Origin: Candidatus Gracilibacteria bacterium
GTDB taxonomy: Bacteria > Patescibacteriota > Gracilibacteria > BD1-5 > UBA6164
Direction of reading: 5' to 3'
DNA: 64,000 bases
NCBI GenBank assembly: GCA_010119145.1
Contig: JAACSU010000008.1
Coordinates: 124,001-188,000 of the forward strand
This document shows positions 1-64,000 of the stretch, in pieces (position 1 is the first letter of the stretch; each line of letters opens with the position of its first letter). The position numbers and the translations under genes are program-made. Below the pieces are notes generated by a model. The model was not told the origin of the DNA, did not search any database, and was given only the letters and a program-made list of their open reading frames with translations.

Positions 1-553
1 CTCTTCCTAGATACTCTTTCGTCCTTGTATCTACCTTAATATTTTCTCAAATATTTATAAATAAAGGGACCTGGATCACAAGTCAAGTAGTCATTGTTGC
101 TGGTTTTTTTCCTCAGGTAGCAGTATCTCATTTCTCTCCTGGAGGAGTGTCTTCTACTACGAGCACACAACTTGCATCTAAATTAACATTAATAGGGACT
201 CCATTGAATTCTTGAAGCATTACCTTATCTCCATCATTAAGAAACAATTCAGCTCCATCAAGTGTTACTTTTGAGAGCTCAACTTGTTCATATGTTTCTC
301 TGTTCATAAAATAGTATGTCTCACCATCATTATAAAGATAATCATAGGTATGAGTTGCAATATCAGCTGGTGGAAAATTATCCTTATCTGAAAATGTTTT
401 TGGGATAGTACCACCACTGATGAGGTTCTTACACTTTATATTGATAATCGATCCACCTCGTCCTACTACTTTTTGCGAATAAGCAGTAACCTCATATGGA
501 TCATTATCCATAAGAAACTTCTTTCACACCTTAAGTTCACTTGCATTGTACAT
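1..553 (-). CDS. efp: Elongation factor P, C-terminal end cut by the window edge
   Basis: EF-P binds the ribosomal E site and relieves stalling at polyproline stretches. The translation gives a typical three-domain EF-P: N-terminal KOW-like domain (residues 1-65) with SIINIKCKNL, then the OB domains ending in the conserved KVDTRTKEYLGR, which is within a few residues of the usual C-terminus. I start at ATG 553-551 because it restores the normal N-terminal length; reaching it requires one TGA read as Gly at residue 10. Further TGA codons near positions 128, 113, 83 and 47 are also read through. The loop that is modified in EF-P reads KVVGRGG and carries Arg32 where E. coli has lysine. No Shine-Dalgarno is visible. 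Only the last residues and the stop are missing. Confidence 0.93.
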
Positions 554-576
554 AATTATTGACTGTAAAAATATTA

Positions 577-2115
577 TTATTTAGCATACTCGATACATCG
601 AGTTTCACGTATAAGTGAAACCTTCACTTCACCTGGATATTGAAGTTTTTCCTCTATCGTATGAGCTATATCCTGTGCCATTTTTTGAGCCTGCATATCT
701 GAAATAGTGACAGCATTTACAAATACCCTCACTTCACGTCCAGCACTCAGTGCATAGGCTTTGTCGACTCAACTAAAACTTTGAACCAGAGCCTCCATTT
801 CCTGTACTCTTTTGAGATATTGCTCTATTGCTTCTCTCCTTGCTCCAGGTCGAACAGAACTAATTGCATCTGCCACTTGAATGATTGCTGCATATATAGA
901 AATTGAGAATTGTTCACCATGATGATTTTCAATCATGTCTATAACTTCTTCTGGAAGTCCATACTTTCTTCATATTTTTGCTCCAATTTCTGGGTGCGTT
1001 CCTTCTATATCATGATCAAGTGCCTTTCATAGGTCATGTAGGAGTCCTCACATACGAAGTAATTTTTGATCAACTCAGAGTTCTCGACCAATAGCGTCAG
1101 CTATAATAGCTACTTCCTTTGAATGCTTGAGCATATTTTGTCCATAACTTGTTCTAAAACGGAGTTTTCAAATAATAGGAACTATTTCTTCAGGTATATT
1201 TCTGATATTAAGTTCCTCCAGCACCTGATTTCATAACTCTCGTAGCAGATTTTCTCATTCAGATTCAGTGGCTTTGATAACTTCTTCGATTCTGGCAGGT
1301 TGAATCCGTCCATCCTCAATAAGTTTTTCAAGTGATTTCTTAGCTATATACCTACGGTATAGATCAAATGCTGATATAAACACCGTATCAGGAGTATCAT
1401 CAATAATAAGAGACACTCCAGCATTTTTTTCAAATGTCGTAATATTTCTCCCTTCTTTTCAGATAAGTTTTCATTTTATGTCATCACTTGGAATTTGAAT
1501 AACCGTAGTTGTTACTTCGCTCGTAACATTTCCAGCATATTGTTGAATTGATTTAAGAATGATTTCTCTAGCCATTTCAGTTTTTTCTAGTTCAATCTTC
1601 TTTTTGTGCTTATCAATAAGATTTTTAGCATCTAAACTATACTTATCTCCTATTTGAGTTAAATAAATTTCCTTTGCTTCTTCTTCTGAAAGTTTCGATA
1701 TTTCACTCAGTTTTCAATCTAATTCTGCTTCCTTATCACGCAAAGCATCTCTATTTTCTTTCAATTTTTCTTCTTGAACAATAATATCATCTTGTCTTTT
1801 ACTTATTTGCTCAAGACGTTGTTCAATTTTTTCTTCTCTTTCTATGACTCTTAGCTCTGTTTTAGCAATTCTATCTTCTCATTCGCGAGCTTTTGAAGTT
1901 ATTTCTATAGCTTCTTCTTTTGCTTTCTTTACTAAATTTTGTGATTCCTCTCTCGCGTCACTAATCATTCTTTCTCTTTTTGTTTCAGCCTTTGAGACTA
2001 TTTTTTCAGACTTAGTTTCAGCTTGTGTTGTTTTCCTATTTTCCCAAATAAAAAATAATACTACACTGAGAGCCATTCCAAAAATTACTCAAAGGACAAT
2101 AGTACCAATATCCAT
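577..2115 (-). CDS. rny: Ribonuclease Y, membrane-anchored endoribonuclease
   Basis: RNase Y starts mRNA decay at the membrane in bacteria lacking RNase E. The 512-aa product has the family order: an N-terminal membrane segment (about residues 5-24), a long charged coiled coil (about 30-200), a KH domain (about 205-270, with LIGKEGRNI) and an HD phosphohydrolase domain (about 330-430) with the metal-binding motif LLHDLGKALDHD. It ends in [10 protein letters not shown], typical of the family, then TAA. The start at 2115 gives [13 protein letters not shown], where the second Gly-type position is encoded by TGA. Length matches the usual 510-520 aa. It lies 23 bases downstream of efp's start in map order, so both may share a transcript. 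Confidence 0.95.
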
Positions 2116-2432
2116 ATGTTTTTGTATAATGAGTAAAATGCTACTCAAAAAAACGTTGCCGTATTTTATTGTTAATTCACAAAACAAGATACTCTCAAGT
2201 CTGTCTGTTTATTATTTTTACTTTTCACGGGTTTTATTTTCTTCTATTTAATTGAAAAGTATTTGTTAGTATGAAATAAAATATGATTATTTAGCGTTAT
2301 CTATCGCTAAAATTTAAATTTTTTTGATAACTCTTAGACGTCTGTTACTTCAGACATATTTATTGTAAGAATTTTTGGGTGAAAAAGAAATTTATGTAAA
2401 AAAAACTCTCCATTTCTGGAGAGTATTTTTTT
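2116..2432. other. Intergenic region between rny and fusA
   Basis: About 317 bases without a coding region. It should hold the promoter for rny on the minus strand. I see two small inverted repeats: TTAGCG at 2291-2296 with CGCTAA at 2305-2310, and GTCTG at 2340-2344 with CAGAC at 2351-2355. The fusA terminator hairpin lies at its right end. No tRNA or known RNA motif is recognisable. The rest is AT-rich. Confidence 0.5.
2398..2424 (-). terminator. Intrinsic terminator after fusA
   Basis: A 7-bp perfect stem (ACTCTCC 2405-2411, GGAGAGT 2418-2424) with a 6-base loop. Read on the minus strand it is followed by eight T residues. A T-run also flanks it on the other side, so it could work in both directions. 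It sits directly after the fusA stop. Confidence 0.8.
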
Positions 2433-4565
2433 TTAATCTTCATCAGGAAGTTTGAATCCTCTATCTTCTCGAACTTTTAGTGCGATTGCTGTTGGAACTT
2501 CTTCGTAATGATCAAATTCCATAGCGTACGTTGCTCTCCCTTGAGAAGCTGAACGAAGCTCTGTAGAGTACCCGAACATTTCAGAAAGTGGAACATAACA
2601 TGTAATGATTTTAGCCATTCCTCTATTCCCCATATCTTCGATTCGACCTCTCTTTGAATTGATTTGTCCAATAACATCACCCATATATTCTTCTGGAGTG
2701 TTTACTTCAACTTTCATAACCGGTTCTAAAAGAACAGCTTGAGCTTTTCTACAAGCTTCTCTAAATGCTTTAGAAGCAGCTATTTTAAATGAAAGTTCTG
2801 ATGAATCTACATCATGGTATGAACCAAATGTAAGAGTCGCTTTCACGTCAACAATTGGATATCAAGCCAAATAACCTCGAGCATATGCTTCTTTCAGACC
2901 TTTTTCAACACCAGGTATATATTCTTTTGGAATTGTACCACCAACAATTTTATTCACGAATTTATTCACTTTCTTAACTCCTCCTTCATCATCTTCTTCA
3001 GCAGTAAGGTATGGTTCAAATGTCATCACAACGTGACCATATTGACCTCGTCCACCAGTTTGTTTTGAATATTTATGTTCAACATCTTTTGCAATGTTCT
3101 TGATTGTTTCTCTATAGGCAACTTGAGGAGCTCAAACATTAGCTTCTACTTTAAATTCTCTTTTCATTCTATCAACAATAATATCAAGATGAAGTTCACC
3201 CATACCTGATATAATCGTTTGACCTGTTTCTTCGTCTGTTCGTACTCGAAAAGATGGATCTTCTTCTGCGAGCTTAGAAAGTGCCATACCCATTTTTTCT
3301 TGATCAGCCTTAGTTTTTGGTTCGACTGATATAGAGATTACTGGTTCTGGAAATTCCATTGACTCAACAAGGAATTTTTTATTCATATCACAGAGTGTAT
3401 CACCTGTTTTTGTAGCCTTAAGACCAATAACGGCTCCGATATGACCAGCTTGAATTTCTGGTACTTCCTCTCGTGAGTTTGAATGCATTTGAACGAGTCG
3501 ACCAACTCTTTCTTTTTCACCTGAAGTAGCATTATAAACATATGAACCTGATTTTAGTACACCAGCATATACTCGTACATATGTGAGTCTTCCCACAAAT
3601 GGATCAGTAGCTACTTTGAACGCGAGAGCCGCGAGTGGAGAAGAAATATCAACCTTAATTTCTTCTGTTTTTTCAATATCATCAACGTCAGATACTACGA
3701 GTATTCCATCATTTACATCAAGTGGACCAGGAAGATACTCAACAGCAGCATCAATAACCATTTGTACACCAATATTTTGAAGAGCGGAACCACACGTTAC
3801 TGCGTAGAGATCATTATTACAAACCCCTTTTCGAAGACCTCTTTTAATTTCTTCAATAGTTAGATCACCTTCAGAAAAATATTTATCCATAAGTGTTTCA
3901 TCCTGTTCTGCTACTTTTTCAATAAGCTCAAGTCGAAGTGCATCAACTTTATCTTTTAGATCAGCTGGAACATCTCCTTCAGTAACGTTTTCTCATGAAC
4001 TTCCTTCAAAATGATACGCTTTCATTTCAATGATATCAATGATACCTTCAAATGTTTCAGCAGCACCAATAGGATATTGAATCGCAACTACTTTATTTCA
4101 AGCAAGTCTCTTTTTAATTGATTCAACTGACATATCAAAATCACCACCCATTTTGTCCATTTTGTTTACAAATGCGATTCTAGGTACATGATATTTATCT
4201 GCTTGTTTCCAAACAGTTTCTGATTGTGGTTCAACTCCCTGAGATGCATCAAAAACTGCAACTCCACCATCAAGAACTCGAAGAGATCTCTCAACCTCAA
4301 TCGTGAAATCAACGTGACCTGGAGTATCAATAATGTTAATTTGATGATCCTTCCAGAAAGCTGTTGTAGCAGCAGAAGTAATAGTGATACCTCTTTCTTT
4401 TTCTTGTTCCATCCAGTCCATAGTTCCAGCTCCATCATGAGTTTCACCAATTTTATGAATTTTACCAGTATAGAAAAGTATACGTTCAGTTGTGGTAGTT
4501 TTACCAGCATCAATATGGGCAATAATACCGATATTTCTTACCTTTTTTAAAGGAGTTTGAGCCAT
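2433..4565 (-). CDS. fusA: Elongation factor G
   Basis: EF-G is the translocation GTPase. The 710-aa product has the G domain with AHIDAGKT (P-loop, about residues 17-24), DTPGHVDF and NKMDKMGGD, followed by domains II-V, including [18 protein letters not shown] in domain III and a C-terminal domain ending GFKLPDED. The length is normal for bacterial EF-G. A few in-frame TGA codons split it under the standard code, for instance just below 4098 and 3132. Most of its glycines use GGA/GGT, as in the other highly expressed genes here. It is not next to rpsL, rpsG or tuf, unlike the usual str operon. A terminator follows; no Shine-Dalgarno precedes the ATG. Confidence 0.97.
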
Positions 4566-4698
4566 ATATTCGTATATAAATAATTAAAGTTCTTATAAAA
4601 AATCTAGAAGTTTGCATATAAAAAATATATGTCATAACTCCTTTTTAATTTGGATTTTTTGCCCGAAGATTGTATATAAAACACTCCCCAAGTCAAAT

Positions 4699-5379
4699 CT
4701 ATATTTCTAGGCCTTCTTGGCTCCATTTCTGTTCTAATTCTGGCATATGTAATTTGAGACTTTTTTCTAATTCTCATAGAATGAATTCACTATAACTTTT
4801 TGATTTCGATTCACTAATTTTGATTCAAACTTCATGAAAGAAAAATGAAAATACGCTCGAAGTAAACAACCTCACTTTTTCATCATACAGAATAAGTCCT
4901 AAAGTTCGCTTTGTAATAATAGATGAAACTTCAAATTGAACGACAAGTTCCATATCTCCAATCCAATCATTTACTCTATCACGAATATCTGATGGAAGAT
5001 TATCAGAGTCAAAAGTATGTATTTCTTCATACTTTGGAGCACTGAACTGAATTTCATTCTTTCATCCAGCCCTTCTGATTTCATGGCTTATAGGAAGATA
5101 TATAAGTGAGAGGATACCTAAAAGAAAGTTTGTACCATATCCAGCATCTAAACAAGCAAAAAGCTCACCCAAAAGTGGATCATATTTTTTTTTCAAAATC
5201 ATCTCTACCAGAAACTTTGCGAGCAAAAAATCATATTTTTTTGCTTTAGATTCATCTTTTTGTGTTCGTTTTATTCAAGCACTCGCCTTTTGGGCTTGTT
5301 CTTTATATTTTTCAGATATTTCCGCTCAATTTGAGCCAGATTCGGGTGATTCAGAAGGATTAAAATCTTCTATGCTCAT
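4699..5379 (-). CDS. Conserved-looking hypothetical protein, 226 aa
   Basis: I do not recognise this protein. It starts MSIEDFNPSES with a hydrophilic, Ser/Glu/Lys-rich N-terminus (about 1-50). A mixed region follows with one hydrophobic stretch around residues 80-100 (FLLGILSLIYLPIS) that could be a buried helix or a weak membrane segment. The C-terminal half is alternating beta-like and helical and ends TAG. No catalytic motif is evident. It starts four bases from the prmC stop, so it is probably cotranscribed with prmC. Several TGA codons are used as glycine, so expression is probably moderate. It could be a cytosolic lineage-specific protein; no function is assigned. Confidence 0.8.
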
Positions 5380-5383
5380 AATA

Positions 5384-6247
5384 TTAAAATCATGATATAT
5401 AAATTACTCTCTGTATACTAGCACTATCCTGGAAATATTCAAATGAAAGTCACATATCTTCAAGATATTGACGTGAGACATCGTATTGATCAAAGCCAAT
5501 CTCTATACACAAATATATGTTTTTTATTTTTTGAAGTTCTTTGAGTTGAAAACATTGTACTATGAGTTTCTCATAGAGCTCAAACCCTGTATCTCTTCAG
5601 CCATAGAGAGCTCCATCTGGTTCATACTCTATGACAGAGCTCTCCATATTTTCTACATCACCATCTTTTATATAAGGTAAGTTCGCAGTTAAAAATAGAT
5701 TTCTTTTTGAAATATTTGAACTATTAAAAAAATACTTTAGCAAATTACTCTCTTCTATATTGAGAGATTCTAATTCGTACGTCGCTTTATTAATAGTCGC
5801 CACTTCACGAGCAGAAGCAGAAATATCAAAAGCAAAAGATGAGTGAAATTTCATAGGAAGCATCTCTTGAAGAATACTTATAGCAATACATCCACTTCAG
5901 GTTCAAATATCAGCGTATACCGTAGAGGCTACATCAATACCCGTATTTAATTTCAAAAGTGATTGCCTCACTAATATCTCTGTATCATTTCTCGGTATTA
6001 AAACCCTCTCATCTACAAAGAAATCTCGTCCGTAAAAATTGGCATTTTCAGTGCTATATTCTTCTGGAACTCATGAAGCTACATCAAAAAAAAGTTTTTG
6101 AGCTTCATAGATATATGCAGCAGAAATATCTGATTTAGAGAATAATTGCGTAGGACTTAGTTCTAGTATTTTACATAAAATTGATTCAATTTGTTTGAAT
6201 GAGAGTCACGCTGAAATTCCCATATCAAAATATTCCTGTTTCTTCAT
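5384..6247 (-). CDS. prmC: Peptide chain release factor glutamine methyltransferase
   Basis: PrmC methylates the glutamine of the GGQ motif of class I release factors with S-adenosylmethionine. The 287-aa product has the N-terminal helical domain, then FYGRDFFVDERVLIPRNDTE, the SAM motif ADIGTGSGCIAISILQ (about residues 109-124) and the substrate motif as NLPYI (about 187-191) in place of the standard NPPY. Length is typical. In an organism that uses TGA as sense, only RF1 should need this modification; RF2 should be absent, but the window cannot show that. It follows an ABC permease gene with a 5-base gap and precedes the 226-aa hypothetical gene by 4 bases. Confidence 0.93.
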
Positions 6248-6252
6248 ACTTT

Positions 6253-7014
6253 TTAATTTTCAAATGTCTTACGAGAAAATATTTGAACCGTAAAAAAAAG
6301 TATAATACAAATATATAAGAGACTGTACACTGAATTATAAAGAAAGAAACGGAGAGAAAATTCACTAAACGTACCAATAACATCTTTAATATTGAGAGCT
6401 TCAAGTGGTGGAAAAATAAGCTGAAAAATACGAATTGATTGAACGAGAATCATATCTTGCATTCGAACAAAAAGGTCTATTATCAGTGAAAAACTATGTG
6501 AGATGAGATATACCATGAGACTTACCATTATAGTCATAATAGTGCTCATGAATGTTGAGAAAAAAAATACAATAGCAAGAAGTATTTCAAGCTTTAGAAA
6601 TGTAAACAAAACAGTCCAAAGTATCAAGGAAGTAATGGGAATCCCTTGAAAAAATAATACTCCTAAAAATAAGAGAGCTTGAAAAAACACTATAAGGAGT
6701 ATCGTTGCAGAAAATCCAAAGAATTTCCCAAGTATAAAATCTTGTCTTTTAATAGGTTTAGAAAGAATGAGAAAGATAGTTTTCCCTTCTATTTCCTTAA
6801 ACAGTAACTGGCTTCCAACAAAGAGAACTCCTATGAGACCAAATATTTCAATCATAGACAAACCAAAGTCGACAATAACTTTTTGTGATTCTCAAATAGT
6901 AAGCTTTCCTAAAGCTAAAGAGAATAATGTGAATATTCAAGCAAAGAAAACGATGAGGTACAAAAATTTGTTTCTCACAATTTCCTTAAAGGTATTGAGT
7001 GCAATGTTCAACAT
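6253..7014 (-). CDS. ABC-2 type transporter permease
   Basis: The 253-aa protein has about six hydrophobic segments and the N-terminal signature of ABC-2/NosY-type permeases: NTFKEIVRNKFLYLIVFFAG, then the cytoplasmic stretch EIEGKTIFLILSKPIKRQDFILGKFFG, which is a family hallmark. It would form the membrane half of an exporter. No ATPase gene lies beside it in this window, so its partner must be encoded elsewhere. The start at 7014 restores the first membrane segment, with TGA-coded Gly. It ends 5 bases before prmC. Substrate unknown. Confidence 0.85.
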
Positions 7015-7076
7015 AAACGTTATTTGAAAATATATTTTAAGTAGTGTAGCAAGAAATATTGAGAATTCAAGATAGA

Positions 7077-8030
7077 TTATACAAACTTATATCACAGCAC
7101 TTCTTTATTTCCATTTACAAAACTAAGAGCGTCCATAGATTTCTTTCACTCAAGCTTCACTCGTAAAACTTCAAGTATTTTTCAGTCACAACAGAGTATT
7201 CCATATCTATTTTTAGATATTTTGATACACTCTCAAATTTCACCCTCAATTTCATTTTCCGTAGTATTATCAAAGAGAGAGATATCCTCTAATACGAGTC
7301 TCTTTTCATTATAAAATGTATGAATTCACGGCCAAGAAGTATAAGCTCTGAAAGTATTAAATATTTCATTGCTCGTCTGTTTTCAAAAAGATATGCGTCC
7401 ATCTTCTCTGGAAATTTTAGAACAATGTGATGACTCACTATGATTTTGAGGAACTCACGTAATTTCTCATTTAATGACCTTATGGAGAGTATCTACCAGT
7501 AATTTAGGACCAATGGAAACAAACTTTTCAAATATATCCTCACTCGTGTCAATGTTGTCTATTGAAACTTTTTGAATTTGCAATATATCTCATTCATCCA
7601 TTCCTTGTGACATGTACATAATGGTAAGTCCTGTCTGGGAGTCTCAATTTTTTATTGCTGCTTGTACTGGACTCGCTCCTCTATACTTTGGCAATATACT
7701 TCAATGTATATTAATACATCAAAATCTTGGTATATCGAGTATTTCTTTTGGAATAATTTTTCCATAAGCTACAACCACAATGAAATCAAGTTCTAGACTA
7801 TTTAAAATATCAAAAAAGTCTGCGTTCTTCTTTATCCTTTCAGGTTGAATAACCCTAATATTATGAGTGAGAGCTACAGATTTTACAGCCGTTGTTTGAA
7901 TATCCCTTTTTCTTCAAATAGCTTTATCTGGTTGAGAAACTACAAGAGAGATCTCAAGCTCAGGGTAAGCTAAAATTCATGAAAGTATATTTCACGCAAA
8001 TTCAGGAGTTCAAAAAAAAGCTATTTTCAT
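7077..8030 (-). CDS. fmt: Methionyl-tRNA formyltransferase
   Basis: Fmt formylates initiator Met-tRNA using 10-formyl-tetrahydrofolate. The 317-aa product begins MKIAFFGTPEFAGNIL and contains the catalytic core INIHGSILPKYRGASPVQ (about residues 105-122), with the Asn and His of the active site, and the Asp in MDEGDI (about 144). The C-terminal OB-like tRNA-binding domain follows. The reading frame contains many TGA glycine codons, including the G of FFGTPEF. Length is normal. Four bases separate it from the upstream transferase gene. Its presence shows that formyl-methionine initiation is kept in this reduced genome. Confidence 0.95.
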
Positions 8031-8034
8031 ATAT

Positions 8035-9096
8035 TTATTTTTTAAATTTAATTTTTTTAATCCTATCAAGCACACTCGATAAAAACAGTACAAAAAGAGT
8101 AATTACTCCAAACACTATAATTTTTCCAGATTTATCTAAAAATAGAGATGTTATCCCAAATAAAAAACTGAGAGAAAAAATAAGTACTAATATTTGAGTT
8201 CATCAAAGTCATACGTCTAGAAGACGATGATGAAGATGTGTAAAATCTCACGTAAGTGGATTTTTTCAATTCCATAGTCTTCGAATAATAACATACATCG
8301 CATCAACCGCATAAATACCAAATACTGCTAATACCGTAGCTACTTTTCAGCCAGATATAATCGCAAGAGTTGCCAACATAAACGCGAGAAACATCGTTCC
8401 AGAGTCTCACATGAGTATCTTTTCTTTGAGATCAAAATAAAAAAAAGGAATAAGTGCCCCAATAAGTATCAGACTCATCTGCATAATAAATATAGCATTT
8501 ATCTGTCCACCAGCATAGGTATCTGTGAGATATAACTTGAGCCCGAGCAAGAAAAGCACAATAAAACATATCAGTGACAATCAGGTTGTATTTCAAGGTA
8601 TACCATCTGACCAGTTGAGTGCATTAAATACAAATACATACCAAATAATGGTAAAAATGAGTGGTACTATATAAACTTCAGTTTGAAATAAAGAAAATGA
8701 AAGTGTTTCTAAATCTATGATACCTCCGAAAATATTACTTACATATCAAATTTTTATTGAACTTATTCATATAGTTGCTCCTATGAGGATTTGAATAAAA
8801 AGTCTTATTTTTGGACTAAGCGAGATTCTATCATCAAAAAAACTTACAGCTGTAATCAGCGCTCAAAACATCCAAACGAGATAAAGTTTATATTGGTACT
8901 CTATAAAGAAAAAACTGACAGAAAAAAACACTATAAAAAAAATTATTCCCATACCATATGGAATCGGATTCCTATTCTTTCAATATTTTTTAGGATTGTC
9001 CAGTATGTCAAAATTATAGAATAACTTTGAAAAAGCCAATATTAGCAGATATGATAGACACAATGAGAACACGAAAGCAAATATGTATGTCAACAT
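8035..9096 (-). CDS. WecA/MraY-family polyprenyl-phosphate sugar-1-phosphate transferase
   Basis: A 353-aa polytopic membrane protein with about ten hydrophobic segments. It carries the family motifs in order: FFDDR (about residue 84), NALNWSDG (about 156, matching NxxNxxDG), MGDSG (about 227) and HLHHRLL (about 285). These bind Mg2+, UDP-sugar and undecaprenyl phosphate. The HxHHRL ending fits WecA/TagO better than MraY, so it probably loads UDP-HexNAc phosphate onto the lipid carrier for a surface glycan. MraY cannot be strictly excluded from sequence alone. Start chosen at 9096 (MLTYIFAFVFS). It overlaps nothing and is closely followed by fmt. Confidence 0.88.
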
Positions 9097-9195
9097 GTCT
9101 ATAATAAAATCAACTAAAATTAATTACTGTCTCGTTCAATTCTCCTATCTGATTCTCAAATATAGTATTCAGCAACTTTATAAAGTGAAGTTTAT

Positions 9196-9765
9196 TTATT
9201 TGAAACATATATCAGTAATTCTTGATTTGATTTTCAATGGATGGTCTACATATGTTAAACCTATAACTGATGCTGATTCTTCATCCTCTAAACCGATTTG
9301 CATATTCTCAGTAAAATCTGTAATAATGTCTATTGAGCCATAAGAAAATATATTCTCTAAAATTGAGTTTCTTTCTATCTGTATTGATCGTATCCTGTTT
9401 GCAGGAATTTCTTTAATAGAACTTTTTAAAATTCATTTTTGTTTATACGTAGTGATTCAGTGAGGGTCTACAATAGCAAAATCATATAAGTACTTTAATA
9501 ATTTATGAAAAGGCCGAAACCATATTATGAGGAACCATACTATTGCAAGTGGATAGATAGCAAACATCATCCAATCATTTTGTGCTAAAAAAAAACATCC
9601 TATGAGTGCTAAAAGCACTAATACAAAAAATGGAAAAAGCACTCGAATTAACAAAAAGTAATGACTCCTATGAATCACAAAAACTTTATCAGATGAATAC
9701 TTCAGAATTTTCTCCTCAAGCATTCTATCTCTGAACTTTGTGTCAAAATTTGAAAAAATTTTCAT
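9196..9765 (-). CDS. Membrane protein with PH-like (bPH2-type) domain
   Basis: The 189-aa protein has an N-terminal soluble part (1-30), two adjacent membrane segments (about 35-55 and 63-83) and a C-terminal beta-rich domain starting FAIVDPHGITTYKQKG. It continues with IPANRIRSIQIERN and a late segment with EDEESASVIGLTYVDHP. The two-helix plus Y-x-x-T-x-x-x-I pattern resembles bacterial PH (bPH2/YdbT-like) membrane proteins. The gene at 39256-39870 has the same architecture and is probably a paralogue. Function not known; such proteins are usually membrane scaffolds. The TGA at 9457-9459 is read as Gly. Confidence 0.75.
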
Positions 9766-9817
9766 TGCAAAGTCTCATAAAATAAATAAAGTTATTTTTT
9801 CTTGTTACAGTTTTTAT

Positions 9818-11050
9818 TTAAGTATAAATAGGAAATGACATAGAGAGTTTTTTCACTTCTTGATTCAATCAATTGAGAATTAACTCATTTTCATGATTTT
9901 TAAGAGCAAGTGCAAATATACGAGCTATTTCTTTCATTTCTGTTTCTTTCATCCCTCGAGTAGTAGCTGCAGGAGTTCCTATTCGAATTCAAGATGGATC
10001 AAGTGGTTTTCTAACATCATAAGGAACCATATTTTTATTCACTGATAAACCAACATGCTCGAGTGCTTTTTCAGCCTGTTTTCCAGTTATACCAGTACTG
10101 GCAAATACATCTACTAACATAAGATGATTATCTGTTCAGCCAGATACTATTTTGTATCAAAGATCTTGTAAACTAGTAGCAAGCATTTGAGCATTTTTAA
10201 CAACTTGTGTTTGATAGACTTTAAAATCTGGTTTCAATGCTTCACCAAAAGCAACAGCTTTTGCAGCAATAAGATTCTCGTGAGGCCCTCATTGAATCCC
10301 AGGAAAAACAGCTCGATCAATAGCTTTCGCAAACTCTTTTTTGCACATTATCATTCCACCTCGTGGTCATCTAAGTGTCTTGTGCGTGGTAGTTGTGACA
10401 ACGTCACAATACGGAACTGGATTTTCAATGATACCAGCAGCTATAAGTCCAGCTATATGAGCAATATCAGCCATCAAAATAGCACCACATGCATCAGCAA
10501 TTTCCCTAAATCGCTTCCAATCTAAATTTCTTGAATACGCTGAAAATCAAGCAATTATCATCTTAGGTTGTGTTTCTAGAGCTAATTTTTCAAGCTCATC
10601 CATATCCATTTCTTCAGTTTCTTTATTCAAGAAATAAGGAATTATGTCATAGAGAATACCAGAAAAATTCATAGGGTGTCCATGAGACAGATGCCCCCCT
10701 TGATCAAGTGAAAAACCAAGTACCTTGTCACCAGGAGTGAGAAGTCACATATATACTGCCATATTTGCTGGACTTCATGAAAGTGGTTGCACATTTACAT
10801 GTTCAGCTCCAAATAGTTCTTTAGCTCTACTTATTGCAAGACTTTCTACTTCGTCTATAATTTTACATCCTCCATAATACCTTCTTTCTGGGTATCATTC
10901 AGCATATTTATTTGTTAGAATACTTCCATTAGCTTCTAAAACATCTAGAGAAACATAATTTTCTGAAGCAATAAGTTCTATTTCATGGTCTTGTCTTTCA
11001 GCTTCTCGTTGAATCATAGAAGCAAGAATAGGGTCATTGTGAGATAACAT
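9818..11050 (-). CDS. glyA: Serine hydroxymethyltransferase
   Basis: GlyA interconverts serine and glycine with tetrahydrofolate and PLP. The 410-aa product starts [20 protein letters not shown] and contains [22 protein letters not shown] and the PLP-lysine motif [14 protein letters not shown] (lysine about residue 223). It ends around [11 protein letters not shown]...SFPIYT, normal length. Many glycines are TGA, for example in the SGSPAN region. It is the only central-metabolism enzyme in this stretch. It would supply glycine, which is directly relevant in a genome using a fifth glycine codon, though that link is my inference. A 14-bp AT-rich hairpin lies just upstream of the start. Confidence 0.96.
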
Positions 11051-11065
11051 AGTTTTTTAAATTAC

Positions 11066-11099
11066 AAAAATAAATAGTTTATAAGAACTATTTATTTTT
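11066..11099 (-). promoter_or_regulatory. Long perfect hairpin in the glyA leader
   Basis: A perfect 14-bp AT-rich inverted repeat (11066-11079 with 11086-11099, 6-base loop) lies 16 bases upstream of the glyA start and between glyA and ctpA. On the minus strand it would be followed by a short T-poor stretch and then the glyA ATG. It could be a weak terminator for ctpA, an mRNA-processing site or a glyA leader element. I cannot decide among these. Confidence 0.45.
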
Positions 11100-11218
11100 G
11101 GAAGAAAACGAGTTTCTGAATTTGTGTGTAATTCATAATTATAAATTCAAAAATTAATCTAAGAGCTTTAATTTATGATAGTTAAAATTAGAGATATTAC
11201 AAATATATGTAGTGTTTT

Positions 11219-12499
11219 TTAGTCTTCTTTTATGACTTCTCAAGTTCAAGTTTCTATCTTGTTTTTTTCATATTGCTCTACTGTGAGTCAAATAGAGTTT
11301 TTCTCAATATAGCTTTTAAGAACTTCTTTTGCTGTTTCAAGCTGTCTATCATACTTATCTTCGTAATCAGCTTCTTCAAAATTTACTTCTATATCAGGAA
11401 CAATACCTTCAGCGTCAATATTTACTCATTTTGGAGTAAACCATTTTGCTACCGTGAGCTTTAACATACTTCCATCTTCAAGATCAAATGGTTGTTGTAC
11501 TGATCACTTTCCATAACTTTTTTCTCCAACAAGAATAGCCTTATCATAATCCTTGAGAGCTCAAGCTGTAATTTCAGAGGCTGAAGCAGAATTTCAATTA
11601 ATCAATACCACTATCTTTTTTTCAAAGAGACTCTCAGAGCCAATTGAGAAATAACTTTGGTCAAAAAATGAGTCTTTATATCTCGTTTTTACGAGTACTT
11701 CTCATTCAGGTATAAATTCAGATAATATTTGCACAGCACTTTGTAAAAATCATCCTCCGTTATCACGTAAATCTATTATAAGTCCATCAACTCAGGCAGC
11801 TTGAACATCAGCAAGTGCTTTTGAAAATTCTTCCGCTGTTGTGTCTCAAAAGAGATTTAATGCAATGTATCAAATATTGTCTTCTTCAAAAAATTTCTGT
11901 TCTATTGATGGAATATGAATTTTATCTCGTACAACCGATATATCTAATGTAGATTCTGATTCTGGTCTAAGTAAAGTGAGAGTTACTTGACTTCAAGCAG
12001 GACCCTTAATTTTTTCAACCGCATCATATAAATCGAGTTCAGATATAGTTTCTCCATCTACTTGAATAATTATATCTCAGGCTCTAATGTCATATATTTT
12101 AGCAGGAGACCCCTTCAATATTCTCTCAACTAACACTCAAAGTGGGACTTTTTCTACAACAGCTCATATTCATTCAAAGTCTCAAGAAAGAGCTTCATTA
12201 AATTTTTTATTTATTTCAGGATTCATAAATTCAGTATGTTTATCTCATAGGGCAGATACCATCCCTGCAATAGCTCCTTCTACAAGGTCTGATTTTTGAA
12301 CATCTCCAGCAGAAAAATATTCTTCATCAATGATGGAATATACATCCCAAAATTCTGTCATATCTAAGGATCGATTATTCGTATTAAGCGAATATTCCTG
12401 AGTTTTTCACAATTGAGGAAAATAGATATTGGCTATTTGAAAGCTTACAAGAGCTCATAGAATAAAAGATGTTAAAAATACGATGAAAATTTTCTTCAT
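11219..12499 (-). CDS. ctpA: Carboxyl-terminal processing protease, S41 family
   Basis: A periplasmic or cell-surface serine protease with a PDZ domain. The 426-aa product has an N-terminal signal anchor (MKKIFIVFLTSFILGALVSF), a helical stretch, a PDZ domain (about residues 105-190, KGSPAKIYDIRAGDIIIQVDG) and the S41 catalytic domain. The Ser is in NGNSASASEI (about 299-308) and the general-base Lys in GEKSYGKGSVQ (about 319-329). RDNGGGFL is also present. Length is typical of CtpA/Prc-type enzymes. It is transcribed leftward from a long AT-rich divergent intergenic region. Likely roles are cleavage of envelope proteins or quality control. Confidence 0.95.
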
Positions 12500-12837
12500 T
12501 TGTTTACAAGTTTACAAAAATATTATGTTTATTATCTCTCAGTTCATTTTTATTTTTTACATTTTTTACTATATGTTTTTTGCTTTTAAAGCAAGTCAAT
12601 ATCATTTTAAAATATATGTTAAAAAATTGTTTGAAACAACATAGAACTATGTCATAATCACATTATAGTAGAGTTTTCAAGTAAGCATCATGTAAGGAAA
12701 CTGTAAGAATTTAGCTTAGATGCTTATGAAAAGTTTTTAACAATTGTTATTATTACTACTACTATATTAATAATTTGAATATATATATAATATATGCTAA
12801 GATATATGTGAAAAAGTATTTTATAAAAAATAATATT
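12500..12837. other. Divergent AT-rich intergenic region with inverted repeats
   Basis: About 338 bases separating ctpA (minus) from a plus-strand gene series. It must hold both promoters. Visible structure: TTGCTT 12580-12585 with AAGCAA 12589-12594; TTGTTTGAAACAA around 12627-12639; ACATAGAACTATGT around 12639-12652; and TAAGCATC 12682-12689 with GATGCTTA 12719-12726 (8-bp stem, 29-base loop). The last could belong to a small RNA or leader. A TATAAT-like box lies near 12785. No known RNA family is recognisable. Confidence 0.4.
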
Positions 12838-13149
12838 ATGCTGTTCTCATTTTTACATAAACAGAGAGATATAAAAAAACAAAAAAGAATTATAGAAACT
12901 ATGATATCTTCTTTAAATATTTCTCCAGAACAAAAGGACCTTTATTTTCAAGCAATAAAAATAATGAACCAACAAGAATGCGAAAATCTCTATAAGAATC
13001 TTATTCATTTTATTGAAAAAGTAGAACTCAAAGAAATTGAACAAATTAGAAAAGAGAGTTTTTGAAATATTTCTGGTATGAGAAAAAAAGAAATTGAAGA
13101 AAAGGCTCAAGAAATGAATAGTTTTTCGTTTTTACTTAATAATCTTTAA
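12838..13149 (+). CDS. Small helical hypothetical protein, 103 aa
   Basis: No family recognised. The product is highly charged (Lys/Glu-rich) and predicted helical throughout. It opens MLFSFLHKQRDIKKQK, and a central stretch LNISPEQKDLYFQAIKIMNQ and then KVELKEIEQIRKESF follow. After a TGA-coded glycine the C-terminus reads NISGMRKKEIEEKAQEMN. I prefer ATG 12838 over the upstream in-frame ATG at 12775 because the extra N-terminus would be unusually Ile/Tyr/Lys-rich low-complexity. It is the first of four unknown genes spaced 3-17 bases apart that lead into pepA, so it is probably the first gene of that operon. Confidence 0.7.
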
Positions 13150-13152
13150 ATT

Positions 13153-13398
13153 ATGGAAAATAATGAATTACAAGTACCAATACAATCAAAACCAAACTTA
13201 GAATCAATTGTAAAAATTGGAAATGAAAAGCTCAGTGATTTAAATGATTTCATTGATAAAAAAATACCTGAAATTGATTCATTTTGTGAAAGAAATAATA
13301 CAGCTATGCAAATGTTTTGTGAAAGTGAAAAAGGGTTTAAGAATCTCATATTGAAATATTGAGACGTTCCTAAAAAAGATTTAAAAGTGAAAAAATAA
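13153..13398 (+). CDS. Small hypothetical protein, 81 aa
   Basis: No family recognised. The 81-aa product is hydrophilic and probably helical: MENNELQVPIQSKPNLESIV, then KLSDLNDFIDKKIPEID, two cysteines in FCERNNTAMQMFCES, and a basic tail DVPKKDLKVKK after a TGA glycine. It starts 3 bases after the preceding stop, so cotranscription is very likely. No membrane segment. Nothing in the sequence suggests a catalytic role. Confidence 0.7.
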
Positions 13399-13415
13399 GT
13401 TAAAATAAAAATACA

Positions 13416-14777
13416 ATGCAAAAATATAAAATAGTTGCATCAAAGTCTCAGAAAAAATATACAATTATTGTTTCTGCAGATTCTCAGGCTGAGGCAAAAG
13501 AGAAACTCCATAAAGAGAGTTACTCTATTTTATCTATTTCTGAAGTGACAAAGAGTGATATTGAATGACAAAAATTTATTTTTCAAATAGAGACTCAAGG
13601 AAATATAAAAAACGGAATTATAGTTTGAAAAGATATATTTAAAGTATATGTGAAACTCAGGGATGAGATGTGATATAAGGTAATTTTTTTGTATCCAGAA
13701 GGTGATGAAGCACATAATAATGCAGAAAAAAAACAAAAAATTATTGATCAACTTGAGCATGGTTTTGAGCTCCAAAAAGAAACAATTAAATCTCAGGATA
13801 TAAAAAAAGACAATGATGAAACATTTATTTTTAAAAAAGAAATTCAACAAACTCACGATTTAGTAGAAAAAGTACTTTCAAAAATTGATGTGATTTTGAC
13901 TGATTCAAAATATGCAGGTCTTAATCCTGATTTTAAACTGAAACTTGAATCTATATATGAGAAACTACTCCATTTAAGAAAATCTACAAATATTGTAAAA
14001 CTCAGAGATATTTCAGAATTAGCATTACAAAAAATTGGTGAAATAGAATTGAAAGTTGTGGAATCAAATAAAGATTCTGAATCAAGAGATCTTCTTCAAG
14101 GAACGAATGATTTACTGAAAAAACTCTGATCACATAAAAAATTTATTGAAGCTGATAAAGATATTAAAAAAATAATAATGAGTTTTTTTAGTGATTTAAA
14201 ATTTCCTTCTAAGTTCTTATCTCAATGAAAATTAAATTCAAAATCAAAGAAAGATGCTCTCATCGATACAAAATCTTATAGTTTTTTAAAGACATCACTT
14301 CTTCTTGAAAAATATAAAGAAAAGCTATCAGAAAATAGTAAAGAAATAAGGAAAAATATAGTTTTATTTATAAATCCCTTCAATAAATCTGAGAAGAAAG
14401 AAAAAATACTTTTAAAAAGAAAAGTAATTCAACAAAATATTTCAATTTTAAAAGCTAAAAAGACCTGAAATATTAGTTCTTATACTTCAGTAAAAAAATG
14501 ATATAGTAAAACTCTAGAATTATTACACTCATTTTTTTTAAGTCAATCACAATATGCACTAATACTCATACTTTTAATTAGTATTTTATTTTTAAGTGTT
14601 GTTAATTTTTGAATTCTAAATACAGATTTTTCCAAAAATTATATAAATTTAGTAACAGGAATACTCATGCTATTTTTTGTATATTACTTTTCAATTAGCT
14701 CTAAAAATATTTTTCTGATAATTATAAATATTGTATTTTTCTTTTTTCTCTTTATATTTTTACAAGTTAATTTCTAG
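13416..14777 (+). CDS. Hypothetical coiled-coil membrane protein, 453 aa, GspF-N-like start
   Basis: The N-terminal 45 residues (KYKIVASKSQKKYTIIVSAD...AKEKL...YSILSISEV) resemble the small domain at the start of some GspF/PilC and related pilus proteins, but that is a weak match. A long charged helical region follows (about 90-370, many Lys/Glu, likely coiled coil). At the end there are three hydrophobic segments (about 375-450), the last ending at TAG. No enzymatic motif is visible. Three internal TGA codons near the N-terminus and several later are read as Gly. It is the third gene of the unknown series before pepA. It could be a membrane-tethered structural protein; function unassigned. 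Confidence 0.7.
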
Positions 14778-14788
14778 AAAATATAAAT

Positions 14789-16066
14789 ATGAAATTTTTA
14801 ATTTTTCTCTTATGAATTATTTTTTATTTCATATTTTTTTTGTTTTCACTAGAAAAACAAAATGCATACAACTCAATCCTATGAAGTCTTTTTATAGAAG
14901 CTCATATATATATAGCCACATCACTAATATTTGTTTTCTTTTTATTCGTATCCTCTAGATCAAATAAAGAAATTGCACCTCGAGATTCGGAAATTGAATC
15001 GTCATACAGATTTGATGTTTCTAAAAAAGATATATATGTTTTTGTTAAAATATTTTTCACTCGAATTGTTTATATTTTAGCAATATTACTATTCTACGTA
15101 TGAATTTGACTCATTTTTCAAGTCCTTCTTTGAAGCTTTCAACTACCTATCATATTTTTACTCTTTAATATACTTGTTTTAGGTCTTTTCTTCGTAGAAC
15201 ATAAATTTATAGTATTTCAAGATTTTTTGAGAATTAATACTGGTATTATTTCAGTATATTATATTTTTCTCCATATATTTTATATATTAGGCTGAACTAT
15301 TACACTCTCATTTTTTGATGTTCTAAATATAATTTTGTTATTTGTCCTATTTTTTTTCTTTCTTAAAACAGAAAGAAAAAGTCAGTATAAATATCTCATG
15401 CAAAGTTATGTAATTGCTTTTGTATTTCTGGAAGTACTCGTTACTTTGAAATATTTCTTTTCATTTCAAGCAAGTCTATATGCAATAACGAGCTTAGTTT
15501 TCACATTGATATTTTTTATAAATCCAAGAGAACTTTATAAATATTTTAAAATTCAAATATTTTTAAGTAGAATTTGGGGAATTATTTTTTCTTATTTTTT
15601 CCTTATATTTTTAAGCATTTCTCTATTTAATATTAATTTTGTAGTGCTATTACTCTCTCTCAGTTCATTTATTTTGTGATACATACTTTTAGAATTTCAT
15701 AAAAAATTTCAAAATTATATCAGTCTTTTTTGAGCGAGTTATTGATATTTTATTTGAATGTTTTGAATATTTCTTGCTCTTTGAAAATGAGATTTTGTAC
15801 AAAATTACACCACTATTTTTCTCTATATTATTTCTGTAGTGTACTTAGTTTTTGATATGCTACGTAAAGATTCTCATATTTTTGATAGTTATTTTTTTCA
15901 TGTTTTCTCTTTGCTTGTCAATCTTAGTTGTGTCATTTCTTTCTTCTTTTTTATAGATTTTTCTATACTGAGTGTAGCGCTCTTTCTCATAGGAGAATCT
16001 CTCTATTTTTTCTACTCTTATTTTTCAATTCGTAAAACAGCTAAAAAATGATTCACTATCTCTTAA
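14789..16066 (+). CDS. Polytopic membrane protein of unknown function, 425 aa
   Basis: Almost the whole 425-aa sequence is hydrophobic, with roughly ten to twelve membrane segments rich in Phe, Ile and Leu. Short charged loops occur, such as SSRSNKEIAPRDSEIESS (about residues 65-82), KTERKSQYK and the cytoplasmic-type tail SIRKTAKKGFTIS. No transporter signature (Walker box, MFS or EamA motif) can be seen. TGA glycines occur within the membrane segments. The last codons overlap the start of pepA (ATG 16048), so translation of the two is likely coupled. Function unknown. Confidence 0.75.
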
Positions 16067-17448
16067 AATCTCAAGATATCTCAACTTGAAATATTGTTTG
16101 TGTCTTAAATAACGAAAATCAGTTACAGGTTTTAGATTTTTTAGGATTACAAGATACGATTGTAAAAGATATTAAAAAACATCTCAAGAAAAAAGAGTCT
16201 ATAAATCTTGAATATTTTTTAGGTGGAAGAAAATATTCTAAACTATTTATTCTAATAGATTTAGAACAAAGTTCTCATAGCAGCGTTTTGTTTCTTTGAA
16301 AACATTTTCCTAAACTTCCAGATGCTCTTTCATTAATCCTGCCAGAGTCTCAAAATATTGTTGATATAGTAGAGTTAGCTCTCTTGTCTCGCTACAGTTT
16401 TCAAAATTATCTATCTAAAAAAACACCTAAAGTTTTAGAGCTTGTAAGCACTATTGAACAAAAGAAAGTTTTACAAAATTCTGAGGAGAAAGTAAAAAAT
16501 ATTTTTTTAGCTAGAGACTTATGAGAGACTCCAGCTCATGACCTCACTCCAGAAATCTTTGCATGAATTGTGAAAAAAAATAAATTTAATCATATAAAAG
16601 TAAAAGTATTAACATACAAAGATATTCAAAAAAAATGATTAGGTTTAATCGAGTGAGTATGAAAATGAAGTGTAAACAAACCATACATGGTCATATTAGA
16701 ACACATTAGAAATAAAAAAAATCCAATTACTGGAATTATCGGAAAATGAGTCACGTATGATACCTGATGAAACCAAATAAAGCCATGAGACTTTATGTAT
16801 GATATGAAAGGAGATATGTGAGGAGCTGCAGTAGTGTATAGTCTTATGAAAGAGATAGACAGACAGTATAGTGACAAAAACTTTGTAGCATGTCTTATGC
16901 TGGCAGAAAACGTTGTTTCTAGTAATGCCTATAAACCATCTGATATTCTAAAATGATATACGGGAAAAACAGTAGAAATTATACACACTGATGCTGAGTG
17001 AAGGCTGGTCTTAGCAGATGGAATATCGTATATAGGAAAGAATTATAAAACTCAAAAAATGATTTCTATCGCAACTCTTACCTGAGCTTGTATGGTAGCA
17101 CTCTGATATAGATATGCCTGAGTAATGGGCACAGATGAAGAATTAATCTCGCAAATAATTGAATACTCAAAAACGAACTGTGAAAAATATATACAACTCC
17201 CTTTCGACGATTATTTTGTAGAAAAAACAAAATCAAAAATTGCCGATTTTAATAATCTGGAGAGATCAGTTCATGCTGGAAGCTCTATGGGTGCAGCATT
17301 TTTATATAATTTTTTAGAAAATAAAGAAAGTTACACACACATAGATATAGCTGGAGCCTATATAAATGAGTGAGAAGCATACGGTAAAATGCCAAAATGA
17401 ATGACAGGATTTTGAGTTGAAAGCCTTTCAACAATACTTTTAAAATAA
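16048..17448 (+). CDS. pepA: Leucyl aminopeptidase, M17 family
   Basis: A cytosolic dimetal aminopeptidase. The 466-aa product has a variable N-terminal domain (1-150) and the M17 catalytic domain with PAHDLTPEIFA, GKGVTYDTGG (about residues 232-241, counterpart of GKGITFDSGG) and TDAEGRLVLADGISY (about 314-328), which supply the metal ligands and catalytic Arg. The usual NTDAEGR reads HTDAEGR here. The end is INEGEAYGKMPKGMTGFGVESL, typical of the family. More than a dozen glycines are TGA, including several in the active-site region. It overlaps both the upstream membrane protein and the downstream comF (TAATG), so it is translationally coupled. It probably helps recover amino acids from peptides, fitting a host-dependent life. 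Confidence 0.95.
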
Positions 17449-18137
17449 TGGATATAAAAAAACATATTCTCTCACTCTTTGAAAATAAAAAGTGTTATTC
17501 TTGTCAGCAAGATTGACACTTTTTTTGTCCTAAGTGTGCCAATGATCTTGAAAAATATAGTCCATATTGTTATGTTTGTAAAAAATATTCAAAATGATTT
17601 ATGATACATGAAACATGTTCTCAATATATTCCTAATATCTCGAGTATTGTGGTTCTTACCCATTACAAATATCCGATAATAAAAAGGTTATTAAAGCTAT
17701 GAAAATATTATAATAAACCATGAATTTATTGAGATATAATTGATTGAAATAGAGATTTTTTTATACAGGAATCTCAAATTCAAAACAGTGTACTTATTCC
17801 TGTCCCTATGCATTTTCTTAGAAGATGGAAACGCTGATATAACCAATCGTATATTATATCAAAAGAATTATCTAAAAATTTAGATGTATCAGTTAATACG
17901 AAACTACTTAAAAAAAATAAGTATTCTAAGCAGCAATCAAAACTCAAAGCTTCTCAAAGAAGTAAAAATCTAAACGGAAGCTATAAATGTAATCCTCAAA
18001 AGAATATAGATTTCAAAAGTCATATTTATCTTGTAGATGATATAGTATCAAGCGCTTCAACGCTCGAAGAATGCGCCCTCATCCTGAAAAAAAGTTGATA
18101 CAAAAATATCTCTGCAATCTGTTTAGCAAGCGATTAA
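17448..18137 (+). CDS. comF: ComF-family phosphoribosyltransferase-like protein
   Basis: A 229-aa ComF-type protein: an N-terminal zinc-ribbon region (CYSCQQDGHFFCPKC, then YCYVCKK, about residues 17-50) followed by a type I phosphoribosyltransferase fold with IPVPMHFLRRWKRGYNQS and the PRPP-loop motif YLVDDIVSSASTL (about 185-197). ComF proteins take part in DNA uptake in competent bacteria. A pilus assembly block lies 8 kb downstream, so natural transformation is plausible but unproven. Starts at the TAATG junction with pepA. Confidence 0.9.
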
Positions 18138-18273
18138 TTATTGCGGTCTCTCAAGGCTCTTTGAAGGAAACAGTGTCAGAGAAAGCATCTTGAAAGAAAT
18201 GAACATCTCAAGACTTGCACAATCCTAAAATTGATTACAATGGGATGTTAGATTTTAAGCCTAACTTTTCTCT
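18138..18273 (+). other. Structured intergenic region before uvrA, possible small RNA
   Basis: A 136-base gap between comF and uvrA with unusual GC-richer, stem-forming sequence at 18141-18232. UCUCU (18147-18151) can pair with AGAGA (18178-18182), enclosing CAAGGC, UCU, a 5-base loop, GGA and AACAG. This loosely resembles the apical domain of bacterial SRP RNA (CAGG...GGAAGCAG), but the loop differs and one conserved G is A, so I do not call it SRP RNA. CUUGA near 18190 can pair with UCAAG near 18208, giving alternative folds. A short GTTAG/CTAAC hairpin lies at about 18247-18265. It may be a leader or small RNA. Confidence 0.25.
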
Positions 18274-21117
18274 ATGTCAAAATTTCTCGAACTCAAATGA
18301 GCTAGAACCCATAATCTTAAAAATATTGATGTAAAAATCCCTAAAAATACCATGACGGTTATTACTGGTCTTTCTGGGTCTGGAAAATCTTCACTCGCAT
18401 TTTCAACTATTTATGCAATCGGGCAGCAAAAGTACCTAGAGAGTCTTTCAAGCTACGCACGTATGTTCGTGTGAAATAATAAGGATGAAGCTCTCTATGA
18501 TGAAATTATTGGCCTCTCACCGACTATTTCTATTGACCAAAAGACTACAAACAGAAATCCAAGAAGTACTGTTGGAACTATTACAGAAGTATATGATTAT
18601 TATAAGCTCTTATTTCTCAATATTTGAGATCGTAAATGTGTGAATTGTGGACACAAAATTCAGAAAGATTCTATGAAGGACATCATAGAATATATTTCAA
18701 AGTTTGACCTTGAAACGAAATATTATCTTACTGCCCCAATCCTTAGGAACATCGATTGACTCACAGTTGAAAAAATTAAAAAAGAGATACTGGATGCTTG
18801 ATTTATAAGATTTTTACTAAACGAGAAAGAATATAATGTCAATAATGAATTTGAACTCCCGAAATGAAAAATTTCAATTCAAATCATGGTTGATAGACTT
18901 GTGGTAAAAGACTATTCTACTAATACTAGTTCTGACACGAAAAGGCTAAAAGACAGTATAGATGTAGCATATAAAGTAGGAGATGGACAACTTACTGTAT
19001 ATCTTCTTGATCAAGAAGATACTGAGAAGCGAGACTTCTCACAAGTTTTTGTGTGTTCACATTGTTGACATATTCCTGAAAAACTCAGTATTTCTTCATT
19101 TAGTTTCAATTCACATCATGGAGCATGTCCTGAATGTCATGGACTTTGAGAAAAAATGGTCTTTTTAGAAGAGAGTATTGTAAATCCAAGACTGAGTCTT
19201 GCAGAAGGAGCTATTTTACCTCCTGGATTTTGAAATTATTTTGAAGCATTGATTCAAGAAGTGGGGAAAAAACATAAAATAAGAACTAATGTTCCATATT
19301 CTGAACTTAGTGATGAAGAGAGAAAAAAAGTAATGTATGGAACCTGAAGTGGACAATTCACTGTAAATTTTGTCAGTGAACAATGAAAAAGAAATACGTA
19401 TAATTCAAAATTTGAAGGGGTTATTAATACACTTATGAGAAGATATTATGATGGTTGAGTAGAAAGTGGAAATTATGACGATTATGTCACTAATGTTAAT
19501 TGTCCAACGTGTGATGGGTATCGTCTTGCGAAAGAATCACTCAGTGTATTTATTGATGGAATACATATTGGACAATTAACGGATTATAATATCCAAGATA
19601 CTCAAACTTTTTTTAAATGATTAAATCTATCTTCAGAACAACAAAAAATAGTTGAAAAAGTGAAAAAAAATATATTAGAGAGATTAGAGTTTTTAGAAGG
19701 AGTAGGACTTTGATATATGACGCTTTCTCGTAGGTCAAATACTCTTTCTGGTTGAGAAGCTCAAAGAATTCGACTGGCAACTCAAATTTGAGTGAAATTA
19801 GAAGGTATTATTTATGTTTTGGATGAACCATCAATTTGACTTCATCCAAGAGATAATGATATGCTAATAAAAAATCTAAAAAAACTTAGGGATGTTTGAA
19901 ATACGCTTATAATTGTCGAACATGATGAGGATATTATGCGAGAAAGTGACTATATTATAGACGTTTGACCTGGAGCTTGAATTCATGGATGAAATATTGT
20001 AGCTACTTGAAACTTTGAAGAGATTTGCAACAATCCAAATTCAGTAACTTGACCATATTTAAGTGGAAGAAAACAAGTTGAGATAGAAAAAAAAGAAAGA
20101 ACTATTAAAAAATTTCTAAGTATAAAGTGAGCTTCTCACCATAACCTTAAAAACATAGATGTAGATTTTCCAATTTGAAACCTGAGTGTTGTAACGTGAG
20201 TTTCTGGTTCATGAAAATCAAGTCTAATAAATGATATATTAGCTAATTATCTTGCAAATACACTCAATAGAGCCTCTAAAACAGTTGGAAAATTTGAGTC
20301 TATTACGTGAACTGAAAATTTTGATAAGGTACTTGTTATAGATCAATCCCCTATTTGAAAAACTCCACGTTCAAATCCTGCTACCTATACGTGAGTATTT
20401 ACATTTATTCGTGAAGTTTTCGCTTCAAGTTATGACTCAAAACTCAGATGATATGCACCTGGTAGATTTTCTTTCAATACACGAGATGGTCGATGTCCAG
20501 AATGTGATGGTGATGGTGTCAAAAAAATAGAGATGCATTTTCTTCCTCCTGTTTATACAACATGTGAATCTTGTGATGGAAAGAGATTTAATCCTGAAAC
20601 TCTTGAAATTAAATATAAATGAAAGACTATTGCAGACATACTTGAGATGACTGTAGAGGAAGCGTTTGATTTTTTTCACGCTCATCCAAGAATAGTGAAG
20701 ATACTGTGAGTCTTGAATCAAGTTGGACTTGGTTATATTGGACTTGGACAATCGTCAACAACCCTTTCAGGTTGAGAAGCTCAAAGAATTAAGCTTGCCA
20801 GTGAGTTATCAAAACGATCTACCTCTAAGACTATTTATATATTAGATGAACCTACAACGGGACTACATTTTCAAGATATACAAAAACTTCTTAAAATTTT
20901 AGAGTCTTTAGTAGACAAATGAAACACTGTTATTGTCATCGAACATAATATGAATGTTATTATTAATGCTGATTATATCATTGATATTGGACCAAATGGA
21001 TGAGATAGTGGTGGACAATTAGTTGGGATGTGAAGTGTACAAGAAATCAAGAATAATCCTGAAAGTTTTACAGGTCAGGCAATCAAAAAATATGAGCAAC
21101 ATTTTAAAAAATGATAA
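18274..21117 (+). CDS. uvrA: Excinuclease ABC subunit A
   Basis: UvrA is the damage-sensing ATPase of nucleotide excision repair. The 947-aa product has two ABC modules: Walker [10 protein letters not shown] (about residues 31-39) and GVSGSGKSS (about 642), two signatures LSGGEAQRI (about 490 and 830), and the zinc-finger pairs CSHC...CPEC and CPEC...CESC. In both signatures the second Gly is encoded by TGA, strong evidence for the reassignment. LDEPSIGLHPRDND and [13 protein letters not shown] are the Walker B regions. More than 30 glycines use TGA. Length is normal. It overlaps murB at TAATG. Confidence 0.97.
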
Positions 21118-21995
21118 TGGATATTTTACAAAAAAACGTAGACATAACAGAATTATCAAATTATAAAACTCCAGCTATTACTGAATATTTTTTTGAAATT
21201 AATTCTGAAGAAGATATAGACAATATCTTTAATATTTATAAGTGGGCATCAAAAAAAGATATTCCAGTCTTAATAGTGAGTTGAGGTACTAATATGTTGT
21301 TTGCTTTTGATATATATCCATGAGTTATAATCAAAAATAATCTCTCTTGATGGACATATAATACAGAAACTAAAATACTAGAAACTTATTCTCAAGAGCT
21401 TATTTGGACAATAGCATTTGAGCTAGAGGATAGGTATAATCAAGACTTGTGGCATAGATTTATAGGACTTCCCTGAACGGTATGATGAGCAATATATTGA
21501 AATGCTTGATGTTTTTGACTTGAGACTGAAAATAATTTTTTAGATTGTAGACTTATAAATCTAAAAACTTGAGAAAAGTTGATACTTCAAAAAGAAGAAA
21601 TGAACTTTGAGTATAGAGATTCTCTCTTAAAGCAGGAGAAGATATATTTTATAATAGATGCGAGATTTGATCTCTCACAAAAAATTGAAAAATATCATAG
21701 TGATGTCGATAATATAGATTTTAGAGACAATAAACAACCAAAATGAAATAGCTGTTGAAGTTTTTTCAAAAATCCTAATAAAGAAATTTCAGCTGGAGCA
21801 TTGATCGAAAAAGTTTGATTGAAATGATATGCAATTTGAGGTGCATATTACTCTCAACAACATGCAAATTTTCTTATGCATGATGGACATGGTACATATA
21901 AAGATTTGATTCAACTTATTGAACTTGCACAAAAAAGAGTTTTCGAATCAACAGGGATCCAGTTAGTAAATGAAGTACAAATAATAACAATATAG
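21117..21995 (+). CDS. murB: UDP-N-acetylenolpyruvoylglucosamine reductase
   Basis: MurB makes UDP-MurNAc with FAD and NADPH. The 292-aa product has the FAD-binding region VSGGTNMLFAFDI, the conserved FIGLPGTVGGAIYGNAG (about residues 118-134) and the catalytic serine in SCGSFFKNP (about 212-220). It ends ...GIQLVNEVQII with the conserved Glu. The TGA codons fall at highly conserved glycines of GTVGGA. Its presence shows that the organism makes at least part of its own peptidoglycan precursor. The start overlaps the uvrA stop. Confidence 0.95.
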
Positions 21996-21999
21996 ACAT

Positions 22000-22707
22000 A
22001 TGACAATAATGCGACTACAAAAATACATGAGTCAGGCTTGAATCTGTTCTCGTAGAAAAGCTGAAGAATACATAAAATTGGGACAAGTATTTATAAATGA
22101 TAAAGTTGCAGAGCTATGACAATCCATAGATTCAGAAACAGATTCAGTTCGTTTGTGATCCCAGGCTCAAATGAAACAACAGGAGTTTGTCTATTATGTA
22201 TACAATAAACCTAGAGGCATAGAAACTACCTGTGCTCAAAAATGAGGGAGTTCAATCATAGATGTAATAGACATACCTGAAAGAGTTTTTCCAGTTTGAA
22301 GACTTGATAAAGAATCTACAGGACTTATTGTTCTGAGTAATGATGGAAGAATGACAAACTATTTGACACATCCTCGTTATTGACACGAAAAAGAATATGT
22401 CGTAGAGACTTTTGGTTCCCTTGGAGATGAGCAATTAGAATCTATGAGACATTGAGTAGACATCGAATGATATGTTACGAAAGATTGTCATGTTGAACGT
22501 ATAGCAGCCTGAAAATTTTCAATTGTTCTGACAGAGTGAAAAAATAGACAAATCAGAAGAATGGTAGAATCAGTTGGAAGTAAGGTAAAAAAACTAAAAA
22601 GAATTAGAGTTGAAAACCTCAAGCTTTGAACACTCGTTGAATGAGAGTATAGAAAATTTAAAAATTCTGAAAAAGATCAACTTTTTAAAAAATTGTGAAT
22701 TAAATAA
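22000..22707 (+). CDS. RsuA/RluB-family pseudouridine synthase
   Basis: A 235-aa rRNA pseudouridine synthase: N-terminal S4 RNA-binding domain (MRLQKYMSQAGICSRRKAEE...GQVFINDK) and a catalytic domain with the Asp motif GRLDKESTGLIVLSNDG (Asp about residue 103), then KEYVVE and EGKNRQIRRM. It fits the RluB/RsuA family; which rRNA site it modifies cannot be told from sequence. A second in-frame ATG at 22009 could be the start instead of 22000. Its stop is two bases from the stop of the convergent secreted-protein gene. Confidence 0.92.
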
Positions 22708-22709
22708 AT

Positions 22710-23390
22710 TTAGAGAGTATTTTTTAATATTTTGATTTCATTTCTAATATTTTTTATAATACTCTGAAAATAAAATTGCATTTCTTCTTGATGTAAGAAC
22801 GATTTTTTTGAAAAAGATTTTATCTTATTATTTTCATTTTGGATTTTTATCAGTGAAGATACAAGAGTGATATCCGAATTAGTGAGATCATTTTTGTTGA
22901 CTAAAGGTGCAGACAGTTTTTCTATCATTGAATCGAGAATTTTAGCTATTCTATTAGCTACTAAAGAATATTTTTTTTGTTTTTGAGTAACGATAATTTG
23001 TTGTTCAATTTGTTCCTGTTCAATATATCATTTCAAGCGGGTATTCAGGACTCTAATATCGGAAACAATGGTATTCATTATTTTATTCGATTCTTCTTCA
23101 CTATATTCTCAGTTTTTTATTTCATAGAGTTGAGAAATCATTAAAAATAGTTTTTCATTAGCTCGTATCATAACTTCACTTTCTTGTGTTTGTACTTGGT
23201 TATAGAGCTTGTTTATGTTTGTTTTGTACTTCGATACATAACTTTGGAGTAATTGAGCTTCGGAATGAGTGCTTGAAGAAATTGTAAACTGATTATTTTC
23301 TTTTTTGCTTATTTCTGCAGCATTTAAACTATCTGAACTTGCTCATGTTAAAAATACAGTTAGTATAATGATAAGAGATACTTGCTTCAT
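22710..23390 (-). CDS. Secreted helical protein, 226 aa
   Basis: Unrecognised. A signal peptide is likely: MKQVSLIIILTVFLTGASS, with a possible cleavage after ...SLNA-AEIS. The rest is hydrophilic and strongly helical: LYNQVQTQESEVMIRANEKL, IEQEQIEQQIIVTQKQKKYS, and so on, probably a coiled-coil periplasmic protein. No Cys follows the signal, so it is not obviously a lipoprotein. It is the only minus-strand gene in this plus-strand region. Function unknown. Confidence 0.72.
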
Positions 23391-23474
23391 GTTTTTTAGC
23401 GTGAGTTAATTGATTGTATTATATTGCAGTGAGCAAATTAAGCAATCAGATTTATTAATAATTATCATTTTGAA

Positions 23475-26102
23475 ATGTTCATAGTACTTGATTTAGAAAC
23501 AACTGGTTTATTGGCAAAAGAAGATGAAATTATAGAGATTGCTTGTGTGAAGATTGATAGAAAAACATTTTTAGAAGTTGACAGATTTTCGAGTTTTGTG
23601 AAGTCTAAAAAAGAAATTCCTGAGTTCATCTCACAAATAACAAATATCTTTAGTGAAGATATTAGTAATGCTCCGGAATTTAAAGATATTATTGATGATG
23701 TTCAAAACTTTATTGAATGATATCCAATTATTGGTCATAATATTCAATTTGATATTTGATTTTTAGAAAGCCATTGAGTGAATGTTTCTAAAAATCCCAG
23801 CATTGATACATTTTTTTTGGCAAATTTTTTATGTTCTGATGAAAAATCACTAAATTTATGATATTTGTGTGAAGTTTTATGAATCGAACTTCAAAATGCT
23901 CACAGAGCATTGGATGATACACTCGCAACAGCTGAACTTTTTCGTAAATTAATAGCTAAGTTACAATCAAGTTCGTATGAGTATTGAGAATATCTTTATT
24001 ATTTTTTGGACCAATGTGGAGAATCAGGAATAAAAATATTAAAAGATCTTTATTTGCAAAAGCCGGAATTCGTATTGAGTTCTGAAGAATTTGTGGAAAA
24101 ATATATTAAAGATTTATCAAATAATATACACGACATTCAAGACATTTCTATGTCTAAAGTAAATGAAAACTTATCTGATTTTCTTGAGAAAATACCTAAT
24201 TTTGAGCTCAGAGACTCACAAAAGTCTATGCTCGACACAGTGGACAAAACTCTTAGTAATGGGAAGAAATCTCTTATAGAGGCTCCAACGGGAATTTGAA
24301 AGACTTTTGCATACTTACTCCCGGCTCTTCAGTATTCTCTTAATTTTTGAGAACAAGTTCACGTATCTACAAGCACAAAAGCACTTCAAGATCAGATTTT
24401 TTATAAAGATTTAGCCTTTCTTAAAACACACTTTCCTCATGAATTTTCATATACAAAACTGAAATGAAAACGAAATTATTTATGAGTAAGTTCTCTTCTA
24501 GAGTTTATAGATCAACAATGAATTTTATCGAGTTCACATTGCTCGTTTTTACTCAAAATTGTATTATGGAGTATAAAAAGTGAATTTGGAGAACTGGATG
24601 AACTTGATTTTTACTGAGAAGAGTTTAGTCATATATCAGAAATTCATGCTTGAAATGGATTTATTTTAAGTGATTCTAACCCTTTTAAACTTCAGGAATT
24701 TGCTCACAGAGCGCGTTTGAGAGCTAAGTCAGCCAATATAATCATTACAAATAATCATATTTTATTTCAAGATATAGCTTCTGAGTGATCGCTTCTTGGA
24801 TGAGTTCAAAATCTTATTATCGATGAAGCACATGTTCTGGAGGATGTTGTTACTAGTTCGCTTAAGAAAACTGTCAATTTTCAACTGATTCAGAAATCAT
24901 TTCAAAAAATTGAGAAAAAAATACAGAAGTATAAGATTTCTGATTTAGAAATAGATGAAGTAAAGCAAAAAATCCTGTATGAGAGCGCTGAATTGTTTTC
25001 TTTTTTTGAATGAGAAATATTTTCAAAATTTAGTTCAGGAGCCCAGTACAAAATGTTGTTATTGAAACAAGATTTTTTTGATGCCCATAAGGATCTATCA
25101 GAACTTGCAAAAAAAATAATTTATTCTATTCAATGACTCATAAAAGAAATAAAAAGCTTAGATGAATCTATTTCTCAAAAATTATCTCAAGAGATGCAAG
25201 AGCTTCTTAATATCAAGGATATTTTTCAAACATTTTTTGAAAATAGAGATATGTCAGAATTTATATATTATATGAGTTATGATGACACTAGAGGCCTACA
25301 ACTCCATACTACTGTATTGAAACCTGGAAATTTTTTAGAAGAGAAACTCTGGTCATCACTCAAAAGTGTTATTCTCACAAGTGCAACCTTGCAGTTGAGT
25401 GAAGATTTTTCATATATTCAATGAGTGTTATCGCTTGATGATTTTGATACATTTGTACTTCCCTCAGATTTTGATTATCATAAACAAGCCCTTGTTTATA
25501 TACCTCAAGATTTAGGCAGTATTAAAAATAATTTACCTGAAATTATAGATTTTCTTGCTGATTTCTTTAGAGTTGTAAAAGGAAGAACCCTTATGTTGTG
25601 TACAGCTTTTTTTGTTATCAGAGAGATTTATACGAAGTATAAGATTATACTTGAACGTGAAAATATAAATTTATTAGCTCAATCTATCAGTGGTAGTAAG
25701 TATAAGCAAATAGACTTTTTTAAAAAGAATCCAGAAAACTCAATTCTTTTGGGAACAGATACCTTTTGGGAGTGAATCGATATTCCATGAGATGATTTAA
25801 AATATCTCCTCATTCATAAAATCCCCTTTAGTGTTCCAAGTGACCCTATTTTTCAAGCGAGAAGCCAATTATACAAGGATAGTTTCAGTGAATATGCTAT
25901 TCCTAAGTCTATTTTGAAGTTGAAGCAGTGATTTTGAAGGCTGATTCGAACAAAAAGTGATACTTGAATTATAGTTTTTTTAGATGATAGAATTTATTCA
26001 ACCAAGTGGTGAGAAAAATACTATCAAGCCTTCCCTAAGGATATCAAAATTCGATACTGATCCAGTCAAAAACTTATAGATTTATTAGATAAAAGTAAGT
26101 AA
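23475..26102 (+). CDS. dinG: DnaQ-type exonuclease fused to DinG helicase
   Basis: An 875-aa fusion. Residues 1-170 are a DEDD 3'-5' exonuclease (LDLETTG at 5-11, GHNIQFDIGFL, NAHRALDDTLATAELF). From about 240 on, an XPD/DinG superfamily-2 helicase follows, with Walker A APTGIGKTFAYL (about 270), DEAH box IIDEAHVLED (about 448) and motif VI-like KQGFGRLIRTKSD. This is the architecture of Bacillus-type DinG, in which the helicase part can lack the Fe-S cluster; I see no four-cysteine set between motifs. The role is probably processing of DNA or RNA-DNA structures during repair. The next gene starts 91 bases downstream after an AT-rich spacer. Confidence 0.93.
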
Positions 26103-26192
26103 TAACATTTTTTAAATAATGTAAAGAACTAAATTTTGTATCTTTAGGTAATTATATGCTAATATAGTGTATATTACTTCTTAGTTATACAA

Positions 26193-27041
26193 ATGAGCCA
26201 AGAAAAACAAAATCAAATAGAATCTGAAAATATATTCGATGAATTTTCACAATCTGAAAATCTTATTGAAGAAGTGAAACATACAGACGAAAGTTTTAAA
26301 AAGGACAGTTTCTATTATCTTTCTATTATTACTAAGTCACTTATATTACTAAATATATTTGTCTTTTTTATGTTTGTATTGTGATTTTCTTATATATTTG
26401 TTCAAGAAAATACCTCAAATAAAGAGTATTCATATTTAAACCAAGTTTGCTGATTAATTGTATGAGAGGTACATAAAGATATTAATAGCTGCCGCAGTGT
26501 GAGTTCACTATTAATATCATATAAAAATGATGTAGAGACCTTAAAAATTGACCAATCAAAAACAATATTACCCCTTTTATGAGATGCATATGCCATTGAG
26601 AATTTCAATTTTTCAAAAAAAGTTCTCTTTTTGCTAGAGAAAACAGAAAAACGAACTCAGCCATTGGATATCTTAGCTGCATTTGATGCAATCAAACTTC
26701 AGTATGAACCAACTGATAAAGCTGAAATTAGCTGTACAAACATCCAAATATCAGCAGGTGATATAATGAGTCTGAGTTGTGAAGCTTATTCATCAGATTG
26801 GGATACAAAAATAGTAAGTTTAAATTCTGGAAATATTAGTCAATCAAAACGTTGATGAACTTCCATTTCTAGAGCTGCAAGTTTTATGAATTATATTGAA
26901 AATGCCAGTGATTCGCCATTTAGTATTATTGAAAAAACTGAGATATTAAATTCTCAAGAAGTAAATGAGCCACCTTATACACAGAAAACAAGTTTTCAGA
27001 TACAATTACAATACAATAAAAAAGAATCAGTATTATTTTAA
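26193..27041 (+). CDS. Membrane-anchored protein of the pilus locus, 282 aa
   Basis: Not recognised with certainty. Residues 1-45 are acidic and hydrophilic, a single membrane segment follows (about 46-70, SLILLNIFVFFMFVLGFSY) and the remaining 210 residues are extracytoplasmic with paired cysteines (for instance VCGLIV, INSCRS, EISCTN, LSCEAYS) that may form disulfides. It precedes a second single-pass protein, PilB and PilC within one operon. By position it may be a PilN/PilO-type alignment protein or a minor pilus component. That assignment rests mostly on context. Confidence 0.65.
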
Positions 27042-27049
27042 AAGAAATT

Positions 27050-28321
27050 ATGAAACAAACACAAAGAATGCGAAACGCAGTCATACAGTGACTGATACTC
27101 AACAGTGTCATACTTATTATCTTTCTATGAGTGGGGGGCTTTATCCTTCTTCCTAGATTCATTGCAGTAGAATGAATGAAAAAAGATTTAAATATTACGG
27201 CTACCACGTATAAAAATTTTCAAAAAAAAGGTATATCTTTTACGGATTTGAAACAATCACTGCAAAGTGAGTCTCTGAAAAATGATTCTTTCTCTAAAAA
27301 TTTAGTGAAAAATATTGATGAGAGCTTTTATAATAATGTATTTTCCAATACCTGATCTAGTGATTTTATATCATACCTTTGAGAGCTTAAAATAAAGCTC
27401 AATGACAAAAAAAATTCAAGTGATTATATTACCAAGGACAAACTCATTTCACAACTTATTCCAGTATATGCTAAGAATAAATCACAAGATGTTACCGAAG
27501 TCAATGATTTTGATTTTATTAACCATGTTGAAAATCTCATTTATAGCTTTAATATCGACTCACAATGAGAAATTTGAGTTTGAGAAATCCAACAATTAGA
27601 AACAAAAACGAGCAATACGAAGGAAAAAGAAAAAAATAATCTTGATGAAAATATTTATAAAATACCGCTTTCTTTAGATGTAACATGAAAAAAATCTGAC
27701 GTTGCTAACTTTATCCATTATTTTGAAAAAGTTGCAGCAATTGAAATTAATGATGATTCCTTCAAAGTATATGATGATAATTTCATACAATCTTCTGTTT
27801 CTAGTAGTAATGGAGTAACAAAAAATAATATATATGAAAATCAAGTAGCTGATATATCTCTCATAGAATTTCCTGAATATCCAGATTCTTCAAATATTAA
27901 AAGCAATAATGACCTTATAACTCTCATGAAGACCTCACAATGAGAGCAGAGATACTCGGCACGAATCAATATAAATTTCTATGTTGCAGGTATCCCAAGT
28001 TATATTATGCAATCTAGCATAGTTTCACTAGGGGAGTCTTATAGTTCTCTTTCAAAAGATATTCTTCAAGCAAGTAAAAAATATTCTCTCCAGTCATCAA
28101 AATTTACTACCTGAGATAAAATCCAAGCCCTCAGTACTCTTAATTCTTTAAATCAACTTACAGAAGAGCTGAAAGACGAAGTTCAAGTACTTCAAAAGTC
28201 ATTAAGTACCACAACAGATATGTATAAGGTATATGAAGAAGCTATAAATCTACAAACTAAGATTGATAAAATTAAAGCGAGTTACGAATCTACTATAGCA
28301 ATACTTTCACTCAATAATTAA
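27050..28321 (+). CDS. Single-pass membrane protein of the pilus locus, 423 aa
   Basis: The N-terminus MKQTQRMRNAVIQGLILN leads into a membrane segment (about residues 15-35, VILIIFLGVGGFILLPRF). A long extracytoplasmic region follows, rich in Asn, Ser and Lys and helical at the end (about 350-420, repeated Leu/Lys/Ser heptads). There are no cysteines of note. Lying directly before PilB and PilC and after a similar single-pass protein, it probably plays the PilO-like role of an inner-membrane alignment subunit. Sequence similarity to that family is not obvious by eye. It starts 9 bases after the previous stop. Confidence 0.65.
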
Positions 28322-28323
28322 TT

Positions 28324-29595
28324 ATGAACTATTTAGAATCACTTGAAGAATTAAAAAACTTAGTGTACAAATGAGATAACGTCCAGAAAATTTGTGATCT
28401 CATTATTGCTACTTGAGTTTTATGAAATGCTTCTGATATACATGTTGAGCCATTAAGTTCTTATGTTCGGCTGAGGTACAGAATTGACTGAGAATTACGA
28501 GAGATTCTAGAATATCAGTCGTTTCTTCATACCTGAATCATTGCGAGATTCAAAATACTCTCAGAACTCAAAATTGATGAATCTCGTGTTCCTCAGGATG
28601 GGAGAATTAGTAAAACTATTGATAGTAAGCCACTTGACCTCAGAGTATCAACTCTTCCAACGGTCCATTGAGAAAAGATAGTAATGAGAATTGTTGACAA
28701 GTCTAAAAAGATTCCTGAACTTGGTCAATTATGAATTGAATGAAAGAACCTGAAACTCCTTATAAAGGCAATAGATCTTCCAAACTGAGTTATACTGACG
28801 AGTTGACCAACAGGTTCAGGTAAGTCCACAACGCTGTATTCAATTCTTACTATCTTAAACAAACCAGATATAAATATTATGACACTTGAGGATCCTGTAG
28901 AAAATCAAGTTGATGGTATCAGTCAAAGTCAGGTGAAACCTCAAATCGGGTATACCTTCGCAAATGGTCTGAGAACAGCCTTAAGACAAGACCCAGATAT
29001 TATCATGGTATGAGAGATGCGAGACAAAGAAACCGTTGATATTGCCATTGAAGCTTCATTGACATGACATCTTGTATTGTCCACTATCCATACAAATAAT
29101 GCTTCTGAGACTATTACACGTATACTCAATATGGGGGTACAGCCATTTCTTATACCAGCATCACTCAATATTGTTATTGCTCAAAGACTTATCAAAAAAT
29201 TGTGTCCAGAATGTAAGCAGGAAATGAGTATTTCAGAAATAGACAAAATTACGCTGAAAAATATAAAAAATTCACTTTCTATTACTCCTAAAGATGAGTT
29301 ACAGGCCAGAGTATCTGAAGAAACGCTCAAATCACCAAAATTCTTTAAAGCAGTTGGTTGTCCGGCTTGTGAAAATAATTGATATAAATGAAGAGTCTGA
29401 ATCTATGAAATGCTTGAAATTACTCCATGAGTGAAGGATATGATTCTTAAATGAGAATCAGCATTTAATATAAATAGACAAGCTGTACTAGATGGGATGA
29501 TTTCATTGGAACAAGATGGTATAATAAAAGCTCTGCAATGAGAAACTACTCTTGAAGAAGTCTATAAAGCATCTAAAACACAAAACGAAATTTAA
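28324..29595 (+). CDS. pilB: Type IV pilus assembly ATPase, PilB/GspE-like, short form
   Basis: A secretion ATPase that powers pilus extension. The 423-aa product has the family core: ASDIHVEP (about 39), RYRIDGEL, VPQDGRI, Walker [16 protein letters not shown] (about 158-172), the Asp box MTLEDPVEN, Walker [14 protein letters not shown] and the His box [12 protein letters not shown] tetracysteine zinc site is made of CPEC (about 294) and CPAC (about 346). It lacks most of the N-terminal domain of the usual 560-aa PilB, so it resembles short GspE or PilT/PilB intermediates. The neighbouring PilC and the zinc site favour an assembly ATPase over the retraction ATPase PilT. Confidence 0.9.
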
Positions 29596-29610
29596 ATATA
29601 AAACACGAAC

Positions 29611-30783
29611 ATGGAAGATATTATCATTTTATGAGAAGAGGAAAATAAGGAATTTAATATAGATTCTCTTTCTTCACACAACAAAAAATCAAAAGATTCT
29701 ATGACTTTCATGGATAATTTAAATGCGTTTGTTTCATCTTTCCAGAAAATTCATACAAAAGATAAAATTATCTTCTATCGACTTATGTCGACTATGTTGA
29801 ATGCTGGTATGACGCTTATAAAGTGAATCTCAGTGCTCGAGAAACAAGAGAAAAATCCACTTTTTAAAAAGATGCTCTGAGAAATGATAATATGACTTCA
29901 GGAGTGAAAAAATCTTTCCGATTGTTTAGATGTATACCCATCTTCCTTTAGTGAAGCTGAAATCTGAGTTATTCGTTCAGGAGAAAAAACCTGAAAATTG
30001 AATGAGGTTATGACTTCGTTGGCTGATCAAGTAGAAAAAGTAGCTTCTATAACATGAAAATTAAAGGGAGCACTTATATATCCTGCAATGATTATGTTAG
30101 TAGTACTTTGAGTTATTGCTGTTATGATGATTGTGGTAGTTCCTAAGCTTCTTGAAATTTTTGAGGATAAATCAGCTCTTCCTCCATCAACACAATTATT
30201 AGTATTTCTTTCGGATTTCTTTGTATGATATTGGTATTTGTTGATACTTTTTTGTATTATTGTTTATTTCAGTATTACATTTTATAAAAAAAGCCCAAGT
30301 TGAAAATATAATTGGGATTCTTTTGTTCTACATGTACCTATTTTTTGAAGTATAGTAAAAAAAGTAACCCTTTCTAAGTTTTCCAGAGTATTTTCAGGTC
30401 TGATGTCATCTGGAGTTTCTGTCGTTGAGTCACTTAAAATAGTATCGGAAGCTGTATGAAATGAAGTTTATAGACAAAGAATATTACTACTTTTAGAAGA
30501 TGTTCGTAAGGGGATGAAGATGTGGGAATCACTTGAATGAGACAAACTATTTCCTGATATAATGGTGCAAATGATTCAAGTAGGGGAACAATCAGCCAAA
30601 TTAGATGTCACGATTATTAAGGTTGCTGACTTCTATGATGAACAGGTCGACACCATGGCAGCGACTCTTAATAAATTGCTGGAACCGTTCATTATAGTAT
30701 TCCTCGCAGTAGTAGTTTGATTTATTGCAATCGCTATCATGCAGCCTATTATGAACCTCGCAGATACTGTTTCTCAAAGTTAA
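29611..30783 (+). CDS. pilC: Type IV pilus inner-membrane platform protein PilC
   Basis: PilC/GspF forms the cytoplasmic-membrane platform on which the pilus is built. The 390-aa product has two T2SSF domains. The first starts around residue 50 (IIFYRLMSTMLNAGMTLIKG, ...GLQEGKNLSDCL, then VIRSGEKTGKL); the second starts around 255 (VTLSKFSRVFSGLMSSGVSVVESL...MIQVGEQSAKL). Membrane segments lie at about 160-185, 215-235 and 365-385. The N-terminal 45 residues differ from typical PilC. It is the last gene of the pilus operon and is followed by a terminator. No major pilin gene is in the block. Confidence 0.92.
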
Positions 30784-30804
30784 AACAGTGTTAAAATGCT
30801 TGCT

Positions 30805-30834
30805 AAAAAAATTCCTATAGTTCGGAATTTTTTT
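30805..30834 (+). terminator. Intrinsic terminator after pilC
   Basis: An 11-bp stem (30805-30815 with 30824-30834, sequence AAAAAAATTCC / GGAATTTTTTT) with an 8-base loop, ending in a run of seven T. It lies 22 bases after the pilC stop and closes the pilus operon. Confidence 0.85.
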
Positions 30835-30872
30835 GTGTGAAGAATAAGTGAAATGCTGGTGTAATAGTTGCA

Positions 30873-30955
30873 TTGACTCAAAAATAGATTACTATATATC
30901 TCGTTAAATATTGGTCCTTAACATGACTTGAAATTTCAAAAACTTTACATAAATA
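30873..30955 (+). promoter_or_regulatory. Candidate promoters for the surface protein gene
   Basis: Two sigma-70-like candidates lie in the 340-base gap 30784-31123: TTGACT (30873-30878), 16 bases, TATATC (30895-30900); and TTGAAA (30928-30933), 16 bases, TAAATA (30950-30955). Either would start an untranslated leader of about 160-215 bases. Both are inferences from consensus only. The AT-rich composition makes chance matches likely. Confidence 0.4.
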
Positions 30956-30997
30956 GTAGAGCGAGACTTTAGTTGTATTGAAAAACCGTAGAACAGG

Positions 30998-31092
30998 GGG
31001 GAGAGAGTATTTTATAGATATAGAATATTTTCTCCCCTTAGTTGTGCGCAAATCGACTATGGGTTAAGGCTTTAACCGTTCATTGTGAGAAC
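30998..31092 (+). promoter_or_regulatory. Structured leader of the surface protein mRNA
   Basis: Three hairpins stand in line before the surface-protein start. The first is a 17-bp stem 30998-31014 / 31021-31037 (three G-U pairs, 6-base loop, GGGG/CCCC base). The second is GGTTAA 31062-31067 / TTAACC 31072-31077. The third is GTTC 31078-31081 / GAAC 31089-31092. No T-run follows the first, so it is not a normal terminator. Long stable leaders are known to protect mRNAs of abundant S-layer proteins; that role here is my inference. Confidence 0.6.
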
Positions 31093-31123
31093 ATTGTTTT
31101 TATTTTGTAACTCGTATACATTT

Positions 31124-34100
31124 ATGAGTACTTTTGCTAAAAAAGTTACTTCAGCTGTTGCTGGTCTTGCTATAGTTTTTTCTATAGTTTCACCTCTTGC
31201 TGGAGTTTCTGCTGCTTACACTTCTGTTGAAGCAGCAAATAAGCTTTCAACTCTCGGTGTGATTGTTGACCAATCTGCTAATCCTACGGAATACAGACTT
31301 GGTGATAATCTCCTAAGAAGAGAAGGTGTTAAGGTGATGATGAATATTTCATCTATCGCTGTTGTTGATAATTGTGAAGGTAAGTTCAACGACCTATCTG
31401 CTACTGACTGGGCATGTAAATATGCTGAAACAGCTCTAGCTAATGGTTTAGTTGCTGCTAACCCTTCTTTCTCTCCAGATAGACTTCTTTCTAAGATTGA
31501 AGCTCTTAAAATGGTATTTCAAGGAAGAGACCTTGAAAGAGAAGAAAACGCTGACTTTAGAGTTGGTTATGTAAATTCTGCTGTTAATATGGGTATTGCT
31601 ACTGAAGCATTTACTGATTATGATACTGCAGTAACTAGAGGACAACTATTCGTATGGGCTGCTAACGCAATCGATGCTGATGAAGAAGTTGTTGTAGAAG
31701 ATGATCTTCTTTGTGCTATTCTTGGTACATGTGAAGATGACACTACTGTAGATCCAGTTGATCCAACTGAACCTACTACTCCAACTACTCCTACTGTTAA
31801 CGGTGAATTAGAGATTACTCTTTCTCCTATGACTCCTGCTGCTGCTACTATTCCTGGTGGAGTTGCTGGTCTTAGAGTTGTTGCATATGATGTAACTGCT
31901 GGAGCTGATGATGTAACTATCAATCAAGTATCTATTAGAAGATCAGGACTTTCTGATCAAGATACTATTGAACAAATTGCTATCTTTACAGATGCTGGAA
32001 GAGTTTCAAACGCTCGATCAGATAATCAAGATAACGACACTACTGCTCAAATCAACCTTTCAAACGGTGGACTTGTAGTTATGGCTGGTGAAACAGTTAC
32101 TATGTACGCTGTTGTTGATGTTGCATCTGTAGTTCGTGCAGCTAATGACCAATTCTTTCTTACTTTAGTAGATGTTAAGTCTAACTCTACTGATTTAGAA
32201 CTTACTGGTAACCTTACAAGTAATAAATTTACTGTAGGTTCAATCGATGCTCCTTTAATTACTATTAAAAATGGAGGTTCAGTTTCTAATCCTAACTTAG
32301 GAGAAGATAACGCTGATATCTTTGAATTTGAAATCGAAGGTGCTTCTGATGAAGATATTATTCTACAATCTATCACTTTTGAAGCTGATGGAGACGCAGA
32401 AGATGATCTTATGAATTTTGAACTTCTTATGGGTGGTAAAGTTATAGCTACTCAAGAAATGATGAGTGGTGATTACCTTACATTCAATATCGACGGTGGA
32501 CTTAGAATCCAAGAAGATAAAAATGAAGATTTCATTGTTCGAGCTGACGTTGTAGACGGAGCTGCTGATGTTATTAGATTTAGAATAGATGAAAGACTTG
32601 ACGTACGAGCTGATTCTACTAAATTTGGTTTCGGTGCTACTTCTAATATAACTGCAGTTGATACTTTTGGTGAACTTAATGAAATCACTATTCAAGCTGG
32701 TGAACTTACTTTTGTTGAAATCGACGCTGATTTTGATGAAGTGAGAGAAGATAAAGATAACGTAGTTCTTGGTTCAATCCGAGTTACTAACCTATCTAGT
32801 CAAGCTCTTGAATTAGCTGATTTTGGTGTTGATATTTCACTTGATAATGGTGGTTTATCTGCTCTAGGTGCTACGGCAACTGGTTCTCTTACTGGTACTC
32901 TTACTGTTACTGAACTTCTTACTGATGTTGAACTATTTAATGAAGAAACAGGTTCTTCTTATACATTAGATGCTAATCCTACTAAAGCTGTTCTTTCAGG
33001 TAATGATTCTACTGCTCTCTACTCTGATAACAATATCGATGCTGTAATTCCTGCTGGAGTTTCAACTTGGTCTATTAGAGCTGATACTGCAAAAGATATT
33101 AGAAACTTTGATGCTTCTTCTATTGATATGTCAGTAGACGTTGTTGCTAATGTTAGAGTTAATGAAACTGCTGACGATGAAAGAGTAACTGATATTACTC
33201 CTTCTACTCTATCTTTCAATTCTATTGATGGATCTGAATCAGGTGCTAAAATTTCAGCTATTCCTCTTTCTGACACTACTGTTGTTCGAGGTGCTACTGA
33301 TGTTAGAGTACTTGAATTTGAACTAGAAGCTGAAGAAGTTTCTGCTATTACAGTTGATCAATTAACTGTTCAAGTAACTGGTACTGGTACTAGTGCTGTT
33401 TCTAGACAAGAAGTTTCTAATGTTAAATTATATAAAGGTTCAGAAGCTACTGGTAACCTACTAGATAGCGAATCTCAAATTGGTACGAACGGTGCTGTAA
33501 CATTTAGATCATTTACTGGTTGAGATGTTATGATTGCTGCTAACGCTACTCAAAAATTTGTAGTAACTGTTTCATTTGTTGATTCAGTTGACGCTGTAAA
33601 TAAAAGTAACTATCTTACTTCTCTTACTTCTATCTCTATAGAAGATGATGAAAATGATGATGTTATTGTTTCTAATCTTCCATTAAACTCTGGAAGAGAC
33701 GTTGCTGTTACTAATGCTGGAACTATTCAAACTCTTGCATTTGACCCAGCTAACGCTGATAACGAATTTGATAAATTAGCTCTTGCTGGAAACTCTAAAG
33801 TAATCGTTTCATACGATGTTAGAGCTGACAACGAAGCTGTTGAAGTTCAAGAAGTAACTTTTGATATTTCTAATGCTACTGCTGATTTAAATAAATCAGT
33901 TGTAAACGCTACACTTCTTCTTGATGGTGTTGCTATTGCTACTAACAGAAATTCTGAAATTACTCAAAACGAAATCAGATTTACTGATGTTGCTAACCTA
34001 GTTATTCCTAGAACAACTAGTGAACTTGCTCTACAATTAAACACTGCTACAATCGGTGAAGACTTTGTAGGGAAAGAACAAAACAATCTTACTGTTACTA

Positions 34101-34642
34101 GAGTAACTCTTGCTGACTTAGAAGGTCAACAATCAGGAAAAACTATTTCTGATGTTTCTTCTGCTGTTACTAACTCTAGACAACTTTCTATAGTTAGAGC
34201 TGTTGTTACTCCTGCTGTTGTTTCTACTTTCAGTACAAATGATCAAACTTCTGAACTACGACTTGTTGTAGAAGGTGGAATGAACACTTCTGATAATGGA
34301 AACGCTGTACAAGCTGAATTAACACAACTTAAGATAGAAGTATCTTCTGTTACAGGTACTGGTTGAGATCTTGTTGTATTTAATGGTAATGGTACTCAAG
34401 TTGGTACTGTTGCAATTGCTACTGCTTGAACTTATACTGTTGCTATAGATGATCCTAATGTATCAACTCCTAATGGTGATTCAATCGGTACTAACAATGA
34501 AGTTTACCGACTTGAAACTACTGTTAATGCTACATACAGACTTGCTAAAGATGGAGTAACTTACTCTGTTAATGGTAATGGATCTACTAGTACAAAACTT
34601 CAAACTACTCTTCTTCTTGGACAATACGTTAGAAATAACTAG
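31124..34642 (+). CDS. Surface-layer-type protein with SLH-like N-terminus, 1172 aa
   Basis: A large secreted protein, probably the main surface-layer or coat protein. It has a signal peptide (MSTFAKKVTSAVAGLAIV, cleavage near GVSA-AYT). An SLH-like region (about residues 32-195) carries repeated pairs such as LGVIVDQS...LLRREGVKVMM, NGLVAANPSFSPDRLLSKIE and MGIATEAFTDYDTAVTRGQ. A Pro/Thr linker lies around 205-225 (PVDPTEPTTPTTP), and about 950 residues of beta-rich Ala/Thr/Asp/Val sequence follow. I chose ATG 31124 over an upstream in-frame ATG at 31085 because it begins the signal peptide. Codon use is strongly biased (GCT, ACT, GAA), and only three glycines are TGA (33521, 34364, 34427), as expected for a very highly expressed gene. 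A strong terminator follows. Confidence 0.85.
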
Positions 34643-34680
34643 TATTATTCTTGATAAGATTACTTTAAAGTAATGTTTCA

Positions 34681-34712
34681 AAAAACCCTACTCGAAAGAG
34701 TAGGGTTTTTTT
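34681..34712 (+). terminator. Strong intrinsic terminator after the surface protein gene
   Basis: A 13-bp perfect stem (34681-34693 with 34698-34710) with a GAAA tetraloop, followed by T residues. It lies about 38 bases after the TAG stop. This is the most stable terminator in the window and fits the high expected transcription of the gene before it. Confidence 0.92.
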
Positions 34713-34771
34713 GTTGTCTTGATTCTAATTAATACCACCATATTTTATAGTAATTAAATTGAAACGTATAT

Positions 34772-34802
34772 AAAAGCCCTTCTCTATATGAGAAGGGCTT
34801 TT
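34772..34802 (-). terminator. Bidirectional terminator between convergent genes
   Basis: A 13-bp perfect stem (34772-34784 with 34790-34802, AAAAGCCCTTCTC / GAGAAGGGCTTTT) with a 5-base loop. It carries T-runs on either strand and lies 24 bases beyond the stop of the FKBP gene. It probably ends the minus-strand mfd-FKBP transcript and backs up the surface protein terminator. Confidence 0.85.
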
Positions 34803-34825
34803 ATTGTATTATGTGAAGTGAGATA

Positions 34826-35467
34826 TTATTGAGCACTTGTATCAGTAGCTCCTGTAGCTCCTTCTGGAAGTATTTCAATAATTTCAAATTCTCCAAATTG
34901 AGTAGGGAGTTTCTCTCCAACTTCAAGTTCGTAACCAGCTGCTACAAAGCTTGCAAGATCTGATTTAGGAACAACTTGTTTTCGTTCTTCATCAAATTCA
35001 CCGTAAGCATCTGCTGGAGCAAGTTCAAGAGTTTTCTTTTCTCCTTGTTTCATTCCAACCACTCCAGAATCAAAACCTGATATCATTTGTCATTCTCAAA
35101 CTGTAAATGAAAGAGTTTCTCCTCTGTCATATGAGCTATCAAACATTGAACCATCTTCTTTGAGAGTTCCTTTATAGTGTACATCCACAGTATCTCATGA
35201 TTCTACAACGTCTGCTGTAGCTCCTGAACCTGATTTAGTAATTGATACCATTTCAACTTCAAAAATAAGTGTTTTACCAGCAAGTGCGTGGTTTGTGTCG
35301 AGTACGACGCTTCATGTCAATTCAGCCATATCTGATCAAGAGTTAGTTTCTAAAGTAGTATCATTGTTCAATGCTCCAGTATTCGTAGTATCAGCATTAT
35401 CTGCTGTACTACAACTTGCGAGTCATGCTATAAGCAAGAGCCCGAGTATGATTCATATTTTTTTCAT
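34826..35467 (-). CDS. FKBP-type peptidyl-prolyl isomerase lipoprotein
   Basis: A 213-aa envelope foldase. Residues 1-21 are a lipoprotein signal ([19 protein letters not shown], lipobox LASC), followed by a Thr/Asn/Asp-rich linker to about residue 60. An FKBP domain follows: [38 protein letters not shown] and [20 protein letters not shown]. An extra domain-like insertion after AYGEF (residues [12 protein letters not shown]) is reminiscent of SlyD-type IF domains. It may help fold exported surface proteins; the neighbouring 1172-aa surface protein is an obvious client, but that is inference. Confidence 0.9.
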
Positions 35468-35495
35468 AACATTTTGTTTAGTAAAATAGTTTGAG

Positions 35496-38400
35496 CTATC
35501 TTTTGAGTCGAATCTTTTTTCTCTCTTCGAGAGTTTTTCACTGCAAAAGTCGCAGAACATATTCTATAAATATTTTATCATTTTCAAAAAGTTTTGTTGG
35601 GCTTCTGAGTCTTGTTGCGTCAGTGACTTGAAATTTTACAGCAGTATCTCTGTTGAGAAATTTCTTCATAGCAGTGAGGTTTCATGTGCTTTGGAAATCG
35701 ATTTGATAATTAATTCATACTCTTTTTATATTTTCGATACAATATTCTCTCGCTAATACTTGTGTCTCTAATAGAATAAATAAATTTTCAGTTTGTGTAT
35801 CTACGACTCAATCCTCATTATTCTGGAAAAAACTTTGTTTTAAATACTCTAAATCATCTATGTCTTCTATTTGTTCTATTTCTCTGTAAAAATGCAATTT
35901 ATCTGTTTCTGAGAGAAAGAAGTTGTCATGTATTCAGGCAGACAACATTAAGTCTATTTGACAGTTTTTCACTTTTTTAATCGTATTTTCGGCTTCGTTT
36001 TTAATGTCTTCTATCTTTTCTTCAAGCATTTTAAGGAATAAAGACACTCAAATCTCTTGCGCTTGTCCACTTTGTTTCACTCACAGTATATCTCATCCTC
36101 ATCGTATTTCAAGGTCCTTCATAGCCAATTCAAATCATGCTCAGAGATAACTATAGTCGACAATAGTTTTAATACGTTTTGCAGCTTCTCCATCGATAGA
36201 ATCTTTATGATACAGGAGATAACAGTATCATTGTGCATCAGATCGTCATACTCTCCCTCGAAGCTGGTGTATTTGAGAGATTCAAAAACTCTGACATTCA
36301 TTGATAAATATTGTATTTACATTTGAGAAATCTATTCCATTTTCTATTACCGTAGTAGACAATAAAATATCGTATTTTTTATTTTTAAAATCTAGGATTC
36401 GATCTTCCAGTTCGTCTCACGGAAGTTGTCCATGTGTAATTATAACTTTTCTTTTTGGGAAGAGAGCTTCAAGTTGTTTTTTATACACTTCAATATTAGA
36501 AACTCTATTATGGACAAAAAATATTTGTCATCATCTTTTAAACTCTTGTTCTCAGGCATCTTTTATAATCTTTTCATTGTATCGAGTTACAAATGTTTCT
36601 ATACTCTTTCTCCCCTTTGGTGGTGTTTTGAGGAGTGATATATCTCTGACTCAAGAAAGAGCAAGATTCAAACTTCTGGGTATTGGAGTCGCTGAGAGTG
36701 AGAGAATATCGATATCTGATTTAATATTTTTTATTTTCTCTTTATCTACCACCCCAAACTTATGTTCTTCATCCACAATCATTAGCCCAAGTTTTTTCCA
36801 CTTCAGTTTATCTCAAAGTAGCCTGTGAGTTCCTATTACCATATCGATACTTCCTGATTGAAGTCATTTTAAAACTTGAGTTGCATGAGCTTGACTCTGA
36901 AGTCGAGTAAGAACTTCTACAGTATAAGGAGTATTTTTAAATCTTTCTATTGCTTTGTTGTAATGTTCATGAGCCAGAACGACGAGGGGAGAAATAAGAA
37001 CTACCTGTTTGCGATTTTGGAGTGCGAGAATTGCAGCATTAAATGCTATTTCAGTCTTTCCAAATCACACATCACCAACGATGAGTCGATCCATATTTTT
37101 AGTACTCTGCATATCAGAAAAAATGTCATCAATTGCATTTGCTTGGTCAGGAGTATAGGTATAGGGAAATTCACTTTGAAAAGCTTCAATCTTATCTTGG
37201 TTTAATATATTTTGATTTCAGCTACGAAATTTACGCTCAGCAAAATTTTTAAGGAGTTCCTCTGCTATTTCTCGTATATCTTCGTGTATTTTTTTCATTT
37301 TTCGTTCCCACACTTTTCCACTGAGAGGAGTAATACTTGGATTCTCTTTTCAGACATATTTACTGAGTCTATGAACCTCAGTGATTGGAACAAATAGTTT
37401 ATCTTGATCTTTGTATTGAATTTCTAAGTATTCTTTTTGTATTTCTCAGAGTACTTTTTTAATAATTCCGTTAAATACTCAAATTCAATGGTCAATATGT
37501 ACGACAAAATCTCATTTTTGTATTTTGAGCAATAAGTCTATATCTGCTGAGAGCTTCTTTTTAAGTCTTTTTCTGATAAATATTTTTTGAATAATATCGT
37601 CAGATATATAACTTCTATTATTATTTTTTTGAGCTGAAATCTTTTCAAAACTTGAGAATCCAGTATGTTTTATAGCTACTACTTCAGCAACAGAAAGAGA
37701 ATTATCTTTGAGATATTCTTCTATCATTTTTGTATATCTCGAATATATGGAGATAGATCAAGGATTTTGCTCTATATAGTTTTGAAATTCTTCTACATTT
37801 TGTATAGATATATCTCAAATTCACAGTTTTGTTTTCTTTTGTTCGAGTGATGCTAGGAGACTAATAGATGCGAATTGATATTTTTTGTGAGTAAGTTTTT
37901 CAAAAAGTGGGTGAAATTCACATCAATCAAGTACAAGGAAAATTTCATCTTGTACTAATATATCTGATAAAATAGGATTTTTAATTGTTTTTTTTCAAAT
38001 TTGATCTGGTATTTTAAATATATTTTCTAGAGAAGAAATATATACTTGCTCAACCTTATTTCAATCCACTACAATACTCTCAATTTCATCTCCCCAATAA
38101 TTTAAAAGAGTTACTTGTCCTCAAATTTGAAAAATCTTAATAATATCTCATTGTCTGAGATAACTTCACTGTTTTTCATATTCGTGATAGTCATATCATA
38201 TCTCTTGTAATCCTTCCATAAGACTTAATTGTGGGTAGGATTTTCAAGTTTGAAGTGTTATTTGTGAGTCGAATAATTTTTGATGAACTTCTTTCTTTAC
38301 ATCATCAATTGATATCCAAAAGAGTGTACTTCAAATACGCTGAGAACACGCTATGATATCTTCAGCACTTTCAAGTTCTTTGTAGCTTATACCCAAATCT

Positions 38401-38558
38401 TGGGCAAGTACTTCATATTTTTTTGAAATATCAAAGCTTGGAATTATTTGCAAAAAAGATCACTGTGTTTCAAGTGTATTTTTATAAACAAGCAGTTTTG
38501 AGAAGTATGATCCAGCTTGTGTATATTGAGTATGGGGTTTGAGAATCTCAAATGACAT
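35496..38558 (-). CDS. mfd: Transcription-repair coupling factor Mfd
   Basis: Mfd displaces stalled RNA polymerase and recruits UvrA. The 1020-aa product has a degenerate UvrB-like N-terminal part (1-330), the CarD-type RNA polymerase interaction domain (about 345-420, FVVHIDHGIGVFNGI) and a RecG-like helicase core with Walker A GDVGFGKTEIA (about 490), DEEHKFG (about 593) and LRGRVGRSDAQCYCYLLY. The C-terminal D7 region has [19 protein letters not shown]. The usual family length is about 1150 aa, so the N-terminal part is shortened. It pairs functionally with uvrA of this window. The FKBP gene follows after 28 bases. Confidence 0.94.
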
Positions 38559-38673
38559 AGATAATGTTCTTAATATATTGCAAAAGTATAAAAAAAATCT
38601 AAGCTTTTACAATCTGGTTCTTGATATATACATCGTTTTTCCTACAAGTATCTTACTTTATAACACATAAGCT

Positions 38674-39246
38674 ATGATTTTATTTTTTGATTGAGTTTCT
38701 TCATCTTGATATATTGCTATTTATAGCAACGACAGAAAGTTAATTCACAGTGAGAGATTCTCCATGGCCTGAAACGAAAGCTCTAAGTCTCTTAGTATAA
38801 TATCTACTTTTTTAAATTCTAAAAATATAGAATTTCGTGATGTACAAGAAATATTATGTGTTAATGGACCTGGAAGTTTTACTTGAATACGTACCATTAG
38901 TCTCGTAATTAATACAATTTCTTTTATGTATCCACATATTACTCTGACACCTATTTCTATTTTTGATCTTTACTGAGATTTATATCCTTTAGTATTCCCA
39001 AGCTCAAAGCGAGATTTGTTTGTGAAATATGAAAAATGAGCTATAATTGAAGTTGTTAAAAACGAAGATTTTGAATCAAAAACATTCGATAATCTTCTCA
39101 TTTATGGTGATCTAGATATTTCTAGATTTAAAGCTCGCTATATACTTGATTCTAACAGAGACTATGATTCTTTTGTACAATATGTTGTTATACAAAATAT
39201 GAAACGTATTGCACCTCTTTATATGAAAAAACCTACTATTTCTTAA
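38674..39246 (+). CDS. tsaB: tRNA threonylcarbamoyladenosine biosynthesis protein TsaB
   Basis: TsaB supports TsaD in making the t6A37 modification of ANN-decoding tRNAs. The 190-aa product has the ASKHA-fold start MILFFDGVSSSGYIAIYS and the family motif VNGPGSFTGIRTISLV (about residues 62-77). It ends with the conserved late motif IAPLYMKKP. The C-terminal half is reduced compared with E. coli TsaB (231 aa). It is divergently arranged to mfd across 115 bases. Confidence 0.9.
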
Positions 39247-39255
39247 CTCCTTCTT

Positions 39256-39870
39256 ATGACAGTAATCATGAGCAATCTCAGAGCCTGAGAAAAAGTTGAT
39301 CTCGTCGTGAGAAGACACTGGATAGCTTTTGTACTATTAGGTGTTTATGGATGAGCATGAGTTGCTTTCAGTGTGAGCATTTTCTTCATTCTTTGAGTAT
39401 GAAGTGGAGTCTTGCTTATCATGACTCTATTTTGGATGTTCTATCTCCTATTTATGTATGTTACGTGGCTTAACTATGAGTTAGATATATTTATTTTTAC
39501 CAATAATCGTGTTGTTTGTATAGAGCAGAAATCTTTTCTTAATAGAGCAGTTTGAGAAACCACTCTTGATAAAGTTCAGGAAGTTTGAATAGAAACGAAA
39601 GGACTCTTTGCAAATATATTTGATTTTGGAACTCTCAGTATTATGACGGCTGGTTCAACTGAGAGTTTTGATATGTCATTTTGTCCTAAACCAATGATTC
39701 ATTCTAGATATATAAATAATTTAGTCGATAGATATAGAGATTCATTATATGGAGGGTGAAAAACGACAAAAGATGACAAAAGAAAAAAGCTTCAAACAGT
39801 GTGAAAAATGCAAACAAAAGAAAAAGTTAAAACCATTATAAATGGTGATGAGACAGACTTAGATTTTTAA
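39256..39870 (+). CDS. Membrane protein with PH-like domain, paralogue of the 9.2-9.8 kb gene
   Basis: A 204-aa protein: N-terminal RRHWIAFVLLGVYG leads into two membrane segments (about residues 20-45 and 50-73), followed by DIFIFTNNRVVCIEQKSF and FDFGTLSIMTAGSTESFDMSF, a bPH2-type beta-rich domain. The C-terminal 40 residues are basic and hydrophilic. Its layout matches the 189-aa gene at 9196-9765. The stop overlaps the queA stop on the opposite strand by three bases within TTAA. Function unknown. Confidence 0.75.
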
Positions 39871-40898
39871 TCTATCCACATCGCATCTCAAAATGAGAAA
39901 AATCTATAATCAGACTCTACGGCATGTTCGTAGGCTTTTTTTATGATTTCTTGACTCGCGAAACTCGACACAAGCATGAGAAGTGTCGACTGAGGGAGAT
40001 GAAAATTTGTGATGATACTATCTACAAATTTCCACTCATACCCAGGATATATAAATATCTGTGTGTCCATATTACCGTGTTTCATCTGTCAATTACTATC
40101 TGACATACTTTCTAAGGTACGTACTGAAGTGGTTCATACTGCAATGATTCTTTTTCAAGAGGCTTTGTATTGGTTTAATCTCTGTGCTGTTTCTTTATCT
40201 ATCTCGATATACTCGCTATGCATATGATGTTTCGTGACATCTTCAATCTCGACATTAGCAAAAGTCCCAAGTCCAACATGAAGCAGTACTTTTTCTATTA
40301 TTACTCATTTTTTTTCGAGCTTCTCTAAAAGTTCAGCAGTGAAGTGCAATCCTGCAGTAGGAGCCGCTACACTCCCAGATTTCTCTTTATCATTGTAGAC
40401 CGTCTGATATCTCTCACTTGGTGACTCAGAGTCTTTTATATAGGGAGGAAGAGGAGATTCTCCAATTCACTCTACTGTATCTAAAAATTCGTTTCAACCT
40501 TGAGTAAACTCTACTATTCTTCATTTTTCACTGATACTTTGTATTTTTCATGTCATCTGTGTCCCAGAAAAATGAATCACGGTTTCAGGTTTCAGTTTTT
40601 TTCCTGGATAGACAAGACAATCCCAAGTAGAATCCTTGATTTGTTTATGTAAAAATATTTCACATTTTTTCTCTGACTCTCAAATTATTCATTTGAGTCT
40701 GGCTTTGATTACTCTCGTTTTATTTACAACTAGTACATCATTTTCTCAGAGCATGCCAGATATATCTGAAAAAATCTTGTCTTGTATCTGTCCATTATTT
40801 CTGTCCAGAATCATGAGTTTTGAGCTATCTCGAGGTTCTGCTGGAGTTTGGGCGATTTGCTTAGGTGGCAATATGTAGTTGAAGTCGGAAAGTTTCAT
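39867..40898 (-). CDS. queA: S-adenosylmethionine:tRNA ribosyltransferase-isomerase
   Basis: QueA builds epoxyqueuosine on tRNA from SAM. The 343-aa product begins [29 protein letters not shown] and contains [29 protein letters not shown]-type sequence near the middle and the C-terminal motif [19 protein letters not shown]. It ends SFGDAMWID, where the Gly is TGA, matching the canonical SYGDAM. The start codon overlaps the T-run of an upstream terminator. In many reduced genomes the earlier queuosine steps are missing; whether they are here cannot be seen. Confidence 0.95.
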
Positions 40899-40930
40899 AA
40901 AAAAATATCTAGAAAATTAATTCTAGATAT
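40899..40930 (-). terminator. Terminator closing the large unknown operon
   Basis: A 9-bp perfect stem (ATATCTAGA 40905-40913 with TCTAGATAT 40922-40930, 8-base loop). On the minus strand seven T residues follow and run into the queA ATG. It separates the 14-kb unknown locus from queA, unless read-through supplies queA mRNA. Confidence 0.75.
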
Positions 40931-40957
40931 TGTAGTGATTTTTCCTGTGATTCAAGA

Positions 40958-42391
40958 TTAGTTATTTTCACTGGTTTGACTAGCATTATTTTTAAACCAA
41001 ACGGAGTAGAGAACTTCTTTTCAATTTTTTCTATAATCCAAATATTTTTCAATTACTTGTTTGAGATAATCTCACGTGAGATTATCTTTATTAGAAGTAT
41101 CTATTCCAGAGGCATCAACAAATTCTTCAAACTTGCTCGTTTCTTTTCCTTCTCTGTTTCAAAAGAGATTATTAAATTTTTCTTCTAGAGTATCCTGTTC
41201 TCATAAAGTTGGTATTTCTTCCATTGAACTGATAATTTTTTTGGCAGTTTCTGTAAGTTCTCATTCTTCTGGAAATAACTCTTTCATTTGAGTAATGGCA
41301 AACGGACTTATATTTCATTCTGAAAGCTTTGTTCGAAAGAGATTACGTCATTGTTCTATATTTGTTGGAGCTACTTCTTCTGCTGGAGCTTCCTCAGCTA
41401 AGGTAACTCATTCTTCTTTTTTTTCTGTCTGCTCGATTCAGAAAAATTCTCAAAATCCGACTAATCCTTCTGAAATTGCTTGTAATATGTCACGTATTAT
41501 TTTTGCTATTCATGTTAATTCTACTTCACTGTCAGGTATTATATCTGGCATTTCGCCTTCTCCATTTCCTCCAGCATCCTTGAGTGCTTGCTCTATTTTT
41601 CCCTGAATAGATGCTATATTTTCTCAGGTATTCTTTGCTATTTCCGACAAATCATTTTGTATATCAATTGGGAGTTCACTATTTTCATCAATATTTTGTT
41701 CTTCTATTCTTGCTATAATATCTGCTTCTGCTATAGCTCCAGTAAAGAGTTCATTAAAAAAAGTTGCTCATGTACTTGTTTGACTAAATATATAGTTCAT
41801 ATCTCACCCTCAAGCTATCGTCATTTCTGAGGTTTGAACTTTGAGAGAGTCCAAATTTGACTGGATTTGTTCAGAAATAATACTCTCTCAATCAAGTATA
41901 GCTTGGATATCTTCTTTCGTAATAGTGTCCTTTGATGTGAGCTGATCTATAATACTGAGAGTGAGTGCAGTACTAAGATTATCTTTGGATTTTGATGATA
42001 TGTCTATTCCAGAAAATACTCACTCATTTCCAAATAATATATTTTGTGATTGTATGTCAATTGTATCAAGTTCTTCTGAACTGAGTATTTCAGTTTCTCA
42101 GAGTATATCAGAACTAGATACTCACTCCTTAATTTGATTTTGCATAAATATATCTAAATCTCCCTCAATGGTTCCAGATTGAATATTTTGTGAAAGAGAA
42201 TTTAAACCTTCTCACGCAAGTATGTTTTTAAGTTCTTGGAGTTCATCACGTGTCATTACGAGGATTCACTCTCTCTCAGTAACTAAAAAAGCATCTAATG
42301 ACTTTTGTTCAGCTTCTGTAAGACTAGCCTTCAGTTTTGTGATGTCATCTTGTTTAGATAAGTCTACTTGTTCTGGTGATTCAAAAGACAT
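40958..42391 (-). CDS. Hypothetical protein of the large locus, 477 aa
   Basis: Unrecognised. The sequence is acidic and helical, rich in Ser, Glu, Ile and Asp: MSFESPEQVDLSKQDDITKL, then repeated short segments such as DLDIFMQNQIKEGVSSSD and SQNILFGNEGVFSGID. A glycine-rich GGGDMNYIF and a mildly hydrophobic helix about 250-275 (IAKIIRDILQAISEGLVGF) follow. The C-terminal part has EEFVDASGID and ends SQTSENN. I place the start at 42391 rather than an upstream in-frame ATG, which would add a Tyr/Leu-rich leader. It is the last gene before the terminator at 40905-40930. Function unknown; secretion signal not evident. Confidence 0.75.
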
Positions 42392-42451
42392 AGTGTATAA
42401 ATAAAAAATATATGCTAATAGTGTAGCATATATTTTTGGGTGGGGCAAGGA

Positions 42452-44638
42452 TTAGCTTTCAGGAAATAAATTTCCAATTACATCACTTGGGAGATCCAAG
42501 AAAGACTTTTTATATAATTCTCATGTAGTGAGCTCTCACGACTCTATTTTTGCTATTAACTCATCTCAGTTACTAATTCATAAATTAGGTGCAACTTTAT
42601 TTAAGAATTCCATATAATAATTTCAAACTTTTCACTGTTGATCTTGGTAGAGCTTTTCTTTAATTATTAAAATTATTGATGTTGCTACAATTCACGATGT
42701 TGCTATTAAAACTGCTCTGAGAACAGGAACATTGGTAGATAATTTAATCAATAATGCAAGTCACCCTCATTCAACAGCATTTATGGCTATATATCTTAAC
42801 CATGAATCATCTATTTCATTGAATCAAGTTATACTTCAAACAACTCAGTCTATATTTCATTTTGCAGTATCTATTCATTCTAAGAAAATGTTTCTATCAA
42901 CTTCTAATATTCTCATGAAGAGTACTTGAAAAACTTTTGAATCTTCTTCTGTAGTACTGCTTAATAATTTTTCTGCGGCAGCAGACTCATATAGTCATTT
43001 AATATTTCAATCAAGTATTCAATACACCCAAGTGTAAACGAATACTTTTTCAAATCATGTAGCATTACTTAAATCTTTAGATTGCATGATTCAATAGAGA
43101 GCAATGATATTTCCCCAACTAAGTTTTTCAGAAATATAATCGTTAAATCAATTAACTCCTAGTCAATATTCATCAATCTGTGATATGATAATTTCTTTAT
43201 AATTATAAATCTTTGTAATAATTTCAATGTCTGTTTGAGATAATGAAGCGCCTTCAGCATTTAATTTATTTTGTCATCTTTCAATTATAGAATCTAAACT
43301 CTCAGTTCCATCTCCAGTGAGAATATCTTTAAACGCTAAACTTACTCCTTTAGGATATACTTCGTCACCATCAAATAAGGCTGAGATATTTTCATCCTCT
43401 AAAATATTTCAGAAAAAATTCTTAAGTTTTCACGCATATTCTCATGGGAGAGCTTGTAGAATTAGGAGTTCATTTTTCAAGCTAAAAACTGATAATCTTG
43501 CAAGTATTCAAATTCTGAGTTCTAAATAATTATAATTTGTTGATTCTATTTCTTTTAGTTCTTCTTTTGTAAAAAATAGTAGTGCATCTTCATTAAAATC
43601 TGGATTTTTTCAAATCATTAACTGTAAATCAATTGCATTAATCTGAGTCTCAAAGAATTCTTCGTTTACTGGTCAAGTTATAGCTATAACCACTCAAAGA
43701 ATTTCTTCTTCCGTAAACGTTGTTTCTTCTAATCATAAGGTTGACTTAAGGTTTGCTCACGAAGATAAATATCATCTCATAGAAATTAAGCTGACAGGAT
43801 TAGTTCTTTCATTAATCTTTCCTAAGATGTTTGAGCTTTTCTCAGTAATTGGAAGTCATGAAACTTGAGACATTAGATTGTATCATAATAATCTTGTATC
43901 GTCCTTTAGTTCAATTGAAACATTTTTTTCTATATCTCATGTTGAAATCTCTGGTAAAACGTTTCATTCCTCTTGTTGAGGAATAGAAGTTGATTGTGCT
44001 GGAATATCATCATTTGATGTGTTTGTAGTTTCTCCAATATCTCAAGTATCTCCTGATTTTATTTCTTCATATTTATCCATAAGAAATTGAGCTCCAGGGA
44101 TGAATCCAATTAGAAGTCACACAATCCATCATTGAATCGCATCTGCTTTTCATTCTACTTTGTCTTTTCAAGTTTGTATAACCCAGTCTAGGAATTTTTC
44201 AGGAATAAGTTTTCCAATAAAAGAATCTTGCATTTCTGATTTGAATTTACTTTCAGCTGCATTAATAGCCTCAAGTTTTTTTGCTTCTAATGCTTCTGAA
44301 GCTCAATCTATTCATTCTCAAACTCTCACTTTTAATTCATCTAATGATAATTCTGAAAAATTCAATCATGCCAAAATTCCTTCAGTCTTGTCAATTACTT
44401 CTGGATTTTGATTTTCTGATTGTTCTAAAAGAGTATTGAGTGCTATGATTTTTTTAGTTATATCTATTTCAGCTTTTAAGGTGACAAGATCTAAATTTGC
44501 ATCAATAGATTTAGCAAGCTCATATTTTTCTATTTGTTCTGGGGTAATTTGAGCCTCTGGAATTCCAGTGAGTTCAGCTAATTCTTGAGCTGGAGTAAGA
44601 GAAATTATGTCTGTTGTTTCATTTGTTTCAATTGCCAT
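42452..44638 (-). CDS. Hypothetical membrane-associated protein of the large locus, 728 aa
   Basis: Unrecognised. It begins MAIETNETTDIISLTPAQEL, the same MAxET opening as the 1374-aa neighbour. The product has a helical N-terminal part (1-160), a hydrophobic segment near 166-184 (GWIVGLLIGFIPGAQFL), a long soluble middle with helices (about 200-620), and a strongly hydrophobic segment near 633-660 (VPVLRAVLIATSGIVATSII) followed by a basic stretch KEKLYQ. This suggests two membrane anchors around an approximately 450-residue domain. Many TGA glycines. Sixty bases separate it from the 477-aa gene. Confidence 0.78.
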
Positions 44639-44692
44639 ATGCGTATTTTTAAAAATATTTATATAATACTATCATATATTTCTTTTTACATC

Positions 44693-44719
44693 AAAAAACC
44701 ACACAATTTAGTGTGGTTT
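44693..44719 (-). terminator. Terminator after the 186-aa gene
   Basis: A 9-bp stem (AAACCACAC 44696-44704 with GTGTGGTTT 44711-44719, 6-base loop). On the minus strand a run of six T follows. It may set the 728- and 477-aa genes as a separate or reduced transcription unit. Confidence 0.8.
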
Positions 44720-44733
44720 ACTTAATAATTATA

Positions 44734-45294
44734 TTAGAATCAAACATTTGGTTTAATTCAAGGACTGACCCATTTATCTTTCGTATTGTTATATCCTCCT
44801 TTGAAAGCTCATTTTACTCATCCCCAAGCAAATCAAGTTGCTGCTCAAGCCGCTGCTGATACTCATTGACCAGCTTTTCATAATGCCCAAAGTGGGATAT
44901 CTTTTACAGCTATAAGTCCTGCTGCTGCAAGTATATAAGGCATTGCAACAGATTGACTTGCAAGTCACGCTCATAATCAAGCAGCACTTCATGCTAGTTT
45001 TAATGCAGTTCAAATTTTTCATTCTTGTTTTGTCCATTCTGCAACTTTACTACCTAAATAATATCAAGCTGCAGTAGTAGCTACAGTTGGAAGTACTGTT
45101 CATGAAATTCATGCTGACAATCAAGTAGAAGTGAGTAATCAAGTAACTGCTTCATTCGTTACATTTGCTACTGCTGAAACGGCTCATGCTCAGAGAGCTG
45201 CTCATTGAGCTACTATTTCAGGAACTCAGTTCCTTATAGCATATGCTCAAGCTCATAGTACAGCAGCTCAACCTAGTACATGTTTTGTTTCCAT
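44734..45294 (-). CDS. Small glycine/alanine-rich hydrophobic protein, 186 aa
   Basis: A protein of 186 aa with repeated small-residue hydrophobic stretches: METKHVLGAAVLGAGAYAIRNG, GAALGAGAVSAVANV, GTVLPTVATTAAGYYLG, KLAGSAAGLGAGLASQS and ILAAAGLIAVKDIPLWALG. The Gly/Ala pattern, with most Gly encoded by TGA or GGA, resembles membrane-inserting or pore-type small proteins or holin-like helical hairpins, but no specific family is recognised. It sits between the 686- and 728-aa genes with gaps of 70 and about 95 bases. Confidence 0.72.
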
Positions 45295-45364
45295 AAAACG
45301 TTATATAAAAAGTAAATTTAAATTATATTAACATTAATATTTGTATTGTCAAATAAATTACAGT

Positions 45365-47425
45365 TTATAAAGTATTTTCTGCAATGGTTTGATAATCAGT
45401 GCTTTCAGAATCAAAATGGTTTGTTTTAAATTTTGATTGGATAAAATCTATAATTTCTTTATTTCATAACATTCATGTGAAAATTTCTAAAAATATAAAA
45501 ATTTTATCTGCCATTCCAGGTCAACTCCAGGCTTCTTTTGAGAAAAATATATCCCATTCAAATTTCAAAGTTCATTCGGGAGTTAATGCTCAAGCTTTTT
45601 TTAAAAATCATCCAAATAATCACATAAATGCAGCCGATGAAATTATTTCATATAATAATTGTAATGATGAATCCAAAGCAGCTTCTGAGTATGTGTCGTA
45701 TCACTGTCTAGAACTTACTAAACTTGTTACTCAAGTTATAAGTCATATTTTTGCACCAAGTATTGCCATTGCTACTATTCATGGAGCACTTGCTCAAGCT
45801 AGAATTATAACTCACGCAATAACTCATACTCAAAGCGTAATAACGTTTCCAGGCTCTTGAAACCAATCTTTATTTGCATCGTGCAAATCAAAAAATCCAC
45901 TATTTCAATGAATATCTTGATATAAATCAAATATTTGTGCCATTTCTCAAGTGAGATGAAAATCAGAAGAATTATTTCAAAAGAAATTTGGATGAGCTAA
46001 ATATAAGTTTAATGTCTTTCCATCAAATTCATCATTGATATCGTTTTCAAGTGCTTTAAATGCTTCTTGAGCTGTTTTTAAAATATTATTCTGTAGTGAC
46101 TCAATATCTATATTTCACCCAGCATCTTTTATATCATTTCCTATTCTATATATAGCTCATAAAGCAATTTTTTGATCAAAATTTAAATCATTATAACTCA
46201 TTGATTCTCATAATGATAGCAGTTCTCAAAATCAAGATGTAACAAGAGTTCTTTCTCATAGATTTTCTATAGTAGAATTAACTGTATCAATTTGTTTAAT
46301 TGCTTCTCTTACAATATTTAGAGGAACTTTATCCTCTATTTCTGGATCTCAAATTTCAATTTCTTTATTTTCTTGTAAAATTTTTTCAAATACTCACTCT
46401 TTTTTATACATAATATATAAGAGAGCTTTACTTGCTACATCATAACTTGCCATTGAGTTATCAAAAGATATATTCTCAGATAAATCAGTTGTGTATCAAT
46501 CTTTTTGTGAGGTATATTTTTTTTCTACTTTAAGTCTTCATGTAATTATTTCTACAAATTGAATGAAATCTCAATTCGATCTATTTTCTTTTTTTAATCT
46601 ATCAAAAGTTTGTTGGTATAATACTGACATTACTTTTGCATTTATTTGTCTTACCATATCTGACTTTCTCCAATTTCAATTTATCTTTTCATTAAATTGT
46701 CGTATTTCTAAAAAAATTTCTTCCGTACTCAATCAAGCTATAAGTTCTTCTACTTTTAATTGAATATCTCATTCTTTGAGAGAAAAAATTCTTGCTCCTC
46801 ATTCATACTTATCTCATATTCATCACAAGAGCTCTATTTCTTTTCTCAAAAAGTCTGTTTTCTTCTTAGTTTCTCCTAAAATATTATACACATTATTAAG
46901 CTTTTGAGATTCTGGTTTTAATAATGCATGTAATTCTAAGAGCGTTTTTCACTCATATTCTCAATCATTAACTCTGTCATTTTCATCAATTTCACCATCA
47001 AATATTATTGAGTCATTATCATCATAAATTGACTCGATAGCATCTTGTAAATCATTAACTTTCTTTTCTACCTGTAAAACAGTTTCTCATTCGAGTAAAT
47101 TGTTAATTAAAAAATTTTTATAATCTGATAATTGAAATGTTAGATTCGATCAATCAAGAAAGTAAATCTTTCATGTATTTGTATGTTGTTCTAAGGCAAT
47201 AATATGATCTTTTGATTTGTTATTTTCTTCAAAAGATTGTAATAAAAAATTCTGGAATAGAAACCTATTTGAGTCAGTTATCAAATAAAATTCACTAAAT
47301 AAATTGCTAGTATAATCTAATGTTAGTCCTTCTTCGATAATATCATTTTCAAGAATTGTATATCAAAAAGACTCAAGAATTTCTTCTCAAGTATTTTCAT
47401 AGCCAATAGTTTCAAATTTACTCAT
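45365..47425 (-). CDS. Hypothetical membrane protein of the large locus, 686 aa
   Basis: Unrecognised. The N-terminal 500 residues are acidic and helical (FETIGYENTGEEILESFGYT at the start; later YIMYKKEGVFEKILQENKE). A hydrophobic hairpin is predicted near 525-570 (NVITLGVGVIAGVIILAGAS... AMAILGAKIGLITGVTSL), followed by an Ala/Gly-rich hydrophobic stretch near 600-620 (AAFMGLFGGFL). It ends SDYQTIAENTL-like. TGA glycines are very frequent. Its ATG begins directly after the stop of the 1374-aa gene (no gap), so the two are translationally coupled. Confidence 0.78.
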
Positions 47426-50400
47426 TTATCTTCAAAATTTATCAATTGCATCTAAGATTGCTGTTTTCACAGATGGTTCTGCTGTTCTAACTGCAAGGAC
47501 AAGATCAGAATATTTCATACTTTTAAATCTCGCAAATCTTTCTTCAGCAGGAATTTGGTCAATTACAGCAGTATATTTGGAACTATTAAAATTAGGAAGT
47601 TTTTCAGGGAATACTGATACTTGTAACAATTGAGCCTTGCAATACGTTTCAAAATCTCGAATATTTCATATATCTTCTCTAAATTTTGAATCAAAAGCAG
47701 CAGAATATATTTCTTCAACTTTTTGTATTGCATCATCATTTTGACTCATTAATACACTTGGATATATATCATTAAGATATTTGATAAAATCTCAAGCTGA
47801 TGGTACACTATCTTTTGATTCTATTACGCTTGTTCTATCAATAGGATTACTTTTAGTTTCATCTACTGTTGTTCTTATAACAGAGAGAGTATTATTTCTT
47901 TCATCAACAAATTCCTGTATAAGGTCTTCAAACTCAACTGAAGTTCTTGTAATTTTTTCGTCTTTTATAAATGCATCTAATCTATTTTTTAAACTTCAAA
48001 CTTCTGATGAATCTTGAGCAGTTTTTACTTCTTCAATAATAGATCTTATTTCGCCTTGTTGTCTTGATATATTTGTAGCAGTTTCAGATAATCAATCTAG
48101 ATTTTTTAAATCTGTTTTAATTTGATCAGGAAGAATAGTTATATCAATTTCAGAATTTCTTATAAATTCTAAAGTTTGTCTTGCTTTTAATTCATCATAG
48201 TCTGAGCTAGATACATTGGCTATCCTAGAATATTCTTTATTGAGTCTATCCATTGAGTCTATTTTAAACTCTTCATCTGGGGATATACTAGCATCACTTG
48301 TAATTTTTTGTAAATCAGATTTTATACTAGAAAAGTCTTCTCCATTGAAAATTCTTTCTAAAACTTGTTTTGCTTGTCATGAAGTGTATCGGTTTTTTAA
48401 TTCTTTTGCGAAATCTTTTAATTTTGCTTCTAAATCAAAATCTTTATCTTGAATAGAATAGATAACTTTAAATCTATCTAAATCACTTTTATACGTTTTT
48501 AAAATTGCTTCCTGAAATTTATTTAGATTATATTCTATATCATAACTTAATCACGTTAGCCTTTCTTTGTAGTCATATTCATGATAATTCTCTAACTGTT
48601 CCAGAGAAGTAACAAATGTTCTCTTATCCGTATCAGAAAATTCATTTATTTCTACTTGTCAAACTGATAAATTTCAAGATTCAATTAATTTTAAATCTCA
48701 TTGTGTAATATTAAGTTTTCATTTTCTTGCATGTTCTTGAAGTTCTAATGCATATTTTTTAATAGCATCACTCATTCAATCTTTGTCTTGTATCTTTTGT
48801 AATTCTGTTATTGCTTGATGAGTTGGAATAAATCATTTTTTTATTTTTTCCACCTCTCTAAAAAATTCATTTTCACTAGGTATAATTTTTTTATCTTCAA
48901 TGTCTTTTAAATACTTTCGAAGTTTTTCTCATATTTTTTCTTCTTCTATATCTGAAATAGTATATGATATATAGTTTCTAATCGCTTGGATTGGATTATA
49001 CATCTTTCAATTTACTTCAATTCATTGTGAGATGATTCTTAAAATTTTTGGATTATTTTTTCAAATTGTTTCAGATCTTTTAATCATATCTTCAAAATCT
49101 TTTTGAGTGATTTCAGGTGAAAATCTTTTTAATTGATTTAGTTCTGGTGTTGAAATTCAATACCTACTGAAAAATCAAGTAAAAAAATCTCATACTAATG
49201 CTTTTTTTCTTCAAACGTACACTTCTTGTAACTCCAAATTTCAGTTATCGACTTTATCAAAAATTGTTTGCAAATCTTTTTCATTTCCTTCCCAGTTATT
49301 GTTTGAAACAATTTGTGAAAAACTATAGAGCATTGATGTTTTTTTTGTCAGAGCAGGTGGTGCATTTTTTCACCAAATCTCAGAAATAGATCTCCAACGT
49401 TCTGCTCTCCATTCTGCCCAGCTTCTTCTTTCAGGTTTTTTAGATAAATGAGGATATAACTCTCCTAATTTTTTATCTATTTTTGATTGAACATCTTCTG
49501 TAGATAGATAACCTCTTTCAATAATATTATACAATTCTAACTTTACAATTTGTCATCAGATTGGATTATTTCTTACTCTTTCAACAAGATTATCAACTTT
49601 CTTTATTCTACTAGCTTTTTCATCTTCTGATAGGTCTGTTCTTGAGGTAATATAACTCTTTAGATTATCAATTTCTGAAGAAAATTTAGGATTTCAAACA
49701 ATCTTAAGTGCTTTTGTTTTTTCATCAACTTCTATAGAAAAATCTCAATCAAATAAAAATTCTAATCATTTTTTGAGCTCTTCTCTTCAACTTTTGTCTA
49801 GATTAAAATGTTGAGTGGCATTATCTCGCAAATGTCTTCAAAAAATATTAGGTCAACCTACTAATGCATTGATTCATCTTCTTGGAAAATAATGATTTTT
49901 ATCGAGAGACCAAGCCTTTAACCAAAAAGTTTTGGTATTTATATTGAGATATGATTTAACCTTTCATAACTCTTCTTCAAAAGCTGGTCTTTTACTTGGT
50001 TCAATAGTTTTTAAAGTTTCTTCTAGTTTTTGTATAGCTCTTACTCTTTGTATATACTCATTTCTTAATTCCGCATCATTAGAATCAGCCAAATAAACAT
50101 CATCAATATTATAATCAGGAATTCTTAAAATTCTTCTTCTTACACTTTGATTTCATTCTGTCAATTCCATAGTATCTCACGCAAACGGAAGCAATGAAAA
50201 ATTTTTAATTCTGGCTTCATTTACTCCTCTTCTTGCTAATGTATCTAATAAAACTCTTCTATAAATAGTTTCAGCATAGTTTACAGTTGCTGCTATTGCT
50301 AGGAAATAGGTAATGAATCAATAGGTGTTGTTAAAAATTGATTCTCAAGAAAATATTCAATCCTCAGGCTCGGTTTCAATATCAAATAATGGATTATGAT

Positions 50401-51550
50401 TTGCAAAATCTGCAGCATCTAGAGAAGCATTTAATACTGTAGTTGTTCAAAATCCACTTGAAAACAGATACCAAATAGCATCTCAGGCACTCTCAAGTAG
50501 ATTTGGCCAAGCATTTTCAAACTCATCTTCAGCGTGAGACTTCAGTTCAAGAAGAAAATCAAAAGCATCTTGTTTATTTATAAAATCTATTGATCAATCT
50601 CCAATTTGTATCTCAACAGTTCCAGTATCATTCGCATTTTCTACTTGTTTTGCAAATGAATCAATAGTTTCATCTAAATATTTATTTTGGAATCGTTCTG
50701 AATCTTTAATTTGCTCAGAGATTTTTTGAAGTCATTGCATTATTGTATTTTGTTCTGCTTCAGTAAGACTTTGAAATTCTGGGAGAGTTTCTAATGTTGC
50801 TTTTAGATTATTTAGTCTTCCTATAAAATCTTCCTTATTTTCTACTGCTCCATCAATTTCGATGGCCTCAATTTTACTTAAACTTTCACTTGAAAATAAA
50901 AGTCATCAAACATACTCTATACTAGATTGAATAAATCATACATCTTCTCCATCAGATTTTAGATCTCAATACAGAGCAAGTTCTAACTCTTTCATAAAAG
51001 CTGTTATTTCTTCTGTGTTCTCTGCATCGTGAATTCATTTGAGAATTTGAGCCACATCATTTAGTTCTGGATTACTCAAATTTGATTGAACAATTTTAAG
51101 TCTTTGAGCATATTCTAACTTTATAAAATCTTCTGAATTCTCAAACTCTTGAATTATTGCATCAAGAGTTTCTTTTCAATAATTTTCTTTTAATTCTTGT
51201 TCTCATTGGGTCGATGTCGTCTGAACTTCTTGAACAGAAGTATAATATTCCTTTGATTTCTCTCTTAATTCAACAATGTAGCTATTAATAGTAAAAACAT
51301 TTTCGCTTGATATATCTTCACTAGAAACATTTTCAGCCAGTTTTTTTAATTTTGTGAGAATATCTGATAATTGATTTATATTTTCATCAGATATATTGTC
51401 ATTGTCTTTGATATCTTTCAAAATCTCTGCATATTCTAACAAGATAAAATCTCATGAATCCTCGAATTCTTGAATTATTGAATCAAGAGTCTCAGTTCAA
51501 GAAATATCTGTTGAAATATTTTCAGGATTATTAATTGTTTCAACTGCCAT
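47426..51550 (-). CDS. Giant hypothetical protein of the large locus, 1374 aa, with internal duplication
   Basis: Unrecognised. It starts MAVETINNPENISTDISG and opens with two copies of a module about 107 residues apart: ETLDSIIQEFEDSGDFILLE at residues 20-39 and ETLDAIIQEFENSEDFIKLE at 127-146. A hydrophobic zone follows near 290-330 (AIWYLFSSGFGTTTVLNA) and a clearer membrane segment near 405-428 (YGFITYFLAIAATVNYAETI). About 900 further residues are Lys/Glu/Asp-rich helical sequence with scattered Trp (ERRSWAEWRAERWRSISEIW at about 700-720), likely long coiled coils. The protein ends AIDKFGR. No catalytic motif is visible. It follows the 1226-aa gene by 6 bases. Confidence 0.78.
51095..51172 (-). 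repeat. Second copy of the N-terminal module in the 1374-aa protein
   Basis: Codes for ETLDAIIQEFENSEDFIKLE plus YAQRLK (residues 127-152). Of these 26 residues about 19 are identical to the first copy, and spacing between copies is 107 residues. The flanking helical segments are also similar in length, so the duplicated unit is probably longer than the well-conserved core. Confidence 0.8.
51416..51493 (-). repeat. First copy of the N-terminal module in the 1374-aa protein
   Basis: Codes for ETLDSIIQEFEDSGDFILLE plus YAEILK (residues 20-45). It pairs with the copy at 51095-51172. This indicates an internal tandem duplication within one gene rather than an assembly artefact, since the two copies differ at several codons. 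Confidence 0.8.
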
Positions 51551-51556
51551 AATTTA

Positions 51557-54500
51557 TTATATTAATTCGTTAATTTGTTCTTTAATTTTTTCTATAAGAG
51601 TTGAAATAATAGCTCTATTAGTTTCGTCTTGTAAATAGAGTGGAGAATCTTCTTGTACATACTTTCACAAATTTTCAACTAATTGTTTAATATTCATGTC
51701 AGCTTTTTGTATAATTCCCCATTTACTTTTTATGAGTTCGTTATTTTTAAATTCTTCAGATTCAAAATAGCTCTCAACCATTCAGTAAATGATTTGTGCA
51801 TTCGGATTACTACTATTTTTTTCAAAAGGTGCAGTATTTATTTCTTTATTTAAAATTTCTGATATTTTTTCTTCGTATGCTGACTTTACCGGATCTTCAG
51901 AAAACATAGATTTAATAGTTTCAGAAAATCATTGCCATCTTACTGCTGATACTTCATCTTCAATAATAGTTGTATATCCATTCAAAAGATTATTTAATTT
52001 TTCTTCTGTTGAGGCTTCATTAATAGAATTAACATACTTAGTTTGAATAAGTTGATATGCTCTAGCAATTTCTTGAATTTTTCTATCCCTTATTTCTGGA
52101 TTTGCAAATCATTCAATGATACTTTTTTGTTGTTTTAAATTTTCAACTTTCCTTGTCATAGTTGCCAAGTCCGTAACATCTAGAGAGTCTAAATTAAGAT
52201 TTAATTCATATTTTGTTTCCAAATTAATACCTTGAGCAGTTATTTCTGCATGTAAGTCAGTAATATTTTCTAGTTTTACACTACTTCTATCTATTTCTCT
52301 ATCTAAAATATCTATTAAATTATCTGAAGTTGGTGCAACATATTCTCACAGTATGTATTTTTTATATAACATTTGAGCGTCAAAAGTATATCAAGGTGTA
52401 AGTTCTTTTTGTATTTCTTGCGCTTCTTCCATTAACTTCTCTAACTCTATCCTTATTACAGAGTAATTTGAAGCATTTATCTTGATTTTATCTATATCTG
52501 GAACATTATCTTTAATAGTGTTAATTTTCGTATTGAGATTTCGTTTTAAAGTATCGTATTTTTTATTGAATTCACTTCATTGATCTAAAAGTGAAACAAT
52601 TTTTATAATAATTTCGTGATCTTCCTCTAATCATTTATTTAGTAATTCAGCTTTAATTTCTTCTAAACGATTAAAATCTGTTGGATAATTATCTGTAAAA
52701 GTTTTAAATTGCTCAAGTGTCGTAGAGTCTCAAAGAACCGTCTTAAATTTTTGGTCAATTATATTAATTTCGTTTTCTGAATTTTCTAAGATACTTTCTA
52801 ATTCAGTTTCTCAAAGTACTTCTTGAACGTTAAGGTTATTTTCTTGTAGTTCTACAATTCATTCTGATTGAGCCATTTGAAATATTTCAATTCTTTTGTT
52901 TTTATATGCAGTTTCTAAACTTTCCCAATCAAAAGTATTTGTGTCTATATTTTCTTCCTCATCTCACAACCTCACTTTTAAATTGTCTGATTCTTTTTTA
53001 ATTTCATCTATGATTATTAGTTTGTCATCTAAAGTTTCTCTAGTTTCTACTAAACCATTTGGGGCTAATTGTACTTCATTAACTTGAGTAATACTTTGTT
53101 TGATACTGTCTTGAGTTGCAAAGATATGTTTAATAGTGTTACTAAGTTTTGTAATTTTATCTTTTTCAGCTTCATCTGTAATGCTAGGAAAACTGTCTAC
53201 GCTAAATGCAGAGACATCTCATTTTTGGGTGTCTCTTGCTAGTTTTTTAGTAGCATCTTTTAAAGCTTCGCTTGAAGTTGAAATATTTAAGATATTAGCA
53301 AATCATTGTTGAACTATAGTATTTTGTTCTTGGTTTGAAATATTGAAATTAGTAAGATTTACAGCTACAGCATCATTTGCAGCATCTATAATTTGTGAAC
53401 TTAAAAATATTTGATAGACAAATTCATTAGAGTCTCACATTTCATCAACAATGAAATTTTGTATGAATGCTTGAATTTCTGAGTCTTTAAATTCTTCATT
53501 AAATTTATCTTGATTTGAAGGACTTAGAAAATTTAATAATTCTACACGATTAGTAATTTTTGCGACATCTTGCTTTGAAGTATTAAGAAATTTTTCATCA
53601 TTAAACAGTGTTGTGTGAAGGGCAACAAATGACTCATCTGTTATGAGCTTCTCTCCTTTATCGTCAACTAAGGTATTCTGACGTGTTTTAAATTTTTCAA
53701 GTATTTCGTCGTATTTTTCTCAGACTTTTCCTCAGTCAAAATCTGGAATTTCTAATCAGCTTATAAAACCTGGAATTGATTCAAGGGTACTCAAAGTTTT
53801 TGTTTTAGCAGTATTGAACTTTTCTTGTACTTCAGGAGACGATATATATCACGCTGTATCATCAATCATTTCAGGAATTCAAAGTTTATTCCAAGCTGCT
53901 TTTCCAAATAATCATGCTCATACAATCCATCACAGTCTTTTAATAAAACTGTTTGTATATTTAGTATCTCATCAGACTACACCAAATAAAAATAGTATTC
54001 AACCAATCATAAGGAGAGTAGGGTCTTTAATGATATCTTCCCATCTACCTTCTTTGACCATTTTATAAATGGTGTCGCTATTATCTTTGGCTAACTTTAA
54101 CTCAGTCTTTCATTCATCACTTTCAGCATATTTATCTTGATTAACCTGTAACGCAAGAGCAAGCTTTCAATATTTTGCTTCAAAATTAGGGTCATCTTTT
54201 TTAGCTTCCAAAAAGCTTTGAGTTAGAAATTGAACAGTTATCATATCTCTTCACGCTAAGTTTGCATTTTCAAGTAAAAAAATAACTTCCTTTTGGACTT
54301 CAGGCTTATCCAGATTTCTATCTAAATCAGCTCTTAATACTGGTAGAACTTTAGAAGCTCGTAATTCTAAATATGTTTCAGGTCAAATTAAGCCATCAGC
54401 TCATATATTATGAAATCCTTGATATTTCTTAATTTTTATCTCATTAAGGGGAGTTCCTATTATTTCTTTTGCTAGTTCTTGAGCTTGTTCTGGAGATACA

Positions 54501-55237
54501 TTGAGACTATTAAAAGTAGAAGTTACATATGGAGTAATAGTGATTTCTTCAGTATTTATTTCCATTGTTGATACTCAACTTCCAAACTCCTCCATAATCG
54601 CAAACCTTGTATTTTCACCAAAATCTCAATCAACTTTAATTATTTCCCCATCTTTTCCTTTTGCTTGCATTCTTTGCAAGAAGTATTGAGTTGCAAACAC
54701 ATCTTTTTGCATAGCCTCCATAGTTTCACTTCATAATTGACCATCAATTCAGATAGTTATTCCATTATTAAGTTGATTAATATACAGCTGAAAAATAAAC
54801 AAATCTCTGTCTCAAGCAATTGCTAAACCTGTATCTTGAGCATATTCAAACATTCCTCTATATTCTAAGTCAGTTTGTCTCTCTATGACTTCTCAAGAAT
54901 AATTGAAATTGGGAGTAGTATTAGTATCTAATAATCCTTTTTTCAAACTATCATTTACTAAATTAGAAGGTCTTGAATGTGGTCGAATAGAAGTTGCTAA
55001 AACACCTCTCGCATCTTTAGATGCATCGAGTTGCCCAATAAAATCTGAAGCCCATGATTGGTTACAGTTTTCAAGCTTTATTTGATAATCTAGTACAATG
55101 ACTCGAACTGTGTCGTTTTTTTCCCATCCATTTGGAAAATGATTATTAATATGGTCAATGAACTTTTGAGCATTTTCTTGAGTAACATCACCAAAAGTGA
55201 GTTCTCGAGCTGTTTCTATTGTGTTATATCCAGCCAT
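51557..55237 (-). CDS. Giant hypothetical surface protein, 1226 aa, with peptidoglycan-binding-like repeats
   Basis: Unrecognised as a whole. After an N-terminal region (MAGYNTIETARELTFGDVTQ) there are three segments with the turn pattern of PG_binding_1 domains: IGIDGQLGSETMEAMQ (about residues 162-177), VDGDFGENTRFAIMEEFG (about 202-219) and IGADGLIGPETYLELRA (about 300-316). Two membrane segments lie near 397-435 (LLMIGGILFLFGVVGG and LGGIVGAGLFGKAAW). About 750 residues of acidic helical sequence follow. The N-terminal part may therefore contact the cell wall. It is the promoter-proximal gene of the six-gene locus and is divergent from ftsX across 172 bases. Confidence 0.78.
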
Positions 55238-55409
55238 TGTGTGGTATTTATTTTTAAAATCTTTTATACTCTATCATATTGTGCCATACCCTCGCAAGAT
55301 ATATCCCTTGACCAATTTAGATTTTTAAGCTGATATTTCTAATTTTTCTACGTTTGCAAAAATAATCAAAACAATTACACTATACTTATATATTTAAAAA
55401 CAATTTTAC

Positions 55410-56315
55410 ATGTTTCCACGACTGTTTAAATACGCTACAAAAAATATCCTGAGAAATACTTTTTTAAGCGCCTCATCTGTTTTGATTCTAACACTTCTTA
55501 TGTTTTTTATAAACATACTGATTGTATTGCATGATGTCAGTTTTAGAATCATAGACAGTATTAATCAAAAACTCACTATTTCACTCTATTTGGATGACGC
55601 CTATGATAAAAACTCTGTAGAGGTGATAGACTTGCAAAATGATATTAAACGTCAAATACCTGCTATTGCAGTACAGTATAAAACGAAAGACGAAGTTTTA
55701 GAAGACCTGAGAAAAACAGATCCCGAACTAGTAAATATTTTAGAGCGACAAAATCCTCTTCCTGAGACTATTTCACTGCAAAATATTCCTCTCTCTTCCT
55801 ATGATGCTCTCAATACAATTATTGAAAATAAACTCTTCCTTCTCACAGAAAATGAATCAAGTGAAAATGAGGGAGCATTTTTCTCGACCTATACAAGACA
55901 ATTTGAGAGAATTGAAAATGTCATCAGTATTTTGAGTATATTACAGCTCTGACTTTATATAATTATTCTCACATTTATTATATCTATTGCCATTATTGTG
56001 TATTCAATTATTGGGAATTTTATCTATTATTATAGAGATGAGATATATATCACGAGGCTGGTTTGAGGAAGTAAGGTCTTTATATATTGACCTTTTACAA
56101 TTCAGGGGATGCTCTATGTTGCCATAGCCTTTACTATTTCAACTATTTTGTTCTTGCTTCTCATTCAAAATCTTCAATATTTATTCCAAGTTGCAAATTT
56201 CAGTGGAGTATATACTGGGAATCTTGCACTCGTCTTACTTATTGAAGCTATAGTTTTCTTAAGTGTATGAGGTCTCAGTGGATTTATTTCTTCTCGAAGA
56301 TATTTAAAAAAATAA
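55410..56315 (+). CDS. ftsX: Cell division protein FtsX
   Basis: FtsX is the membrane half of the FtsEX complex that controls cell wall hydrolases at division. The 301-aa product has the typical layout: N-terminal MFPRLFKYATKNILRNTFLS, first membrane segment (about 20-43), a large extracellular loop with TISLYLDDAYDKNSVEVIDL and NPLPETISLQ, then three C-terminal membrane segments (about 178-205, 230-255, 275-293), including YYYRDEIYITRLVGGSKVFI. FtsE is not adjacent, which is unusual. Two TGA glycines sit in RLVGG. Confidence 0.93.
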
Positions 56316-56327
56316 AAATAGCTCACT

Positions 56328-58715
56328 ATGTTTTTCAAAACTCATGGACTTCTTGGTCAAAATGCGAGAAATCTCCAATATATAAAGGGGGCTTCTTTTT
56401 TGGATGCTAAAAAAATTGCTGATTCAAAACTTGGAACGAAGAGGTTTCTTTCAACCCATAAAGTAGCTGTTCCAGAAACAATTGCGATTATTAAGAAGCA
56501 TAAAGAGGTTGATGCGGATCTCATAAAACAATACGACACCCCTTTTGTAGTAAAGCCAAACAATGGATATGGATGAAAATGAATCCTTATAGTAGAGAGT
56601 CAAAATGCCTTAGGTCAGTTTGTAACCAATACGTGAGAGACTTTTAGTCCAAAGGAAATGGCTGAGCATTTTATCTACGTTTTAGATTGATTTTTTTCTC
56701 TCTCTTGAGGTCGAGACACCGTGCTCATTGAAAAAAAGATTATTCTTATGAAAGAAATTGAGCTTTTAGGTACTTATGGACTTCCTGATATTAGGGTTAT
56801 CGCATATAATATGGTTCCTGTGATGGCAATGATGCGTATTCCTACGAAAGAATCGGGAGGAAAAGCGAATATACATGGTGGAGCGTGTGCGGTTGGAATC
56901 GATATCTGAACATGAAAATTGACTTATATATCTTCAAAAGGGAAAACAGTGAAAACTATTCCTGGTATTTGAGATGTCAGAGGTATTGTAGTTCCTGAAT
57001 GGGACAAAGTGCTCTCTCTGGCAATACAAGTTCAAAAGGTAACAGGGATTAAATTTTTAGGCTGTGATGTAGTATTAGATGAGGATTCTGGACCACTTTT
57101 ACTTGAGATAAATATTCGACCTGGTTTAGAGATACAAAACGTCAATCTTGCACCACTTCGTACACGACTTGATAAAGTGGAAGGAGTAGATATAAGTTCG
57201 GTTGAAAAATGAGTTCGATTGGGTCGAGATTTATTTTCTTGAGATATAGAAGATAGAATTACAGAGCTATCTGGTAAAAAAGTAGTGGGTTCACGTGAAT
57301 ACGTAAAAATAAGTCATAATGAAAAAACCTATAATTATATAGCAGATATAAATGTATGACTTGCTGAAAATAAAATCGATAGAGTCTTTGTAGAGGATAT
57401 ACTCAAGATATCACTGTGAGAAAAACAAAAATTAAGACTTGAATGTGAAATACTCGGTCTCCCTCAAATTTTGAGATTTCAGATAACATCACTTGATGGA
57501 GAGAAAATGGTTTTATGAAAAACAAGCCTGAAATGATTTTTAGTGGATCCATTTAAATATAAGAAGTGAGAAACTCCATTTCTTCAAAGTGCTCGAAATC
57601 TGAGTGTGTCTAATACAGCAATTACATCAATACATCAATCACAGCTTCTTGCGCTTGATAAGAAACTTGTAAACATAGATAAGAAGCTTTTGATTCTGAA
57701 ATATGTAACACCAACAAATTTGGAAGAACAAAAACAGATTTTTATTGAAAAAAATGGTAATTATGTACCAAGCTTTGAATATAGAGAAATTCCTCTCGAT
57801 TTAGAAGCACTAAGAAAAGAAGTAAAATCTACTGAGATTCCAGACATTCCACTGGCTCAAATCTACATCAAAAAAGCGAAAGAAATAAACAATAAAATAT
57901 CCTTTTTAAAAGCATTTAAAGATCAAAATGTTGCAGATATGAATCTCTATAGTGAAAAGCTATATGGAAGTATTGATCAAGAAAATTTTGAAAAAGCAAA
58001 ACAACGTATTTCAAACAGAGATGATATACGCGAAGAGGAAGAGTTTTTGGAATACGATGAAATACGTGATTATATGAAAAAATTCAATAATATTTATGGC
58101 ATAAAGGTGAAAATGAAGGAAACAACTTCAACTTCTCGCTTTTCAATGAAGTGAGATATTCTTCAATTTAAAAAAGATACTATCGTATGAAAACGAGAAA
58201 TGCGATCAATTATCGCTCATGAAATTGAGGGGCATTATCTCAGAAAGATAAATGGCAGAAAGTCTGAGTTCAAAATACTCGCTTCTGGAACAGCTTGATA
58301 TCTCGAAACAGATGAAGGGATAGCAATCTATAATCAAAATAGATTTATTACACCATATGACAAAAAATTCTATTCTATATTTGAAAGATATTATTTTGTT
58401 CAGTATGCTCTCAAGCATTCATACAAAAAACTTGTAGCTCATCTTGCAGAGTTTTACGATAATGATTGGGCAAAAGTTTTTAATCTTATGCTTCGGGTAA
58501 AAAGAGGTTTGAAAGACCCATCTAAATCAGGAGTGTTTATGAAAGATGTGGTGTATGTAAACTGATTTTTCTGAGTTGAAGATTATTTAGAAAACGGATG
58601 AAACCTTGGTGACCTCTATATAGGGAAGATCAATATTGATGACATTTCATTGTTAGAAAAAAACAACTTTTTCACACAACACAAAAAAGATGTAACGATT
58701 CCGTTTTCACTTTAA
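56328..58715 (+). CDS. Fusion of RimK-type glutamate ligase, retropepsin-like domain and QEGLA/DUF1704 metallopeptidase
   Basis: A 795-aa three-part protein. Residues 1-300 match the RimK-related alpha-L-glutamate ligase family (ATP-grasp): GLLGQNARNLQYI at the start, FVVKPNNGYGGKGILIV, RIPTKESGGKANIHGGACAVG and LLLEINIRPGLEIQN. About 305-440 resembles the RimB/ATP-dependent zinc protease (retropepsin-like) family, with VVGSREYVKI and MVLGKTSLKGFLVDP; the usual active-site IDTGA reads INVGL (Asn342). About 450-795 is the QEGLA/DUF1704 (MATCAP-related) family, with SFEYREIPLDLEALRKE, the zinc motif HEIEGH (631-636) and TDEGIA (661-666). It would add and remove C-terminal amino acids on unknown protein or peptide targets. 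It starts 12 bases after ftsX. Confidence 0.85.
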
Positions 58716-58748
58716 ATATTAAATGTACTAAAAAAGCATAAAAAATAT

Positions 58749-58776
58749 TTGCAATGATCTCAATTTTTCATATAAT
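58749..58776 (+). promoter_or_regulatory. Promoter of the tRNA-Asp/tRNA-Ala pair
   Basis: TTGCAA (58749-58754), a 16-base spacer, and a perfect TATAAT (58771-58776), 43 bases before the tRNA-Asp 5' end. This is the clearest sigma-70-type promoter I see in the window. Confidence 0.7.
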
Positions 58777-58819
58777 TCCCTCGCTTTGTTTTCAGAGGAG
58801 TCGATAATTGGCTTAAAAT

Positions 58820-58897
58820 GGGGTCGTAGCTCAGTTGGTTTAGAGCGCCGCACTGTCACTGCGGAGGTCGCGGGTTCGAGTCCCGTCGATCCCGCCA
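58820..58897 (+). tRNA. tRNA-Asp (GTC)
   Basis: Cloverleaf with acceptor stem GGGGTCG/CGATCCC, D-arm AGCTCAGTTGGTTTAGAGC, anticodon stem-loop CGCACTGTCACTGCG with anticodon GTC, and T-arm CGGGTTCGAGTCCCG. The 3' CCA is encoded (58895-58897). It is 18 bases upstream of tRNA-Ala, so both are probably made from one precursor. Confidence 0.97.
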
Positions 58898-58915
58898 TTT
58901 TAAAACAAAGCATCC

Positions 58916-58992
58916 GGGGAATTAGCTCAGTTGGCTAGAGCGCTCGCCTTGCACGCGAGAGGTCAGGAGTTCGACTCTCCTATTCTCCACCA
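58916..58992 (+). tRNA. tRNA-Ala (TGC)
   Basis: Acceptor stem GGGGAAT/ATTCTCC, D-arm AGCTCAGTTGGCTAGAGC, anticodon loop CTTGCAC with anticodon TGC between CTCGC and GCGAG, T-arm GGAGTTCGACTCTCC, encoded 3' CCA. A single tRNA-Ala with a T in the wobble position could read all four GCN codons. Confidence 0.97.
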
Positions 58993-59021
58993 TTTTTTAT
59001 ATTTTTCTATACTTGGATATT

Positions 59022-59231
59022 ATGCCATCGAACAAGAGACCGAGAAGATTAAACTACTCAGTAAACAAGAAATGACCAGTAACTGGTTGAAAAGTTGCAA
59101 AAGCAATTTCTCATTACCAAGCTTTGACAAAACGTCTTGCGTTTGAAGGAGAAACTAAGTGGTTAAATAATGCAATGACAATCGTCATGCTCAAACTAAA
59201 AAAATATGGAATAAACACTAATAAAATATAG
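59022..59231 (+). CDS. Small basic protein, 69 aa
   Basis: A short, strongly basic protein between tRNA-Ala and tuf: MPSNKRPRRLNYSVNKKG, then VTGGKVAKAISHYQALTKRL and MLKLKKYGINTNKI. Two glycines use TGA. It ends TAG. Composition and place near ribosomal protein genes suggest nucleic-acid or ribosome binding, but I do not recognise a family. It is followed after 3 bases by another tiny basic ORF. Confidence 0.6.
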
Positions 59232-59234
59232 ATT

Positions 59235-59321
59235 ATGCCAAGATTAACAGGACATGCACATAAAAAACTCAGAAGAGCGAAAGAGTTGATAGAAAAGAAA
59301 GTAAAAAAAGCAAGAAGTTAA
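59235..59321 (+). CDS. Tiny basic ORF, 28 aa
   Basis: A 28-residue ORF: MPRLTGHAHKKLRRAKEL then IEKKVKKARS and TAA. Half of its residues are Lys, Arg or His. It begins 3 bases after the 69-aa gene and shares the MPxx start. It could be a very small ribosomal or ribosome-associated protein, or a chance ORF. Conservation in relatives would decide. Confidence 0.5.
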   Translation: MPRLTGHAHKKLRRAKELIEKKVKKARS

Positions 59322-59391
59322 TATTGATTTTTTGTTAATTTTTACTACATTGAACACACGTTTTTGATTTTAAATTATAATTATTTCGAAT

Positions 59392-60591
59392 ATGGCTTTT
59401 GATAGATCTAAACCACATATGAATATTGGTACTATTGGTCACGTAGATCATGGTAAAACTACTACTACAGCAGGTATTTCTGCAGTACTTTATAATAAGT
59501 ACGGAGGAGGTGAAGGTCTGAGAGACTTTTCTTCTATTGATAATGCTCCTGAAGAAAGAGCAAGAGGTATTACTATCAATACTTCTCACGTAGAATATGA
59601 AACTGCTAATAGACATTACGCTCACGTAGATTGTCCAGGACATGCCGATTATGTTAAGAACATGATTACAGGTGCTGCTCAAATGGATGCAGCTATCCTA
59701 ATCTGTGCTGCAACAGACGGGCCTATGGCTCAAACAAGAGAACATATCCTACTTTCAAGACAAGTATGAGTTCCTTACATCGTAGTTTTCCTCAATAAAT
59801 GTGATATGATGGGAGGTGATGATGAAATGACTGATCTTGTTGAAATGGAAATAAGAGACCTTCTTTCTAAGTATGATTTTCCAGGAGATGATACTCCAGT
59901 TATTAGAGGTTCAGGACTTGTTGCTCTTGAAAATCCTACTGATATGGAAAAAGAATTTGGTGCTAAAACAATTATCGAATTGTTTGAAGAAATTGAAAAA
60001 TTTGTACCAGTTCCAGAAAGAGATCTTGAAAAACCTTTTCTTATGCCTGTTGAGGATGTATTCTCTATTAAAGGTCGAGGTACTGTAGTAACTGGTAAAA
60101 TTGAGCAATGAGTTATCAATGTTGGTGATTCTATTGAAATAGTTGGTATCAGAGATACAAAATCAACTACGGTTACTGGAGTTGAAATGTTTCATAAACA
60201 ATTAGAAAGAGGTGAAGCTGGTGATAACGCTGGTCTTCTTATTAGAGGTATTGAAAGAGATGACGTTGAAAGAGGTCAAGTTCTAGCAAAACCTAAATCA
60301 ATTACTCCACATACTCAATTTGAGGCTGAAGTATATGTACTTTCAAAAGATGAAGGTGGTCGACATACTCCTTTCTTCAAAGGGTATAAACCACAATTCT
60401 ATTTCAGAACGACTGATGTTACTGGTGACATCGAACTTCCTGCTGGAGTTGAAATGGTTATGCCTGGTGATAACATCCAAATGACTGTAGATCTTCAAGT
60501 ACCTATTGCTATGACTGAAGGACTAAGATTCGCAATCCGAGAAGGAGGACGAACTGTTGGTTCTGGAGTTGTTGCTAAAATTATCAAGTAG
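59392..60591 (+). CDS. tuf: Elongation factor Tu
   Basis: EF-Tu delivers aminoacyl-tRNA to the ribosome. The 399-aa product has [19 protein letters not shown] (residues 11-29), [20 protein letters not shown], then domains II and III with [12 protein letters not shown] and the end [16 protein letters not shown]. The Gly in [15 protein letters not shown], one of the most conserved in EF-Tu, is encoded by TGA at 59767; a second TGA (60109) is the Gly after KIEQ. Only 2 of about 42 glycines use TGA. The start lacks a Shine-Dalgarno. A 70-base spacer precedes it. Confidence 0.98.
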
Positions 60592-60602
60592 TTTCATATA
60601 GA

Positions 60603-60645
60603 CTAACTTAGCTTCTTCTAATAGATATTAGAAGAAGTCAGTTAG
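60603..60645 (+). promoter_or_regulatory. Long hairpin between tuf and rpsJ
   Basis: A two-part hairpin: CTAACT 60603-60608 with AGTTAG 60640-60645, and inside it an 11-bp perfect stem CTTCTTCTAAT 60612-60622 with ATTAGAAGAAG 60627-60637 around an AGAT loop. No T-run follows, so it is probably an RNA-processing site or an attenuating leader for rpsJ, not a plain terminator. Confidence 0.6.
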
Positions 60646-60686
60646 GAGATATCTTAAAAGTTATAATTATTTTTTTACGCACAGAC

Positions 60687-61007
60687 ATGGCTGCCAAAAA
60701 AGACACACAAAAAATGAGAATCAGTATCAAGGCATTTGATCACAGACTTCTTGATGATGCAGTTGCAAAAATCGTTTGAATCGCTCGAGATTCAGGAGCT
60801 GTTGTTGTTTGACCAATACCACTTCCAACTAAAATTGAAAAAATTACCGTGAATAGATCTACGTTTGTTAATAAAGACGCAAGAGAACAATTTGAAATCA
60901 GAAGACATAAAAGACTTGTTGAAATCAAAGAACCTACTGCAAAAACATTAGAACTTCTTCAAGGTATCTCTATACCTTCTGGGGTAGGAGTTGAAATCAA
61001 AGCCTAA
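60687..61007 (+). CDS. rpsJ: Ribosomal protein uS10
   Basis: uS10 of the small subunit, also known as transcription factor NusE. The 106-aa product carries [56 protein letters not shown] (in sequence) and [11 protein letters not shown] at the end. Length is typical. It is normally first in the S10 operon, ahead of rplC, rplD and so on. Here it stands after tuf and is followed by rpmB, so the standard cluster has been taken apart. Confidence 0.97.
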
Positions 61008-61034
61008 ATTTATTATTCAGTTATTAAAAGTATT

Positions 61035-61232
61035 ATGTCTAGAGTATGTGAAATTACTGGGAAAAAGACAGCCGTTTGAAATAGACGAAGTCACTCTCTC
61101 AGAGCTACAAAAAGAAAATTTTATCCAAATCTTTTCTACAAAAATATAACAGATCCAGTTACAGGTCTTGTATACAGAATACGAGTATCTGCAAAAGGTC
61201 TCAAGACTCTCAAGAAAAAAGGAATTGTTTAA
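61035..61232 (+). CDS. rpmB: Ribosomal protein bL28
   Basis: A 65-aa bL28: MSRVCEITGKKTAVGNRRSHS, KRKFYPNLF and RIRVSAKGLKTLKKKGIV. The Cys in the N-terminal region stands where zinc-binding bL28 versions have CxxC, but only one Cys is present. One TGA glycine in AVGNRRSHS, a conserved position. It lies between rpsJ and tRNA-Leu. Confidence 0.95.
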
Positions 61233-61265
61233 AACTTTTTTCTAAAAAGTTCCTTTTCTCCAAAT

Positions 61266-61350
61266 GCCCAGATGGTGGAATTGGTAGACACGCAGGACTT
61301 AAAATCCTGTTCCCTCGGGAGTCCGGGTTCAATCCCCGGTCTGGGCACCA
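61266..61350 (+). tRNA. tRNA-Leu (TAA)
   Basis: Class II tRNA: acceptor GCCCAGA/TCTGGGC, D-arm GGTGGAATTGGTAGACAC, anticodon stem-loop CAGGACTTAAAATCCTG with anticodon TAA, a long variable arm (TTCCCTCGGGAGT) and T-arm CCGGGTTCAATCCCCGG. The 3' CCA is encoded. Confidence 0.97.
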
Positions 61351-61383
61351 TATACAAATATGATTTAATTAATTTCTTCCCTT

Positions 61384-61623
61384 ATGTTAAAAATACGACT
61401 TTCAAGAGCTGGTAAAAAAAATATGCCTTTTTTCAGAATAGTGTTAACTGAGCACACAGCTGCAGCAAAACATGGTTATAAAGAAGTACTTGGTTCTTAT
61501 AATCCGTTTTCAAAAGAGTTCAAAATTAAAGATCTTGATAAAGTAAAAACCTACGCTTCTCACGGAGTACAATTCTCTCCAAGAGTTGTAAAATTAATGG
61601 AAGCAAATAAAATTACACTATAA
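61384..61623 (+). CDS. rpsP: Ribosomal protein bS16
   Basis: A 79-aa bS16 with MLKIRLSRAGKKNMPFFRIV, KHGYKEVLGSYNPFSKEFKI and YASHGVQFSPRVVKLM. It contains no in-frame TGA. In many bacteria rpsP is followed by a KH-domain gene (khpA), rimM and trmD; here khpA follows after a terminator. Confidence 0.96.
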   Translation: MLKIRLSRAGKKNMPFFRIVLTEHTAAAKHGYKEVLGSYNPFSKEFKIKDLDKVKTYASHGVQFSPRVVKLMEANKITL

Positions 61624-61630
61624 AAATATT

Positions 61631-61667
61631 ATACTACTACTGTTTTCATCATAGTAGTATTTTTTTA
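61631..61667 (+). terminator. Terminator after rpsP
   Basis: A 9-bp stem (ATACTACTA 61631-61639 with TAGTAGTAT 61652-61660, 12-base loop) followed by a T-run. It starts 8 bases after the rpsP stop and ends the ribosomal-protein run. Confidence 0.85.
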
Positions 61668-61684
61668 TTATTTAATATTAATGC

Positions 61685-61927
61685 ATGCAAGAAGTAGATT
61701 TCTTACACTATGTTGTTCAAAATATAGTAGAACATCCTGAATCCATTGAAATTGAAAAAAAAGTTGATGAGTTATGAACGCTTCTCACACTGCAAGTTCA
61801 TCCTGATGATATGTGAATTATTATTTGAAAAAAAGGAAGTACAGTGAATGCACTTCGATCAATTATTCGACTTCAATGAATGAAGCTTTGACAAAAAATA
61901 ACTTTGAAAGTTCTAGAACACGAGTAG
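61685..61927 (+). CDS. khpA: KH-domain RNA-binding protein KhpA
   Basis: An 80-aa single KH domain: MQEVDFLHYVVQNIVEHPES and the GxxG loop in GIIIGKKGSTVNALRSI (about residues 46-62). KhpA works with KhpB in RNA binding and in control of cell length in Gram-positive bacteria. The start at 61685 is chosen over an out-of-frame ATG four bases earlier. Its location after rpsP is the standard one. Confidence 0.92.
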
Positions 61928-61960
61928 AATAAACAAGAATAGTATTTTTAATTTTAAAAT

Positions 61961-62401
61961 ATGTTATACTCAACAGTATATGCGATAAGTGAAACAGGGT
62001 CTATATTTGAAGCTAAAATGGATTTTTGAGAATTTATACTTCTCACTATTTCTCTCTTTGTTCTTGCAGCAGGTCTCTTATCGATTCTCTTTATACTTTG
62101 GGGTGGTTTACTCCTCATACTATCTGGAGGAAAAGATGACAAGATTAAGCCAGCAATTAATACGATTCGTTTCGCTGTTATTGGAGTAGTCGTAACAGTG
62201 CTTACTATCTTTCTATTTCCAGTGTTTTGAAGACTCCTTGGTTTAGATGTTGAAAAGTATGCGAAGCCTCAAAGAATATTTCAAAAAATTGAAGAAATCT
62301 GAAATAAAATATTTTGAAGTTCAAGTGATTCTTCATCAAATTTTAATACAACTCAGCCTGAATCACTTGATGATTTTCCTGCTGACTTCTCAGACTTATA
62401 A
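61961..62401 (+). CDS. Small pilin-like (TrbC/VirB2-type) membrane protein, 146 aa
   Basis: Two membrane segments: about residues 24-48 (FILLTISLFVLAAGLLSILF) and 66-88 (FAVIGVVVTVLTIFLFPVFG), linked by LSGGKDDKIKPAINTIR. The two-helix layout with the SGG-x-x-x-K loop matches the TrbC/VirB2-type pilin-like proteins common in ultrasmall bacteria. A Ser/Asn/Asp-rich acidic tail follows (about 110-146). An alternative start is M20. It may be a secretion or surface structure component; the family match is by pattern only. Confidence 0.7.
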
Positions 62402-62427
62402 AAAAATCCACATTATGTGGATTTTTT
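62401..62427. terminator. Bidirectional terminator
   Basis: An 11-bp perfect stem (AAAAAATCCAC 62401-62411 with GTGGATTTTTT 62417-62427, 5-base loop). It begins inside the stop codon of the pilin-like gene. It also overlaps the stop of the convergent DivIC-like gene, so it can serve both genes. Confidence 0.88.
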
Positions 62428-62839
62428 ATCGTATATCTTTTCAAAAAATTAGATAAATCCATCTTTGATAAATAGTCATAGTTTGTATGAGACTTTCTTC
62501 CTCTCTTAGGTTACTCGGTGTCTGAATTTGTGTGGGATTATTTTCACTTTGCTCCGTATATTTTTTGTATTTCTCTTCACTAATAAGAAATATTACTTCC
62601 TCTCAGGGGTTTTTGAGTCATTGTTGCGCCTTCAAAATTTTATTTTTATATGCAAGTGTACTTTTATTTTCCAAGGTATCTTGTGACTTTTCAATAGAAC
62701 TTATAAGGAGTTCATTATTATCATTGAGCTTTTGAATAGTGAGGTATATTTTGTATTCCTGATACTTATAACTTAGAACTAAAAATATCATATAGAGCAT
62801 GACTATAAGTAGTAAGATGAATGTGTATCGTTTTTTCAT
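62426..62839 (-). CDS. Septum formation initiator (DivIC/FtsB)-like protein
   Basis: A 137-aa bitopic protein: MKKRYTFILLLIVMLYMIFL (membrane segment about residues 6-25), a coiled coil (about 28-65) and then YKNKILKAQQGLKNPGEEVIF (in the protein), whose A-x-x-x-G-L-x-x-P-G-E pattern is the hallmark of DivIC/FtsB. FtsB/DivIC bridges FtsL and FtsQ in the divisome. The C-terminal 60 residues are hydrophilic. Both TGA codons fall in this motif. The family link is by motif and layout, so it is moderately sure. Confidence 0.75.
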
Positions 62840-62915
62840 TATTTTTGTAAAAAGAGATTTTGTATGCTAGCATAGAATGAGAGGTAGTTCTCAATTTATT
62901 CTTAGTGATAGTATA

Positions 62916-64000
62916 ATGAAAAAGATAAAAAATAAATTTATTCTCATAGTTATTTGAGTTATTGCCATTATTGTTTTTTCTCAGGTCTTTATTGCCTATT
63001 CAAATAATAATAAAGATACGAATTCATATGTGAATCTTGTTGAGTGAACTGCAAGTATAAATGATACTAAACTTGAGATTAATACTAAGAAAGTTCTTAA
63101 AACTGGTGATAAAATTCATGTAATTGGAGAGTCCAGTCTCGCAGTTATTGAGTGGTGAGATGGAAGTCTTACTCGTTTATGAGGAAATACTAAAATATCC
63201 ATTGAACAAAATCAGATTTCTCGAGATTATACTAAAATAAATATATCATTTGAGCTCCTTGCTTGAAAAACTTGGTCAAACGTTGTTTCATTTATAGGAA
63301 AAGATTCATCATTTACACAGAATTTTTCTGGTATAGAGGCCTGAGTGAGGGGGACTATATTTGAAGTAGATTTAGAAAGTGATTATGTAAACGTTGTTGA
63401 TCATCAAATTACTTTAGAAAAAAATACCTGAGAACAAGTTATCGTAGAAGAAAATACTCCATTTAAAATTTCAACATTCTCTCTCATCGAAATATGAGAA
63501 TTTGTAAATAAATTTCAAGATGCTACATGGAAACAAGTCAATGAATCATATGATTCTATCTATTTTGATCAGCTGAAAGAAGCACTTCAAAATTCTATAG
63601 ACAAGCAATCACTGTACGAAAAAATAAGAGCATGGATTTCACCAAGCTATAGACTCCTATATGATCTTGATACTGCTGAGAACTACGAGATAGTTGAGAA
63701 AACCATTTCAAAAATTGAGGACTCTAAGAGAGAAAAGGTATATAATGCTGTGTTATCTCGATACCAAGACTTCAATTTTGTGGCTGCGTCGGATTATGAG
63801 TTTTATAAGAGAAAAATATTTTATAAGAAAGCTCTGGTAGCTTTATGAGATGACCAACTTGAAAAAGAACAACTTCTTCGTAGTACAGCATTTGATATAG
63901 AAACTATTGTATCAGTGTGAAATAGAGAAGCACTCAATCAGAGTATTGAGTTTCTTGCTGAAAATAAAGAACTTTTAGAAAATATAAACTTAAACTTCTT
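62916..64000 (+). CDS. FecR-domain protein, 3' end beyond the window
   Basis: The start MKKIKNKFILIVIGVIAIIV is a signal anchor. A FecR-type beta domain follows (about residues 45-190) with KVLKTGDKIHVIGESSLAVIEW, GSLTRLGGNTKISI and RGTIFEVDLESDYVNVVDHQ. After residue 200 a helical, charged region continues to the window edge without a stop. In many small-genome bacteria such FecR-domain proteins are envelope or regulatory proteins outside of iron transport; I see no FecI or TonB receptor here. At least 361 residues are present. Confidence 0.8.

Follow-up and report, generated by a model that had tools for sequence, protein, structure and literature searches.

Avoidance of the reassigned glycine codon TGA in genes of high predicted expression in a Candidatus Gracilibacteria bacterium

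A surface-protein gene with three TGA codons

In genetic code 25, UGA encodes glycine. Why does a long surface-protein gene with 84 glycine codons nearly dispense with TGA, when TGA is the commonest glycine codon among the sampled genes of its genome? The window analysed here, a stretch of 64,000 nucleotides (G000:C8:124001-188000), belongs to a genome of 1.28 Mb that is assembled in 37 contigs and is 97% complete. This genome uses code 25, under which the window gives long open reading frames on both strands, and 358 in-frame TGA codons (109+82+167) stand at glycines common to E. coli orthologues. Statistics were calculated on a sample made of contig C8 in full and C7:1-360000, which represents 46% of the genome and in which 495 genes were called with a simple code-25 gene caller. 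TGA accounts for 43% of the 11,658 glycine codons in these genes and is the most used of its family.

The S-layer or surface protein (1172 aa) is encoded on the forward strand (31124-34642) from an ATG at 31124 and has a signal-peptide-like N-terminus. Its residues 87-127 match the SLH domain (PF00395) with 21.6 bits, just over the cut-off of 20.8. The 84 glycines are encoded by 56 GGT, 24 GGA, 1 GGG and 3 TGA codons, the last lying in frame on the forward strand at Gly800 (33521-33523), Gly1081 (34364-34366) and Gly1102 (34427-34429). Given the sampled mean of 43%, the binomial chance of such a count is 2e-16. The gene is also strongly biased to GCT (87% of Ala codons for a sampled mean of 45%), ACT (83% of Thr, mean 42%) and GAA (99% of Glu, mean 78%), as an earlier note on this DNA had stated, and its codon use is extreme for GTT, CAA and GGT as well.

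The genes of EF-Tu (59392-60591, forward strand), with 2 TGA out of 42 glycine codons, and EF-G (2433-4565, reverse strand), with 4 out of 61, are depleted too, the binomial chance against the same mean being 3e-8 and 3e-10, respectively. In contrast, TGA encodes 38 of the 86 glycines of uvrA, a low-expression contrast gene (18274-21117, forward), and is frequent in the contrast genes pepA, which encodes an M17 aminopeptidase (16048-17448, forward; 21/38), murB (21111-21995, forward; 15/22) and mfd (35496-38558, reverse; 41/62), the reciprocal best hit of E. coli mfd. These counts bear out the earlier note, which had set the surface-protein and EF-Tu genes against these four; EF-G was absent from it. 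Elsewhere in the window, a block of large open reading frames of up to 1374 aa on the reverse strand (42452-55237) has TGA at 57-80% of its glycines and is perhaps a mobile or specialised cluster.

The SLH region of the surface-protein gene contains no TGA among its 11 glycine codons. Short SLH paralogues of this genome use TGA at 5/13, 6/12 and 14/17 of their glycines in three cases and at 2/10 in a fourth. Other genes are predicted, from their low TGA and high CAI, to be highly expressed surface genes; they encode a three-SLH protein (G000:C7:338410-339462; 0/61 TGA), an SLH-fasciclin protein (G000:C7:201672-202787; 0/23), a T4SS-like pilin (G000:C8:19268-19630; 1/16) and a DUF11 protein (G000:C8:70506-74957; 29/144, or 20%).

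TGA use, expression and gene history

Expression is derived throughout from orthologues or from codon bias. As an outside proxy, we used the CAI of 168 E. coli K-12 genes, which reciprocal best hits connected to 84 genes here. The earlier note had proposed that TGA/(TGA+GGN), computed gene by gene, should correlate with expression, and this calculation on the 495 genes did give negative correlations with the expression proxies. The TGA fraction decreases with the CAI of the E. coli orthologue (rho -0.69, n=80, p 2e-12), also without ribosomal proteins (rho -0.66, n=53), and the share of TGA is 15%, 31%, 41%, 43% and 63% from the top to the bottom CAI class. When GC3, GC12 and length are controlled, the partial rho is -0.45, and a logistic model with these three variables gives an expression coefficient of -0.57 per SD (95% CI -0.86 to -0.27). 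No other codon differs as strongly between high and low expression as TGA (15% versus 44%, OR 0.23, p 2e-42); the next is GGT, which rises. Within the S10/spc cluster, 16 ribosomal-protein genes use TGA for 31 of 224 glycines (14%). Adjacent genes on the same strand have similar TGA fractions (rho 0.47-0.54), as operons would predict. In ordinary genes, TGA did not clearly vary along the sequence as a 5' ramp effect would predict. The CAI of the genome itself, calculated without glycine codons, is poorly correlated with the TGA fraction (raw rho -0.16), since accessory genes that are AT-rich and use much TGA likewise obtain a high CAI; the partial rho after control of GC3, GC12 and length is -0.44. 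For its weak raw correlation, own-genome CAI alone was dropped as an expression proxy and the CAI of E. coli orthologues was used instead.

Regional or gene-wide AT bias might set the use of TGA, with highly expressed genes simply having more G+C at the first position of codons. Between species, genomic GC does predict how much TGA is used (rho -0.92 for genes outside the high-expression set), and within this genome GC12 is correlated with the TGA fraction (rho -0.56) and has an independent effect in the logistic model. However, the expression effect persists under control of GC3, GC12 and length, GC3 is without effect in the model, strand matters little (42-51% TGA on either strand), and the surface-protein gene combines a low GC3 (0.11) with a near absence of TGA. 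We thus find an explanation by composition very improbable. Some low-TGA genes have a high GC3 and a low CAI and look foreign, as expected if they were recent arrivals from donors with the standard code. The bulk of low-TGA genes is nevertheless core machinery (ribosomal proteins, elongation factors, DnaK, RNA polymerase and ATP synthase), and the S-layer gene has the extreme codon bias of its host, with orthologues carrying 0-3 TGA throughout the genus. Horizontal transfer is therefore extremely unlikely to account for the pattern. Candidate recent transfers are the genes for a Na+/H+ antiporter (G000:C8:10986-12227; 1/43 TGA, CAI 0.48, GC3 0.33), a ribonucleotide reductase (G000:C8:41593-43263; 3/40 TGA) and a DJ-1/PfpI protein (G000:C7:193626-194144; 0/10 TGA), all three with low CAI and high GC3.

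The history of the sites could also matter, if slow-evolving, highly expressed proteins had kept ancestral GGN codons and TGA glycines had arisen later, in fast-evolving proteins. TGA is indeed a little rarer at conserved than at non-conserved glycines of the same gene (Mantel-Haenszel OR 0.81, p 0.052). Yet at glycines conserved with E. coli, TGA use goes from 14% to 28% and 42% as expression declines (rho -0.66, n=72); since the expression effect is the same at these common glycines, it does not reflect a difference between old and new ones. P-loop glycines in lower-CAI genes are TGA in 21 of 54 cases, and ribosomal proteins of AT-rich relatives carry 60-74% TGA. Moreover, the change from GGA to TGA is synonymous in code 25, so that protein conservation does not block it. 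The conserved-site comparison thus appears to refute this account largely, and we regard it as very unlikely.

The claim of the earlier note that TGA use is a readable proxy for expression is supported, with qualifications. Besides the correlations above (rho -0.69 with orthologue CAI, partial rho -0.44 with own CAI), the TGA fraction separates the orthologues of E. coli genes with high CAI from all other sampled genes with an AUC of 0.90, compared with 0.89 for own CAI trained on ribosomal proteins. But a low TGA share can also indicate a gene probably acquired recently by horizontal transfer, and TGA use therefore stands for expression only when read beside other codon bias. Glycine-poor genes are unscorable, probable transfers (low TGA, low CAI, high GC3) are set aside, and the contrast shrinks in AT-rich relatives. 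TGA use is thus a rough gauge of gene expression, applicable from sequence only to uncultured code-25 lineages, and one by which the SLH surface protein ranks among the most highly expressed genes.

TGA depletion and UGA decoding across the order

Of thirty available genomes from the same genus, family and order, 23 had enough data to compare a high-expression set, made mostly of ribosomal proteins in these relatives, with the other genes. The TGA share is lower in the high-expression set (OR <1) in 22 of the 23 genomes, at p<0.05 in 21 of them. In the exception, G016, the ribosomal-protein set is not depleted (OR 1.24, p 0.2), but the S-layer gene is (5/94). The baseline of TGA use follows genomic GC, from about 3-16% in genomes at 40% GC and above to about 70-85% in those at 25% GC and below. 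The AT-richest genomes (G017, G009 and G012) have much TGA even in ribosomal proteins, less in EF-Tu and least in the full-length S-layer homologue. TGA fractions for S-layer, EF-Tu, high-expression set and other genes are 0.11, 0.39, 0.62 and 0.76 in G012, 0.10, 0.41, 0.67 and 0.78 in G023, and 0.24, 0.62, 0.69 and 0.85 in G017. In AT-rich relatives, TGA use usually increases from the S-layer gene to EF-Tu, then to ribosomal proteins and on to other genes, in what resembles a dose response, the four values being present in some genomes and not in every one. The depletion of TGA varies by degrees with the expression proxies, holds independently of composition and of how conserved the sites are, and recurs across the order. 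The closest named relative found for the EF-Tu of the window is a MAG of Candidatus Gracilibacteria from a public collection that may omit records very near the genome of the window.

Loci of tRNAs were obtained from Rfam tRNA-family searches and their anticodons were read with ARAGORN. The Rfam search of whole genomes gave no glycine tRNA with a UCA or GCC anticodon in this genome, G012 or G017, and a TTCAAA anticodon-loop pattern yielded nothing convincing; the UCA gene was then located by a glycine-acceptor pattern. This tRNA-Gly(UCA) gene of 79 nt (G000:C9:69795-69873) scores 44.5 bits on direct scan and has G1:C72, C2:G71, G3:C70 and U73 (GCG...CGC-U-CCA). Near-identical genes, one per genome, exist in 26 relatives in an order that spans 22-54% GC. 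The cloverleaf, which is backed by covariation, combines an anticodon stem of six pairs with a D-loop in which GG is absent. A tRNA-like RNA at C7:441193-441283 was rejected as UGA decoder, its acceptor being without glycine identity (C1:G72, A73) and its anticodon loop unclear. This RNA (reverse strand, 91 nt) resembles others in G017 (G017:C8:46982-47120, reverse, 139 nt) and G018 (G018:C4:106306-106476, reverse, 171 nt) in having normal acceptor, D and T arms and a long hairpin or insert in place of the anticodon arm. Those of this genome and of G017 adjoin SLH genes. Such RNAs could be small RNAs or intron-bearing tRNAs.

On the main contigs, a single tRNA-Gly(UCC) gene was found; a second, CCA-less UCC gene lies on a very small contig. 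Searches for tRNAs and their 3' ends found no tRNA-Gly(GCC) on the main contigs here or in the other genomes of the same family; this tRNA was read in G018, and other f2/f3 genomes contain 3' ends that resemble it. In the most expressed genes, GGT is the favoured glycine codon; the main contigs have a single gene each for tRNA-Gly(UCC) and tRNA-Gly(UCA), and GGU is presumably read via wobble by tRNA-Gly(UCC). As tRNA-Gly(UCA) and the chromosomal tRNA-Gly(UCC) are each present in single copy, gene dosage does not explain the avoidance of UGA. In 2013, Campbell reportedly found the SR1 tRNA to be charged about as well as tRNA-Gly(UCC), and charging is therefore probably not the weak step. No gene in 21 genomes passed the cut-off of the RF2 model TIGR00020, which all 10 bacterial controls passed; each of these genomes has at most one weaker match, presumably RF1. 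Competing termination by RF2 is thus unlikely.

Very probably, UGA is a full glycine codon that is inferior in translation and is selected against on that account, likely through its poor decoding by tRNA-Gly(UCA). Judged from the pattern of depletion, translational selection against UGA is well supported. AT-biased mutation would keep making TGA from GGA by a G-to-T change, rendering it the commonest glycine codon overall, and selection would swap it for GGT or GGA in genes that are translated very often. The likely cause is that UGA would be served by a single divergent tRNA-Gly(UCA) that may be slower, scarcer or less accurate than the tRNA-Gly(UCC) reading GGN. As to the step at fault, the candidates are an inferior tRNA body, too little of the tRNA, its wobble modification and its accuracy. 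The earlier note had ascribed the avoidance to UGA decoding being slower or scarcer than that of GGN; the behaviour of UGA as a poorer codon is supported, but lower accuracy would yield the same pattern.

Accuracy rather than speed would be at stake if UGA were misread, for instance as Trp, or occasionally terminated translation, such errors being dearest in abundant proteins. Compatible with poor decoding by tRNA-Gly(UCA) and a sub-form of it, this reading is possible but on the unlikely side. Proteomics of a BD1-5/SN-2 bacterium detected rare peptides in which Trp, Ala, Lys or Asp stood at UGA (PMC4032931), and U34 of tRNA-Gly(UCA) also faces a UGG/UGA ambiguity noted in PMC8629427. The slight avoidance of TGA at conserved glycines points the same way; however, this effect is weak beside that of expression (OR 0.81 versus 0.23), and RF2 termination is improbable in the 21 genomes searched. 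An accuracy component is thus possible, though minor in comparison with the effect of expression. Going back to decoding by tRNA-Gly(UCA), we consider it a rather doubtful idea that its near-invariant structure, with the six-pair anticodon stem and the D-loop without GG, is constrained so that U34 reads UGA without wobbling to UGG (Trp), at the cost of slow decoding, which would keep UGA non-optimal though commonest.

Comparison with known systems

Code 25 is described for SR1/Absconditabacteria, Gracilibacteria and BD1-5, with in-frame TGA read as Gly by tRNA-Gly(UCA) and RF2 lost (PMC4032931; PMC8629427, in the parts accessible). The genome studied here shares these features; as far as its accessible text goes, this literature describes the reassignment and not a dependence on expression, and in the open-access portions of the code-25 literature we found no report of an expression-linked avoidance of UGA. 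According to a suggestion in PMC10746230, phage genes dense in TGA may be codon-optimised for code-25 hosts; our data point the other way.

In Blastocrithidia, reassigned stop codons abound in the genome as a whole, but highly expressed genes and those of cytosolic ribosomal proteins are depleted of them, which is read as a translational burden (PMC12153298). The likeness is clear, since in both cases the reassigned codon is frequent overall and avoided in highly expressed genes. However, Blastocrithidia is a eukaryote with UAR=Glu and UGA=Trp, in which UAA is still a stop and abundance was obtained by mass spectrometry (PMC12153298); here, the organism is a bacterium with UGA=Gly, no glycine codon is commoner than TGA, and the trend was traced across an order of 22-54% GC. 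The oligohymenophorean ciliate PL0344 (UAA=Lys, UAG=Glu) also avoids its reassigned codons in highly expressed genes, for which its authors propose either inefficient translation or a stronger tendency to keep the canonical codons (PMC10553269). It differs in being a eukaryote with multiple suppressor tRNA genes, and a control at conserved sites is not reported in the sections available (PMC10553269).

With its range of GC and an almost unchanged tRNA-Gly(UCA), the order forms a natural series in which mutation and selection on a reassigned codon can be set against each other. As in ordinary bacterial translational selection, codon preference is graded with expression and coherent within operons. 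In contrast to it, the most disfavoured codon here is a reassigned stop codon and also the commonest of its family. High usage of a codon therefore does not mean that it is optimal, as shown here in bacteria.
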